From: Lepidurus packardi | Lineage: Eukaryota > Arthropoda > Branchiopoda > Notostraca > Triopsidae | Direction of reading: 5' to 3' | Length of the DNA: 64,000 nt | Assembly (NCBI GenBank): GCA_023053545.1 | Contig: JAKZAN010000006.1 | Location: 5,957,001 to 6,021,000, forward strand | Shown here: piece after piece, positions 1 to 64,000 of the stretch | Position numbering within the stretch: position 1 is the first letter of the stretch | Layout of the letters: the number at the start of each line of letters is the position of its first letter | Notes under the pieces: model-generated | What the model was told of the DNA's origin: nothing | Databases searched by the model: none | What the model saw: the letters and a program-made list of their open reading frames with translations, nothing else | Made by a program: the position numbers and the translations under genes

Positions 1-3000
1 TTAAATTAAGTTTACCGACCTCTTCTAAAGCAGAATCCCCGAAGCTAAAAAATGAAGAGGCTCAAGAAACGGACAAAAAAGACGAAGGAAAATCTGACGA
101 AGACAAGGCTGAGGAATCAGACGATCAAAAGAAAGACAAAGATGACCAAGAAGTGGTTTTCATCCAAGATTTGGGTTTCACCGTGAAAATTTCAGCTCCC
201 GGAATTGAACCCTTTGATATCCAAGTCTCCAGCATGGAGTTGGTCCAGGAAATCCATCAGTTACTCATGGATAGAGAAGATACTTGTCATCGCACCTGTT
301 TCTCTCTCCAGTTGGATGGTAACACGCTAGACAATTTCGCCGAGCTTAAATCCATCGATGGCTTGAAGGAAGGATCATGCATTAAAGTAAACCGGCTAGA
401 ACTCTCCTAAAATAATTAATATTCAAAATAAATCTGGTAATAGGTAGTGGAAGAGCCATACACCATGAGGGAAGCACGAATTCACGTGCGGCATGTAAGG
501 GACCTACTAAAATCATTAGATACTATGGATGCTTATAATGGAATGGATGGAAGTTCTTTAGCCTTCCTGAATGTTGTCACCCAAGGTGATATCATGGGTG
601 AGTACCGTATTCTCGGTGATGGGTGTAAAATTCAGTATCTTCTTTGAGTAGAATTCTAACCACTTACAAATGAAACTAGTTGAAAGATGACTTGGTAAAA
701 ATTCTTCATTGCAAATACCTACAGAATTTAGTCTGCACTTTTTGCAACAAGCAAATCTATTCTATTCCTTTTTTTATTTAGAAAATAAAAAAAGATTTAT
801 TTAGAAAATAAAAAAGATTGTTTAGAAGTAGCGGTAATAACTTTAATCGATATTAGCGGAAATAGCGGTAATAATTTTAATCGATATTAATTATATAAAG
901 AAAGAAAGAAAATTGAACGGTGTCCGTCATGCAAAAGGATGCTTGTTTGGTAACATTGGCAGTTGTTGCTCACTACAACCGCTAAAAAAATTATCGTGTG
1001 GTTAAACAAATGCAAATATAGCTTATAACAGGAGTCAGAATCTGTTAGCCTTATTTGAAAACCTATTTTGGTTGCAATTGAAATTTATATTACCCTTTTG
1101 TGCCGCTAGTTGCTCTTAAAGGCAAGTTTGAGCTTTTATCTGCAGTATAAAAATGACTAACTTTAGTCTTGTCTTACCCTTAACAGAGAAAAAGAAGAGT
1201 CGCCCGGAGAGCGTCGATTGCACACCGCCTGATTACATTCTGCCTGGATCTAAGGACCGTCCTTTGGCCCCTTTGCAACCTCAAGTGAAGGAACAGAAAG
1301 GACCGTCTTGTGCCAAAGTAATTCTTCGTTCTGAATAGAATATCTTGGAACTAAAATTTCGACTCGTAGGTTCTTACAACCTCTGGCTGGAATCCTCCTC
1401 CTGGCTTCCGCAAACTACGGGGTGATTTGCTCTATTTGTATGTGGTTACGCTTGAAGAAAAGCGTTATCATATTACAGCATGCACCAGAGGCTTTTACCT
1501 CAACCAGTAAGTTGATTAACCTTTTTTTCTTTTTTTAATTTAAAAAAAAATTTTGGTTAGATCCACTGATGATGACTTCAATCCAAAGCCGGCTTCCCCT
1601 AATCATCTGTCACACTCCTTGATCGAACTATTGCAGCAAGTTTCCCCATCTTTCAAGCGAAATTTTGCCACCCTACAAAAGAAGCGTACGCAACGTCATC
1701 CTTTCGAACGTGTGGCAACACCCTACCAAGTTTTTACTTGGATTGCACCTCCTAGTGAACACAGCATCGATGCCATCCGTGCGGAAGACGGTAAATTCAT
1801 CTAAAAATATTATTTAAACTCTTAACTTTTTCAACTTGGGCATTTTTTGCAGCCTTCTCCTCCAAGTTGGGGTACGAGGAACATATTCCTGGCCAGACTC
1901 GTGACTGGAATGAGGAGCTTCAAACAACACGGGAATTGCCCCGCAAAAACTTACCTGAAAGATTATTGCGAGAACGTGCCATTTTCAAAGTACATAGCGA
2001 CTTTGTAGCAGCTGCCTTACGTGGTGCTCAAGCTGTAATTGACGGAAATGTCATGGCTATCAATCCAGGAGAAGAAGCCAAGATGCAAATGTTTATTTGG
2101 AACAACATTTTCTTCTCTCTAGGCTTTGATGTCAGGGACCACTACAAAGAGCTGGGAGGGGATGCTGCAGCATATGTCGCACCGGTAACCTTTGCTTATC
2201 CCTTTTTGTCTAGTTTTTAATACGGTCTTTGTTTGCTCCGGATTGCAGAGGAATGATTTGCAAGGCGTGCGCGTGTACTCGAATGTGGACTTGGAAGGAT
2301 TGTATACCTTGGGAACTGTTGTCATTGATTATCGTGGGTACAGAATCACGGCCCAATCTATTATACCTGGCATTTTGGAACGCGAGCAAGAGCAATCTGT
2401 TGTTTATGGCTCCATTGATTTTGGCAAAACTGTCGTAACCCACCCAAAGTACTTAGATCTGGTAAGGATATGAATTAGAGTTCATTGCGTATTTATTAAT
2501 TACTGTATGTTTCAGTTGAACAAAGCTGGTCAGCAATTGAAGATTTTACCGCACAAGGTTCTGAACGACAAGAACGAAGAAGTGGAATTGTGCTCATCGG
2601 TGGAATGCAAGGGTATCATTGGCAATGACGGACGGCACTACATCTTGGATTTGCTCCGTACTTTTCCTCCCGATGTCAACTTCCTGAAATGTAGGCTAAA
2701 ACTTGTAGTAATATTTGAAAAAATAATTCTCTAAAACAAACATATTTAGTGGAAGGGGAAGAGTTGAGCAAAGAAGCAAGAGCGTTGGGCTTCCCAATCG
2801 AGCACAAGCACAAGTTATGTACCTTAAGGCAAGAGTTGATTGATTCCTTTGTTGAGTAAGTTAGATGTTTATGTCCCGGCAATTATTTCTTAATTAACTT
2901 ATTTTATTTTCAGAGCTCGTTATATGATGTTTATCAAGTTCGCCGCGTATCATTTGCAACAAGTAGGCCTTAAAAAACAAAAGAATGATAGATCGTCGCA

Positions 3001-5696
3001 AGAAAAGGACTCGGTCAAAGCTGTAACTGAGAAGGAAGTAGTTAAAGATGAAGAGGAGAAAGGCTTTGAGCCCGAAAAGGAGGCTGAAAACCAATTCGAC
3101 TCGGATGAAGCTAAAAAGATTGTGGAAAGCATTACGGATTCCATTACAAGTGGTGAAAAGCAAGATGGTAAGTTTCTAAATTATTGTAGGCCTCATAAGA
3201 TTGGTTAACGGTAATAATGTATGCTCTACAGTCGAAGAAAGCACAAAGGAAATCGTGAAGAAAGCCGCCCAAGCTGTGGGATCTCTGAAAGAAACCGAGT
3301 TCGACATTCGTTTTAATCCTGATGTCTATTCGCCTGGTGTCAAGCATACTACTTCGAGTCCTGACCAGCTGAAAAAGGAAAGACAGTTGGTGAAAGAAGC
3401 GGCTGATTTCTTGTTAACTGTTCAAATTCCTACTTTTGTAAGTTTTGTCTCTAATCTTTCTGTTTTCCAATTAACCTTCTCACCTTTTGTATTTAACTCC
3501 AGATTCGCGATTGCTTGGACCATAGTGCTGCTCCTTTGGATGGGACTACTTTAATTGAGTCTATGCATCATCGCGGCATCAATATCCGTTATTTAGGAAA
3601 AGTTGCAACTATGTTGGGGAAAGTGCCCCAGTTAGAGTACGTTTATTGTATTGCCGTGTGCGAGTTGATTGTCCGTGCCGCCAAGCATCTTTTTACCCAG
3701 TATATGCAAGTGAGTTTGTCAGGTTAACTTTATAAAATTACACAAATCTATAAAATGTGGTTTTCCGTAGGGGGTGGAAATGATGTCTTTGTCAGCAGCC
3801 GTAAGCCACTTCCTAAATTGTCTCCTATCTTCTTGCCCAACGCCTGTTGCAGCCACAGGAGCTGATGAAGTAAGTCTAATTTAATTTAAGTTTAAATTTG
3901 AATTGACTTTTGGTAAATTTTGAAATATTGTAGTTGCAAAGCAAGACAGCCAAACGACGAAATAAGCGCAAAGGAAAGCAAAACCCAGCCCTAGCCAATG
4001 ACAGTAATGAGTGGGCTTCTTTGACTCCTAAAGCCCTCTGGGCTCAATTAAAGTCGGAATTGAAGGCCTACTGGGATTTCGATTTGCAAGCCGATGGAGT
4101 GGATGTCTGCGTGGAGAAATATTTGCTGCAAAAAATATCCTTGCTCAGGTATGTTCATCGTTATTATCAGGAGACCTACCTTTAAGCTATTGAATTTTTT
4201 AGGGCCAGTTGCATTAAAATGGGTATCCAGATTTCGCTGAAGGAATATGCTTTCGATTCCAAGAATCGCAATACTTTCTTTGAAGAGGATGTAATCAATT
4301 TGAACCCGGTTGTAAAACACATCAATCCAAGGGTATGCAAAACCCAAGCCACAAAAACATTCCTGTAATGCGTTACTGTAATTCTTCTAGGCAACTGATG
4401 CATTTAACTTTTATACGACTGGTCAGCAAAAAATCCAGCAAGGCTTTTTGAAAGAAGGCTATGAACTAATTAGCGAAGCTCTGAACTTACTAAATAATGT
4501 GTACGGCGCTATGCATCCCGAAATTGCTCAATGCTTAAGAATGTTGGCCAGGCTAAATTATATTATGGGAGAGCATGGAGAAGCCATGGCTTTCCAGCAG
4601 AAGGCTGTCTTGATGGCCGAAAGGGTAAACGGGTACGATCACCCCTATACCATTACGGAATACGTAAGTTTTGCAACGCCAGTTTTCCTGTAGTACAACA
4701 CTTGGTTCTAGACGCACTTGGCTCTGTACTGCTTCGCCAATAATCAAATCAGTACTGCTCTTAAGCTGCTTTACCGTGCAAGATACTTGGCTCTGGTCGT
4801 GTGCGGAGAAAGTCATCCTGAAGTTGCGTTGTTGGATGTAAGTCATAACTACTTTATTAACGTTAGGCGGAAAACTAATTTTGCACATGTAGAGCAATAT
4901 TGGATTGATTTTGCACGCAGTGGGCGAGTATGATCTCTCGTTACGATTCCTAGATAAAGCTCTAACTTTGCACATCAAATTTTATGGACCACGGTCTCTG
5001 AAAGTAGCCGTTTCGCATCATTTGGTGGCCAGGACTCAAAGCTGTATGGGAGATTTCCGTTCCGCGTTGCAAAACGAAAAAGAAACGTATGCTATCTACA
5101 AACAGCAAGTGAGTTTATTATTATTTGTTAATAATTCGTTATGGCCCAGTTGTCATTAGTAACAATTGACTAATTATCATTAGTTATAATTAATCGATTA
5201 TTGATATGTTTCCTTTTTAATGTGATAAAAAATTATAAATCTACAATTTTTTTGCCTTACCTAGTTAGGTGAAGAGCATGAGAAGACCAAGGAATCCTCC
5301 GAGTGCCTTCGTCATTTGACGCAGCAAGCTGTGGTATTGCAAAAGAAAATGAACGAGTTGTATCAAGTGAAAGCAGGCAGCGGTACAACTGGAACTGTCA
5401 ATAATTTGCCCATGCCGCCCATACAGATCCAGCCTCCTTCAATGAGCTCGGTGCTGGATATGCTCAACGTGATAAATGGCATTCTTTTTGTCCAGATAAG
5501 GTATGAAGGATGCAACAGATGGCGAAGGTTTTAAGTGTGTTTTTTGTCTTTTTTTAGTCCACAAGATATTGAGACTTTCCGTGCCGAATTTGAAAAGAGG
5601 CAACAAGGTGAAAGTGGGTCTACGGACAAATTGAAGATAACGGAGAGCAGTCCAGAACAAGATGCTATAACACCTTTAGCTAGTGGTACAAGTTGA
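1..5696 (+). CDS. CLUH: Clustered mitochondria protein homolog (CLUH/Clueless), 5' partial
   Basis: Cytosolic RNA-binding protein that binds mRNAs of nuclear-encoded mitochondrial proteins and keeps mitochondria dispersed. The reading frame is open from base 3, so the start lies left of the window. Exons: 3-386, 444-597, 1187-1317, 1370-1506, 1561-1790, 1853-2184, 2249-2461, 2516-2690, 2750-2855, 2914-3167, 3232-3437, 3503-3709, 3771-3869, 3934-4148, 4203-4332, 4391-4663, 4712-4837, 4893-5108, 5265-5500, 5558-5696. They sum to 1,320 codons plus TGA. An acidic lysine-rich N-terminal stretch leads into the CLU_N region ([12 protein letters not shown]). The CLU core follows ([20 protein letters not shown], then [16 protein letters not shown]-like sequence), and C-terminal TPR repeats lie at about 4391-5500. 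Similarity to animal CLUH runs through every exon. Most introns are 52-65 nt; the one at 598-1186 is unusually long and holds tandem repeats. Confidence 0.96.
773..889. repeat. Two short tandem duplications in a CLUH intron
   Basis: A 23-bp A/T-rich unit (tttatttagaaaataaaa...) occurs at 773-795 and again at 796-817. A second tandem follows: a 34-bp unit beginning tagcggtaataa at 829-862, repeated from 863 to about 889 with one substitution and truncated at its end. Both lie in the 589-nt CLUH intron. Its neighbours are about 55 nt, so local duplication is one reason this intron is long. Confidence 0.8.
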
Positions 5697-6428
5697 AGGG
5701 TGTTATTAAAATATTCGGAGTTAGGTAGGGTTGTGCGTTATTGACAGACAGAGAAAGCCAGACAGAGATTTAATTCGCTAGCATTTGTCATCATCACTCG
5801 TATCGTAGTCCATTGTAGTCATTTTGTATGCAGAGTACTTCAAGGAGGCTGAGATTGTAGTGTGTTCACATTGGCTGCTGGGAGGGGCAAAGTTACAAGG
5901 TTAAAGCATTCAACGCTGAACAAATAACCCATTCTTTAGCGCAGCTTTCTTCATGTGCTTCCTATTCGGGGAAGTTTGAAAAACGTAGAGGCATTCCTAG
6001 AATTGTTGCATTTATACGTTGGGGGGAAAGGAAAACGGAACAGATTTGGCCATTGTTTATTGGGGTTAACGTTTTGTTGAAGAATCTCAAACAATGGCCA
6101 GTTAGTTCTGAAAATCCTTTGGAGATTAGTTAATGTAGAGAACGGTATCAGGTTAAACTGGGCTATATTTTAGGGCGTGCCAAATGTAGGAGCTAGTCAG
6201 ACCAAAAAAGGCCCCCTTCGAACCTTTGCTACATATCCGTAGTTGTTCTTTTATATGGATAAAGCAAATGCAGTTTTTTTTATTTAGTATATTGTTCCTT
6301 GAGTCTTATATTTTGCATGCCTCAGCAGCCAATGAAATACGCCCGTTTTTCTAGCAAGAGAAGCGTGTTTGTAAGGTGTGCCATGGCCTGATCATTGGCA
6401 AATCCTTTATTGTAAGAAAAAATCGAGT
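5697..6428. other. Convergent 3' intergenic region CLUH / METTL16
   Basis: 732 bp between the stop codons of two convergent genes. It presumably holds both 3' UTRs. No ORF with coding character was found. On the minus strand an AATAAA hexamer (plus-strand tttatt at 6406-6411) sits 18 nt past the METTL16 stop and is a plausible poly(A) signal. Confidence 0.6.
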
Positions 6429-8164
6429 TTATTTCGTGTTCTCTTTTGAAACTTCTTCACTAACAGCAGTAGTTGTGTCGCTGCATGTGGAAACACAGCT
6501 ACTTAATCTGTTTTTCAGGTATTGGAGGACTTGATGCATAGCTTCTCGGCCTAGTTCACCTTCAATCCAATTAAGGTGCAAAGCAATAGTGGGGCCGGCT
6601 TGTTGCATCAGCAAGGAGCAACGTAAGGCTAGGGAATTGCCTTCTTGGGTTGGTCCGCTGCTATCACCGTTTTGTTTATCACCGTTCTGTTCCGTTCTGG
6701 GACGTTTCAATGGTGGCTCATCCGTTTCTGCTTCGTTCAATCTAGGCTTTTCTGGTTCAGTTTTGGTTTTTTCTTGAGTCTCTGAATTTCGTTTGATTCG
6801 GCGTCTTCTGCGTCGATCGTGGGACCATGTATTTCTCGCCGCATTGAGGGTATACAAAATGGACTTCTTTGTTAATTTCTCCAAGGTGAACTCGACCTAA
6901 CAAACCATTTATCCACCCGCTAAAATAGGTTTAGTTCGAATCTTTACTTGAATGTCCATCAGAATTGTTCGAATTTTGTTAGCGATTTCTTGTATCTTAT
7001 AGTTTTCCGTACGAGGGACCAGGTAAGTAAGTGGTTGTTTCTGCTTCACTTTTTTGAAGTGGAACGTATCTGAAAATTGGGTATCTGATTGGAATGTCCA
7101 AGCAATACCCCAGCGCATTATATTCCCTTGGCAAAATTCGGTACTGCTAATTGAGGCCACCTGGGTATTCCCTAGTGTTTGTTTCACTGGATTGACGCTG
7201 GACTTGTGTCCGAGCATTGTAGTAAAAATTCTAAAAATAAATTACAGTTTGATTTATCGATACTTAACTTCAATTGTATTTTTACCGGATCTGGTCTTTG
7301 AGTTGAACGCTTTCCTCAATAAGTGTCTTGACGAAAGCCACCTCGCCACCTTCTATTACTGTTTCCGGCAGACTGCCGGTTGGGGTACTATGGGGTTCGT
7401 GGCGGTTAGATTTTCGTGATTTGTTTTCTGAAATTGCGTCTTTCTCGTTCGCAAAGAAAGGAGGGTTGCACATACAGAAGTCGTACAAAGTCTGTGGATC
7501 CAATCGACCCACTAGAATTGGGTCCCCTTCCGACTTCGAAACTAGGCATTATTCTATTACGCTTTTACGCCCGACTACTGTAAAAAATACCTTGAATCAG
7601 ATTGCCGAGATCGTTAGTTTCCACGTTTTTCTTAGCATATTCATAGTTTAGGTCATCTTTCTCTATCGCCAGCATCTTCCATCCGTTTTTCCTTACAGCT
7701 AGCAAAGGATATACACAAGAAGCACCAGTTCCTTTGATAGCAGACAGTTCTAACATATAATTAAATATAAAATTGATAAAAAAAACACCTATGTCTATGC
7801 CATTGACGCTCTTCGTTTTGGGACTTAGCAAATCTTCAATCCAGAGTATATAGTTGAGGCGCAAAGGAATAGTAGGAACTAGCCTGTTTGGTGGTAAATT
7901 CAGTAAGAGTTTGAAATCTCGTTGTAGCAAACATGTTGTAAGGGCACGTAGAGCGTCAGGGTCTTTATAATCCAGTATTATTTTTCCTGCCAGGCTCTGA
8001 AACGGGAACCCGAAAATTTATGAAAAGCTTGGTTATTTTTCTTGGTTTGATAATCGCACCTGTTTGGCATGTTTCCTGAATTCTGGGTAATCCAAAGCAA
8101 GCTGGCGAAAGTCTGGTGGTATTTTATAGGGATTCCTTGGGTGCATAAACTTATTAAGCGACAT
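6429..8164 (-). CDS. METTL16: RNA N6-adenosine methyltransferase METTL16
   Basis: SAM-dependent methyltransferase that modifies U6 snRNA and, in known animals, hairpins of SAM-synthetase mRNA. Exons in transcript order: 8164-8060, 7996-7789, 7731-7591, 7541-7286, 7230-6948, 6896-6429, giving 486 residues. The human protein is 562, with most of the difference in the disordered linker. The N-terminus (MSLNKFMHPRNPYK) matches the family's RNA-binding module. The SAM-binding motif is GIDIGTGASCVYPLL and the catalytic motif is CNPPFF. The basic linker (HDRRRRRR) and final helices (LHLNWIEGELGREAMHQVLQ) resemble the vertebrate-conserved RNA-binding region. The 49-nt intron 7542-7590 restores the frame; reading through it meets a stop. 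It shares a 412-bp divergent promoter region with the golgin gene. Confidence 0.95.
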
Positions 8165-8576
8165 TACTATTAGTTCTTACAAATACAAAACACACGTGAC
8201 ACTTTCCCGCGGGCCACAATTTTCTAGTCCGATAAATAGCCGCTACAATCGCTGCCTTCGTGAAAGTACTCCACGTCACCTGTAAAATAAAAACAATGGA
8301 GCTTTTACGAATTACGTGATAATTTGAAGCGAGCAGGTCGCCCAGAATTTTAAAATCGATCTATATGTGTATTTTTAACAGTAATGTATTAGTATTTTCA
8401 AGGTGAAAGCAGGCGTGAGTTTTCAAAGCTCACACTTTCCCTACCGTGTTTTTTTTTGGGGGGGCTGGGGGGATTATTCTGTTGCTGGCAGTCTACCAGT
8501 GTTTTTTTCCCCATTCATATTTTTAAAGCACCGTTTTTACCCTTATTCAGCCATTTGAAGTCTTTGCCCTGTTATA
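8165..8576. promoter_or_regulatory. Divergent intergenic region METTL16 / golgin
   Basis: 412 bp separating the two start codons, presumably a bidirectional promoter with both 5' UTRs. A poly-T tract followed by G runs (7 G then 6 G, about 8449-8474) stands out. Only two G runs are present, so a G-quadruplex is not supported. No TATA box was found that clearly serves either gene. Confidence 0.5.
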
Positions 8577-11500
8577 ATGGCTGATAAAGAGATGGATGGT
8601 TTTACCAAAAATGGTTCAGCGGTTCCCAACGAGGTATTTCTTGATAGAACTTTAATTAACTATGAATGTATAGTAGTTGCTAAGATACATATGTTTTTAG
8701 GGAGCAGCTATTAAGGTTACAGCACATAGTAAAATGACGCTACTTAGGCAACAAATGGAAGAGAATAGAAAGAAGCTTCAGCGAAGGGAGCAAGAGATAT
8801 CGAATTCCAAACGAAATTTTGAGCAACTGATGGGCAGTTTCGAAGGAATGGAAAGGTCGCTTAGCATTTCAAGCGTAGCTAGTGAATCCGATTTCGCCAT
8901 GTCCGACACCTCTGCCACTACGAGAAACCCTAAGGAAATTTTTTCGCCCGATGATTCCAGGTCTTCTTACGACAAAGACTGTCAGCTTCTCAAGGTACGC
9001 AATCATTTTTTAGATTTATACTTTCGTAACACCTTTTGTTTTCTGTATTGCATTGTGCGCTATAGTCTAAGTTGTCCAAGGTTGAGGAGGAGAAGAAGAA
9101 GATCAAAGAAGAGTGCGATAAACGATATCGTAATTTGGATGAGCTCAACAAAACTAATGAAGAGAAATGTTCCAAACTGAAGGCCGAAAATGCGCAGCTC
9201 TCTGAAAAAGTCAAGCTGCTTACCAACACCACCGACAAGCTTGAAGAAGAGAAGCGCAAATTGAAGGAAGAACTCAACGATAAGGAAGATGAAAAGGAAC
9301 TCGGTCAAATTGAAGTTGAAACTCGTTACAATCACTTACGGAAAGAGCACCAACAAATGCAAGACAGGTTCCATTATCTCCACGAGGAAGTAAACGGTAA
9401 GAACCAGCTTATCTCCGATTGGAAAACCCGTTACCAGTCCCTCGAAGAAACTTACGAGGAAATGAGTAACCGTTACCAAGTTCTGTCAGCGCAGTCCAAG
9501 TCATTATCCAACGAGCAACAAGAAGATGATCAAGTCTGGAAAAATCGCTATCAGCTGCTGGAATCCGAGCTCGAGTCAGTCAGGCAGACTAAACAGGATC
9601 TCGAAAAAGATTACAAGGAGCGTTGTGACGAGTTAAATATCCAAATTCAGTCACTGGAGTCCGAGAAGGAAAAACAAGCTGAAGATCTGCAAACTGCCCA
9701 ACAACTCCTCGATCAGGAGCGCGAAACGAGTCAATCCTTGCGAGTTGAGCTTACTTCTTTTCAATCCGAAGCTGGTCGCTTCACGCAGCTACTCGTCGAG
9801 CACGAAGCTCTCAGCAAAGAATTCCAAACTTTGAAAGATGCTTATGAGAAGCAAAGTGAAGATTACGGCTGTTTAACTCACAAATACCAGGAAGCTTCCC
9901 AATCTAATGGACCCCAACCTCAGCCTGTACCAGTTTCTCCCAATGGTGCTGCTTCTGCCAAATCCAAGAACCAGCGTGGGAAAAAAAAGGTTAAGAAATT
10001 CAGCGACATGGTTCCCCAACCCACAGTAAATGGAAGCGACACTGCTCCCAAGGCTAATGCTATGCTCCCCAACGAAATAACTGCCCTAGAATCCAAATTG
10101 GAAGAGGCTCTTCAGAGTAAAGACTTCCTGGAGGCCGAAAAGTTAGCATTGACAGGCCAATGGCGACAAGACGTTCAAGATCTGTGTGCATCCTTACTGG
10201 ACAACTTAAATAAACTCTGTCAAGCGGAAGAGCTTATTCATACATTACACGATCGTCTGAATATTTTGGAAGCTCAGCAGCCCCAGCCGGTAACAGAGCA
10301 TTTTGATGAGAGCTGGAAGGCTGAGAGAGCAAGTTTAGAAGCTGACCTGTCCAATATGCAGCAAGAGTTGAGTAAAAAGGAAAGCGAGGTTAGCCGACTG
10401 AAGCTCGAACTGACCGAATGGGGCACAAGCGAGGAAATGGGATCACTTCAAGATGCAGGCAAATTCGAAAAAGACTTAACGAATTTAGAAGATCAGGTAG
10501 CGTTGAAAGAATGCGGATTGGAAGAAGCCAACCAGGAGCTGTCGTTACTGCGTGCGGAATTGGAAGAATTGCGAGCTCAGACTGGTGACGAAGCCGGAAA
10601 TGCGCAAGGAGAAATTTTCAAGCTGAAAGCCAAACTGAAGGACTTGGAGTATTGGTTATCTGAGCGAAATAATGCCATCCATGTTCTAGAACAAGATTTG
10701 CAAGTCAAGTGCGGGTTAGTTCAGGAATTGAATCTGCAGTTGGAAGTCGATTCCCGCACGTTGCGCAACGCAGAAGAACAACTAGCAGATGACGCAGTAA
10801 ACCGAGAGGCATTGGAGGAACGACTGGAAGCTAAAGAAGCAGAAGTTCAACGGTTGCACCAAGCCCTACGGAAGTTAGAAGGTTTAGCCCAAGGCTTGGA
10901 TACTCAAGTATTGGAAAAATCTGCGGAACTGATGCGTTTGTGCGAAGACTTGCAAGAAGCTGAGTTGGTTTTGAACGAAAAAGATGCTAAGATTAAGACC
11001 CTGGTTGAAGAGAATCGCGATTTAAAGATCAGACGTGATAGCGACGCGGATTCATTAGCTAGTTTTACCGAGATATCGAAACATTGTCAAACCCTGGAAA
11101 TGCAGTTGCAAGATAGAGAAGACCAGCTGCACAAACTGCAGAGCTACAACAATCTGTCAGTCGCGCACGTACAGGAAGTCGAAGGCTCGCGTAAGGAATC
11201 CGAGAGCCGGTACCAAGTCTTGAAGGAACAAATGAAGCAGACCCAGGGCTTTTTAACCGAGAAGGAGGACGCGCTCGAAAAGCTGACTGAAAAGTACAAG
11301 AAAGTGGCTGCGCTTTTAAAGCAAAAATTGGTTTTGATCCAAAACTTGGAGGCCAAATCAAATTCCCAACCAGCGGCTGCAAAAGCAGTGACTGGTGCTC
11401 CTACTGGTTCTGAACTTCAAGCTTTGAGGGACCACGTGGCCAAATTGGAAGCCTCCAACAATCTGTTGTCAGCAGAGCTGCAGCAAAGAAAATCTGACGT

Positions 11501-14500
11501 AGTAGCGCTTCGTGATGAAATTTCGGCCAAGGACCAAATCTTCGCTGCTAACGAGCAGGATATGCGTCAGTTTTACGAACAACAACTCACGCAGTTATAT
11601 CAGCGTTTGGATGAGAATGAAGAGGTATTGAAAGGCCGATTAAGAGAGGCCAAAACTGAGATTGCGACTCTGAAACGCGATTTGGAATCTTCCAGCTGTC
11701 TTGTAAATGAACTTAACCGAGGAATTGAGAGCAGTCGATCTCGTGTGGACGAGCTCGAAATCCAGTCCCGTGAAACTGTTCAGCAAGCTTCCGAAACCCA
11801 GTTGCAGTCCTTGCAAGAGACGGGTTCTCGTGCGTTGTCCGAAGTTGCGGCCTTGCAAGAGCAATTAGCCAACTTGGTAACTCTCTGCGATCGGCAGTCA
11901 GCGGAGCTGGAGCAAAGCAAAATAAACATTGTAGCACTTCGCGAAGAAATCATGGCCAAGGATGAAATGCTGGCTGTCAGCGAGCAGGATTTACGTCAGG
12001 TTTACGAAGAGCAGCTCATGCAGTTGCACCAACGTTTGAGCGAAACGGATGAGGCTTGGAAAGGCCGTCTAAGTGAGGCGGAAAGCGAGATTGCGACTCT
12101 GCAACACGATTTGGAGAAATCGAGCCATCTTGTCCATCAGCTCACCCAAGAATTTGAAAGCAGTCGAATTCGAGCTGATCAATTGCAAAGCCAGTGTGAT
12201 GCGTCTATTCAGCAAGCCAGCACTTCTGAAAGCCAACTGGGTTCCTTGCAAGAGAATTTAGCAATAACGCAGAACTACTTGCAAGACGCAGAGAAACAGA
12301 TTGAAGCTTTGGAGACGGATTTGGACCGTTGCAAGTCTACTGTGGAGAAGCGTACTACAGAGCTTTCGCAAGCACAGCAACACATCGACGCTTTGTCAGC
12401 GGCCCAAGTGTCTCCGGCAGAACTACGAGAAGCTCAAAACTGTAACGAGCACTTGCTTAGCCAAGTAGGAAGCCTAGTGGATCAGTTAAAAAGCTCCGAA
12501 GAGGATCGACAACGTCTAGAAGATCAGATATACTCGTTGGAAAAATCCCTAAGCGAAGTTAATGCTGAATGTGATGCCGCCCGAAATGAAAACAAGACCT
12601 TTTATGAAGAGCTGCAGACATTACGCGAACGGTTACGTTTTTCGGAAGAGGTTAGCGAAAAGCTGCGTGCGCAATTAGTTCAATCGCAGCAAGAAGCCGA
12701 GCACGTGAAGGTTCAAGTTCAGCACAGTCAATCTGCGAATGAAGGATTGGAACAGGAATTGACTGCTTTGCGGGAACAACTAGAGCAGATTACGAGCTTG
12801 GAAAACGAGTTATTCCAAGTACGTGGAGCGTTGGGCGATGCGTTGCAGAAGTACGAAGAAGCCCAAGCACGTGTCGTTGAACTGGAAGCAATGATTGCCG
12901 CTAGTGAACCGGAGAAAGAATTAGAAGTTGTGAAAATGCAATGGGAAGAGTCCCGTCGTGGTCACGAATACTATTACCAAGAATACCAAAACGTGTTTGC
13001 CCAGTTGGAGTATGCCCAAGCTGAATTATCACGCATCCAAGCCGAATTAGAAACTTCCGAAACGGCGAGAGCCGATCTTATTCAAGAGCTAGAAGAAGGT
13101 CGAGTCAAGTCTGAAGAATATCCACTACATTTTGCAACGCTGACCTCTGAGCGTAATAATCTGGAAGAAGAAATGAACCAAGTGAGAGAGACTTTCGACC
13201 AATACCGTTCCAACATGCAAAGTCAGATCACACAGTATCAACAAGCGTTAGAGCTCCTTAAAACGAGCTATGCGGAAACCAGGGTGCAAACGGGAGCCTA
13301 TTTAAAGCAAGGGCGGGATGATTTGTGTCAAGATTTAGCCATTTCCTTGGCAAAGTGGCAAGAATTGGAAAGTATTATTCACCCAGTCCAACTCCAGTTG
13401 AGCCAAGAGCAAAGTCACTCGGCTGCCCTACAATCTCAACTCGAAGGAATGGTTACGCAGATGGAGGGGTTGCAAACTACCTGCGACTATAACTTGGCCC
13501 AGTGGCATGCTTTGGAAGCGGAATTGGAGCGTGTGAAAGCTGAGCATACTACGCCGGATTTGACTCAGACGGTGGACGAATTGAAAGTGCAGTTATTGGA
13601 AAGCCAGAAGAATGTCGAATACTACACCCAAGAATGGCACAACCAAAACGCCCAGCTTTGGCATTTGGATGGCCTGCTGCGTTCCGCCCAGCAAGAATGC
13701 GAGGAAACCAAAGCTGCAAACGTAATTCATACCCAAGAATTGACCGATTTGAAGGTTCAATTAGAACAGGTTAGCCAAGAACGCCGGCATTACCAGGACG
13801 AATGGGAAAAACTAACATTGAGCAGTGAAGAGAGTGTAGGTCTTATTTCGGGTTTGCAGAGCGATATTGCAGCATTGCAGAAGTACCAAGAAGATTTTGA
13901 AAACCAGACAGAAACGTTGGTTGACACCCAGAAATTGCTCAGTGAATTGAACAAGAAATCTTTCGATTATGAGCAAGATACTGAAGCCCTCCGCATGCAG
14001 TTGTCAAGCGAGCAGAATGTCCGACAATCGCTGGAAACGAAAGAAGAGAAACTGCGTGAACAGGTCCGCCATTTACAAGGACAGTTGGAGCGTTTGCAGG
14101 TCGATTTGAGCGAGTTGCAAAGTTTAATGACGACCAAGACTGAGCAAGTTGAGTACTACCAGACAGAGTGGCAAAGGGCGTTGAATCAACTTGACGGCTT
14201 ACATAGCGAGTTGAGTTTAGTAAGAAGTCGAGAAGAAGCTTCTCAAACGTCTCATCAGGAGTTAGAAGAGCTTCGTCATCAATGGCAAGAGCTACAAGCC
14301 AAGTGTGACGAATTCGAAGGGGAAGCTCGCGTAGCCAAAGCTCAAAACCAAGACTTGGGGGTCACGGCCGAGACTCAAGCTATCAGAGTGGCCGAATTGC
14401 TCGCTATGATGAAAGACCTCGAACAGAGCGTGAGCAGTTCGGAACAAACACGTTCAACAATGAACGGCGACATTCTGCAGTTGAGGGGCATGTTGAGTCA

Positions 14501-16537
14501 AGCAGAAGAAGATAAGAGTAATTTGCAGAGCCAAATTGACCAGATGCAGGATCAAATTACAACTTTACAAAGCGAAGCTGGGCACGTAGAAACTTCGTCC
14601 GAAAATCTGTCTAATCAGGTCACAATTCTGCAGGCAGGGTTGCAAGAGAAGGAAACCCAATGGGTTGCCCTGACGCAAGACTTCGAGCGACTGCAGAGGG
14701 ACCGCCGGAATTTGCAACAAGTCTGTAATCTGTTAGAGGAGGAAAAGGAAGAGTTAGAAGCCAAATTGGCAGCTTTGGAGTTGGATAAGGAAACATGGGA
14801 AGCAGATATTTTTCAATTGAAAGACCGCAATGCCATATTACAAGCAGAGATTGTTGGCTTGAAGGAAGAGTTTGCCCATAAGCGAGAAAGCGTGCCAATA
14901 CAGCAAGCCGCAGGACCGGATAATCGCATGGTGGAAGAATTGGAGCACTTGTTAGCTACTTCGAGGCAAGAAAGTGAGCGGTTGGCGGCTGAATTGCAAA
15001 GCGCCAAAGTCAAAAGTGCTAAATTCCTTCGGCAAGTCAAGCAATTGCAAGCTGAGCGTGAGAAATTCAAGCCCCCCAAGCTGGTCGATGATCCTTTGCA
15101 GCAGTTGGCTCAAGAAGAAATGCAAAGCCAAATTGACCAAGCCAACCAATCTAGCAGTGCCCTCAAGGAGAAGTTAACGGCTCTTCAAACCGAACGCGAC
15201 CGTTTAGCTACCCAATTAGATGTCATGCATACCGCCCAAGATACTTATTTGGAACATAAAGATAAACTGGAAGCGGAGAACTTACTATTGTTGCAGAGCA
15301 ATAAAGCTCTCTCAGCCACGGTAGCGTCTCTTGAGTGGAGGATCAGCGAACTGGAAGAAAATCTGCAGTCGCTGAAGGATTCTACGGTTGAAGAGAAAAC
15401 GGATACCGGCAAAGCTGAGGCGGATCTTAGTGGCGACGTGGAAGTAGTGGAGGACCCTGTAGTAGCGCATAAAGCTTGGGATACTACCGATGACAAGGAG
15501 CTTGTAAATCTGCGCGAAGAAATCACGTCGCTTTTAGAAGAAAAGGCTCAGTTGGCCCAAGAAAATGAGGAATTCCAAGATGTTTTAGATGAGTTTAAAG
15601 TGGAAGTTGATCGCTTGAAGTCCGAAAATGACTTTTACATTGATATCGTCCGACAACTGTCTATGACGGGCACTTTAAGTCCATCAACCATCGCGAAATT
15701 GAGAGAAGAGCTGCAGAGCAGTAACGTGGATTTGGATGTGAGTTTAAGCGAAGACGACTATGCGAACGAGCCGAACTACTGGCAAAAAACGTTGAACGAT
15801 TTACAAATGGAAGTCGAGTTCTTACGCTCGCGCAATTCCATGCTCATGTTCCGCCTCAAAGAAGCAGGGCTGGACTTGGAGGAAGATTTAAGTGAAGAAG
15901 ATAACCCTGAAGCGCTGGAACTGATGCACATGAAAGCAGCATTGGATAATTCGATGATGAATCTGCACGAGCGAGATGTACGCTGCCAAGAATTAGGATG
16001 GGAAATTTCCAAGGTATCCGTAATTCTTTTCTATTTTAAACGGAAGTATACTGACGATCTATTTTTTTCAATAGCTGGTAGAAGAACGCGATACTTTACA
16101 GATTCGATTGTCAGATGCATTGAGGCAGTTGTATGGTCAAGCAGTTCCGGTTGCCTCAGAAGCTGAGTCGCACTTAGATTTAGATAAAAAGTTAGTGGAG
16201 TTAATTAATTGAGAAATAGAGACTAATTGTTGTGTGTGTAGGTTACGTGCTATAAAGGATGCTAGTGTACAAATTGACCGAAATATGCAAGCGTATGGGA
16301 AAAATGCACGGGAAGCGGGAGAGAAAATTCGTAAGTTGTTTTAATACGGCTTAACGAGCTTGCCTATATTCACGATATACCTATAGAACGTCCTTCGCCT
16401 GGTACGACAGCATTGTTGGCCCAGTGGCTTAGAGGAAAAAGGTAAGTTACTGGATATACTTATGGTTCTTTCAATATCAATGTAATCAAGTTTGTTTTGG
16501 TGTTCGTTTTAGCCTTCATCGTGTCCATCATGTGTGA
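8577..16537 (+). CDS. Giant coiled-coil Golgi protein (golgin, lava-lamp/giantin-like)
   Basis: Predicted long coiled-coil tether or scaffold, probably at the Golgi. Exons: 8577-8633, 8701-8994, 9066-16013, 16075-16190, 16242-16330, 16387-16441, 16513-16537; 2,527 residues. The ATG at 8577 opens with MADKEMDGFTKNG. A short basic N-terminal helix (LLRQQMEENRKKLQRREQE) and a Ser-rich linker precede more than 2,200 residues of nearly continuous heptad, Glu/Gln/Leu-rich sequence. A proline-rich break with a lysine cluster lies near 9900-10020. The C-terminus is short and basic (TALLAQWLRGKSLHRVHHV). No GRIP domain (conserved Tyr-containing helical module) or transmembrane segment was seen, which argues against golgin-245 and canonical giantin. 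The lava-lamp-like assignment rests on overall architecture and the N-terminal helix, so it is tentative; other giant coiled-coil scaffolds remain possible. An internal duplication and an aromatic repeat are listed separately. Confidence 0.72.
11469..12282 (+). repeat. Internal 143-residue tandem duplication in the golgin
   Basis: Protein residues about 919-1061 and 1062-1190 align end to end. Both copies share the order SAEL, VALR(D/E)EI, AKD, EQD(M/L)RQ, QRL, KGRL, EIATL, ESSR, QQAS. The nucleotide offset is exactly 429 bp, for example gtagcgctt at 11502 against gtagcactt at 11931. Third positions have diverged, so the duplication is old. Confidence 0.85.
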
Positions 16538-17380
16538 AACCTCTTTTTCAAAGGAATGTTCATAGCTGAATTTGCTGTAAGGAAAGAAAAAGAACGGGTG
16601 GCGTTTTATTCAACTTTATTGTTTCAAAAGAGAAGTCAGTTAAGAAGTTAACCAGTAGAAGGGCGGGGAGGGTTAATACAAAAGTTCTGTACAAGAGCTG
16701 CAAAGATTCTTTACACACTTGGCAGGCTCGTCTAATTCAACTTCCATGTAAGCCTAGTTTCAGAGTTCGTTTTTTAAGATCACTATGTGCTTTTATGTAG
16801 CGTTAGTTCCAGGCTACGACGTTAAGTTCAAGTTTCTTCTTCTACCCTTACCGCTGCACGCTTAACTATGCAATGGTTAAACCCTTCAAACCCTGCGTTA
16901 ATTGATTAGAGTATTCCCCAACTGTAATGATTGAAGTCCAAACTTTGGCACACTTGTGTTTTTCGCATCTGTTATATAAAGGGTTAACAACTGCCTCATT
17001 AAGAGTTAAAGTTAAGCACACGCAGCAACACTGCAATGCAATGCAAAAAACTGCAATGCCACCGAAAAGAAAAAAAGAAACACAGAAAAACACTAAAGCT
17101 GTCTTTTGTCAAAAGTGGGGATAACAGAACCTTATTCAATAATTCATTTGCACTTGGTGCAAAAAAAAGTTGCATGGAGTTTCGTTTCTTTGTGCATTTG
17201 CATGGACCTCGGTAATGCGCTGATTGCCAAAAAGAGGTTCCAAAAAAGCTGGGTAATTTGTATTTTTTAATTATAGTCACAAAAATATGTCCTCTCTTTG
17301 CTGATTCCTTTATCCTAACCTAAAATGTTTCGCGCTGCTGTAGTTTTCGTCGAAGCTTCGTTTTGCAACATTTGGGGTAA
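16538..17380. other. Convergent 3' intergenic region golgin / Ras
   Basis: 843 bp between convergent stop codons. It contains AT-rich UTR-like sequence and a CA-repeat-poor, adenine-rich stretch near 17025-17100. The small ORFs here have no recognisable similarity or splice context. Nothing further supported. Confidence 0.55.
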
Positions 17381-18188
17381 TTAGAGGATGATGCATTTGC
17401 TGCGACTCCTTTTCTTGCCGGGCGGTCTTTGGGGAGGCCTCTCCAATGTTTGGAATCGCCGAACCAAACGAACCAGCTCGTGGAAAGCCATGTCCACGTT
17501 CATGCGAAGTTTCGCACTAACTTCCACGTAAGGGATTTTAAGCTGCCTAGCCAGAGTCATGGCTTCATCTGAGTTTACCTAAAACGAAAAAAAACAAGGT
17601 GTTGGCTTATGGAGGAGTCAGAGTCGGCGGTTTTGTTTAATGTATGCCTTCTTTGCAAACTTACAGCGCGTTGGTGCTCCAAGTCAGCCTTGTTTCCTAC
17701 CAGCAACATGGGAAACTCGTCCCTGTCTTTAACGCGTAAGATTTGTCGATGGAATTTGTAGATTTCATCGAAGGAAGATCTGTCTGCCACACTGAAAACC
17801 AGCAAGAAGCCTTCTCCGGACCTCATATATTGTTCTCTCATGGCTGAAAATTCTTCTTGTCCAGCCGTGTCCAATACTACAATGCATTATTTAGGTGGTG
17901 CCTTATCTAACTTGTATAGTAAATAAAGGATAACAAAACTTACTGTCGAGCTTAGCAACCACATCATCAATAACGCATTGCTTGGTGTATGAATCTTCAA
18001 TTGTGGGATCATAATCGGTTACGAAGTAACTCTAAAAATGTAAGAGTTTAAGAAAGTTCTCACAAGGGAAACATGCAAATTACCTGAATGAACTGAATGG
18101 TAATGGCTGATTTGCCTACACCTCCCCCACCCACTACCACTAATTTGTAGGTCTGTGCGCTGCTTTGACGGTCTCCAGCTTTGGACAT
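17381..18188 (-). CDS. Ras64B: Ras-family small GTPase, R-Ras / Ras64B (Ras2) type
   Basis: Membrane-anchored GTP/GDP switch. Exons in transcript order: 18188-18084, 18031-17944, 17876-17665, 17578-17381; 200 residues. The P-loop is GGGGVGKS, as in R-Ras, with extra glycine where H-Ras has GAGGVGKS. Switch I effector region is [12 protein letters not shown], switch II is [19 protein letters not shown], and the guanine-specificity motifs are GNKAD and a SAK-type motif (VSAKLR). The tail is basic (GKKRSRSK) and ends in a CaaX box, CIIL. A CaaX box ending in Leu is normally geranylgeranylated. The N-terminal extension ([12 protein letters not shown]) is short. Sequence is closest to insect Ras64B and vertebrate RRAS/RRAS2 rather than MRAS, because switch I carries SYTKQ. 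It lies head to head with PARL. Confidence 0.95.
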
Positions 18189-18624
18189 GTTCGCAAGTAA
18201 TAAGACTAAAACTGTTAATTCCTGCACCTGCTCAAAGTCCTGAACTGACAGCCCTCCACTCAGAAAAAGTATAAAATACGACCAGGTTTTCCTAGCCTTT
18301 TAAAGTTGCCAAGGACGCCGTCACTATCTTGTGACGCTAGACAGATGACGTCATTTCTCCCAGGGGAAGAGGGGCATGGTCATGTTTGGATTCATCTTTT
18401 GCATTCACGCATCCGCAACGATTTCTAAATAAACTTCCCGGCGGGTTGGATACGTAATTCAGCTAGTTTGTCAACCTAATTTTGAAATGTACGTATTAAG
18501 TCACTCAAAAACATGGTGCAATTCTAATAATTTTTTTATGTGGATATAGAAAGGCATTGCTCTGCCTTTGCTGCTGATCTGCTTAATTTGAACTTTAATT
18601 AAAGCACTTGTATACTTGAACAGA
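18189..18624. promoter_or_regulatory. Divergent intergenic region Ras / PARL
   Basis: 436 bp between two opposed start codons. It holds a perfect palindromic CRE octamer (TGACGTCA) at 18346-18353 and several gtgacg/gacgcc half sites around it (18313-18350). It presumably serves one or both genes. Confidence 0.5.
18346..18353. promoter_or_regulatory. CRE palindrome TGACGTCA
   Basis: Exact match to the CREB/ATF consensus, 158 bp upstream of the Ras start codon and 272 bp upstream of PARL. Chance occurrence is possible, but its promoter position makes it worth testing. Confidence 0.5.
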
Positions 18625-20128
18625 ATGAGCCTAAGTAGGCTTGCTACATCTTTTAGCTGTCTCTCGAGACAGACAGCAAAGTATAACTTCAATTTTCCGT
18701 TTATAAAGCAGCCGCTGAGACTTTTCAAGTCCCAAGGCGGAAGAAGGCCTACAGAAGAACTCGGAGAGAAACTCTTTGGACCGGTTGACAAAGTTGGTAT
18801 TGCCAAGAATGGTGTTAGCTCACAGCCTTCCCGACCAAGCCTTATAAAGCCATTTTTGTTCACAACTGGGGTAATATCTAGGATTACGTTTTCCATTGCT
18901 GCTAAATTTTAGCTTTATTTATATCTAGTTTTCTGGATCGGTATTTGTTGGAGCCACCATCTGGCAATATGAAAATGCTCTTAAAAAGAAACTGCACTTA
19001 ACAAAAGAAAAGGTTTCCTCGTGGTTCTCACAACAGTTCAACACACCAAAACATGTAAAATAATTACAAGTCATTGCGAAATTAAGTATCGTTTCATCGC
19101 TTCTTCTAGGGAGAATTGCGTCAGCGTTTGAATACTTGGTGGAGCACGCAAACAGAAGGCCAGAAATGGTTCTATGCCATTTTAGTGCTAAATACGTGTG
19201 TATTCCTGGCATGGAGGAATCCTAACTGGCATAGAGCTATGACCACATACTTCGCTTCTTCACCTCAGTCTAGTACATATCTATATCCCTGAGACTTCTA
19301 GGTTATCTTAAGCAGTTTATTACCAGGTGTCACATCTTTACCTCTACTCTTGTCCACATTTTCGCATTACTCGCTGTTCCATTTGGGAGCGAATATGTAC
19401 GTTCTTCACAGCTTCGCTTCTTGTAAAATTCTCAATGGTCAATTGTTTAAAAATAATGGGGCTAATATCAATTCTAGGGGCGGCCCATGCTATGGGAAAG
19501 GAACATTTCACGGCCTTTTATCTTAGCGCTGGCGTGATTGCCTCGTTTGTCAGTCTCGTACATAAAGTGACGCTGGGATCAGCGGGTTTTAGCCTCGGGG
19601 CGGTATTATTACTGTGATAAATTTGTATTTCTTGTATATAAGCTGCATTTTCTAGTCTGGAGCGTTGATGGGGGTTGTTGCTTATGTATGCACACGTTAC
19701 CCGGATGTTCAGTTGTCGATATTATTTCTCCCCCAAATTTCATTCTCAGCTGATTCCGTATGTTAAGAAGCCGTCATTCAAAACATAGCATGATTTATCG
19801 TCTAAATTTCTAGGCTTTGAAAGCGCTCATTATTTTCGATGCTGCCGGTCTTTTACTTCGGTGGCGAATGCTGGATCACGCAGCGCATTTAGGAGGAGCC
19901 TTTTTTGGCTTGTAAGTGTATATTAAACCTTTATATTGACGGTATAAGTATATCTTTTGTACTTATTGTAACGCCTAAGTTGGGTGAAAGGGAAGGTTTA
20001 TTCGAGAGTTTTAAAATTTGATACATTTTAATTTCAGGTGGTGGGCATACAGAGGGGAACAGATGATATGGCACAATAGAGAACCTTTGCTTCGATGGTA
20101 TCACGATTTTCGATCGAGACCGCAATAA
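18625..20128 (+). CDS. PARL: Mitochondrial rhomboid intramembrane protease PARL (Rho-7)
   Basis: Serine protease of the inner mitochondrial membrane; family members cleave PINK1, PGAM5 and similar substrates. Exons: 18625-18870, 18929-19054, 19110-19272, 19327-19422, 19478-19602, 19656-19757, 19814-19911, 20038-20128; 348 residues against 379 in human. The N-terminus ([20 protein letters not shown]) is Ser/Arg-rich without acidic residues, as in a mitochondrial presequence. Rhomboid landmarks are [19 protein letters not shown] in the second core helix, the catalytic serine in GASGALM (Ser253, across the exon 5/6 junction), and the catalytic histidine in DHAAHLGG (His311, last helix). The tail IWHNREPL matches PARL. 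Choosing the donor at 19423 keeps the [15 protein letters not shown] segment the same length as in human. It converges on the next gene with 110 bp between stops. Confidence 0.94.
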
Positions 20129-20238
20129 GTCTTGATATATAGCCTCCGCATCCATAATGTTATACGATAAATTGTCTTTATGGTACTAAATCCGTTCACT
20201 AATTTGCGCCGAAGTAAATTATTCGATTGCACTTATTA

Positions 20239-21462
20239 TTACTGCGGCTGAGATTCCGGTAAATATTGCTTCCACGAGCGATACAAGTACCGTGTAAATT
20301 TCCGAAGTTGTCGGAATTTGCAAAATGTAGCTCCGGTATTGGCTTGAATTTCTTCCGTTTTGATTAAGAAACCTTTTTCCTTGAACTTGCTTTCGAGCTG
20401 TTCGCGGTGGGAAACTTTCCCCTGTTTCCGCTTACGCTGGAAACTTCCAGCTATCACGGATTGCGATGCTGTTTGTAATTTGACAGAAGATGTGTTAGCC
20501 GATATTAAGGAAGATTTGACATTAAGATTGTTCGGTTTCGTGAAATTGACTACATTACCAGGGTCCAGTTTTATCAACTTTGGTAGTTTCTTAACAGGCT
20601 TTGCATTAGGTAAAATATATTGACTAGGCTTCAGTGGCCTGGGTTCGAGGGCCTGGGGTTCAGCTAATAGCATCGACACGTTATTATCGCTATCACAGGG
20701 TTTGTAATTAATGAATTTTATAGGACTGGTTGTTGTAGTGTTTGAAGTCGCAGTCGGGGTCAGTGCTGATGACGAGGTGGTGTTCACAAAAGACAAATTC
20801 TTCTGATTTAGCTTACTGGATATCGGTTGCGGTATTGGAGAATAAGTATTTCGTTGAGGAATACTGGTCAAAAGGTTATCTAAGACGAACTTGTGCTTAT
20901 CCATAGGCATAAATGTCCAAGGGTCGAAATTAATACTAGTCGAGGGTGAAGGCAACGACATTTGCATGGAATTGATAGCTGGGTTGATCACGGCGTGTCC
21001 AGATGATGTGAATTTTAAATTCCCTCGTCCATCCACGTGCAACATTTTCTTTTCAGTTAGGCTTGGTGCTCGTCCACCGACGAATTTGAATTTGCCAATG
21101 GAGACCTCGTTATTGAGCTTAGTACTTGGTGTTATAGAATTCGGGACGAACAAAGCTGACCGGGGCTTCCTTTGTCTGATGCTTTTGTTGGGTTTAATTT
21201 TGCTAAGCAGGCAACAATCGTCATCTTTGGGTAAAATCGGGATGGGGAAAGATGTCAGAACACTTGTGTCTTGGTTAGCTTCCAGGCAGATTTGAGCTGG
21301 AAAAAAAGGTCGCGCTTGAGTAACGTGACAGACAACGCCATCGCTGTCTTTTAGGCACAGATTCAAGGGCGAATCTTGCGAAGAGCTTGGCGGATCCTTG
21401 ACAACCAAGCGGCAGATTTGGGATTTCTGCGGCTTACGCCGTCTTGTAGACAAGTCGCTCAT
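20239..21462 (-). CDS. Unrecognised basic, Ser/Thr/Pro-rich protein with an ordered C-terminus
   Basis: A single uninterrupted ORF of 407 residues with a good ATG (ATGAGCGACTTG). I do not recognise the family. Residues 1-330 look disordered: basic N-terminus (STRRRKPQKSQICR), many Ser/Thr/Asn/Pro and a Thr run (TSNTTTTSP). The last 65 residues differ: after a basic patch (FQRKRKQGK) comes a predicted helical, aromatic-rich module, HREQLESKFKEKGFLI then CKFRQLRKFTRYLYRSWKQY. That region looks conserved and may be a nucleic-acid or protein interaction module. There is no signal peptide or membrane segment. Composition suggests a nuclear protein, which is inference only. Its lack of introns is unusual among its intron-rich neighbours. 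It is divergent from KIF3B, with about 1 kb between starts. Confidence 0.75.
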   Translation of the reverse strand: MSDLSTRRRKPQKSQICRLVVKDPPSSSQDSPLNLCLKDSDGVVCHVTQARPFFPAQICLEANQDTSVLTSFPIPILPKDDDCCLLSKIKPNKSIRQRKPRSALFVPNSITPSTKLNNEVSIGKFKFVGGRAPSLTEKKMLHVDGRGNLKFTSSGHAVINPAINSMQMSLPSPSTSINFDPWTFMPMDKHKFVLDNLLTSIPQRNTYSPIPQPISSKLNQKNLSFVNTTSSSALTPTATSNTTTTSPIKFINYKPCDSDNNVSMLLAEPQALEPRPLKPSQYILPNAKPVKKLPKLIKLDPGNVVNFTKPNNLNVKSSLISANTSSVKLQTASQSVIAGSFQRKRKQGKVSHREQLESKFKEKGFLIKTEEIQANTGATFCKFRQLRKFTRYLYRSWKQYLPESQPQ

Positions 21463-22464
21463 AGTTGGGGGATGTAGAACGAATTGAATAACACTTGCTA
21501 CGACGGATATTTCTTTTCGGGGTCGGCCCGATCACTTTAGCAATGAAGCCCCTCACTGTTCAGCAACTTGCTGTTTAATGCTGTCTTTGGATATAAGCGG
21601 GGCACACACGGCAGCTGTCTGGAAGTTGGTATTTATTTTTAGAGTCGCCTATAGACAAATCTTCGTCTGTATAAGGCAAAGAAATTCCGAACCTTCTCTG
21701 GCAGAGAATAGAACTATCCCTTTCTGGGGATAGCAAGTATTTCTAGACTTATCTGTAACCTTTCTGTGTTACTTTCTATTACTACAGGCGTATCTCGAGC
21801 TTTAGTTCTGAAAGTATAATTCAGAACTCTGTTGACGCACCTGTTCTTTTGTGTGTAGAAATTCAATGTCCATAATTTTGCTAACTTAGTGCATTTAATA
21901 TTAGGCATCCAATGTCCACTAAATATGCCGTATAGGTTACACTACGTAGAGGTAGTCGCAACACTTTTAACTTTTTTCGGAGCTGTTCATTCGCAACATA
22001 CGCTTATAAGGAATACGTGCTATTTATAAACCTAATGATATAGTGCATCGTTGGTTCATGGAACAGACAGCGGAAACTTCAGGCTATCTATATAGTTAGT
22101 GCATCAAGCGAACCAAATCTCTGTTTTCTGAACCCCTTTTGTTTAGTTCGGCATAGGATACGTTCATTACATTGTATGAATCCACTCGTACGAACTAGAA
22201 GTATACAGTATTCCAGAAATTCAAAAGCGCGCCTGAACCCTGGCGTCAGAATACATTTCCGTTCCATAGTCATAGCAACACCTTCGTTTACGCAGGTTTC
22301 TTTGGCAAAGGGTTGTTTATGAAGAAGTGTTGTCCGTCTGCCAGTTTCGTTCATAGTAATGTCTGTACTGTAGTGTTGTGCTTGTATAATGCATGACAAT
22401 GGGGTGTCAGTCTGATTTGAAAAATAGTTTTGGAAGTTGCAACTAAGTTCGGCCGGCCTTAGAC
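21463..22464. promoter_or_regulatory. Divergent intergenic region upstream of the unknown gene and KIF3B
   Basis: 1,002 bp between opposed start codons. No convincing ORF and no RNA gene were found. It presumably holds both promoters and 5' UTRs; no defined element was recognised. Confidence 0.5.
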
Positions 22465-25400
22465 ATGAAGCCTACAGCAGAATCGGTCAAAGTGGTAGTC
22501 AGGTGCCGGCCAATGAACGAAAAAGAAATACAGGACGGTCATACAAGGTGAGATACTTAAACGTAGATCACGTTAGGTTAATTTAAAAATTGTTGTGTCA
22601 TTACCGAAAAAACAGGATTGTCGAAGTATGGACAGACCGCGGTGTAATTGAAATCCATAATCCCAAAGGTCAAGCTGCGGATCCACCCAAACCATTTACC
22701 TTTGACTCGGTCTATGACTGGAAGTAATGATCCAAAAAACAGCCGTTGCTATTTTCTGACAATAAATTGTTTCCCTAGTTGCCATCAGATTGATATATAT
22801 GAAGAAACATTTCGGCCTTTAGTTGACTCCGTTTTGCAAGGCTACAATGGCACCATATTTGCATATGGCCAAACCGGAACTGGCAAGACATACACCATGG
22901 AGGGCATTAAAGAGAGTCCAGAAAAGCGTGGGTTGATTCCTAACTCGTTTGAGCACATCTTTAGCCACATATCTCAGTCAAGAAACACCCAATTCCTTGT
23001 CAGAGCTTCGTACCTGGAAATTTACCAGGAACACATAAGGTCTGCTTGCATTATAGCTGTACCCTATAGCTATAGCTCTTTTAACAACTTTTAATATGAA
23101 CTTTTTTCGTTTCCTTTTTGCAGAGACTTGCTGGCAAAGGACCAAAAAAAGCGTTTGGAATTAAAAGAGAGGCCAGACACGGGCGTGTATGTCAAAGATC
23201 TTTCTTCATTTGTCTGTAAAAGCGTCAAGGAAATCGATCACGTGATGAACGTTGGTAATCAAAATCGTTCGGTCGGGTAAGTTCAATATTTACAATTTGG
23301 GAAAGTTACAATTAAATTAATGGGATGGGGTCTTGCAGTGCAACCAACATGAACGAACACAGTTCACGGTCCCATGCCATCTTCATCGTCACGGTAGAAG
23401 CTTGCGATTTGCAAAACCATGGACAAAGTCAAGGTGGCCGAGTTCCTATTCGCGTAGGAAAACTGAATCTGGTCGACTTGGCTGGAAGCGAGCGACAAGC
23501 TAAAACCGGAGCCACTGTAAGAAGAAGTTCTCACAGACCACCTTGTTTACTGGACTCTTTCCCTACCTGACTTTTTTATTAGGGTGATCGTCTGAAAGAG
23601 GCCACGAAAATCAATCTCTCCTTATCGGCCTTGGGGAATGTAATCTCTGCATTGGTAGACGGGAAAAGTTCTCATATACCTTACAGGGACTCGAAACTTA
23701 CTAGGTTATTACAAGGTAGGCGTCACTCGTAGAAGAAGTGCCGTTTTTTTAATTTAACGAGTATCAATGATAGATTCTTTGGGTGGGAACTCTCGTACCG
23801 TCATGGTAGCAAATGTGGGTCCAGCCTCGTACAATTACGAGGAAACCTTGACAACGCTACGCTATGCGCACCGAGCAAAGAGCATCAAGAACGCACCTCA
23901 CATAAATGAAGATCCCAAGGATGCTCTTTTGCGAGAATTCCAACAAGAAATAGCTCGCTTAAAAGCTCACGTAGCAGACAAGAAGAAGAAGCGTGGTAGA
24001 CGCAGAAAAAGGCACAAAGGCGGTGACGAGTTGGAAGAAGCTGGAGAAATTGAAGAGACGGAAGAAGAGGATGAAAAAGATGTGGAAAAAGATATTCGCG
24101 AACAGGAAGCGAAACTGGAAGCTGAACGGGCAGCAATTGTAGGCAACGAACAGCTTATTACTGAAGTAAATCCATTATTAACAGAGAACCTAAAAGAACC
24201 CATTGCTGAGAAAAGGTTTTTTTAAACAGGAAAAGGAACGCTTGCTGAAAGCATTGCAAGAAAAGGAATTGGAACTGCAAAAACAGCGACAAAATCAAGA
24301 AAAACTGTCGAGCCGCATCAAAGCCTTGGAAAGTAAATTGCTAATGGGAGGAGTTAACATGGATTTGGAGGGAGATAACAGTAAGTCGATTATCGAACAT
24401 ACCAACGAACAACAACGAGCTTTAGAACAACGTCGGCAAGAAATCGTGGAAAGAAAAGTAAACTGAACCGGCTTTAGGATCGTACCTAATGATTGTGTCT
24501 TTAGCGTTTGGAGCGTGAAATCCAACAGAAGCTTGAAGCCCAGGAAGAAGAAACTTCCGATCTCCGTGAAACTTTTGGGTCCTTGCAACAGGAAGTGGAC
24601 GTCAAGACAAAAAAATTGAAGAAATTGTACGCAAAGTGGCAAGCTGCCAGACAAGATGTAGCCGATTTGAGCGATGAATTTGCCAGAGAGCGAAGGGAAT
24701 TGGAAGAAGCTCAAGAGGCATTGACAAAGTAATTTTTTTTTTATGTTTTCGCCTTTTGCGTTAACGTCGTATGCATTGTACCAAAAGATCGGCGCTTATT
24801 TACTTTACCCCCCACATGCTATGCAATAAGGCTTTCTTTTTTTAGCAACTTATAATTAAAATAAGCCAATGAAACACTAAGCAACCTAACCCTCTGCAAA
24901 ATGCATTGTCAAGAGTCATGCGCGAAAACCTCTGCACTAGGAATGCTACGCGTACTGTCCATTCGCAGGTTAGTATTTAGCACGTGGGGGGTAAAGTAAA
25001 GAACAGCCAAAAGATCCAAAAAATAACAAAGTATATATATAAAAAAAAAAGATCAATTTAAAAAAAATTATAATTCTGTGATTAACGTAGGGAGCTGAAG
25101 CTTAAGTACCTCATTATGGATAATTTCATTCCGCCTGCGTTTCGCCACCAAATTGTGTCGCGTGCCTATTTTGACGAAGATGAAGACGCCTTCAAACTCC
25201 GCCCATTTTCCCAGTCGTCGGCGCATCCCTTACCGAGACCAAAAGCTACAGCACAAGCCCCACGACCTTCAACAGAATACGAGCGTCTGATGATACAGTC
25301 TTCACGTACTCCTAGCGAACTTTATCGTTTCAAAGCCGAAAACGTGCTCGTTTTAGAGTTGGACTTACCCACGCCTACTACTGGACCTTACGTAGCCCCC

Positions 25401-25824
25401 ACAGTTAGCCCCAGTTTACAAGAAGCCTTACACCGAGCTATGGAAGCGCATAGCACGCCTATGGAAGTTGGTTGTCATTCTGCTCCTGCAGTCAAAGATG
25501 TCAGGGCATTTCTCAAGTCTGCCGCTAGCAAACAGAGACGAGCTGCTACGGCTAGGTATTAAGCCTTGTACATTTTTCCTTGTTTTTTAATCGACAAGGA
25601 TTTTCAGTTTATTACTTTGTTCCGTTCTACATGGTTGGTTGGTTCACTGTATTGATATACGTTTTTTTTTTATTTTGTCCGATTTTATTAGGTCTCGAAG
25701 CGCTCATAGTTCTCGTCACGGCCACACCCCTTTACAACCTCACCACCCCCAATCCGATACGCCGGATGGAGCCATTACCTTTGCTCGTATGTACCCTCAG
25801 CCAAGAGGTCTGGTGCCCAAGTAA
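22465..25824 (+). CDS. KIF3B: Kinesin-2 motor subunit KIF3B (Klp68D)
   Basis: Plus-end microtubule motor of heterotrimeric kinesin-2, used in ciliary and axonal transport. Exons: 22465-22547, 22616-22723, 22779-23039, 23124-23276, 23339-23516, 23583-23715, 23774-24165, 24230-24457, 24505-24728, 25091-25555, 25692-25824; 785 residues. The motor domain covers about residues 8-345: P-loop [15 protein letters not shown], switch [12 protein letters not shown], switch [17 protein letters not shown], neck-proximal [13 protein letters not shown]. Then come the charged linker typical of KIF3B ([12 protein letters not shown], then [16 protein letters not shown]), a coiled coil, and a tail ending [10 protein letters not shown] as in vertebrate KIF3B. 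The 64-nt intron 24166-24229 is needed to keep frame. Intron 24729-25090 carries the transposon described separately. Confidence 0.96.
24783..25016. mobile_element. Short non-autonomous inverted-repeat DNA transposon (MITE) in a KIF3B intron
   Basis: The element 24791-25008 (218 bp) has imperfect terminal inverted repeats of about 32 bp, 28 of 32 matching, both starting GGC. Their shared core is TTTACTTTACCCCCCAC. The element is flanked immediately by a perfect 8-bp direct repeat, aaaagatc, at 24783-24790 and 25009-25016, as expected for a target-site duplication. It has no coding capacity. An 8-bp duplication is typical of hAT elements and also of Merlin or P elements, so the superfamily is left open. 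Confidence 0.85.
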
Positions 25825-25859
25825 TTCTGTCAGTTTGGCAGAGTTTACCAGGTAGGACT

Positions 25860-26165
25860 TTGAACCACTTTTTAAGCGTTAAGAGCAAGCGCCTCTGCCA
25901 GGCCCAATCCAAACGAGCACTATTAAAATGCCATGTCAGCCAACTTCAGAAATTGCACTATGGGAAGCGTTTACAAGCTTGGGTTAGCTTAAGCCAGGCT
26001 GAGACACAGCTTCCGTTCCAGTTTCTGCCTAAAGAGGAAAAGCCCGAAAAAACTGAGTTAGCAAAGAAGGATACTGAGTGGGTTAACCAAGCCGTGTTCT
26101 GGATAGCTTGGCTTTTGTTTGGCTACTACATTATTAGAGCGTTCTTGGCTATGCTGTGGTTCTAA
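25860..26165 (+). CDS. Possible exon of a small tail-anchored protein
   Basis: An open frame downstream of KIF3B ends at 26165 with a C-terminal hydrophobic helix (VFWIAWLLFGYYIIRAFLAM) after a charged segment (LPKEEKPEKTELAKKDTEW), the pattern of a tail-anchored membrane protein. There is no ATG until the last few codons. It must therefore be a 3' exon of a gene whose earlier exons I cannot place, or a chance frame. A pyrimidine-rich acceptor (ccactttttaag) precedes base 25878. No family was recognised. Confidence 0.35.
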   Translation: MNHFLSVKSKRLCQAQSKRALLKCHVSQLQKLHYGKRLQAWVSLSQAETQLPFQFLPKEEKPEKTELAKKDTEWVNQAVFWIAWLLFGYYIIRAFLAMLWF

Positions 26166-29100
26166 AAAAAGAACGGAAGATATCGTGAAGGAAGCTTTCT
26201 ACGGATTTCGTTAACGTCAAATTTTCAAAACAATTTTAAGCACCGTTTTTCGCAACTTGAGCTCGTGTTGCTTTTTTGGGGGGTCTAGGCCGCACAATTT
26301 TGAATTACTTTTGGAGCTCTTGATCCGTCCCTGTCGTGTTCCTCTACCGCTTAGTGTTTTAGGTTTAGACGTTGTGCTGACACAAAAGATTGTAAGTGCG
26401 CTCATCGGCTTGTGCTCCGTTTCGAAGCTTTTTGTAAGATTTTTCCTTTGGCTGCCATGGCAGAGTGCTTTCGCAAAGTTTACCTGAGTTACATTTTGAT
26501 TCAGTCCAGGGACCAAGATTTTAAGTTGAAAGACGGTATGACTAATCATACAGAGTCAAAGTAAAGGGAACTGGTATACATTCAGGCTCCATCCGGCGTT
26601 AAATATAATTAAAAAATAATAATAATATAATCAATTTTAGGTTGTAAGTTACGATAAATTAACACATTTCTTGGTTGTTACTATTGATACTATTTGGTTG
26701 CATTAACTCAGGTCTAACTTAACGAACCTCCCAGACAAGTTATTGCGTTTGACAATTCAATTTTGTATTTGTTGCGGTTTTAATCGACTTTCCTTCCTTG
26801 TTTCCCCTTTTGCCTAGGCCTAATTAATATTGCAATTCCCTTGGAGTTTTTTCGTGTTGTAGCTATCAAAAGTTTGATACCTATAATCTCAGCTTATTGA
26901 TTAGCTAGTCCTAGTCCTAAAAGCAAAATAGAATAAAAATACGTAGACCGCCTATCCTTTCTCATGGTTCTGAAATCTCTTTGCTGAATTGTTTTTGCGT
27001 GGGAAGAAAACGAACACTGTGTTGTAATATGCGTGTTATTTGAATGGACGTTGCTACACTTGACATGTCATTTTCCCACCGTTTTTCTGCGGACGTAGAT
27101 ACAACCAGGCGGACATTCGGACCGTAATGTTCGACTAACGGCATTTTTGTCTTTCACCCCGGGATTATTTAGGCCAAACCACATGGGTAATCCATTATTC
27201 GGCTAGGTTGGTTGTGATATGGGAACTATATGGGTGTTGGCAGCCGGAAATCCCATTTTTTTTCTGCAATCAAAGAAAGCAAACCTCGAAGAGAAGCGTA
27301 GTAGCGATTAGGCGATTAGGTACTATTCGGTTCACTTTTCTGCATAGATTGTTGACTAGGAAAAAAATGGTGCTGTATGTTGTTGAAGCAGAAACCGGTT
27401 CAAGCTTTCCAGAAAGGAAAAGTTGTCATTCTGGTTTCATTTTTACATGGTATATCAGAAGGCATTGTTTATGTGGGAAAAGCAGGTCACCTTCATATCA
27501 CAGCGTGCAATTTAATGATGGAGAATCGAAACCTATAATTTGAGACCGTTTCGTAGCTCGAGTACCCGTTTTATGCTCTTTGACGGTTTCCACGTACCAC
27601 TTTTAAACGTTTTATGTCTGATACGGAAAGGCGGGGATTTGATCAAGATAGATAGCTCTTAACTGTCGTGACGGATGTTTTAACATCTTTCAGGTCACCG
27701 TGCCATGGCCGTAAGAATATCTGTTCTAGATGTCGCGACAGGACCCGCCTTTATTTTTTTTTTTATTATTGTTTGTCCAGCATTGTAACGGCCGCTAACC
27801 GCCTCCGCGTCGAATGGTTGTTTTTCGAGTTTAATTATGGGAAGAGTAATTGGAAAGCTGAGGATCTTATAGATGTCCGTTACACGCGAAACTACTTGGC
27901 TTGTCCACTTTTTTAATACTTTTTTTTTAAGGTAGCGTAGGCAGTAGATGAATTCGTCTAGTACGAAAACACCCGTATTTTTCTAATTTTCTGGTGCGAG
28001 TCGAAATTCGCAACTGACAAGGCCGGGGACAGGAGGAAGAAGAGCCTGGCTTTGACTTTAATGTGAATTTGTGGAATTTCGAGCCGGCGCATCGTCGTCC
28101 TTCATACAGCTTTGCACGTTGAACGTCGCAGTTGCTTGCGTGTCACGCTGTACAAGTCTTCAAACTCCAGAGAGGATGAAGGTAACCACACCTCTCACAA
28201 TGGAGAACTACACCCAGGAAATTTTTATAAAGAACACGTATGCTATGTGTAGTTTTTCTTCATGTAAGATTCTGTATACAGGATCTAACCGTTGTCCTTT
28301 TGTTTGTTTTCGGTTTCTAGGCGCCTGTTTTTTTCATGTTTTTCATCCTACTCTTTATGCTTCTCAGACTTCTTTCTATGGTTGTGTACTTGCATAATGA
28401 AGTAGCTTCTGCAAACTAACTTTCCAAGGTTGTCAGAGAAAGTAGACTGCTCCTCTTCGTCAAGCGCCGTAAATGGGGTCGCCCTGGTCTCGATTTTGCA
28501 TTGTCAAGCAGCATCTAAAGAATAAGAATCTCTTGTCATCATTTCTTTGTAAGCAATTTTTATCCCATCAAACTTGCGACTATAAAATTTAGGATGACCT
28601 TCTTTCACCGCTCTGGATTTTCGAGTTCCTTGAACGGAGAGTTTAAATTCAGGAGGTTTCATTGTTAAAATATTAGCCTGACATGAGTCCTATCGGGGCG
28701 TGAAGTACATAGCCGAAACGGTGATGGATAAGCAAAGTAGGTGTTATTTTACCAGGTAATGGTTTTCCGTTCTGTGTGCACTATTTTTTGTTATGAAGAA
28801 ACGTTGTTGGGCTGTTTTTTGTGGTTTTTATTGCTTGTAGACCCCTGGCTCCGGGCTTTCGTGAGTTGAAGGCGGATAAGTATGGTACTTGCGCTGTACC
28901 CCGTAATGATTTCGTGTGTTGTCCATGCATGTGTGTGTATGTGTGATATATCCGCCTGTAGTCGTGATTACGGGAACTTGGTAATCCCGGTATGAACAGA
29001 AACCAGAATGGAAACAAAAAAGCAACGGGATAAGACTGCCAAAGCTCTGGGCATGGGAAGGGCAGACTAGATCATTGGCCTAACGATTTTACTAAGATTT

Positions 29101-31852
29101 ACCGATACTAGTTAATTGGATTGTACTTTTTTCTTTTGACACGGTCAACTGTTTCTGTGTTATGTTATAAAAACTTCTTGTAAAGAATTGATGAGGAATC
29201 GGCATGGGCAGTTACGGCAGCATGCCAGACCGACTCCCGTCACGCTAGGTTGTCGCACTCCTCGACGCCTCTTTGTTGTCGTCTTCGTATTATTACAGCT
29301 CACAGCGGCAGCATGGGGGGAATGAAAGTAGCTCAGATGCATTGAAGACCTCACACATTCAACAAGTAAGTAGATCTTCACGTGCTCGTGTTAGGATGTC
29401 GTGTATTATACGAAACATTTGTTGTAAAAAACTAACTCTGTTTCGAAATGTGAGCATCTGTTGATGTTGCCAACCGCAACGAGATAGCCAAAAACCCTAC
29501 TTCTTGTTTTAAATACAAACTTTTTACCTCGCCACTGTGAAATTAAATTTTGCCCGGCCCGGTGAAGAATTGCGAGGATCGGGTGCAGGAAGTTTGTTCT
29601 ATTGAAGGCAAGAAACGCTGCTAGGAAGAACGGAAGAAACCACGGTTTGCATGTCTACTGGCGGTACAATTTTCGGAACTTACATTTGGCCGCTAACCGT
29701 CTGCTTTGCCTGTGTTGCCGCTGCCGCTGGGCTGAGCACCCAGTAGTGACTTGTCAGTTGATTAGTACTAAACACTTCATAACAAATCCAGAAGAAGAGA
29801 ATCAATCTACACGGATTACATATACGGTAGTCTACGTGGTATAAAGCGTAGTAATAGGTCTTCATGAACGTGACAGTCGACCATAGTGTAAGAGAAGGTT
29901 GTAGGGCCAAATAACTGGTCACATTTTTATCGACGAGTTCAGCCTACATAATGTGCGTTTGGTGTCTGGAAAACGTTATTAATTACGGTGGGCAAAACTG
30001 ACGGACTGTAGTGGCTGAAAAAATTGAAGAGACCTGTGTAGTGTGACGCTTTGTAATTCAATGTCTCGTAAAAGTTAAACATTTTATGATCCACAGACGA
30101 GCAAAAAGACTAAAAGATTCCACGCCAATGAACTCGAGCAAATGGATAAATTTACCACCATTATAGGGAGAATTCGTGGCTAAGTGCAATCACACCCATG
30201 ACTGGCTTTTGACCCCGGCAAACTCGCTCTGGAACATTTTACCTTTCATATAAGAGACATTTTGCGAGTGGCCTTCGTGATGTAAAAGAATACCTTTACT
30301 CGTACGCAAGGATAAATCTTTCTGTAGCAGTCAAACCTTGTCGAAGTATCCAAAGTTTTTTGGGCTTTAACATTTTCACGAGCAAAAGTAAGTTTTATTG
30401 TTTTTTTTCTTCCTTTACTGTTTTTTTTTTTTGCAGCAGGTCTGTGATAAGATTCTGACATAGGAAATCCTCTTGTTGTGATTGGTGTACTTGATTAACT
30501 GAGAAATGAAGAATTCGACTAAACGTACAGTGACAACGACACTTGCATGACAGAATTTCGGATTCAGACGTGCATGACAGAAGTCGTTCAGTTTGCCTTG
30601 TCGGATTTGCCCCTTGACTTGATGTCCAACACGTGGAGGAAAGTTTTGAACATGGCGAATTGAATTAGCGGTAACCAAAGAGTTCAAGTCAGAAGATTCG
30701 TTCATAAGGAGAGAAGTTATATCGTAAGTAGGATTTTATAACCCTTGTCCTATTTTTTTTTATTATTGTCGTCAAATGATACCTGACGAGCTTTAATTCA
30801 ACATGAGTCACGAGTTGTATCGCATTTATTATTCCCTCATTGGACATAGCAGCTATATTTGGGTTAGTAACGGAGTTGTACGGCGATGGTCGACGGTAAT
30901 AACTCACCGTAAATTTAAACTGCATTCCCACAAAGCGGGACATCTTGGCCTTGCGTAGTAGTTTATGGGTTCTAGAAGAGGATTTTCTAGGCTATGGATA
31001 TTAATGGCTTACGGTCTTTTCATGTTTTGGCATGTGAACTCCGTCCGGTTTCTGCGTTTGAATTGTTAGTTATGTTGGTACTCCATCACGGTAATTGAAG
31101 GAACACTCTTCGCAGTTAAAGCTTCCCGTCATAAGCCAAACGGAGCTAAGAGCAGTCATATTTTTAGGAAGGAATTGGAAGGGCCAAATGGCGATATTAA
31201 AACATGCAGATGAAGTTGTTAGTGTACTGTTGCTTGAAGTTGCAAGCTTAGCCAAGCTTCGCAATATTTTTTGTTCGGAAGAGGAATTTACTTTTGATTG
31301 TAATAGGTCTTTAAACTTTGAGTTTCTGTAGATTCCGCTCGAAGGGTAAAATGGCTCTTGTTAGTCGATCTAGCTGTTGACCAAAGAACAACTGATATTC
31401 GAGTACTATAGGTCGAAAAATTTACAAGGTTAAAAAGGTATCACTATATAGCTACTGAACAAGGAAAACCCGAATTAAAAACCGTGTATTTTTTTGTCTC
31501 TTTCTCTACTTTACCGTCTTTATCTCCAAGTGGGAAAACAAAGGCATAGGTAAGTGCTTTCCTGAAACTGAATGTTCACCTTCTTCTAATCAACTTCCGA
31601 TCGAGCTTGACCACGTCTATAGTTCTTGTAGGCGAAAACCTGTCATTCAATACCTTTTGTTTTCGTAAAGCGAGACTGTCAATCGCGTCCGGTGCCTCTG
31701 TCATTGCCCACTTTTTTAAGAAACAAAATATATTGCTGTCGTTCGGGGCTAAGATTCGTGAATAATGACTCCTTTGGGCAGTAACGGTACAAATGTAATT
31801 CACGACTTCCTCTTATACTTTCAAGGTGCAATACTGTATTGCTAATCCAAAA
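26166..31852. other. 5.7-kb region with no supportable gene
   Basis: Only short ORFs on both strands, without splice-linked similarity to anything I know. The longest (26217-26549 minus, 27208-27543 plus, 28071-28397 plus, 30415-30943 minus) have the lengths and composition expected by chance. The region lies upstream of the PH-actin gene in its transcription direction and could hold its promoter, 5' UTR exons or enhancers. No tRNA, rRNA or long repeat was recognised. Confidence 0.45.
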
Positions 31853-34800
31853 ATGGCCTTGATCATGATGGCTGCGTCACAGTGGGAGCAGTTGATGGTT
31901 TGCTCCGATCAATTATTCGACAAAACTATCCGAACTATGGATGTTCAGGTAAGAGACTCAATGTTTTTATTACTCACGGATTGCTTCTTGCTACAGCCAA
32001 CTATAACTCAGCCACTCGAAGGCTATTAGGTAAAAAAACGCAAAGGATTGACCGTCTATACAAGTTTTTTTTTTCCTTACCTCATCGAGTGCAAGGGGTT
32101 CTTTTGTCCTTGACGTTTCTAAAAATGGTCAAGTTTTATGTTTACCAATTATTTTAACGGTAGGGAATGTGTCTTAGATCAAAAGATTTTAAAATACGTT
32201 CCTGCGATTTTTAATCCAAGAAAAGCGCAACCAAATTAAGTTGAGCATATATAATAATTTGCTTTCTTAAACAGGCATTGATGGCAGTCGTCCTCATCTT
32301 CCAAGAAGCCATGGCAGTCGAGCAGCATACCTTCAACTCTCTAAGTCAACAATTGGACAAGTGCGTCAATTTGCTTAGTCAGCAACGATTGTCGGCTGCC
32401 TTGTGTGCAAGTCAAACCCGCTTGGCACAATTGTGTTCTCGCAGCATGAAGTGTTTCATCCAGGTACAGTTCTATGGCACATTTACATATTTTCTAAATC
32501 TTCCAATGCTTTTGGTTTTCTTTCTTACTGGGCTGTTCGCGACCGCTTGATTTGCAAACAGGACATGGGAGTGCCCTAAGCCCGAGCTCTCATAAATCGC
32601 AACAGCTTCTCAGTAAAATCTCCGCAGTTTAGCTGCGGCTGTCCTTGTACGCTATAGCTTGTTTCGCAGCTCCTATCCCATTCGTATTTATTTTAGAAAG
32701 GTCATATTAAACCTTTCGAACTGATCCACGGCTAGTCTCAGAGATAGTAAACATTCTCTTAGTGAACGTGTTGTTGAAACGACCACCTGACCGGACACAT
32801 CTGTTCGTCCTATCTTCGTGCTCGTGCTTGTAGTTAACGGCCAGGTGCTTTGCTTCATTGATCAGTACCCCGCACTTCAGTCACATCTCTTGTGACGGAG
32901 AAAGAGCGTCTCTCGTGAGGTAAAACTAACTAGTGCCTCGTTTACTATAAAGTTCTAACCTCGCTTTCTGTACTAATTTAAGCTTCAATGAAGAACGGGG
33001 TTAAGTGATGGTAACCGACTGTCGTGCCTGCTGTGTTTCTTCTTTTTTTATTTTTACTCGAAACTTGCAATGAAAGATTAGTCAACACAGGCTTTACCGT
33101 CTTCTGTATAATTAATTTTTATCCTAATGAAAAATCGGACCTTACACCGTTTTGTACTTATTTCCATCGCTGACAAAAGAAAGCACACCTTGGATGGTTG
33201 TATCGCATTTTCATGCGATGCGCTTGTTGATAGCCTAAAACCTGTTTCAAATCTTGGTATAAAGTGTAGTTTTATAGGTCTCATTAACATAGCGATGTTA
33301 TTTAGAGAAATAGAAAATCTCGCCCCGGATGCAACGCTGTCTCGGTAATTATCACTGGCGTCAAATATCAGATACCGAGCTATATCCCCTTGCACTTTTT
33401 TGCAAAGTTTATCACGAAACAAGCTACCGCCCAGCGGCGATTTACTTTCCCTTGGTAGCATTATGCTATACTTTTAACTTTCGCTTAAGCTGGTGGTTTT
33501 CGTACAATGGGTACCTGACAGATGGCGACGTTATACACGTGTTTCACTAACTTTTTTTATTCGTTCTTTTAACAGCAAACCGCGCTGGAAAAGAAAATCC
33601 CCTCGGCCCGAACGCCTGAATTGAAAAAGCGTTTACACTCCACGAGTTCGACTTTATCTACGTCCTCGAATACTTCTTCGAACGTGACTGTTGTTTCGCT
33701 AAACACGCAAGAAGATGACCTAATTGAGGATCAGCCACTTCGCAAATCCACCACGTTAATCATTCCGATTGAACCTTCTCCTAGTCCCGTCCCAGATAAG
33801 TATGAAAGCTTGGTTTACATTAGTGGCAATGTGGACGACAAAACAATATCGGCGGACTTTCGGTCCCTAATTACGATCACGGCTCCCCCACCCAAATTAG
33901 TACAGACGAAGCTTAGTATCCAAGTAGGCACGTCGAGTCCAACGGCAAATTCCACTAATTACAACTGGAAATCCTGCACCAATATCACCTTACCTAGCGA
34001 ACCTCTGGTTTCGGAAAAAGGCCAAGACATGGATACTGTGCGTAAGCTCCTGTATTTGGATCACCAAGAGCGGCACTGGGGAAGTCAAAAGCGACAACAG
34101 GTGGAACCTGAGCCCAAGGCGCCCTCATCAGCAGAAACCCATCAGGCCAATGCACTTTCCGCAGGGCCGAGTGCGTTTCCGGCCTCTTCTTCTTTGGCTT
34201 CTTCGTTATCCGTTACAGCTTCAATGTTAAAGCATCAGAATACGCCTGGAACTCTTTGTGGACAGACGTCAGTGTCGCCCAGTGAGAGTGAGAGTAATCT
34301 TCAAGTTACAATTTCGGCGTTAGAGAGAGCAAGGGAAATCCGCCCTTGGAATCGTTCACGGACACAATTCAAATTAGCAGTTTTTCGGGGTGAAGAATTT
34401 GACAACGATGATTTGTCGTACTTTAAAGAGCGAATAGGCATTGCAGCTGATGCTGATCTTCCAGAGCCTCCAACCAGTCCTGGATTGATACAACGCGCAA
34501 GGAGCTATACTTCCGGACTAAATTTAGTGTCTGCCATCAAATCATACCCCTTGTCCCGCTCCACCAGCGTACAGTCCTTAGAACCTGTCCGAAAGCCCCA
34601 GCGCGTACCTTCGGTAGAAGATATATTGCAATCGGTAAAGAATTTGCGCCAAGCCATGGTCCGCAACCAGGAAGGATCTTTCAAAAACCGGCGCCCTACG
34701 GACACTAGCCATTACACCGAACCTCGTCGACTAAAGGTCTCATCACCAGTAGAAGACACTGAAGGCCACGTCTACGAAAATTTGCATGGTAATGGAGACG

Positions 34801-37800
34801 ATCATTATGAAAACATCCGGGTGTACGACGCGCCTAAGAAGACAACTACACCGTCCACTGCCAACTTTGCGCAAGGTGCCTTCGTAAGCTCGCACTATCA
34901 AAACGTAGACTTCCAGGAAGGAATTGACGAGCCAGATGATGGAGCTTACGAAGATCATATTCCTACTTACGCCAATGTTAACTCCCTGCACCGATTATAT
35001 GACAAGCCAAAACCGCACAAGCCGCTGGAACGTGAAACCAATGAATACGACTTCCCACGCACTACCGCCCACATATATGCCGCTCCCCAACCTTTAAAGA
35101 CGGTGGTAATTCCAACTCCACACGAATATGAGTACGATCATCCCAAGTCTTTAATCCCGCAATCGGCCTCCTTATTACTGCAGCAACGCATAATTGACCA
35201 TGAAATTGATTGCAGAGATTGCGATGCAGATTCCTTGGACGGCTATTCGGACTCACATCCAGATATTCCAGATCCAGGTAATGGATTGAGTTTTTCACTT
35301 TCTTTGTATTTAAATTGGTCTCAGTGGAATTTACATTTACATGGCTACGCTTACCACAAGTCGGTGACCGCTACGGTATTGTTGTTTGTAACAATTCTGA
35401 ATAAGCACCACGAGGCTGAGGCTCTGGGCTATATGATAGATTGAACCGTCCATGAACTGTTGGAAGTCTGACCATCTGCCGTGCGAAAGAAATCGTTACA
35501 AGGTGCGCGTAGTGGTCTACCTTGATATTTTGGTGGACTTTCTTGCTCTTTGGAGTCTTAAAACAACCAGGTGGTTGCCCTGTAGACGACACGCAGGTCC
35601 TTAAACTTCAACTTTTTGTACATGAGTGCTTTATCAAGATGTGTCTATAAATCGGTAACATAGAGATGGTAACTGGGAACTGTGTTGCTATTATCACGAG
35701 CGCTTTTTCGTGAAGGATTGTGGAAGGGAATGAGAGCGTGATGACAAAGGAGGTTTCCTTACAGCGTTTCTAACCCGAGTTGGAAGTTGAAAGTTACTGG
35801 GGGAATGGTTAAGCACGTTGGAGATTTTTACACCAGCTTTTAGTTGCTTAAGTAGGGTGGAAAGGAGTAGAACAATTTCGTTCACGTTGGAAAAGTTTTC
35901 TGTAGTGTTTAACTCTATAAGTGTCGTAGCTATTTTTACATCTTAATCATTTTAGATTACGGAAGTGACGAGGACATGACCCATCGGCGAGATGGGGATA
36001 ACGTTGACGAAGGCATTGAAGAAGTACCCCGTGGTGGCTACGATGATCCAGGTAAAAAACAGCGAAGAGAAATGGTAACAATCACGGACACCGAAACTAA
36101 TAATTATTTCCGCTCCACTGAGCTAAAAGCCAAATTTTAAGAGTTGTAAGCCAACGACCCATGACTTCCCCCTATTCCTGTCTTGCTACAGTGTTTTATT
36201 TTTTCCTGCCAAACGACACACCAAGCTAAGAACAAAGCCATTGTACTTCATTTTTTCTGCATCCCAATCCCTAATAAGCCAGCTGGCGAGCTGGAATAAC
36301 TCAAATTTTTCTTATTTATTTTACATTGTTGGGAAAACATTTCATGGTTGTTCGAGTAGCTTTATTGCAGAAATGCAAATACTCTCACATTTTTTTTTCT
36401 TGGTGGGTTTGTCTGCCACTAAAGTCGGGTCGGCGTCGCCGCAAAACCAGTCAATTCTCAATTGCATAATTACGTCTAGTCATTGCTCTGTCTGGCATCT
36501 TATAACTTGCAATTGACCTCAATAGCGGTACTTGTCGTGTTATTTCTTATTAGTGAGCTTGTACTAAATATATACCCTCCCAAATCTCGCCGTTTTTAGG
36601 ACTGGCCATTATTTTGGAAGAACCAGAAGAGGAAGATGGCGAAGATAGAATGTCATCATCACGTTCTTCTTTGCAGCGTGGGCTTACCGATGAAGAGTTG
36701 GGATGTCGACGAGCGGTGTCGTCTTCTTCGAATTCCTCGCATTGTGCAGAAGATGAAAGTAGTACCAGCAGTGGAGTCCATAGCGAAGGTGAATTTTAAT
36801 TTTGAAAGTTATATGACTGGAAACTGTCACGATTGTTGTCTTGACAAAACCGAAAGTCGGTCTAAGGACTTGGTAGTTGCTCTTTAGAGGTAGTACGGTT
36901 GAAGTCAAAACTTTTGCTTATTGTCATTGAGTCAAGTGGAAAGGAAAGGGGAACTCAAATTCGCTATTAACATTCATGGCAGGTATAGTCAAACATGTTG
37001 ACACTTTGATCACGTTAAAGGGCAAGGAACGTCACGGGAATTATAGTAAGTCTCTGGACTTCGAGCACTTGAGCCGCGACTGGGCGTATCAGACATGTAA
37101 TTGCTTAGGGACTATCTCATTCCTTTTCCCCAGATTGGTACATTATTTAAAAGAAGCGTAGACTATGTAGTTTGAAAAGGTGTAAATGAATATAAAGTGA
37201 AGGAAAGCTTGTAACTAGTTGGGAAGGAAACATGCTACATCTTGTAGTAGCTATTAGTTACCTTGTGAAGCCTTTGCATCGTAAGTCGAAAAATAATGTG
37301 TTTTTTTGTTTGTTTTTTAATGGAGAAATGTCTCCGGGGTAAAAACCCAAAACTCATTAAAGTGTCCCAATGGCTAGTATAGCAATTTTTTTAGAACTAT
37401 TTTAATAGTAAGTACCGTTAGTATTACTGTTGCGACATGTAAGCAAGGGCTTTTAACGTAAAGTTTAAATCGAAATTCCTTCCTGCCAGTTCTTCAGTGT
37501 GTTTGTTTTTTTAGGAAAAAGGTGTACTCGTTGGGAGGTTCAAACTGATGTGCCTGGAAAATAAGTAAAGTGAGATGGTAATGACAGTATACTATTGTTT
37601 TTCAGCCTGTGTGATATCGTTACGCATATGACCGCTAGGAAACCGAAGTTTAAAGAGCGCTTGTACTAGCATAAAGTGTTACTTTACGCTATTTAAGTTT
37701 CGAGCCAAGCCTAAGACGTGACCGACCAATGAACTTTCTCTGTTGCATTCCGTAATGTTGTCGAGCAAGTTTTATTGTACCACTTTGGAGTATAATATAA

Positions 37801-40800
37801 CTCCGCTAAAAGCTGTAAAGTGTACCCCAGGGAGAGTGTATTCCATGCGAAGCTCTACAAAACACGTTTTCCTAGTATAGCTGTAGGGCTGAGTTGTTGA
37901 CACTTGACGAGACACGAGAAAATTATGAATACTGTGATGAATACTACATCCGTTCCATTATAACAGGATACGCTTGTTGGAAAACAATAGCAACACATTT
38001 AACCCTTGCTTCCCGTACCAGTTTTTCCTTTGTATTCTATGGTATGAACGCTCGAAATTCTATAGTATCGCGTGGATTGTTTGCATTAGTATGGTACCCG
38101 TATTCATTTTCTGTATCGGTTTCAGAGACTGTACGTCTAGCGGAAGGCACTCCGGAACCCGACCTTCCCGATGTGCCTGACGTCGACGACGCAGTGGATT
38201 TGGGAGCTCCGTACTTGACGACATCCAGCAATCTGAACTGTGCTCCCCAAGCAGACCGTTGCCTCGAAGTCTACAACGAAACTCTTCGACAAAGGAATTC
38301 GAAATCCCAAAAGGTAAAAATAGACAAAAAAAAATAATAAAATAAATTGAATTTATCTTCGCTCACTTAAATTGTATTCAGAATTGAGCTTCACTTATTA
38401 CAACTAGTAATTGAAGAGAGCAAGGGATATAGTTCTGAGATTACTTATGCAGCTCAGAATGGAGGTGGGCGTATTGGGTATTCTTTCGCATATCCGTTAC
38501 GAGCCAAATTATTTTTTAGTTGATATAATACGCTCTTGCTTTGGTACGTGAGTCCAAGTTTGGCAAATAGCGTGGGAATCCCGTGCTTTTTATACGAGAA
38601 ATGTAAGCGGGGCTAAGTTTTTGAAACCCATTCATTGTTAGCTGCTACTTACTAGGATTGTCCGCACTTGAAAGAATATATTTCTATTGATCGTACTGCA
38701 GTGCAGACTCATTCAGATCCTACATTCTTACTACGGACAAGTTGGCCCTAATATAGTATGTAAACTTCTTGAAAACCATGAAACGCGGTCTTTTTTGACG
38801 TGTGACCCGTGAAATTCAAAATCAGTGGGTCTGAACGGAAATCCGCGAAATGTGAAGCTAAGGTTTTTGTCCTTTCAAATTTAAAATTGTGTGTCCTAAA
38901 TTCTTGCTGGAAAATTGAAGTGGAATTTGTGGTCTCGTTTGTCTTTAGGTGACCATTCAAGAGTCGAGTTACGGTTCAGAAACGATTCACAATCAAAAGA
39001 AACTACTCCCGTCGGTTAAGGCGTTAAGAAGCCAATTTGAGACCAGCAAAACCGAGCCTCCGGCAAGACGACCAATCACAGCACAAAATAATGCAAATAG
39101 AGCCTTGAAAGAACAATTGAGCGATGCCAGTAGCGATAGTGGCGCAAGTGTCAGCAGCCGGACTAGTCTCGACGAAGATCAATTTACTACGACATCTTTT
39201 GCCCTTGAGAATTGCAACGGTTCCATCCCCGTAAGCCGCGCCACAGAAGTTTTCGGCATGGATAACAAGTCTACTAAAAACACCCAAGACGTAGAACCTA
39301 TTCATAAGCAGTTCGGGACAATTCATCCTGATTTATTGCGCCCGAGATCAATCACAAAGAAGTGGGACCCCGTAAGTTAATACAGTTCAGTTCGACTATA
39401 TTTTCTTGTCAGGACTATAATGTCTCCTTTTTGTATCGCAGACTGTATTGTTGGCTGACCTGTACGATGTTCCTGTGCCGGTTCCTTTCATGTCGTCCAG
39501 TGAGGAATTTGTCAACATTGAAGGCTATTTAGATAAATTACCCACCGGAAAACGAAAGGGAACGTTTTGGAATGCCTGGAAAAGACGCTACTTCAAAGCT
39601 AAAGATGGCTACTTACATTATTATCAGGTAATTATTTAACCTTTTGCTTGCACTTCCTACGTTGGAAAACTGGCAAGTAATAAATTACGTCGTTTCTAGA
39701 GCAATTTGGCTGACAAACCTGTTTTTTCAATGCAACTGATGGGTGGACATATTGATTTCATGGAATCGAATATGTTAGGTATCGATGATGAGGCAAGTTA
39801 TTAATATTTTGTTATTAATGGATAGTCAAGACTGAATTTTTTCCGAGAATAGAAAGGCAAATATGTGGTCGTCAAATGTTCCAGTCTTCAAGAAGCCGAG
39901 AAGTGGCGCTTAGCACTAATGACACACACACAAGAGCATTACATTGCTACGTACGTGCAGCCGTATCCTGTGCCTTCAAATCCGGCTCTTTTACTGGATA
40001 CTATCATCATTGATTTAGGATCTTCTTCAATCAGAGCTGGGAGGTTAACGTCACAACGTAAGATTAATTACCACAAATTGTCTTATCATTGATTCAATTC
40101 GTCCCTATAGCGACCCTTCCGGAAGTATTTTTTCCCTCCGTTGTAGCTGTGGATAAGAATGGCGTGAGTTTGGCGTGCGGGTCTCAAGTGTTTCATCCAC
40201 AAATTCGTTCCAAGTGCACATTAAAGTATCCTATAAAGCCATCACAAAAAATTTCCAAGGTAAAAAAGAGCAGTTTTCCTTTTAGTAAGCTTGCATTTCT
40301 TACACTTGTGTTTGCGTGTTTTAGTACTCGATAGACATGGACGGCGTAGCGGTATTATTGCGAGCCGCCTTTACGGAACTGAAGGTCGACCCTATTCGGT
40401 GCAACGTACAAGTGTGTGTCCCGCGCACATTATCGCCTGCTACACAAGCACAACTTGTGCAAATATTGATGGAACACTTCCTTGTTCAAGCTGTGAATGT
40501 AACCCACCAAGCTATTTTGGGTCTAATGTCCTACAATGCTACGTCAGGCGTCGTACTGGATATAGGAGAGCGCATAGACGTAGTTCCTATCATGGATGGT
40601 AATTTGAAGTTTTATTGGGCAAAACCAGCTGAGACTAAATAGGATATTTTGTGTTTACTTACGGTAGGTTACATGTTGGAAAGTGGAGTTTCTCGCGTGC
40701 CTTATGGTGGGCTTCATTTAGTGGATCATTTACGTCATTTCCTTTTGCAAAAGCATTACGCCTTGGTGACGGAAGTTGAAGCACTTCTTATTAGACTTGT

Positions 40801-41505
40801 ACTGGAAAGACTGGCCTTTGTTTCCGGACCCGATACAGAGCAATACACCGACGATTTGAATCTTGCAAAGAAAAACCCTGATCTTGTTGCTGAATCCGTA
40901 AATTTGCAAGCATATAGCAACGAGCAGCTGCCTTGGAAGTAAGATACAAACGGTAGGGCAACGCGGAGTTCTAAGATTATATATTTTCGGCTGTAGTGAG
41001 ATAACATTGGATACCGGAAGGTTTCAAGTTACAGAAGGTCTGTTCCACCCAGAAGCTTGGGGTTTGGATAACGAAGGCATTCAACATTTGGTAGCAAAAG
41101 CTATCCAGGTAAATTTTGTAAGAAAATTCATTAAAAACTCATTAACTATCTTATACACTCATAATAGGAAAGCGGAATAGATCTTAGGAAACACATGTGG
41201 CGGAGTATATATGTGACTGGCGGTGTGACAATGCTTCCCGGATTTGTAGCCCGATTAGAGGCGGAATTGAAGCGTTTTGCACCTCCGAATGTTCAGCCAA
41301 AGGTATAACTTAGCAGATGAATTTAATCGTTGGAAACTAAAAGTAGAAATCCGTGTTTAAGGTTCATGCCTCGCCGTATCGGTATCATGCATCTTATGTT
41401 GGAGCGTGTGTCCTAGCCAATAGTGAAGCGTTTGATCAAGCGAAGGTTACCCAAGAAGAATGGAGATCTTTAGGACCAAATGTTGTTCGCAGATGGAACT
41501 TGTAG
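31853..41505 (+). CDS. PH domain-actin-related protein fusion with a long tyrosine-motif N-terminus
   Basis: Exons: 31853-31948, 32275-32463, 33576-35277, 35956-36051, 36600-36788, 38126-38313, 38949-39371, 39442-39627, 39700-39792, 39853-40057, 40111-40259, 40325-40598, 40668-40938, 40997-41108, 41168-41302, 41362-41505; 4,452 nt, 1,483 residues, phases consistent. The start is the ATG in a good Kozak context (caaaaATGG); earlier exons are not excluded. Residues 1-95 are helical (MALIMMAASQWEQLM, EQHTFNSLSQQLDKCVNLL). Residues 96-960 are mostly disordered, with several YxN tyrosines. A PH domain occupies about 985-1085 (NIEGYLDKLPTGK, WKRRYFKAKDGYLHYY, terminal helix EAEKWRLALMTH). An actin-type ATPase fold occupies about 1100-1483: phosphate-1 IIDLGSSSIRAG, phosphate-2 VVLDIGERIDVVPI, adenosine loop YVTGGVTMLPGF. 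No named orthologue was recognised. It may link phosphoinositide membranes to an actin-like module; that is inference. Confidence 0.85.
32464..33575 (+). other. Long intron (1,112 nt) of the PH-actin gene
   Basis: Bounded by CAG|gtacag and ttaacag|CAAACC. No repeat or nested gene was recognised inside; short ORFs on both strands are not supported. Confidence 0.6.
35278..38948 (+). other. Cluster of long introns in the PH-actin gene
   Basis: Introns 35278-35955, 36052-36599, 36789-38125 and 38314-38948 are 550-1,340 nt, ten times the typical intron of this window. The exons between them are small, acidic and Ser-rich (for example IILEEPEEEDGEDRMSSSRS). No nested gene was seen. These exons are candidates for alternative inclusion: 35956-36051 is 96 nt and 36600-36788 is 189 nt, both multiples of three. 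Confidence 0.5.
39793..39852 (+). other. GC-AG intron in the PH domain
   Basis: The only intron in the window that needs a GC donor (GAG|gcaagt), ending in agaatag. The reading frame before (SNMLGIDDE) and after (KGKYVVVKCSS) is continuous PH-domain sequence and no nearby GT fits. GCAAGT is the usual consensus for this minor class of U2 introns. Confidence 0.75.
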
Positions 41506-44500
41506 TTACTTACCCGGAATGTTTTTTTTTTTTTTTTCAATGTTACCTCTACTGCATATGAAGTGACTTTTTATGGCCGCTTGCTTTCATATTTCCAGAT
41601 GTATTAAAAAGCTTTTTTAGAAAGCGAATCAACGTGATATACTAAATTTTAATCGCCATTACGTCGCATATTTTATTCATTTAGGGTCCGTATTTTTTTT
41701 TTACATATAACTAGGATACTAGGAATGATTTTTTGCCATGGAGTTAGGATAGACCAGAAGTTAATCGTGAAGTCGCGCATGACCTTGACGCGTTATCCTT
41801 AATGTTGTGGTCGTAAAGTTTCTGTTAAATATACCATTTTGAAGACATGTTTTTGGGGTACCGTGAAGTGATTTAGTAAACTGTAACAAACAACACGTTT
41901 GCTGAGCTAATTACGAGATGGAAGGAGAGGAGAAAACGGTAAAATAGCTTTGTTTTTATTTTCTCTTCTCTGTTTCCTCAGGTAAGCCTAAGCATAAGGT
42001 TATTTGGATCGAAGCACAGCTGAGTCCAGAGATGAAACCTGACTAACCATTTTTTGTGCTAGAATTACTTCTTTAACCAGTTTTTCTGTCCTCAGGTTCA
42101 TAGAACTCGCGTGATGCCGAGAAATTCACTATCACAAGTTGCTTAGCTTCCCGTATTTACCAAAATTGCACAAGTATGTGGAAAAGACGTCGCTTTCTGG
42201 CGTAAATGACGTCACGCTGAGACGTCTTAGCGAAGTTAGGGCGAGAGCCAATTGTCAATCGCTTTCGACGTTCAAATGTTACGACCTGGTAACGTCAGCA
42301 ATTAACGGTATGAACACTTCTATGTGTGAGGTCACGGCAACGTCTTCATTCGATGGTTTGGTAACGTACCTAGGTGACGTCAAAGCCACGCCTTATTGCG
42401 ACGTTATATCGACGTGTTTTGTATCGTTTAAAAATAGCAGTATAAAGCTTAGTAAATTGTCCATCCAAAATCCACTTCTCTCCATCCCAGAGTTTTTTAC
42501 CTGATGTCCAAGAGCCTTCGCTTATATGGAACCTTTCTGTACAGTACACTGCAAAAAAGATATTTAGCGAAGGAAAAGCCTTGGAAAATAGTAAATGTAG
42601 GCGACTCGTGTAGAGATTGTGCTCAAGTTTAATTTTGTTGCTTTAACTCTTTGTCCGCAACTTAATTTCCATCAAATGCAAAGGCTCTTTCCTAGCGGTA
42701 CACTTTTTCTTCCTTTTTTCTTGGCACTAGTCTTCTGAGGAATCACTGTGATCTTGAAGAGCTCCACGTACTCACTCGCTTTCGAGCGTATTGCTTTGGA
42801 TGATTGCTCACATTGGGATATACATAGTAGTCTAGCAGGTAAAGTGCCCGGAACGATAGCACGATCTCAGAAATCCTTACGGCCATCTAAGATTAAGAAA
42901 GACTTTAAAGTTTATACTTCCTTGGTCAGTTGCACTTATAGCCTTAGAAAAATCTGTTAAAATGATGCTGGTTAGCTATAAAAGCACCCTAGAATATGTT
43001 CAAAGACCTTGCCGTTATTGTAAGGTGGAGTTGCCTCGGCCAGCCCTGGGCAATTTAGATTCATTCTGATATGCCTTAGCAAACGTGGAGAAAATAGTAA
43101 CATTTTGTGTCTTTATATAGTCTTTATTCTATATAGTCTTTAGTTATGTCGTCTTTATATAGTCCACTGATGCTTGTGGATTCTCATCCTGACTCGACTG
43201 GAAGTTTATCACAATAAGTTAGACCTGAGATGCAAGACCGTCTCTGTGGGTCATATGCATAGCAAGCATCTTCGCTTATAGCTCATCCATATCGAGAAGT
43301 CAAGGTGCACACAGTTCAGGTAGAAAAGGTGAGGAGAAGCCAAGCTCGTCGGGATGACCCTGACCGGCAATAGAGCTCCCTTGCAACCTCGAAGTACCGT
43401 TAGTTCTGCTGGCGGAACCGTTACCTACTTTTCCTGGACCTGTTCCACGCAACCAAATTTACCTTCTAGCAAGATGATGCTTGTAATTAGAAGTTTTTGC
43501 CAAGCCAACCTTTTCCTTCCTTTTTCATTCTTTATTAATGAAATAAAAAATAAAGTGTGTTCCCGCTAATTAGTTTTTTGGTCTCATAGTATTAACCACA
43601 CCTTCACCGGGCACAGCTATTTCCTACGACTACGATACATTATTTTCCAAGTGGGTCGTACTGTACGTGAAATATTCACTCTTACACCTAGCTCACCATA
43701 AAAACGCTACTACATAAATAATTTCCATAATTTGGCCTATCATAGTTATACATTGCAGCGGAGAATTATTTTTTTGAGCGAAGTAGACTTGTTTTCGCGG
43801 TCAAAGCGATATGAAAGTAGGGTGAAATGAGGCCAGGGTAGTGAAAGCTTTCTGAGGTAAGAAACGGGGCTTATTCCGGGTTGGCTGTGCTCGCACTTAT
43901 TATCTCAAGAGCATAGTCACTACTTCCGCTTTCGTGCAGTGACCTATATTTTCATTCGGCGAAGCATCCAGGAATGGTAGCGGGTAATTATTTCTTTTGA
44001 GAAGATGCTTTTGCTCAGCTGATGGACACTACCAGGATGGAATTCCCAATTTTTCCTGCCTAACGGGATTCTTTACCCTTGAAGTGTTCAAAAGGCGCTT
44101 CGACTTTATAACCTGCTGGGTTGGTGGTCAGGATAGCACAAATTTTTATCATATATTTCCCATCATCAATCTACTTGTCGTCCTGCCTTATTACTTGTAC
44201 GATGAATCAAAGAGTAATCTAGTACTCACGCAGTGGTGCTACCATTTGATGTAAGACACAAGGAATTGAGTTATACTAGGGCTTTGCTTACCGAAAGGGA
44301 CTCATTGCCTCGAGTAAAATAGGTCTCGGACTTGAGCAGTCGAGCAACTAATAAACTTTTAGTGCCCCATCTTGCTTCCCAACAAAGAATATCTAAGAAC
44401 CCAGCTTTGTTGCATTCTGAGCAAACTGCCCTACTTGTAACCTTCAAAACAACTAAATGTTCGACCCAGATTTACTTTTTTGCTTACGAGCGGATTTTTC

Positions 44501-46608
44501 CTTCCTTGTGTGCTCTTTTACTGTTGCCAAAGTTAGTTGAAACAGATTTTCAACTCTCATTCATTACTGTTGTCGAAGAACAAAGTGTGGTTTCACTTGA
44601 CAAAGTCACCATTCCTCTGGCGAATACTTTCATTTTTTTCCCAATTGTTTTTCAAGGAATTAACAATTTCACCCACAATGGCGTTTTGTTTCTATCCTTG
44701 ATTTTATTATCTTTATTACATTTTTTACTAAGTCGGGTTTTTGAGATTTTAAGTACAGAGATCTGAACAAGGAAGTACCCGGATCCTCTGTGGTTGGCTA
44801 GAGGTATGTAAATCTCATTCAAGGAAAACAGTGTACATCAGGCAAATGTCGTTTGACACTATCGTCAGCCCATTCCCATCGTCCTGTTCACCAGAACTAT
44901 TTCCAGTTAGTAAAAATGATCCCGGTTTGGTTAAGACATTGTATTTGGTACGCTTGACCAAGACCAAAACTTCAGTCTAATGCAAAGATTGATGTTCTAC
45001 AAAAAGATCTCTACGAGTCTTCTCCGCTAGTCCTTTAACTTCTGTATACACTACAATGTAGCCCTCTCCGTTGGCTGTTAAGCGGCGCGATTTTTGGCAC
45101 CGAAACCAGGAACTAGCGCACCTTTTTAGCTGAAGATCCTCCTACCTTACCTATAGTCGTAGCCGGACTATAAGTATAAGGTTTACGTGTTTAGCCTGTG
45201 GCTTGAGAAGTTGTTCCATTTGCCTGTCTGGGTCATCTTCACGTTTTCAAACAGCTTTTGCTCAGGCACGGCTACACTATGCATACATAAACACGTAAAC
45301 TTTGAAATTGTATGCAGGGCAAGTGTATTAGGGCCAGGTTCAAATGCCTTATTCACGTCGTTAAGTGGATTTGCTGGAGACGTTGGAGCATAATTGAGAT
45401 TATAGGCGCAATGTAATGTGTTTAACATACTCAAACCCATTTTTGTTTGGGTATTTTACGTTATGCCTGGAACTGTACATATGGAGCTAACGTACGGTCG
45501 TACTTGGTTGAAGGAAATATTTTTTTCGAGTTTCCTTAACGGGTTTTCTAGGTGTAGCGCTGAAAGGTCAAAAGACTCTGATGATTGCAAAGCCTCTCTA
45601 TCCGAGTAAGCTAAACCTGCACGTCTACTTTAACAGTTTGTGATTTGAACTTGTAGCGAGTATTCAAATCTGAACTATTAAAACAACCGGTTTCGAACAA
45701 TTTTTGGGCTCACCTTTCACAGCTTTGAGTATGGGAAAAATCACAAGAAAATCTCAAGACGTTACTGGTTTTTATTCTCGACGCACAATTTACATGACCA
45801 TAGCAACATGTCAATAAGTTAAAATAAATTATAGCACAACGTTTCTTTAAAGAAACACACTGGGAGGAGGAAAAAAACTGGGAAGACGGACGCTGGAGTT
45901 AATGGAGCAAATTGGCTCCACGCATTTCTTAGAACGCTTTATGCGGGATGGTAACAAATAAATTACCCCGTGCTAAATGGATTTAGATAATTTTAGGGAC
46001 CCGATAAATTGAGCAAAAAATCAAATAGTTTGGGGAGGAAAAAGGGAAACAATTTTCTAACGGTGCAAGTGTTTCTGTGCTGGGAAGAATCGGAAATCGT
46101 GCATCGGGGAGTTCCATAACGTTCCAAGAACATTGATGATGATGACGATGAGAGGTGCAAAACGGATAGAAATAAGAAACTTTTCATGCTGTACAGGTGT
46201 GACTTCATTAACCTCGCAACGGCAACAACTTGATTTTACTCTTTGCCATGTCTTGCGTCGACCAGCAACTCAAGACATGGAAGGTGTAGGATACTACGTT
46301 CATCTCCCTTTGGTTTGCACGTAATACCAACCGTCTTAAGGTAAAATCTTAAAAACAAAAAGTATCCGAAGCTGGATTCCGAGGGAAGACCAGGGGGCTG
46401 CACCCTGAACTTTTTCTCTCTTTTTTTTCGCTCAAAAAACAAAACAATAAACTGTAAACAGGGAAAGTCGTGAACGCAATGAGGAAGAGCTTTGGGCTAA
46501 AATTTTTGCTTCTGACCGTAAACAAAGAAAAAAGAAAGAAATGTCAAAAGAAACTGGCAAAGTATCAATTTCCTTGGCTTTTACAACCTAGCTTAAATTT
46601 TCTGCATT
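41506..46608. other. 5.1-kb region with no supportable gene
   Basis: Between the PH-actin stop and the stop of the minus-strand secreted protein. It holds the CRE-like cluster at 42.2-42.4 kb and a small local repeat (tctttatatagtc at 43110 and 43152). ORFs at 42139-42504 and 44332-44766 lack any supporting similarity or splice context. No RNA gene was recognised. Confidence 0.45.
42186..42415. promoter_or_regulatory. Cluster of CRE-like ACGTC motifs
   Basis: Nine GACGT/ACGTC cores in about 230 bp. Two are perfect CRE palindromes TGACGTCA (42207-42214, 42375-42382) and one is AGACGTCT (42220-42227). The others are at 42186, 42267, 42291, 42339, 42399 and 42410. The density is far above the surrounding sequence. 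Candidate CREB/ATF-bound enhancer or distal promoter. Confidence 0.5.
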
Positions 46609-47595
46609 TTACTCCAGTTTCTCCTCAGCGATGCTAGTTTGATATTTATCAATGGCGTTGAGGACCAAAGATGCCATGTGGTTCAAGTTGTCCTTGGACA
46701 AGTATTCGCTTTCCCAGACGGATTCCAAAGAACGTCTGCCGATACCGATGATGGGGAGAGCCAAGAGGACACCTCCGAAGACGATTAAGAGGATGATGGC
46801 AGCCAAACCTACTCCAATCAAACCTTTGTATTCAGTGCCGTAACCTCCGATTTCGGGGATCTTGGGCCACTTGATCTTGGGCCATTGGAATTTCTTCTTG
46901 CCGGAATCTTGGACGGGATAGTAGTAATAATAGTAGCCAGGATGGCTAGGAGCGGAGTAAGTTGGAGCTGGGGCGTAAGATTGCTGACCTCCGTATGCGG
47001 GAGCAGATTGGTGCTCAGCCGGGGCATATTGAGCTTCACCGCCAGCTGGGGCGTATTGCTGAGGAGCAGGAGCGTAAGATTCAGGTTGATGGGAAGCAGC
47101 GGGACCAGCTCCATAAACGGGGGCTTCAGCTGGGTTGTATTGTGGAGCAGGTGGGCTGTAGGCGGGTTGAGCTTGCTGAGGAGCATATTGCTGAGGAGCG
47201 TATTGCTGAGGAGGAGCTTGAGGGTAGGCTGGAACTGCTGGGGCATTGTACTGCTGGGGCGCCGGGTGCTGAGGCTGAGGTTGGTAGGCGGGTACCTGGG
47301 GCTGGCTGTTGTAAGCGCCGTGTCCTTCATCATGGTCATGGTCATGGTCGTGGTCATGGTTGTGAGCTCCGTCACGAGCCTGGGCGGGTTGGTAGGCGTT
47401 TCCTTTTTTAGCTTCAGCGGCAGCTAAAGGCATTGATTTTGCCACTTGTGGGACAGGGGCAGTAAGTGCTCTAGCTTTAGAATCAGCTGGGACAGAGATT
47501 GGTAAAGCTTCTGCGAGCTTCCCTGCTGGAACAGGGTCAGCCAACAGGCCCGATATGGCCAACGAACTTAATGCGAACACGAACAGCAATCTCAT
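46609..47595 (-). CDS. Secreted or membrane Pro/Gln/Tyr-rich protein with a His-Asp run
   Basis: 328 residues in one coding exon; ATG in a strong context (gccaccATGA). Signal peptide about 1-19 (MRLLFVFALSSLAISGLLA). Residues 78-92 are an alternating His-Asp run, a possible metal-binding stretch. Residues 95-225 are a low-complexity Pro/Gln/Ala/Tyr region with QQYAPQQYAPQ-type repeats ending in six tyrosines (221-226). Then comes WPKIKWPKIPEIGGYG, a hydrophobic helix at about 258-282 (LAAIILLIVFGGVLLALP) and a conserved-looking C-terminal segment (ESEYLSKDNLNHMASLVLN). The pattern resembles arthropod cuticle or extracellular-matrix membrane proteins, but I know no named family member. Topology: extracellular repeats, one membrane span. 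The antisense ORFs here are codon shadows. Confidence 0.8.
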   Translation of the reverse strand: MRLLFVFALSSLAISGLLADPVPAGKLAEALPISVPADSKARALTAPVPQVAKSMPLAAAEAKKGNAYQPAQARDGAHNHDHDHDHDHDEGHGAYNSQPQVPAYQPQPQHPAPQQYNAPAVPAYPQAPPQQYAPQQYAPQQAQPAYSPPAPQYNPAEAPVYGAGPAASHQPESYAPAPQQYAPAGGEAQYAPAEHQSAPAYGGQQSYAPAPTYSAPSHPGYYYYYYPVQDSGKKKFQWPKIKWPKIPEIGGYGTEYKGLIGVGLAAIILLIVFGGVLLALPIIGIGRRSLESVWESEYLSKDNLNHMASLVLNAIDKYQTSIAEEKLE

Positions 47596-47983
47596 GGTGG
47601 CGCAGGAAACTATGAAAGAAGAAGTGTAGAGTTAGTTTTCAGTTATTTCACCTTAATTTAATTTAAGCTGATATCTATGACAGGAAGTTTTCTTTGCATT
47701 CCAAGTAAGCATGTAAGACACTAATTTATGGGAGATAACGTGGCATGCGGTTCAGCAAGCAGTACTTATGGGTAACGCTTGAGTAAAATCGAAACTGTCG
47801 GGAATAAAACGTGATTTTTTACGCAGTTATTTCTTGCAAACATGAAAGATTCCGTTTAAACTTTTTAAGATTATCTAAGTTTTTCTTTTTAAAAAAATCT
47901 AAGTTAATTGGGTTAGGATAATGCGGTATTTTTCTTAAGAACAGCACTATGAGAAGGAGAACTCCTTGAATGTGACACTCACT
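47596..47983 (-). other. 5' UTR with a 373-nt leader intron of the Pro/Gln/Tyr-rich protein gene
   Basis: On the minus strand an acceptor (ctttcatag) lies 14 nt before the ATG, and a strong donor (GGCAA|gtgagt) ends an upstream exon at 47983. This gives a leader intron of 47610-47982. The upstream exon extends to higher coordinates; its start was not determined. Confidence 0.55.
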
Positions 47984-50900
47984 TGCCAAAACTGGAATCG
48001 AAAGAAAACTCTAGTTGAGTTTCTACACAAATGCGAGATGCACAACTGGGCTTTAACTAAACCTCTGTAAGAGCACTGATGTTCTTCGTTGCAAGTTGGA
48101 GAGCGAACTGAAGAGTCGATGACCAAGCGCGTCCTTTTCTACCTGGCCGGTGGACGCTGGCGGACACAATCGTCTCACGCGTATGTGGGCCACGCGCTTC
48201 CCCAACAGGCAAAAAGCTCATCGGAGGATGAGCATGGGCCGTAAAGCAGCAGCCACAACTCCAGCCAAAAATGGGTAGGGCTCTTGGGCTTTGCACCTTA
48301 ACGGCAGTGTGCTTTTTGGCTCCTTTGGTCGTTCCCTTTGCATCAAAACTTTGGCAACGATATCATAGAAATAATTAACATTATGAATGCGGATGAACTT
48401 CGAAGAGAAGAGTCCATAGGGTATCTCGGAACGTGAATTTGAACGTGACAGGCGTTGTCGGTTTGTCGCCTGGTGCTCTTGCCTTTTGCTTTCCTTGTAG
48501 CATTGTTTCGTCTCTGTCACAGTTTTTTGGTTGGATAAAGCCGCTATGGTCCTCCATGTGCTTAAAAAATGTAAGGTTTATGGACGCAAAATTCCTATGT
48601 TCGGTTTACGGGACAGTTATATAGAAAGCCTTGCATTACGGCCACAACTGACGTGCAAATTGCCCAATAGCACAGTAGGACCGGACCGGTCCGTTGACTT
48701 TGTAGAATAGCGTCATTTTCTGAAAATCTTGTAAGGGGATTTTTTCCCCTTATTTCTTTATAAAGCTTAAACTAGGTTTGGTAAAAACTATATGAATCAT
48801 CCCTTCAATTGAAGAAGAACCCACTCCAGGGTGGACAAGTTGCATTCACACCAGTCGTTCGCTCCACATTAGCTTTCCGTTACACACCTAAGGAGTAAGG
48901 TGACGTTAGGCACTATATGAAAGTGGTGTATGGGGGATGTGCTAATGAGGAGTCTGTTGCGTCCAGCGACCTTAATGCTGAATTGCCCGGAAGGGGCAAG
49001 CATGAGCAAGCATAATTTGAACTAGAAATACTTGACCTAGAGACTCATATTGGCATTCTTATCTGTATTCTAAATTGGGTGGAGTCATTGAGTCACGTGT
49101 AAACTCTACCAAGAACCCGCTTTAGCGTTTCCTTCCGGACTTTTACCACTGGGGTTATTTACCAGTATCGCAATACTACGTATAGTTAGACAGAACTCGA
49201 GAGTTAAAGGAAAAGTGGGTCACCTACTATTGTATCTTTTGAGAGCGAACTTCTTTTTGCTGAATATCGATAAACTGTTATTGTACAACCTGAATTCCGA
49301 GGTGCCCAGAAAAGGTTGGACTTTCATGCTTTCTGACTCCTATCCATTTATACGTTGGCCTAGGGCTTTCGGGATCAAAGAGAACAGAAGGGGGTAGCTG
49401 AAGAGGAAAAAAAAGAATGGTTTTCGGCTAACTGTATTTTCTTGCCTGTAGAAATGGAGCTGTTTTTAATGTTTTGGCATACGATAGCTCGAAATCGTCA
49501 TGGACATAAGCGATAAGAAGCGTGCGGGAAGGATTTAGTTGTTGTTTTTTAGCCATATGGAATATAAATTTGAGTAACTATGATCCGTGGATTGGGTCAA
49601 AAGGCGGAAGAAGAATACAAGATGAGTTCAAGGCCGTACGTTAGGCTGCTAACACAACGGAGTCCAGGATTTTTGCATACCAGGTCACAAACCTGTTTTA
49701 GATTATATACTGTTGAGCATTGGGCATGATTTGGATACGGCTGGGAGAGTGGGATGGTTCGACTAGGCAGGTATGTTGCGTGTAAGTTGAGCAAGCCATT
49801 CCTGGAGAGCAGGCTGAGAAGGAGATCTTGTGGGGTAAAAGGTCGCCCGTTAGTCGAGAAGAGAAGTTTTAAAAGCCCGAAGAGCCTAGCAAAGGTGACG
49901 TCAAGAAGAAACAAGTTGATTGCTCATGCAAGAGAGAGCAAGCAAGCAACAACGGGAGGCTGGCGGGCTGGCTGGCTTGGAGAAGAGCCGAAGCATCAGG
50001 TTGAAGACCTTTATCTCTGGTGACCTCATTTAGGATAAGGAAGACGAAAACGCAAGCAAAAGCGTATGCCATTTGGACTGCTTTGACGCCTGCAGAAGAC
50101 CGGCATTCACTAGTTTCGCTTGTTTATTTTAGGCGTGTTTTTTGCTTATTTTATTTTTAACAGAGCAACTTTACAACGACGTGCTGTTATTCTAAGTTGT
50201 TACCTTCTTTGACAATTACCGATGCTGGTAAAAAAAAGATAAGTACTAAGTTGAGTGGTCGCCACAAAAACCATACAGTTCTTCGCGTAGGCATAGTATG
50301 GCGTAGGATTCAATACCAGGATGGGAAGGAATCCGGAAGACAAATTGAATGGGCTTTTACCTGGAATGCCTGTGGGGCACCCATGTTCCGTTCTCTTATT
50401 TGCTAACGGAATGTGCACAGGTCATTTACATATGACAAGTGGGGTAGCAAGGTCGGTCAAAGCGTTTAAGACTGCTCTACAATTACGGAATCGGAAGATT
50501 GGTAACGTATTGCCTTCTGTCATGGACTGCTTACTTGAAAGGTATAAATGGCAGCCATTTGGGAGACAGAGTTTGTTGGAATGTGTTCACACATTCACAA
50601 CGATGGTAAGCAACAGATACTTTACGACTGACATATGCTGCTTAAGATTTTAACCTCTTTACTGTTCACTTATCTTATCTGGAAAAGACTAACTTCCATA
50701 AAATCTCCCTGACGTTGTATTGTTTTCACAATGCTTGGTACGGGTTCTGGTTTTCAATCACGCTCTACATTGTTTTGTTTTTTCTCTTGCCCTTTTACGG
50801 TAAAGGGAACAAAATACGTCGCGTATCAATTAGACCATCTGTTCCCTCGGCATACAAAACAATTGTACGATACGGGCGTGTAATCTCATCTTCTAAAATG

Positions 50901-52206
50901 TATGCCTTAATGCCGTTAGATCTATACCAAGAAAATAAGAGGCGAATGCCAAGGAAGCTAGTGGTGAAAAAAAGGAAAAGAAGTGTTAAGGGTCATGGTC
51001 GTGTGAAATGCTCGGTAACAGCAGTGGAGTCACTGAACACAAGTAATGTCGAGGCCTTCAACCAAATTGTGATGACAACTGTGTTGGAATGAAACCGCAG
51101 TTTGCAGAAAAAGATCCGTTACTGAATTGACGTCCATTCGCTTGTTTAATTTAGAACTTTTCTTCATTAGATTGCGGTTTGTGGAAGAAGGATTCTGAAG
51201 GGTTAACTTCCTTTATTCTCATGTAACGAGTTCCTTGTCAGTTTTCCTGGATGAGTGATTACTTAATAATGCCTGAGTTGCCACGTAAGAAAGCGATTTA
51301 CGGACCTTAGACCGTAGACCACACATGCTCTACTTTACTAACATGTCGTCTTCGGAACCCTTCAACCGTATTGACCTAGTCAGAAGCAGCTTTCGCTGGT
51401 ACTCAGGAATAAGGCTTCTATTGTGGTATCACGAAATACCACAATTATACGTCCCGGATTTACGTCCAGAATTACCGCAATTTTAATGCGCATTGTTACT
51501 GTTTGGATTGAGGTCGAATTTAATTTCCCTTGATCGAGTAAGCTAACTGTATCCGGTATTGCATGCACTGCTCAGGTCCCAACAACCATCATGAAGTCAC
51601 GGAGATGAACTTTCTCCGGTGTGCGGTACTCCTAGCTGTCTTTTCCGGGCTGTATTCGATTTCTCTGACAAAACCCGAAATTATGGTGGTTCTCGGAATG
51701 TCCCTGTTCTTGGTGTTTGCCACGACGGAGAAACTTTATGGGGAAACCGAAACTTGCTTACATAATAGGTCGCGGTCATTAGGTCAGGTGGTTGCTGTCC
51801 GTGCATCACGTTGGCGGGGCTATTGGCTCTCTTGTTTATGCAAAAGCGATAGATAAGCTTAAACAGACTGCCCGTTGTCTGCGTTATTATGCTATTGCCA
51901 TGAGCAACATGTAAGCTCGGGGGACTTACCATTTTCAGTATTTTGGGGCTAAAGTTGCTCAGACGAGTTCAATATCTGAACGCTACATAAACCTGTTTTT
52001 GTAAGAAAAGGACGAGCTTTCAAAGTCAATTTTAGTGAATCAAAGTTTCTGTATCGGCTATTTTACTTTTTTTTGTATTTCGGTTAAAAAAGAGTAGGAT
52101 CGGCATAAATGATTTAGCCTGTGAGACATGATGCTTAGTTTGATTGCTCGCATTACTTTCCATTGCAGACGTGTCGCGTGGAAATGTTTGGATAAGACAC
52201 GTCAGA
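47984..52206. other. 4.2-kb intergenic region
   Basis: Divergent region between the secreted-protein gene and ALG14. A CRE octamer TGACGTCA lies at 49896-49903. ORFs at 49754-50023, 50321-50653 and 50715-51092 show no recognisable similarity. No RNA gene or repeat family was recognised. Confidence 0.45.
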
Positions 52207-53144
52207 ATGTTTTGGATTTTGTGTGCATGTTTATTTTCTGTACTGGTGACACTACGTGCATTCTTACTTCTGTTAAAAAATTACAAAGGATGGTTGATTA
52301 CATCAAACTCAACAGTCCCAAGTATCTGTCCGGCCAAGCTTATGGCTGTCCTGGGTTCAGGTATTTTTTGCCGTTATCTTTCTTTGTCAATGTCATTTTG
52401 ACCAATAAGAGATGATGAAGTAGCCTTGTCTTCTTGAATTCGTTCTTAAAGCTTGCACCACAAAATAGGTGGCCATACTGGAGAGATGCTGGTTCTCTTG
52501 CGGTCGCTAAATCCGAAGCTATATGCTCCGCGTGTTTATGTTTTAGCTCAAACTGATACTACTAGTTTACAAAAAATTGAGCAGCTTGAAAATGAAGCTT
52601 TCAGTAGCAAAGATGTAAAACAATACATGAAAATATCAACTTTAATTGTTGTCCGTTAACTGGCTTACGTAATTAGTTTACGACGCTTGCAATACCACGA
52701 AGTAGAGAGCTTCACCAGTCTTGGATTTCGACAGTTTATTCTACTCTGCTTTCCATCTTACGCTGCATTCCCATCGTACTTACTCAGAAACCGGACCTGG
52801 TACGCCTGAATAAACTGAAAGAACTACTTTATTTCCAAACATTTCTGATAACAGGTCCTTTGCAACGGTCCTGGCACGTGTGTACCCATTTGCCTGGTAG
52901 TTTTCCTGTCCAAAGTACCATTTATAGAGTCTAGTCTGTCATTTTTAAATTCATTATAGATAAATTTTTATAGGTGTTCTGGAATAAGCAAACTAAGATA
53001 GTATTTATAGAGAGCGTATGTCGAGTACGGACTCTTTCCTTAACTGGCAAAATAATGCTGTTCCTTGCGGACGAATTTCTGGTGCAATGGCCAGAATTAG
53101 CCGGCCAATTTCCAAGAGTCCGTTACCTTGGCCGACTGATCTAA
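52207..53144 (+). CDS. ALG14: ALG14, membrane subunit of UDP-GlcNAc transferase
   Basis: ER membrane anchor that recruits ALG13 to add the second GlcNAc to dolichol-PP-GlcNAc in N-glycan assembly. Exons: 52207-52360, 52469-52614, 52677-52799, 52855-52914, 52974-53144; 217 residues against 216 in human. It has an N-terminal membrane helix (MFWILCACLFSVLVTLRAF), the glycine motif GSGGHTGEML, IPRSRELHQSW, LCNGPGTCVPIC, and FIESVCRVRTLSLTGK. The end, VQWPELAGQFPRVRYLGRLI, matches the family C-terminus. Intron 2 is taken as 52615-52676 because it keeps frame and has a canonical GT donor. The exon 4 donor at 52915 gives an ungapped match to human between CVPIC and ES. The next gene starts 286 bp downstream on the same strand. 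Confidence 0.94.
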
Positions 53145-53430
53145 TGTTTATCGAATTAGACGGTAACCCTGATGCTGCCTTCTCGATCATTAAATTTGAA
53201 GTTCGCCCCCTTCAGGCACGTGGGATGAGATCGATTTCCTGCTCCTCTTCGCTACATCTCGACTACATCGCCAACAAGCGATAACAAGGGAGTCCAGTGA
53301 CCTTGATTCATGAAAGATAATGTCTACGCCTTACTACTCTTGCCCATTACTTGAGTAAATGCGTGTGAGACACATTTGTTTCCTAGGTTATACAAGTTCA
53401 TATTCTGATTCTTGATTCTTGGCTTTAAAA

Positions 53431-55485
53431 ATGGGAAGTACAAAGCCTATGTTGAATTGGGATGGTTTATTTACTCACTTATTAATCAACTACCGGTGGG
53501 TTTTTGTGGTCTTCTTCCTTTTGCCCGTATCCCTTGTCTATGATTTCTACTTCTTCACTCGGAGTTGGATCATTTTCCATTTGAATAGCGCACCAAAGCA
53601 TCACGAAAAGCGAGTTCGTCAAGTTCAAGAACAAGTACAGTAGTCGTTTTTCGCATAAACAACATTCTTTATCAATGTTAACTTTTTTTTTAACAGGTTC
53701 GGGAATGGATACGACAAGGAAAACAAGTGCCAATGTGTACTGCAAGACCCGGTTGGCAAAATATTAGCTTCCGACAGGGGAAATACAAGAAAACCATGTT
53801 CAATGTTAAAGTTAATTTGATGGATGTTTTGGAAATTGACACCAAGAAACAGGTATATTTTTCTTGTACCACTGAGTTTACGTACAATTAAACTTTTTTT
53901 CGGGAAAAGATCGTTAGAGTGGAACCTTTGGTTTCAATGGGTCAGTTGTCTGCTGTTCTTTTGCCCCTAGGTTGGACTATCCCGGTCGTACCAGAGATGG
54001 ATGACTTGACCGTTGGTAAAGAAGCCTATAATTATCGTTTTCTTGGGAGTATTTTTAATATGGAAATTTATTTAGGCGGGTTGGTTATGGGAACAGGCAT
54101 TGAGACGTCATCGCACAAATGCGGTCTTTTCCAGCATGTTTGCGTCTCATTTGAGCTGGTTTTGGCTGATGGAAGTTGCGTAAAATGTTCAGAGGTTATT
54201 TCTCCTATTGCCTAAGCTCTATTTTACTTAACTGTTCTTTTGTCGGTTTAGGAAGAGAATAGAGATCTGTTCTACGCTGTACCTTGGTCGTACGGTACTC
54301 TTGGGTTTTTGACCGCAGTTGAGATTAAGATTATTCCCGCCTACCAGTAATGCGAAAATACGTGTGAATTATAGCTTGGTTATTATTGTGATTCTTGTTT
54401 AGGTTTGTTAAACTCGAGTACAAACCCGTTCGTTCTTTAGACGAAGCTGTCAAAGTGTTCAAGGAAGAGACTTTACGAAGTGAAGGCAACCAGTTTGTTG
54501 AAGGTATTATGTATAGCATTGATAGTGGCGTTGTTATGGTTGGAAACATGGTGACATCTGCGGAGCCAGGAAAGGTATGCAAAAAGTTAATTAACTGATA
54601 ATCAAAGGCTAGTAGTGAGCTATACACTATATTTTTTTAGGTGAACATGCTGAGTCGATGGTATAAGCCATGGTTTTTCAAGCATGTGCAATCCTATCTG
54701 AGAACCGGGACTGATGTTGAGTACATTCCTCTACGGGATTACTTTCATCGTCACACTCGGAGTATTTTTTGGGAGATTCAAGTAATGGAAAAATTCCAAT
54801 AAATTGTCGAGCTGATTTTAGTGTCTTTCGGATATAGGACATTATACCCTTTGGTAATAATGTGCTGTTTCGTTACGTTCTGGGTTGGATGGTGCCTCCC
54901 AAAGTCTCGCTGTTGAAACTGACCCAGGGAGAGACCGTGAAGAAGCTTTATGAGAATAATCACTTTATACAAGACATGCTTGTGCCAATTGATAAGTTGA
55001 AAGATTCACTGCTACTCTTTGAGAAAGAAGTGAAAGTAAGAAGGGTAGAATGCAAACTTGTAATTATTTATTTAAATTTGTTCTTTTTCAAGATTTACCC
55101 TGTCTGGCTTTGTCCCTTCAAGCTACCTGCCAATCCAGGAATGCTTCAGCCTTTTAACCGAGAAGAATCGTTGTATGTAGACATCGGTACCTATGGTGTA
55201 CCCAATGTTACAAATTTTCATCCTATTGAGACTACGAGAAGGGTTGAAGCATTTGTGAGAGCAGCGAATGGGTAAGTAGAAGTGTTTCTTAGTTGTTTTT
55301 TTTGGACTTGTTACGATTTGATCGGTTTTAGATTTCAAATGCTGTATGCCGATTGTTATATGACGGAAGAAGAATTCCGGCAAATGTTCAATCATAAGTT
55401 GTACGAGCAGTTACGGAAAGAGTTAAGTTGTTCGGATGCCTTTCCGGAAGTCTACGGCAAAGTTAGCAGAAAGGCTAGAGAGTGA
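53431..55485 (+). CDS. DHCR24: Delta(24)-sterol reductase DHCR24 (seladin-1)
   Basis: FAD-dependent ER enzyme reducing the sterol C24-25 double bond. Exons: 53431-53634, 53697-53852, 53910-54015, 54076-54194, 54252-54346, 54403-54574, 54641-54781, 54838-55035, 55093-55271, 55332-55485; 507 residues against 516 in human. N-terminal membrane helix [23 protein letters not shown]-binding PCMH fold with [20 protein letters not shown] and [10 protein letters not shown]; then [52 protein letters not shown] and [13 protein letters not shown]. The ATG at 53431 starts [13 protein letters not shown]. Arthropods lack de novo sterol synthesis. In insects this enzyme family completes dealkylation of plant sterols to cholesterol, so that role is likely here. 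Donor 54195 (gttatt) is weak but required. Confidence 0.96.
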
Positions 55486-55668
55486 GCAAGTTTTTCCCAA
55501 GAACAGTCTTTTGTATTGCACTTCAGTTTTGGGTGCTTGAGACATAAAGAACGAGTTTCACGAACTACATATACACCAAGCTTTGACATTGTTGCACTAT
55601 TTCGCATGTAGTTGTCAATGATTAAATACTGGAATTTAGACTTAGTGACGCAAGTAATAATATTGTTT

Positions 55669-57156
<1,488 letters not shown>

Positions 57157-58054
57157 ATGAATAAAATGGCTAAGCGTATTACAAAACTATCACACGATGT
57201 TGAAACAAACGTTATTCAACAACTACAAAAGTACAATATACTGTGGGACGTTACCCATCCGGAATTTAACGATACAGCCAAACGAGACGCTACTTTGAAG
57301 GCCGTCATAAACACCCTTAGGTTGCATATTTCAAGTGGGCGACATTAAAAAACGTAATATGATACTTATAGAAAAACTAATGTTATTTTTTCCAGCTGAT
57401 GACTTATGGGAAAAAATTGCACATTTGAAAGCAGCATTCGTAAGAGAGTTGAATAAAGTTAAAGAAAAACAGAAGAAGAATGAATTCTATGAACCAAGAT
57501 TTGTCCATTACAAACGTCTTCTTTTTCTCCAAAATGCTCTTGCACTGCCTGAAGGAAGCTCAGTTATACAACCTTTGACCCGTTGTGCAGAAGGTGACAT
57601 CTATGAAGTATGGAAAAGTTTGTTCTGTTTTGTTTATGATATAAAGATTACATGCTTCCATGTACAGGTATTGGATTCTTCGTCAGATAACAGCTCAGCG
57701 TCAGGTGAAGATATTGACATCTACGAACCTGCAGTTAAAGTGAGTAAAACCGGCTCAAGTACAAATGGTATTCCGTCTCGGAGACCAATCAAAGATAATT
57801 CAAGCGATGGACTCCTTACGCGGGCCAAGTTGTCGGTGGACGAGATACAGGTGGCTGTGAACTTCCTTAAAGCTATGGACAAAGAACCGGAAGATGAGTG
57901 CGACATGTTTGGAAAGTACGTTGCCTCTGCCTTAAGACGAATGACTCCATACAATAAAGAACTGGCAAAATTAAAAATCCAGCAAGTATTTTTGGACTTC
58001 AGTCTTAATTCTTCTTTGCCAACAACACAAGAACAATCCATACCCATGTTATAG
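57157..58054 (+). CDS. MADF-BESS domain putative transcription factor
   Basis: Exons: 57157-57334, 57396-57607, 57668-58054; 258 residues. MADF (SANT/Myb-like) DNA-binding domain at about residues 10-105: NVIQQLQKYNILWDVTHPEF, the conserved Leu-Trp-Asp with His-Pro, and later DDLWEKIAHLKAAF and the YKRLLFLQ helix. A Ser/acidic linker follows, then a BESS-type module at about 206-242 (DMFGKYVASALRRM, then LAKLKIQQVFLDF). The first ATG of the MNKMAKRITKL start is chosen; the second (57166) is equally possible. The 60-nt intron 57608-57667 is in frame and open, so it could be retained. MADF-BESS genes are greatly expanded in arthropods and are lineage-specific, so no orthologue name is offered. 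Confidence 0.85.
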
Positions 58055-60103
58055 AAGGGCGTGGATCAATATTCTCGAACTCTTCAATCTCAAACTGTTG
58101 TACGTTACTTTCCAGGCTGCTATACTGCAACTATAGTGAGTGAATGAACACGTGTTCGATAATTAGCTTTATTTTTTTTTGCATGGAATCATATAAATCA
58201 GCTTTCATGTAAAAACTTAAATCTTTCACAAAGTTGTAGCCTTTTTCTTTTATTTATTGTCTAGTAATGAGTGCAGCCATATGGTAATGTTGGTCTTCCT
58301 AAAATTTTTCATAGCACCAGCATTGGGTCGACGTTCTGTAGACCCTGTTATACAGTTGAAGTCTAAATAATTTGGAAACCAAGCAGTGAAATCAAAAATT
58401 GGTATAGGGACTGCTTTAGTGTCGATATTTCCCAGGGTATTGAGAGAGAGTTATCGTTTTTCACGATTTATGAAAGACATTTATTCAGTTCCTTCTTAGT
58501 TCGTTGATCTAGTTTATCTATGCTATGCTGGCTAATTTTTGTACGCGTGTTTCTGTAAGTTAAACCTTAAAGGAAAGAGATTTTACTTGCTAATCCAATC
58601 GGATTTGAATAGCGCGCGCTACTGAACTGACCGCTATGGGTGTTCAAACAGCTTCAAGCCTCGGTTCGCCTCAGTCGCACTCGAGCAGCCGAACGTGTTA
58701 TAAGTACAAATGGAACGTGTTGCGTGGTTATTTTTTTTTATAGTTGGGTTTTTAAGCTAAATTTGATATCTTATTCTATTTTTAATTATGCACAGCATTT
58801 ACTTTGATATACAGGTATTAATTTAGCTTCTTTATACAGTTTGGGTGCGTTTTGAGTGTGGTATTTCGTTTCGAACGTTACACGTTTTATTACGTTTAAA
58901 ATAGACGGTTTTGTTAAATATAGGCTGGGCAAGGCCAGGCAAAATGCCGCTGTGGTAACCTTTGTCAGCTCGAGTTCTTAATTATTATTATTTTAGGAGC
59001 GACATCCTTAATGCTTGGCCTAGTCTTGTGGTTTACCTGTTATGCAAATGAAGCTGAGTGAAAATATGGCCTGCCACGTGGGAGAGTTATAGTATACAAT
59101 AGTTTTATATAATTATATATATCAGTAATAGTAGAAGGAAATAATACGTCCGTCCTCCTTACGTGGCGATTCGTCGTTCTTAAAGCGTAATTGTTAATGC
59201 GACTTCAAAATATTTGAATCGCTGATAGCCAGTGAGCAACGATTTCTTCAATTCGATACGCCAATGTCTCCTGCGACGGTTAGATACATGTCGTCCTTGT
59301 ATCTATGACCAAGATGATAGTTATTTGATTGTGTAATTTTAACGCTAAAAGAATGTGTGCCATTCAATTAATTTCAGACCTAATCTACCTAATTTACCTT
59401 AGGTGCTGTTTAACGTTAGTGGGTTCTAGTTTGGGTATACAGAAAGAGTCTATGAACGACCCTAAATAAGATTCCTTGCTGCTCTCACGAACCAATGGTT
59501 CTAGCTGGTGGTTATATGCAGCTTTATGCAAATTAGGCTTCAAACTCCTCTTCGCGAATTATATAAGAAATTGAAGAAGTGGTTAATTAAATTGTGCAGT
59601 TATTAACCTTTTCAACTGCGATTCTTATACTTTAAGGCAAGATTGACGCATTGGAAGTGTCCCAGTGTTCTGCATAGCAGCTTGTGGGTTCGACTTTGTG
59701 TATTATTGTACAAGTTCTGAGAATTTCGTGTAATTGTAACGCTTGTTTTCTGAAGTTTTGTTATTTCTTGACAAATTTATTCCCCCAAACATTGTTCTAG
59801 CGCGCAGTTTCCTAAATCTGTTGGAATTTTTGTTCTGTGGCTTTTACTAGTTCCAAGAATTAGATTATACAATTATGCAAATGGGATGTTCTATTTTCCC
59901 CCGAAATTCCTTATTTGATTACTTGTTGTAAGCGAAACATTACCCGTAAAACCTCGTTCTTAAAATGTACATTTTGGCATACGATGTGTAATTTTTCAAA
60001 TAAAATATTTAAATTTAAACGATTTAAACGGGATTGTTCAAAAAATCCGCTAAAAGGGTGTGACCTCTGCGAAAAAACGAATCCTATTGGTAGATTGGAC
60101 CGA

Positions 60104-60227
60104 AAAAGGGGCGTGGCTCCTTTTCGCTGGGGGAAAGCGTTTTCAGGGCTTTTCTCCATAAGGAATAATGCTGTATCAAGGGGGTCCCCTTCAAAAATCG
60201 TGGAAAAACAAGAGCCGCGCCCCTTTT
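60104..60227. repeat. Hairpin-forming inverted repeat
   Basis: An 18-bp arm aaaaggggcgtggctcct at 60104-60121 is matched in reverse complement at 60210-60227 (16 of 18), with an 88-bp loop. No target-site duplication was seen. It may be a fragment of a foldback element. Confidence 0.6.
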
Positions 60228-60285
60228 CCCAACTCCCCTGCTCGGTTTCCTATCCCCGATATTCGAGCTCGTGATGCCGAAACTT

Positions 60286-60488
60286 CACAATTTCGAATAT
60301 AGGTATAGAAACCTTCCAGAGAAGGCATGAGGTACAGAGAAAGAGCCATTTAATATTTCGTGTTTTTTTTACGAAATAAATTGCCTCGACTGAGTTTCGA
60401 ACCGACGACCTTCTGATCACAAGGCTTGTCTTATCCACTCGGTCATACGCTTATATTTCTGTATCGTTGAAACGTATATAAATACAAA
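60286..60488 (-). mobile_element. tRNA-derived SINE, copy 1
   Basis: About 203 bp, read on the minus strand. A tRNA-like head (about 60453-60383) carries a pol III A box (TGACCGAGTGG) and B box (GGTTCGAAACT), each one mismatch from consensus. The head resembles tRNA-Arg around GTGGATAAG and ATCAGAAG, but its acceptor and anticodon stems do not pair. A non-tRNA body of about 100 bp follows. The same sequence recurs at 61316-61516 at the same length. Confidence 0.8.
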
Positions 60489-61315
60489 TATGAATTGAGC
60501 CAGTGTACAGTGTGAGGGTAGCATCCATCTTTTGTTCGATTTATAGAAATTTGACGGTTCACCCATTGCCATGACTTCTATACTCTACAAGTTTGCATTG
60601 TATTTATTACTTTGTATTGTATTTAAAAGTGTAATAAAAAAGCTTAATTAATTTTGGATTAAGTCAAAATCGTTCGAAATAATTACAAGGCCATTTGTTT
60701 GTTTTACAGTTTTTTTTACTAAAGCTCACAAATACATGTTCTCATATATTACTGTTTCCATAGTTTGAAACACTAAAAAAAAAAACGATCTTGACTTTTT
60801 TCGATTTCGAAGAAAATTAGATGTAGGAAATACATTCGTTTCACATTGAAGAGGAACACCAGCGGCACGGAGTTCAGGCTCTGTTGATGTTGGACAGCAC
60901 TCGCTCAGGTTCGGATGGACGTATGCATCGTTACGGAGTTTTACTTCTCCTTTTAGGGGGGGAATCCATCTCCAGAATGTCTTCAAACTATATAGATTGT
61001 AAACGATTAATGTTTGTGTAGCAGAATAATTAATTTACTTGAGTTAGTAAAAAAAAATCCATTGTTTTATGTTCTCAGAGCTGACAATTTATTTACTCTA
61101 GCAAAATAACAAGGCACTCAGTGCTCAATAATTGCAAAGAAAGGGAGGGTACTATAGCTGCTCTGCACAAATGTTATACAAAGTTTGCCCTCTTTTACGC
61201 ACATGTTTGTCATGCCCTGCAGAAGTTTTCCACTGTTTTGTCAACTTTTCTCCGGGTTCTGCGATGACCTGAACATCCATAAAGCATCAAACAAATTCCA
61301 ATATGAATATGATTC

Positions 61316-61516
61316 CACAATTTCGAATATGGGAATAGGAACCTTGCCGGGAAAGGATAAGGTGTAGAGAAAGGGTACCACTTAATATTTCATTTTTAGA
61401 TGAAATAAAGTGTTTCGACCTGGTTTCTACCCCACAACCTTTAGGTTCAAAGGCTTGTCTTATCCACTGGGTCTCACGCGTATATATAAAATGTGTTAAA
61501 ACTTCTATAAATACAA
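61316..61516 (-). mobile_element. tRNA-derived SINE, copy 2
   Basis: About 201 bp, collinear with copy 1 along its whole length. Shared blocks on the plus strand are cacaatttcgaatat, cttaatattt or its equivalent, gaaataaa, and aggcttgtcttatccact. Pol III boxes are more decayed than in copy 1 (B-box region ggggtagaaacc), so this copy is older or less constrained. Confidence 0.8.
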
Positions 61517-62353
61517 CTTCTGCGGGGATTATCCATTTTAAACACAAAACTATCCTTTCTAATCCAAGAACATTCAGATTCCTATCAACTTTCGTGCAAC
61601 AAATGAAAGAGCTAGCGAAGCCCCAAGTTAACTTCTAGCCCTCCCTCCCCCCCTTTTCTTCCCTCCAGTTTTAACCTTCTATGGACCAAGGTGAGGTACC
61701 TTCCCTTGTTCACCAACTAGTTTTACTTGTGCTCTATTATATCAGTATATTGTAATCAACAATTGAAAATAAAGAATTATCCACAGGCGAAAGCCTACGA
61801 TGGATTTAGATATAAAAAAAATTGCAAAGGTTTTAAAGCAAATAACGTACGCCTCGATGTATATTCAAATCTTTACTTTTATTAACAAAGATAACATTCT
61901 GTGTGAATTATGTCCAATCCACATATCCACCAACGCTACTTATCCACAACACAAGCCTGCTCAATTTAGCTATGCGACCTAAGTACAATGTGCAAAAACC
62001 TTTAAATCTGCTTCCAGACTTTTTTGGTCATACTGCAAAAGAGCACGACCTCCCAGTCTAACACACGCTCCGTGCACGTCAGCTTTTTCTGTATCCATTG
62101 AGATCATGCATACCGTACGTCAATCCTCCCAAATACCCAACTCTCACGCGTCGCTGTTCAACTGTTCTGTACAAGGCACAGGCACACTATAAATATACAA
62201 CTGTTATTCCAATTCTTTTTCTTTACAGCTTGAGCCTCTTGATATTTTTGGATCGTCTTTCAAAGTCTTCACTCTATTGCACTGCTATACAAATGGAATA
62301 GCTCTTATGGTACCAATGGTTTCCAAGTCAGTCGTTTCTTAGGTTGCGAGATG

Positions 62354-64000
62354 TCAACTTTCTTCTTTAGGTTCTACTTTGACAAAACCTTCTTCTTTCA
62401 TGCGCGCAACACGTGCATTATTTAGGACGGCAATAGAATCTTTGATGGCATGAAAGATAATGTTCTTAATTTGCAATTTATCCTCATGGTTCGTATGTGA
62501 GTCTGATAGAGCACGGAACTCTTGCGTTAACTGGAAGCAATGGGCTACATTTTCCGGCGAAACAAAGTCTTCCGCAACCTTTATACAACTGTGTAAGTTC
62601 CGTACCTATTACATGCAAAATAAAGACGTTAGAAACCTCACAATCTCCTCTTTTCATATAAATTCATTTTTCTAACCTGGTGAGGAGCGCCAGCAGGAAT
62701 AAACACAGCATCTCCTAGGCACTGCACAATGGCGTAACTGGATACTCCATATTCCTTGTATAACCGCGTTCTTAAAGCGTTATCCAAGTAGCAACTTTGG
62801 TCATGAATAGGATCATGATGAGGTTCTAGACGATCCCCTCTTTCCAGAGCCACTTTGTTGAGTAAATCACGAATCTTGTCAGCATCACGAGCTTGGTAAA
62901 TATGCCACAGTGCTCCAGGTAGCTCTCCAGCTTCTCGTACTCGTTGGCTGGTTAAGTAATCCACGCCAGCTTCGTCAATTGCACGCAAGGCTTCTGTAAG
63001 GGCGAAAAAACAAAAACAAAACGTTCGCATGAGAATTTTTGCACGATCACTTCGCGAAGAAATGGTACGTAAGGAAGCCACATTGATCAGACGAATAGTT
63101 AACATCGTGGTAATACTTCAGTGTTGGATTCTCGTTCATCATGTCAGCTCAGCAGTACGTTATCAGCACTACTTAAGGTGCTCTAAACAAAAAGGGGAAA
63201 AACAGTTGAGTGGAAAGCACTTACCCTTAATAAGTTCGTCTGCATTGCCTTCTTTGGGAAGACCAACATAAACCATGAGGTTGGCTGCATCCGATACGTC
63301 CAAATGAACGTTGGTGGTGCCTTTGGAAGCTTCCAAGGGAGCACCATAGGCGTTATACATTTTGGGTCCCAGATCCGGTCTAACAAAGCATTCCGGAAGT
63401 CTTCCCGCCAAATTCAGCCGACCATTACGATGGGTGTACTCTGCCAAGGGCAGTGTCTTCATCAGATCCGCAAAACGGGACGGCAACAGCTCTGCAAAAT
63501 CCTCTCCGGGTGGCCAGTCTTTAAGTTTGAGCAGCATAGGTTGTCCCTTTTCATCTTTGAGTCTCTTGGTTAAGCGCTCAAATCCGTCCCAGAACTTCTT
63601 CATGGGCTGGTTGGGGACTAAATTGCCCGTCAAACAATTAACCAGGTCGTTCTTAATGTCACCAAAATCCCTGGCGAAAGTATCAGGCAGCCAGAGAGTT
63701 TTATCCAGCATTTGGCCAGCATTCGAGACCATCACCGGTTGTCCCCGTTTCCACTGATCCTGGAAAATCCTGTAGTTACCACTATGACGGGGATCCAATA
63801 AGCGCAGTAACCGGCCATTGCACAGCCACGAGTGGGGTACGTCAGGGTATAACGCTTGTGATTCACTGATCACCATAATTCTTGAAGGCAACGGCTCTCG
63901 CGTCCGTACTGTCCTCAGAACGTCGGTTTTTCTCTTGAAGTGTTTCAGCTCTTGAATTTTCTCTCCCTCGGATTCTTCTTTCAACGCGAGTTTCGTGGCT
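62354..64000 (-). CDS. KDM3: KDM3-type JmjC histone H3K9 demethylase, C-terminal part (5' partial)
   Basis: Fe(II)/2-oxoglutarate dioxygenase removing H3K9me1/me2 in the nucleus. Exons in transcript order: 64000-63225 (open to the window edge), 62993-62677, 62605-62354, ending TGA at 62354. Landmarks: [20 protein letters not shown] and [12 protein letters not shown] before the JmjC fold; [20 protein letters not shown]; metal ligands His and Asp in [53 protein letters not shown]; distal metal-ligand His in AGAPHQV; and [19 protein letters not shown]. All three metal ligands are present, so an active enzyme is expected. The tail adds an acidic end (VKVEPKEES). The zinc-finger half lies beyond the right edge. 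Confidence 0.95.

Follow-up and report, generated by a model that had tools for sequence, protein, structure and literature searches.

In a 64-kb stretch of Lepidurus packardi DNA (the window, meaning this whole stretch), a PH domain is joined directly to a full-length, divergent actin fold in one open frame. The best explanation, to which we give about an even chance, is that this animal gene encodes a multidomain, non-canonical actin-related protein (Arp), which would act as a membrane-recruited scaffold or anchor at membrane–cytoskeleton attachment sites.

The gene spans positions 31853-41505, where the splicing of 16 exons (Table 1) yields a single open frame of 1,483 amino acids. All intron phases are compatible, splice sites are GT-AG in 14 of the 15 introns and GC-AG in the other one (39793-39852), and none of the 16 exons contains a stop in the used frame. 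A preliminary description had proposed sixteen exons with consistent phases encoding disordered-type sequence, then a PH domain, then an actin fold in one polypeptide; both the exons and this order were borne out, disorder being judged from composition. The used frame has the best codon score among the three frames in 14/16 exons, including all seven of exons 1-7, while the better-scoring alternative frame of exons 15 and 16 contains stops. The codon score is weak evidence, as its training set is small and only six of the 16 exons (1, 2, 4, 5, 6 and 14) score above the best (0.093) of 134 non-coding open runs.

Table 1. Features of the PH-actin gene (positions are those of the window).
Feature	Position	Strand	Evidence
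Exon 1: aa 1-32, with the start codon; N-terminus looks helical	31853..31948	+	splicing, codon score
Exon 2: aa 33-95	32275..32463	+	splicing, codon score
Exon 3: long tail of low complexity; disorder probable from composition	33576..35277	+	splicing, codon score
Tyrosine-motif cluster in exon 3	34713..35144	+	motif count
Exon 4	35956..36051	+	splicing
Exon 5: acidic/serine-rich	36600..36788	+	splicing
Exon 6	38126..38313	+	splicing
Exon 7: low-complexity; opens the short-intron block	38949..39371	+	splicing
Exon 8: PH domain begins	39442..39627	+	splicing, PF00169 match
Exon 9: middle part of PH domain; GC-AG intron next	39700..39792	+	splicing
Exon 10: PH C-terminal helix with tryptophan and actin phosphate-1 loop DLGSSSIRAG (the join)	39853..40057	+	splicing, profile matches
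Exon 11	40111..40259	+	splicing
Exon 12: Q137 equivalent and degenerate phosphate-2 loop VLDIGERID	40325..40598	+	splicing, residue comparison
Intron 12: inside G168 codon, phase 1	40599..40667	+	intron comparison
Exon 13	40668..40938	+	splicing
Exon 14	40997..41108	+	splicing
Exon 15: adenosine motif VTGGVTMLPG	41168..41302	+	splicing, residue comparison
Intron 15: ahead of residue 329 codon, phase 0	41303..41361	+	intron comparison
Exon 16: stop codon; finishes about where actin finishes	41362..41505	+	splicing, PF00022 match
PH domain, aa 986-1075, exons 8-10 (introns counted in)	39514..39915	+	PF00169 match
Actin fold, aa 1103-1480, exons 10-16 (introns counted in)	39997..41493	+	PF00022 match

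The gene is apparently single-copy, no second copy having been found in the 108.6-Mb genome. A processed copy or pseudogene was rejected in view of the 15 introns, the stop-free exons and the failure to find a second locus, and contamination in view of the location of the window near 6 Mb of a contig (C5) with other matches beyond 12.4 Mb. One scan of a viral contig collection (viral_contigs) returned no relative, and a match to bacterial syringactin (49 bits for a cut-off of 300) reflects the shared fold only. In the 64-kb window, tRNA and Rfam scans found none, and the seven tandem repeats all lie outside the gene.

The PH domain called in the preliminary description held in a PF00169 search with the PH region alone, which exceeds the curated cut-off of 25.1 bits (E 3e-6, 28.2 bits, profile positions 2-99 of 105), the whole protein remaining under it (E 2.6e-4, 21.9 bits); the C-terminal helix carries a tryptophan (AEKWRLAL). 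The region matched 11 PDB sequences at E <= 1, the best E being just 0.0058, and all 11 bear what we take to be names of PH-domain proteins (pleckstrin, TAPP1, pleckstrin-2, GRK2, cytohesin-3 and others). Its β1-β2 region is basic (KRKG...WKRRYF), a motif presumably tied to phosphoinositide binding. The match is modest, and membrane control of the protein is plausible. An exon-by-exon PF00169 search of the genome did not return this locus among the 69 listed matches at E <= 0.01, which would follow from the distribution of the domain over three exons; among 30 PH loci taken from these matches, no close donor of the PH domain was found (best E 0.007).

The following fold was likewise confirmed as a complete actin fold, with a PF00022 match (E 1.2e-51, 176.1 bits for a cut-off of 27) over residues 1103-1480 and profile positions 5-407 of 410. 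In two PDB searches, the best 60 of 157 and the best 60 of 164 matches were all actins. Compared with the high identity and intact pocket of a conventional actin, this fold is only 27.6-28.7 per cent identical to the four conventional actins of the genome and matches actin at 12 of 24 nucleotide-contact positions; for these and the filament contacts below, we used residue lists which we take to be correct. D11, G13, S14, Q137, D154, G156, G301 and G302 are kept, K18R, K213L, K336Y, D157E and G158R are changed and H161 is not conserved. While the preliminary description recognised the phosphate-1, phosphate-2 and adenosine motifs of an actin-type ATPase, the first and last are recognisable and the phosphate-2 loop is degenerate (DIGERI where actin has DSGDGV), and the changes in the nucleotide site make normal ATP hydrolysis doubtful. 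Nevertheless, canonical Arps of this genome also diverge at this site (7/24 identical positions in the Arp5-like gene, 7/19 in the Arp4-like gene), so that its degeneracy is no proof that ATP binding has been lost. With regard to filament contacts, the plug matches actin at 3/10 positions, as in the Arp2-like gene, and the D-loop, two residues short, at 2/11 (3/13 in the Arp2-like gene), whereas the 110-118 stretch matches at 1/9 versus 6/9 in the Arp1-like and Arp2-like genes. Such contacts, two of them about as divergent as in Arp2-like and one worse, do not settle whether the fold could enter filaments.

The low-complexity tail preceding the PH domain is about 960 residues long, and exon 3 contains a cluster of tyrosine motifs with four YxN (aa 495, 506, 536 and 560) and six YxxP (aa 475, 512, 570, 586, 596 and 615). 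Over aa 1-960, the combined count of 11 was reached in none of 5000 shuffles; in aa 501-660, a region picked post hoc, the combined count of eight (three YxN and five YxxP) was reached in none of 20000. Further motifs occur at aa 691, 969, 1088, 1092 and 1346. These motifs are short, and phosphorylation of the tail is a prediction. The N-terminal helices (aa 1-115) had no PDB match at E <= 10 and only sub-threshold DUF matches in Pfam, and Pfam searches with aa 116-515 and 516-961 gave no match at E <= 10.

Separate loci on large contigs resemble Arp1, 2, 3, 4, 5, 6 and 10, labels which we assign from their motifs, and the window gene is therefore an extra Arp. That the gene is one of these seven canonical Arps under another name was rejected on these grounds; the sole Arp8-like candidate lies on a small contig (C319). 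In a tree built, like the residue comparison and the grouping tests below, from merged exon fragments, some of which include a few residues read from introns (two rows too short for the tree, L018 and L025, were left out), the actin fold forms a long branch with a node support of 3.1/34. Grouping with each of Arp1, 2, 3, 4, 5, 6 and 10 was not rejected (AU p 0.12-0.54); a position as sister to the four actins, one of ten groupings tested, was rejected by the AU test (p 0.046) but not by the KH (0.133) and SH (0.253) tests. Intron 12 has the position and phase of an intron found in 4/4 conventional actin genes of the genome, and intron 15 those of an intron of the Arp1-like gene. Intron 13 (codon 246, phase 2), one base from an actin intron (247, phase 0), was counted as not shared, and intron 10, in an unaligned stretch, was excluded. 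The probability of sharing at least two introns by chance varies with the position list chosen: 0.26 per cent for five random introns and 17 selected positions, ambiguous ones omitted; 1.0 and 1.5 per cent for five and six introns, respectively, with all 33 best rows; and 0.06 per cent for six introns with only the seven actin and Arp1-like positions. Intron positions in divergent Arps come from the best-scoring fit and some are doubtful.

The preliminary description knew of no named Arp with a PH domain. This novelty fails in part, judging by printed descriptions of a protein that is already annotated and partly characterised: Caenorhabditis elegans F42C5.9 appears in a table as 'Actin-like PH domain' (PMC3651406) and is called an actin related protein elsewhere (PMC3096668). 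Its RNAi in mab-5(gof) reduced the rearmost AQR class from 92 to 80 per cent in one of these papers (PMC3651406), and the other marks it as a gene with an RNAi phenotype (PMC3096668). A GFP fusion localized to the cell membrane and to filament-like and dense-body-like structures, which the authors describe as of unknown identity, with the caveat of a C-terminal tag and overexpression (PMC3096668). F42C5.9 is also listed among the actin-cytoskeleton proteins whose abundance changes after exposure to a pore-forming protein, in what appears to be the section of the table for increases (PMC9704757). No family name or mechanism for PH-actin proteins was found in the literature searched, and no title retrieved for PF00022 combined with PF00169 dealt with this architecture.

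In the mechanism that we favor, the PH domain, with its basic β1-β2 region, would bring the protein to phosphoinositide-rich membrane, where tyrosine kinases could phosphorylate the tail and SH2 adaptors of the Grb2 or Crk/Nck type be recruited. With its weakened nucleotide site, the actin fold would not cycle as a filament subunit and may instead act as a dock or cap for actin or for proteins that bind it. The protein would thus be an anchor or scaffold at membrane–cytoskeleton attachment sites, as F42C5.9, to which it is likened by description, might be.

Other readings of the gene model must be considered. That the PH and actin parts are two genes wrongly joined is extremely improbable: translation of an actin fold by itself might conceivably begin at an ATG in exon 10, upstream of the phosphate-1 loop, but a single open frame in this exon spans the PH C-terminal helix and that loop, the introns on either side of it measure 60 and 53 bases, and introns 7-15, with 53-72 bases each, are hardly long enough to hold both a terminator and a promoter. 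A two-gene artefact was rejected on this open exon. Exons 1-6, which encode the tail, and exons 7-16, which encode the PH-actin block, might still be transcribed separately, in which case the 1,483-residue protein would be over-assembled and the PH-actin join real. Introns 1-6 are indeed much longer (326-1337 bases) and exons 1-6 have only their phases and splice sites to join them; against this stand the fit of all phases, the top score of the used frame throughout exons 1-7 and the failure to find a second tail or a tail-less copy in the genome, which make such a split very unlikely.

With regard to function, the fold may be a pseudo-actin that makes no contact with actin and serves as a protein-binding module, the whole protein being a phosphotyrosine adaptor of the Gab/Dok/IRS type that the PH domain positions. 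Nuclear Arps in chromatin complexes are a precedent for an actin fold kept for protein binding, and the degenerate nucleotide site, the poorly kept 110-118 stretch and the combination of a PH domain with a tyrosine-motif tail, as in docking adaptors, agree with it. As the localization of F42C5.9, as described, points to the actin cytoskeleton (PMC3096668), we consider this possible but on balance unlikely. The same filament-like localization (PMC3096668) suits an ATP-dependent filament subunit or nucleator, in which the actin fold would co-polymerize and the PH domain tie the filament end to the membrane; so do the retained nucleotide-site residues, the actins among the best PDB matches and a plug and D-loop about as far from actin as in the Arp2-like gene. 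However, the lost H161, the lysine substitutions, the altered phosphate-2 loop, the shortened D-loop and the 110-118 stretch argue against it, and an N-terminal PH domain with a long tail would probably crowd a filament, which leaves this reading rather improbable. We retain the membrane-recruited anchor or scaffold as the preferred reading.

Several known systems share parts of this architecture. Gab, Dok and IRS are PH docking adaptors with clustered tyrosine motifs; the window gene has both elements in reversed order, the tail preceding the PH domain, and adds a C-terminal actin fold. Canonical Arps (Arp1-6, 8 and 10/11) have the actin fold in common with it, and the Arp1-like gene one intron, but they lack the PH domain and the tail, and no supported grouping with Arp1-6 or 10 was obtained. 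The view of the preliminary description that actins and known Arps stand alone as folds is mistaken or overstated, given Dictyostelium filactin (PMC2441452) and Drosophila Arp53D (PMC8291977). Filactin also has a long N-terminal extension before its actin, but high homology to conventional actin is described for this domain, in contrast to the approximately 28 per cent identity found here, and the term 'PH domain' does not occur in the main text of that paper (PMC2441452). In Arp53D, too, the actin fold is divergent and follows an N-terminal tail, which directs the protein and is required for its localization; this added tail has 40 residues, predicted as mostly unstructured, and no PH domain is named in the description of its domains (PMC8291977).

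Closest is F42C5.9, which by its printed description unites a PH domain and an actin-like part in one product, as the window gene does in one polypeptide; the nematode side of this likeness is a table entry (PMC3651406). The genome that holds the window resembles that of an arthropod rather than a nematode. The arthropod gene thus looks like a further example of a poorly studied kind of protein already in print. Should the two be orthologous, a PH-tethered Arp has been kept across Ecdysozoa, in which the actin fold itself bears a membrane-targeting module with no separate recruiting adaptor. We tentatively suggest, with less than even confidence, that PH-Arps are an overlooked, old Arp class common to arthropods and nematodes, outside the Arp1-11 scheme, and direct adaptors that would use a catalytically weakened actin fold to anchor actin in response to phosphoinositide and phosphotyrosine signals. 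With a GFP fusion and RNAi effects of F42C5.9 already published, this idea is testable at once in C. elegans.

The PH-actin gene, which encodes a tail, a PH domain and an actin fold, was reconstructed by joining exons at their splice signals. The resulting model contains 16 exons and 4,452 coding bases including the stop, and encodes 1,483 residues, the exon and residue counts that had been given in the preliminary description. Fourteen of its 15 introns are GT-AG, the remaining one (intron 9) being GC-AG with the donor GCAAGT. The used frame stays open through all 16 exons, and a codon score whose training set was open frames elsewhere in the window ranks it first of the three frames in 14 of them; in exons 15 and 16, the higher-scoring alternative frame is interrupted by stops. 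Six of the 16 exons outscore every one of 134 non-coding open runs; exons 8-16 lie mostly within the non-coding range. Taken alone, the codon score is poor evidence for coding, and the case for exons 8-16 is made by the domain matches, not by this score.

Features of the window and of one nuclear mitochondrial locus
Feature	Location	Strand	Basis or remark
PH-actin gene	window 31853-41505	+	exons joined by splice signals
Intron 9 of PH-actin gene	window 39793-39852	+
Exon 10 of PH-actin gene	window 39853-40057	+
Golgin-like single open frame, 2,366 codons, mostly coiled coil	window 9066-16166	+	by eye
Ras-family small GTPase-like exons	window about 17380-18200	-	by eye
Rhomboid-type membrane protease-like exons	window about 18640-20130	+	by eye
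JmjC histone demethylase, KDM3 type-like open frame	window 63169-63999	-	by eye
Retrotransposon gag-like open frame, CCHC zinc-knuckle-like	L031 6857-8629		by eye; beside mitochondrial pieces

The junction between the two domains lies within exon 10, which contains SLQEAEKWRLALMTHTQ, the C-terminal helix of the PH domain including its tryptophan, followed in the same open frame by the actin phosphate-1 loop LLLDTIIIDLGSSSIRAG. Since both elements are carried by one exon with short flanking introns (60 and 53 bases), the PH-actin fusion is independent of any doubtful splice. Introns 7-15 each span 53-72 bases and introns 1-6 span 326-1337 bases; the linkage of exons 1-6 to the remainder, based on phase and splice sites, is less sure.

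Searching the whole protein against Pfam identified actin (PF00022) at residues 1103-1480 with an E-value of 1.2e-51, covering positions 5-407 of the 410-position profile, and PH (PF00169) at E 2.6e-4 and 21.9 bits, under the curated cut-off of 25.1. When a 134-residue piece was searched alone, the PH match (residues 986-1075) reached E 3e-6 and 28.2 bits. A PDB search with the PH piece returned 11 sequences to E 1, with pleckstrin as the best (E 0.0058), and all 11 carry names which we take to be those of PH-domain proteins. The locus was absent among the 69 matches of an exon-by-exon PF00169 search of the genome, as expected because its PH domain is divided among three exons. For the actin part, 157 PDB sequences matched at E <= 0.001 (best 3.5e-44), the best 60 of the 157 being actins. 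At the N-terminus, residues 1-115 gave no solved-structure match at E <= 10 in the PDB and only sub-threshold Pfam DUF matches, and no Pfam family was matched at E <= 10 by tail residues 116-961.

The tail contains a cluster of tyrosine motifs in exon 3, with YxN at 495, 506, 536 and 560 and YxxP at 475, 512, 570, 586, 596 and 615; one YxN and four YxxP lie outside the cluster, and a motif scan of the protein found no YxxM. Residues 501-660, a segment chosen after the cluster had been seen, hold 3 YxN and 5 YxxP versus shuffled means of 0.48 and 1.09; among 20000 shuffles, 151 reached the YxN count, 24 the YxxP count and none the sum. Over residues 1-960 (4 YxN, 7 YxxP), the corresponding numbers were 87, 5 and 0 among 5000 shuffles. 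When phosphorylated, YxN and YxxP motifs are bound by SH2 domains of the Grb2 and Crk/Nck types, and the tail motifs are by their type putative SH2 sites.

The window corresponds to G000:C5:5957001-6021000 in the 108.6-Mb assembly. Searching this assembly with the PH-actin block gave 32 matches at E <= 1, all from its own locus or actin-family exons, and the tail gave 7 matches at E <= 0.1, all from its own locus. Neither search, with the best candidates scored, found a second copy of the gene, though a further copy is possible. The 48 exon matches to PF00022 grouped into the PH-actin gene and 17 further loci, 11 on large contigs and six on small ones. From their motifs, we take the former to be four conventional actins and one gene each of the Arp1-, Arp2-, Arp3-, Arp4-, Arp5-, Arp6- and Arp10-like types. 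With separate loci for each, the PH-actin gene is not a stand-in for a missing Arp of these types.

The actin part is 27.6-28.7 per cent identical to the four conventional actins. In a tree of 16 actin-family rows including the PH-actin gene (two others were dropped as too short), it sits on a long, unsupported branch (3.1/34). Of ten groupings compared, placing the gene as sister to just the four actins failed the AU test (p 0.046) but was not rejected by the KH (0.133) or SH (0.253) tests. The other nine, namely beside Arp1, 2, 3, 4, 5, 6 or 10, beside Arp1 together with the C228 gene, or next to the actins together with the C119 gene, were not rejected (AU p 0.12-0.54). Five of the six fold introns could be assigned an actin residue number. 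Among these, the intron at codon 168 phase 1 exactly matches one found in all four actin genes of the same genome, and that at codon 329 phase 0 one of the Arp1-like gene. At least two shared introns would arise by chance in 0.06 to 1.5 per cent of cases, depending on the introns admitted. These coincident introns disfavour a processed-copy origin and point to derivation of the actin part from an intron-bearing family member.

The six divergent loci on small contigs (L009, L014, L018, L019, L021 and L025, on C119, C120, C166, C228 and C319) include one further gene each of the Arp5-like and Arp6-like types. Their G+C content (0.437-0.479) is slightly higher than in four large-contig loci checked (0.374-0.432), and they suggest that the assembly contains DNA of another eukaryote, either a cobiont or a contaminant. 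Many nuclear mitochondrial insertions, with cox1 pieces bearing TGA codons, were seen on C1, C2, C4, C5 and C6 (e.g., L029 and L031). As we read its genes, L029 carries nad2-cox1-cox2-atp6-cox3-nad3 with nad4 on the opposite strand, an arthropod-like order consistent with an arthropod source or a near relative. Three cox1 matches without internal stops in the bacterial code (L026, L027 and L028, on C52, C214 and C43, outside C1-C6), one of them on 66 per cent G+C DNA, are probably bacterial DNA within the assembly.

In conventional actin numbering, 12 of 24 nucleotide contacts are kept (D11, G13, S14, Q137, D154, G156, G182, R210, E214, G301, G302 and M305). Altered contacts include K18R, D157E, G158R, K213L and K336Y, and the H161 equivalent is not conserved (D, with an adjacent gap). 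This conservation is intermediate, since the same count gives 19/24 for the Arp1-like, 18/19 for the Arp2-like and 7/24 for the Arp5-like gene. The picture from the filament contact stretches is mixed: plug (3/10) and D-loop (2/11, two residues short) are comparable to those of the Arp2-like gene (3/10 and 3/13), whereas the 110-118 stretch retains 1/9 versus 6/9 in the Arp1-like and Arp2-like genes. Judged from these residues, hydrolysis by the actin fold would be weak or absent, and normal polymerisation is probably absent.

The two-domain make-up is already in print for the C. elegans gene F42C5.9: it was tabulated by 2013 as 'Actin-like PH domain' (PMC3651406), and localisation of this actin related protein to the cell membrane and to filament-like and dense-body-like structures was published in 2011 (PMC3096668), with a C-terminal tag, under overexpression, and with the nature of the marked structures called unknown by the authors. 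According to PMC3651406, F42C5.9 RNAi in mab-5(gof) gave a rearmost AQR in 80 per cent versus 92 per cent. Two further papers mention F42C5.9: one tabulates it with actin-cytoskeleton proteins that change following exposure to a pore-forming protein, above the heading for decreased proteins (PMC9704757), and the other, an antifungal RNAi screen, lists it under 'Actin' (PMC4850687). No paper analysing the PH-actin architecture as such was found among the matches listed from the open-licence literature.

The PH-actin gene is thus real and unusual, its domain make-up is directly observed, and it belongs to a known but neglected kind. Its product most likely would act as a scaffold recruited to the membrane, where its weakened actin fold could connect signalling by phosphoinositides and tyrosine kinases with the sites of actin attachment, a role suggested in part by the published localisation of F42C5.9, a candidate orthologue. 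N-terminal additions to actin are likewise found in filactin (PMC2441452), an actin with an added N-terminal part, and in Arp53D (PMC8291977), in which the addition is a tail.
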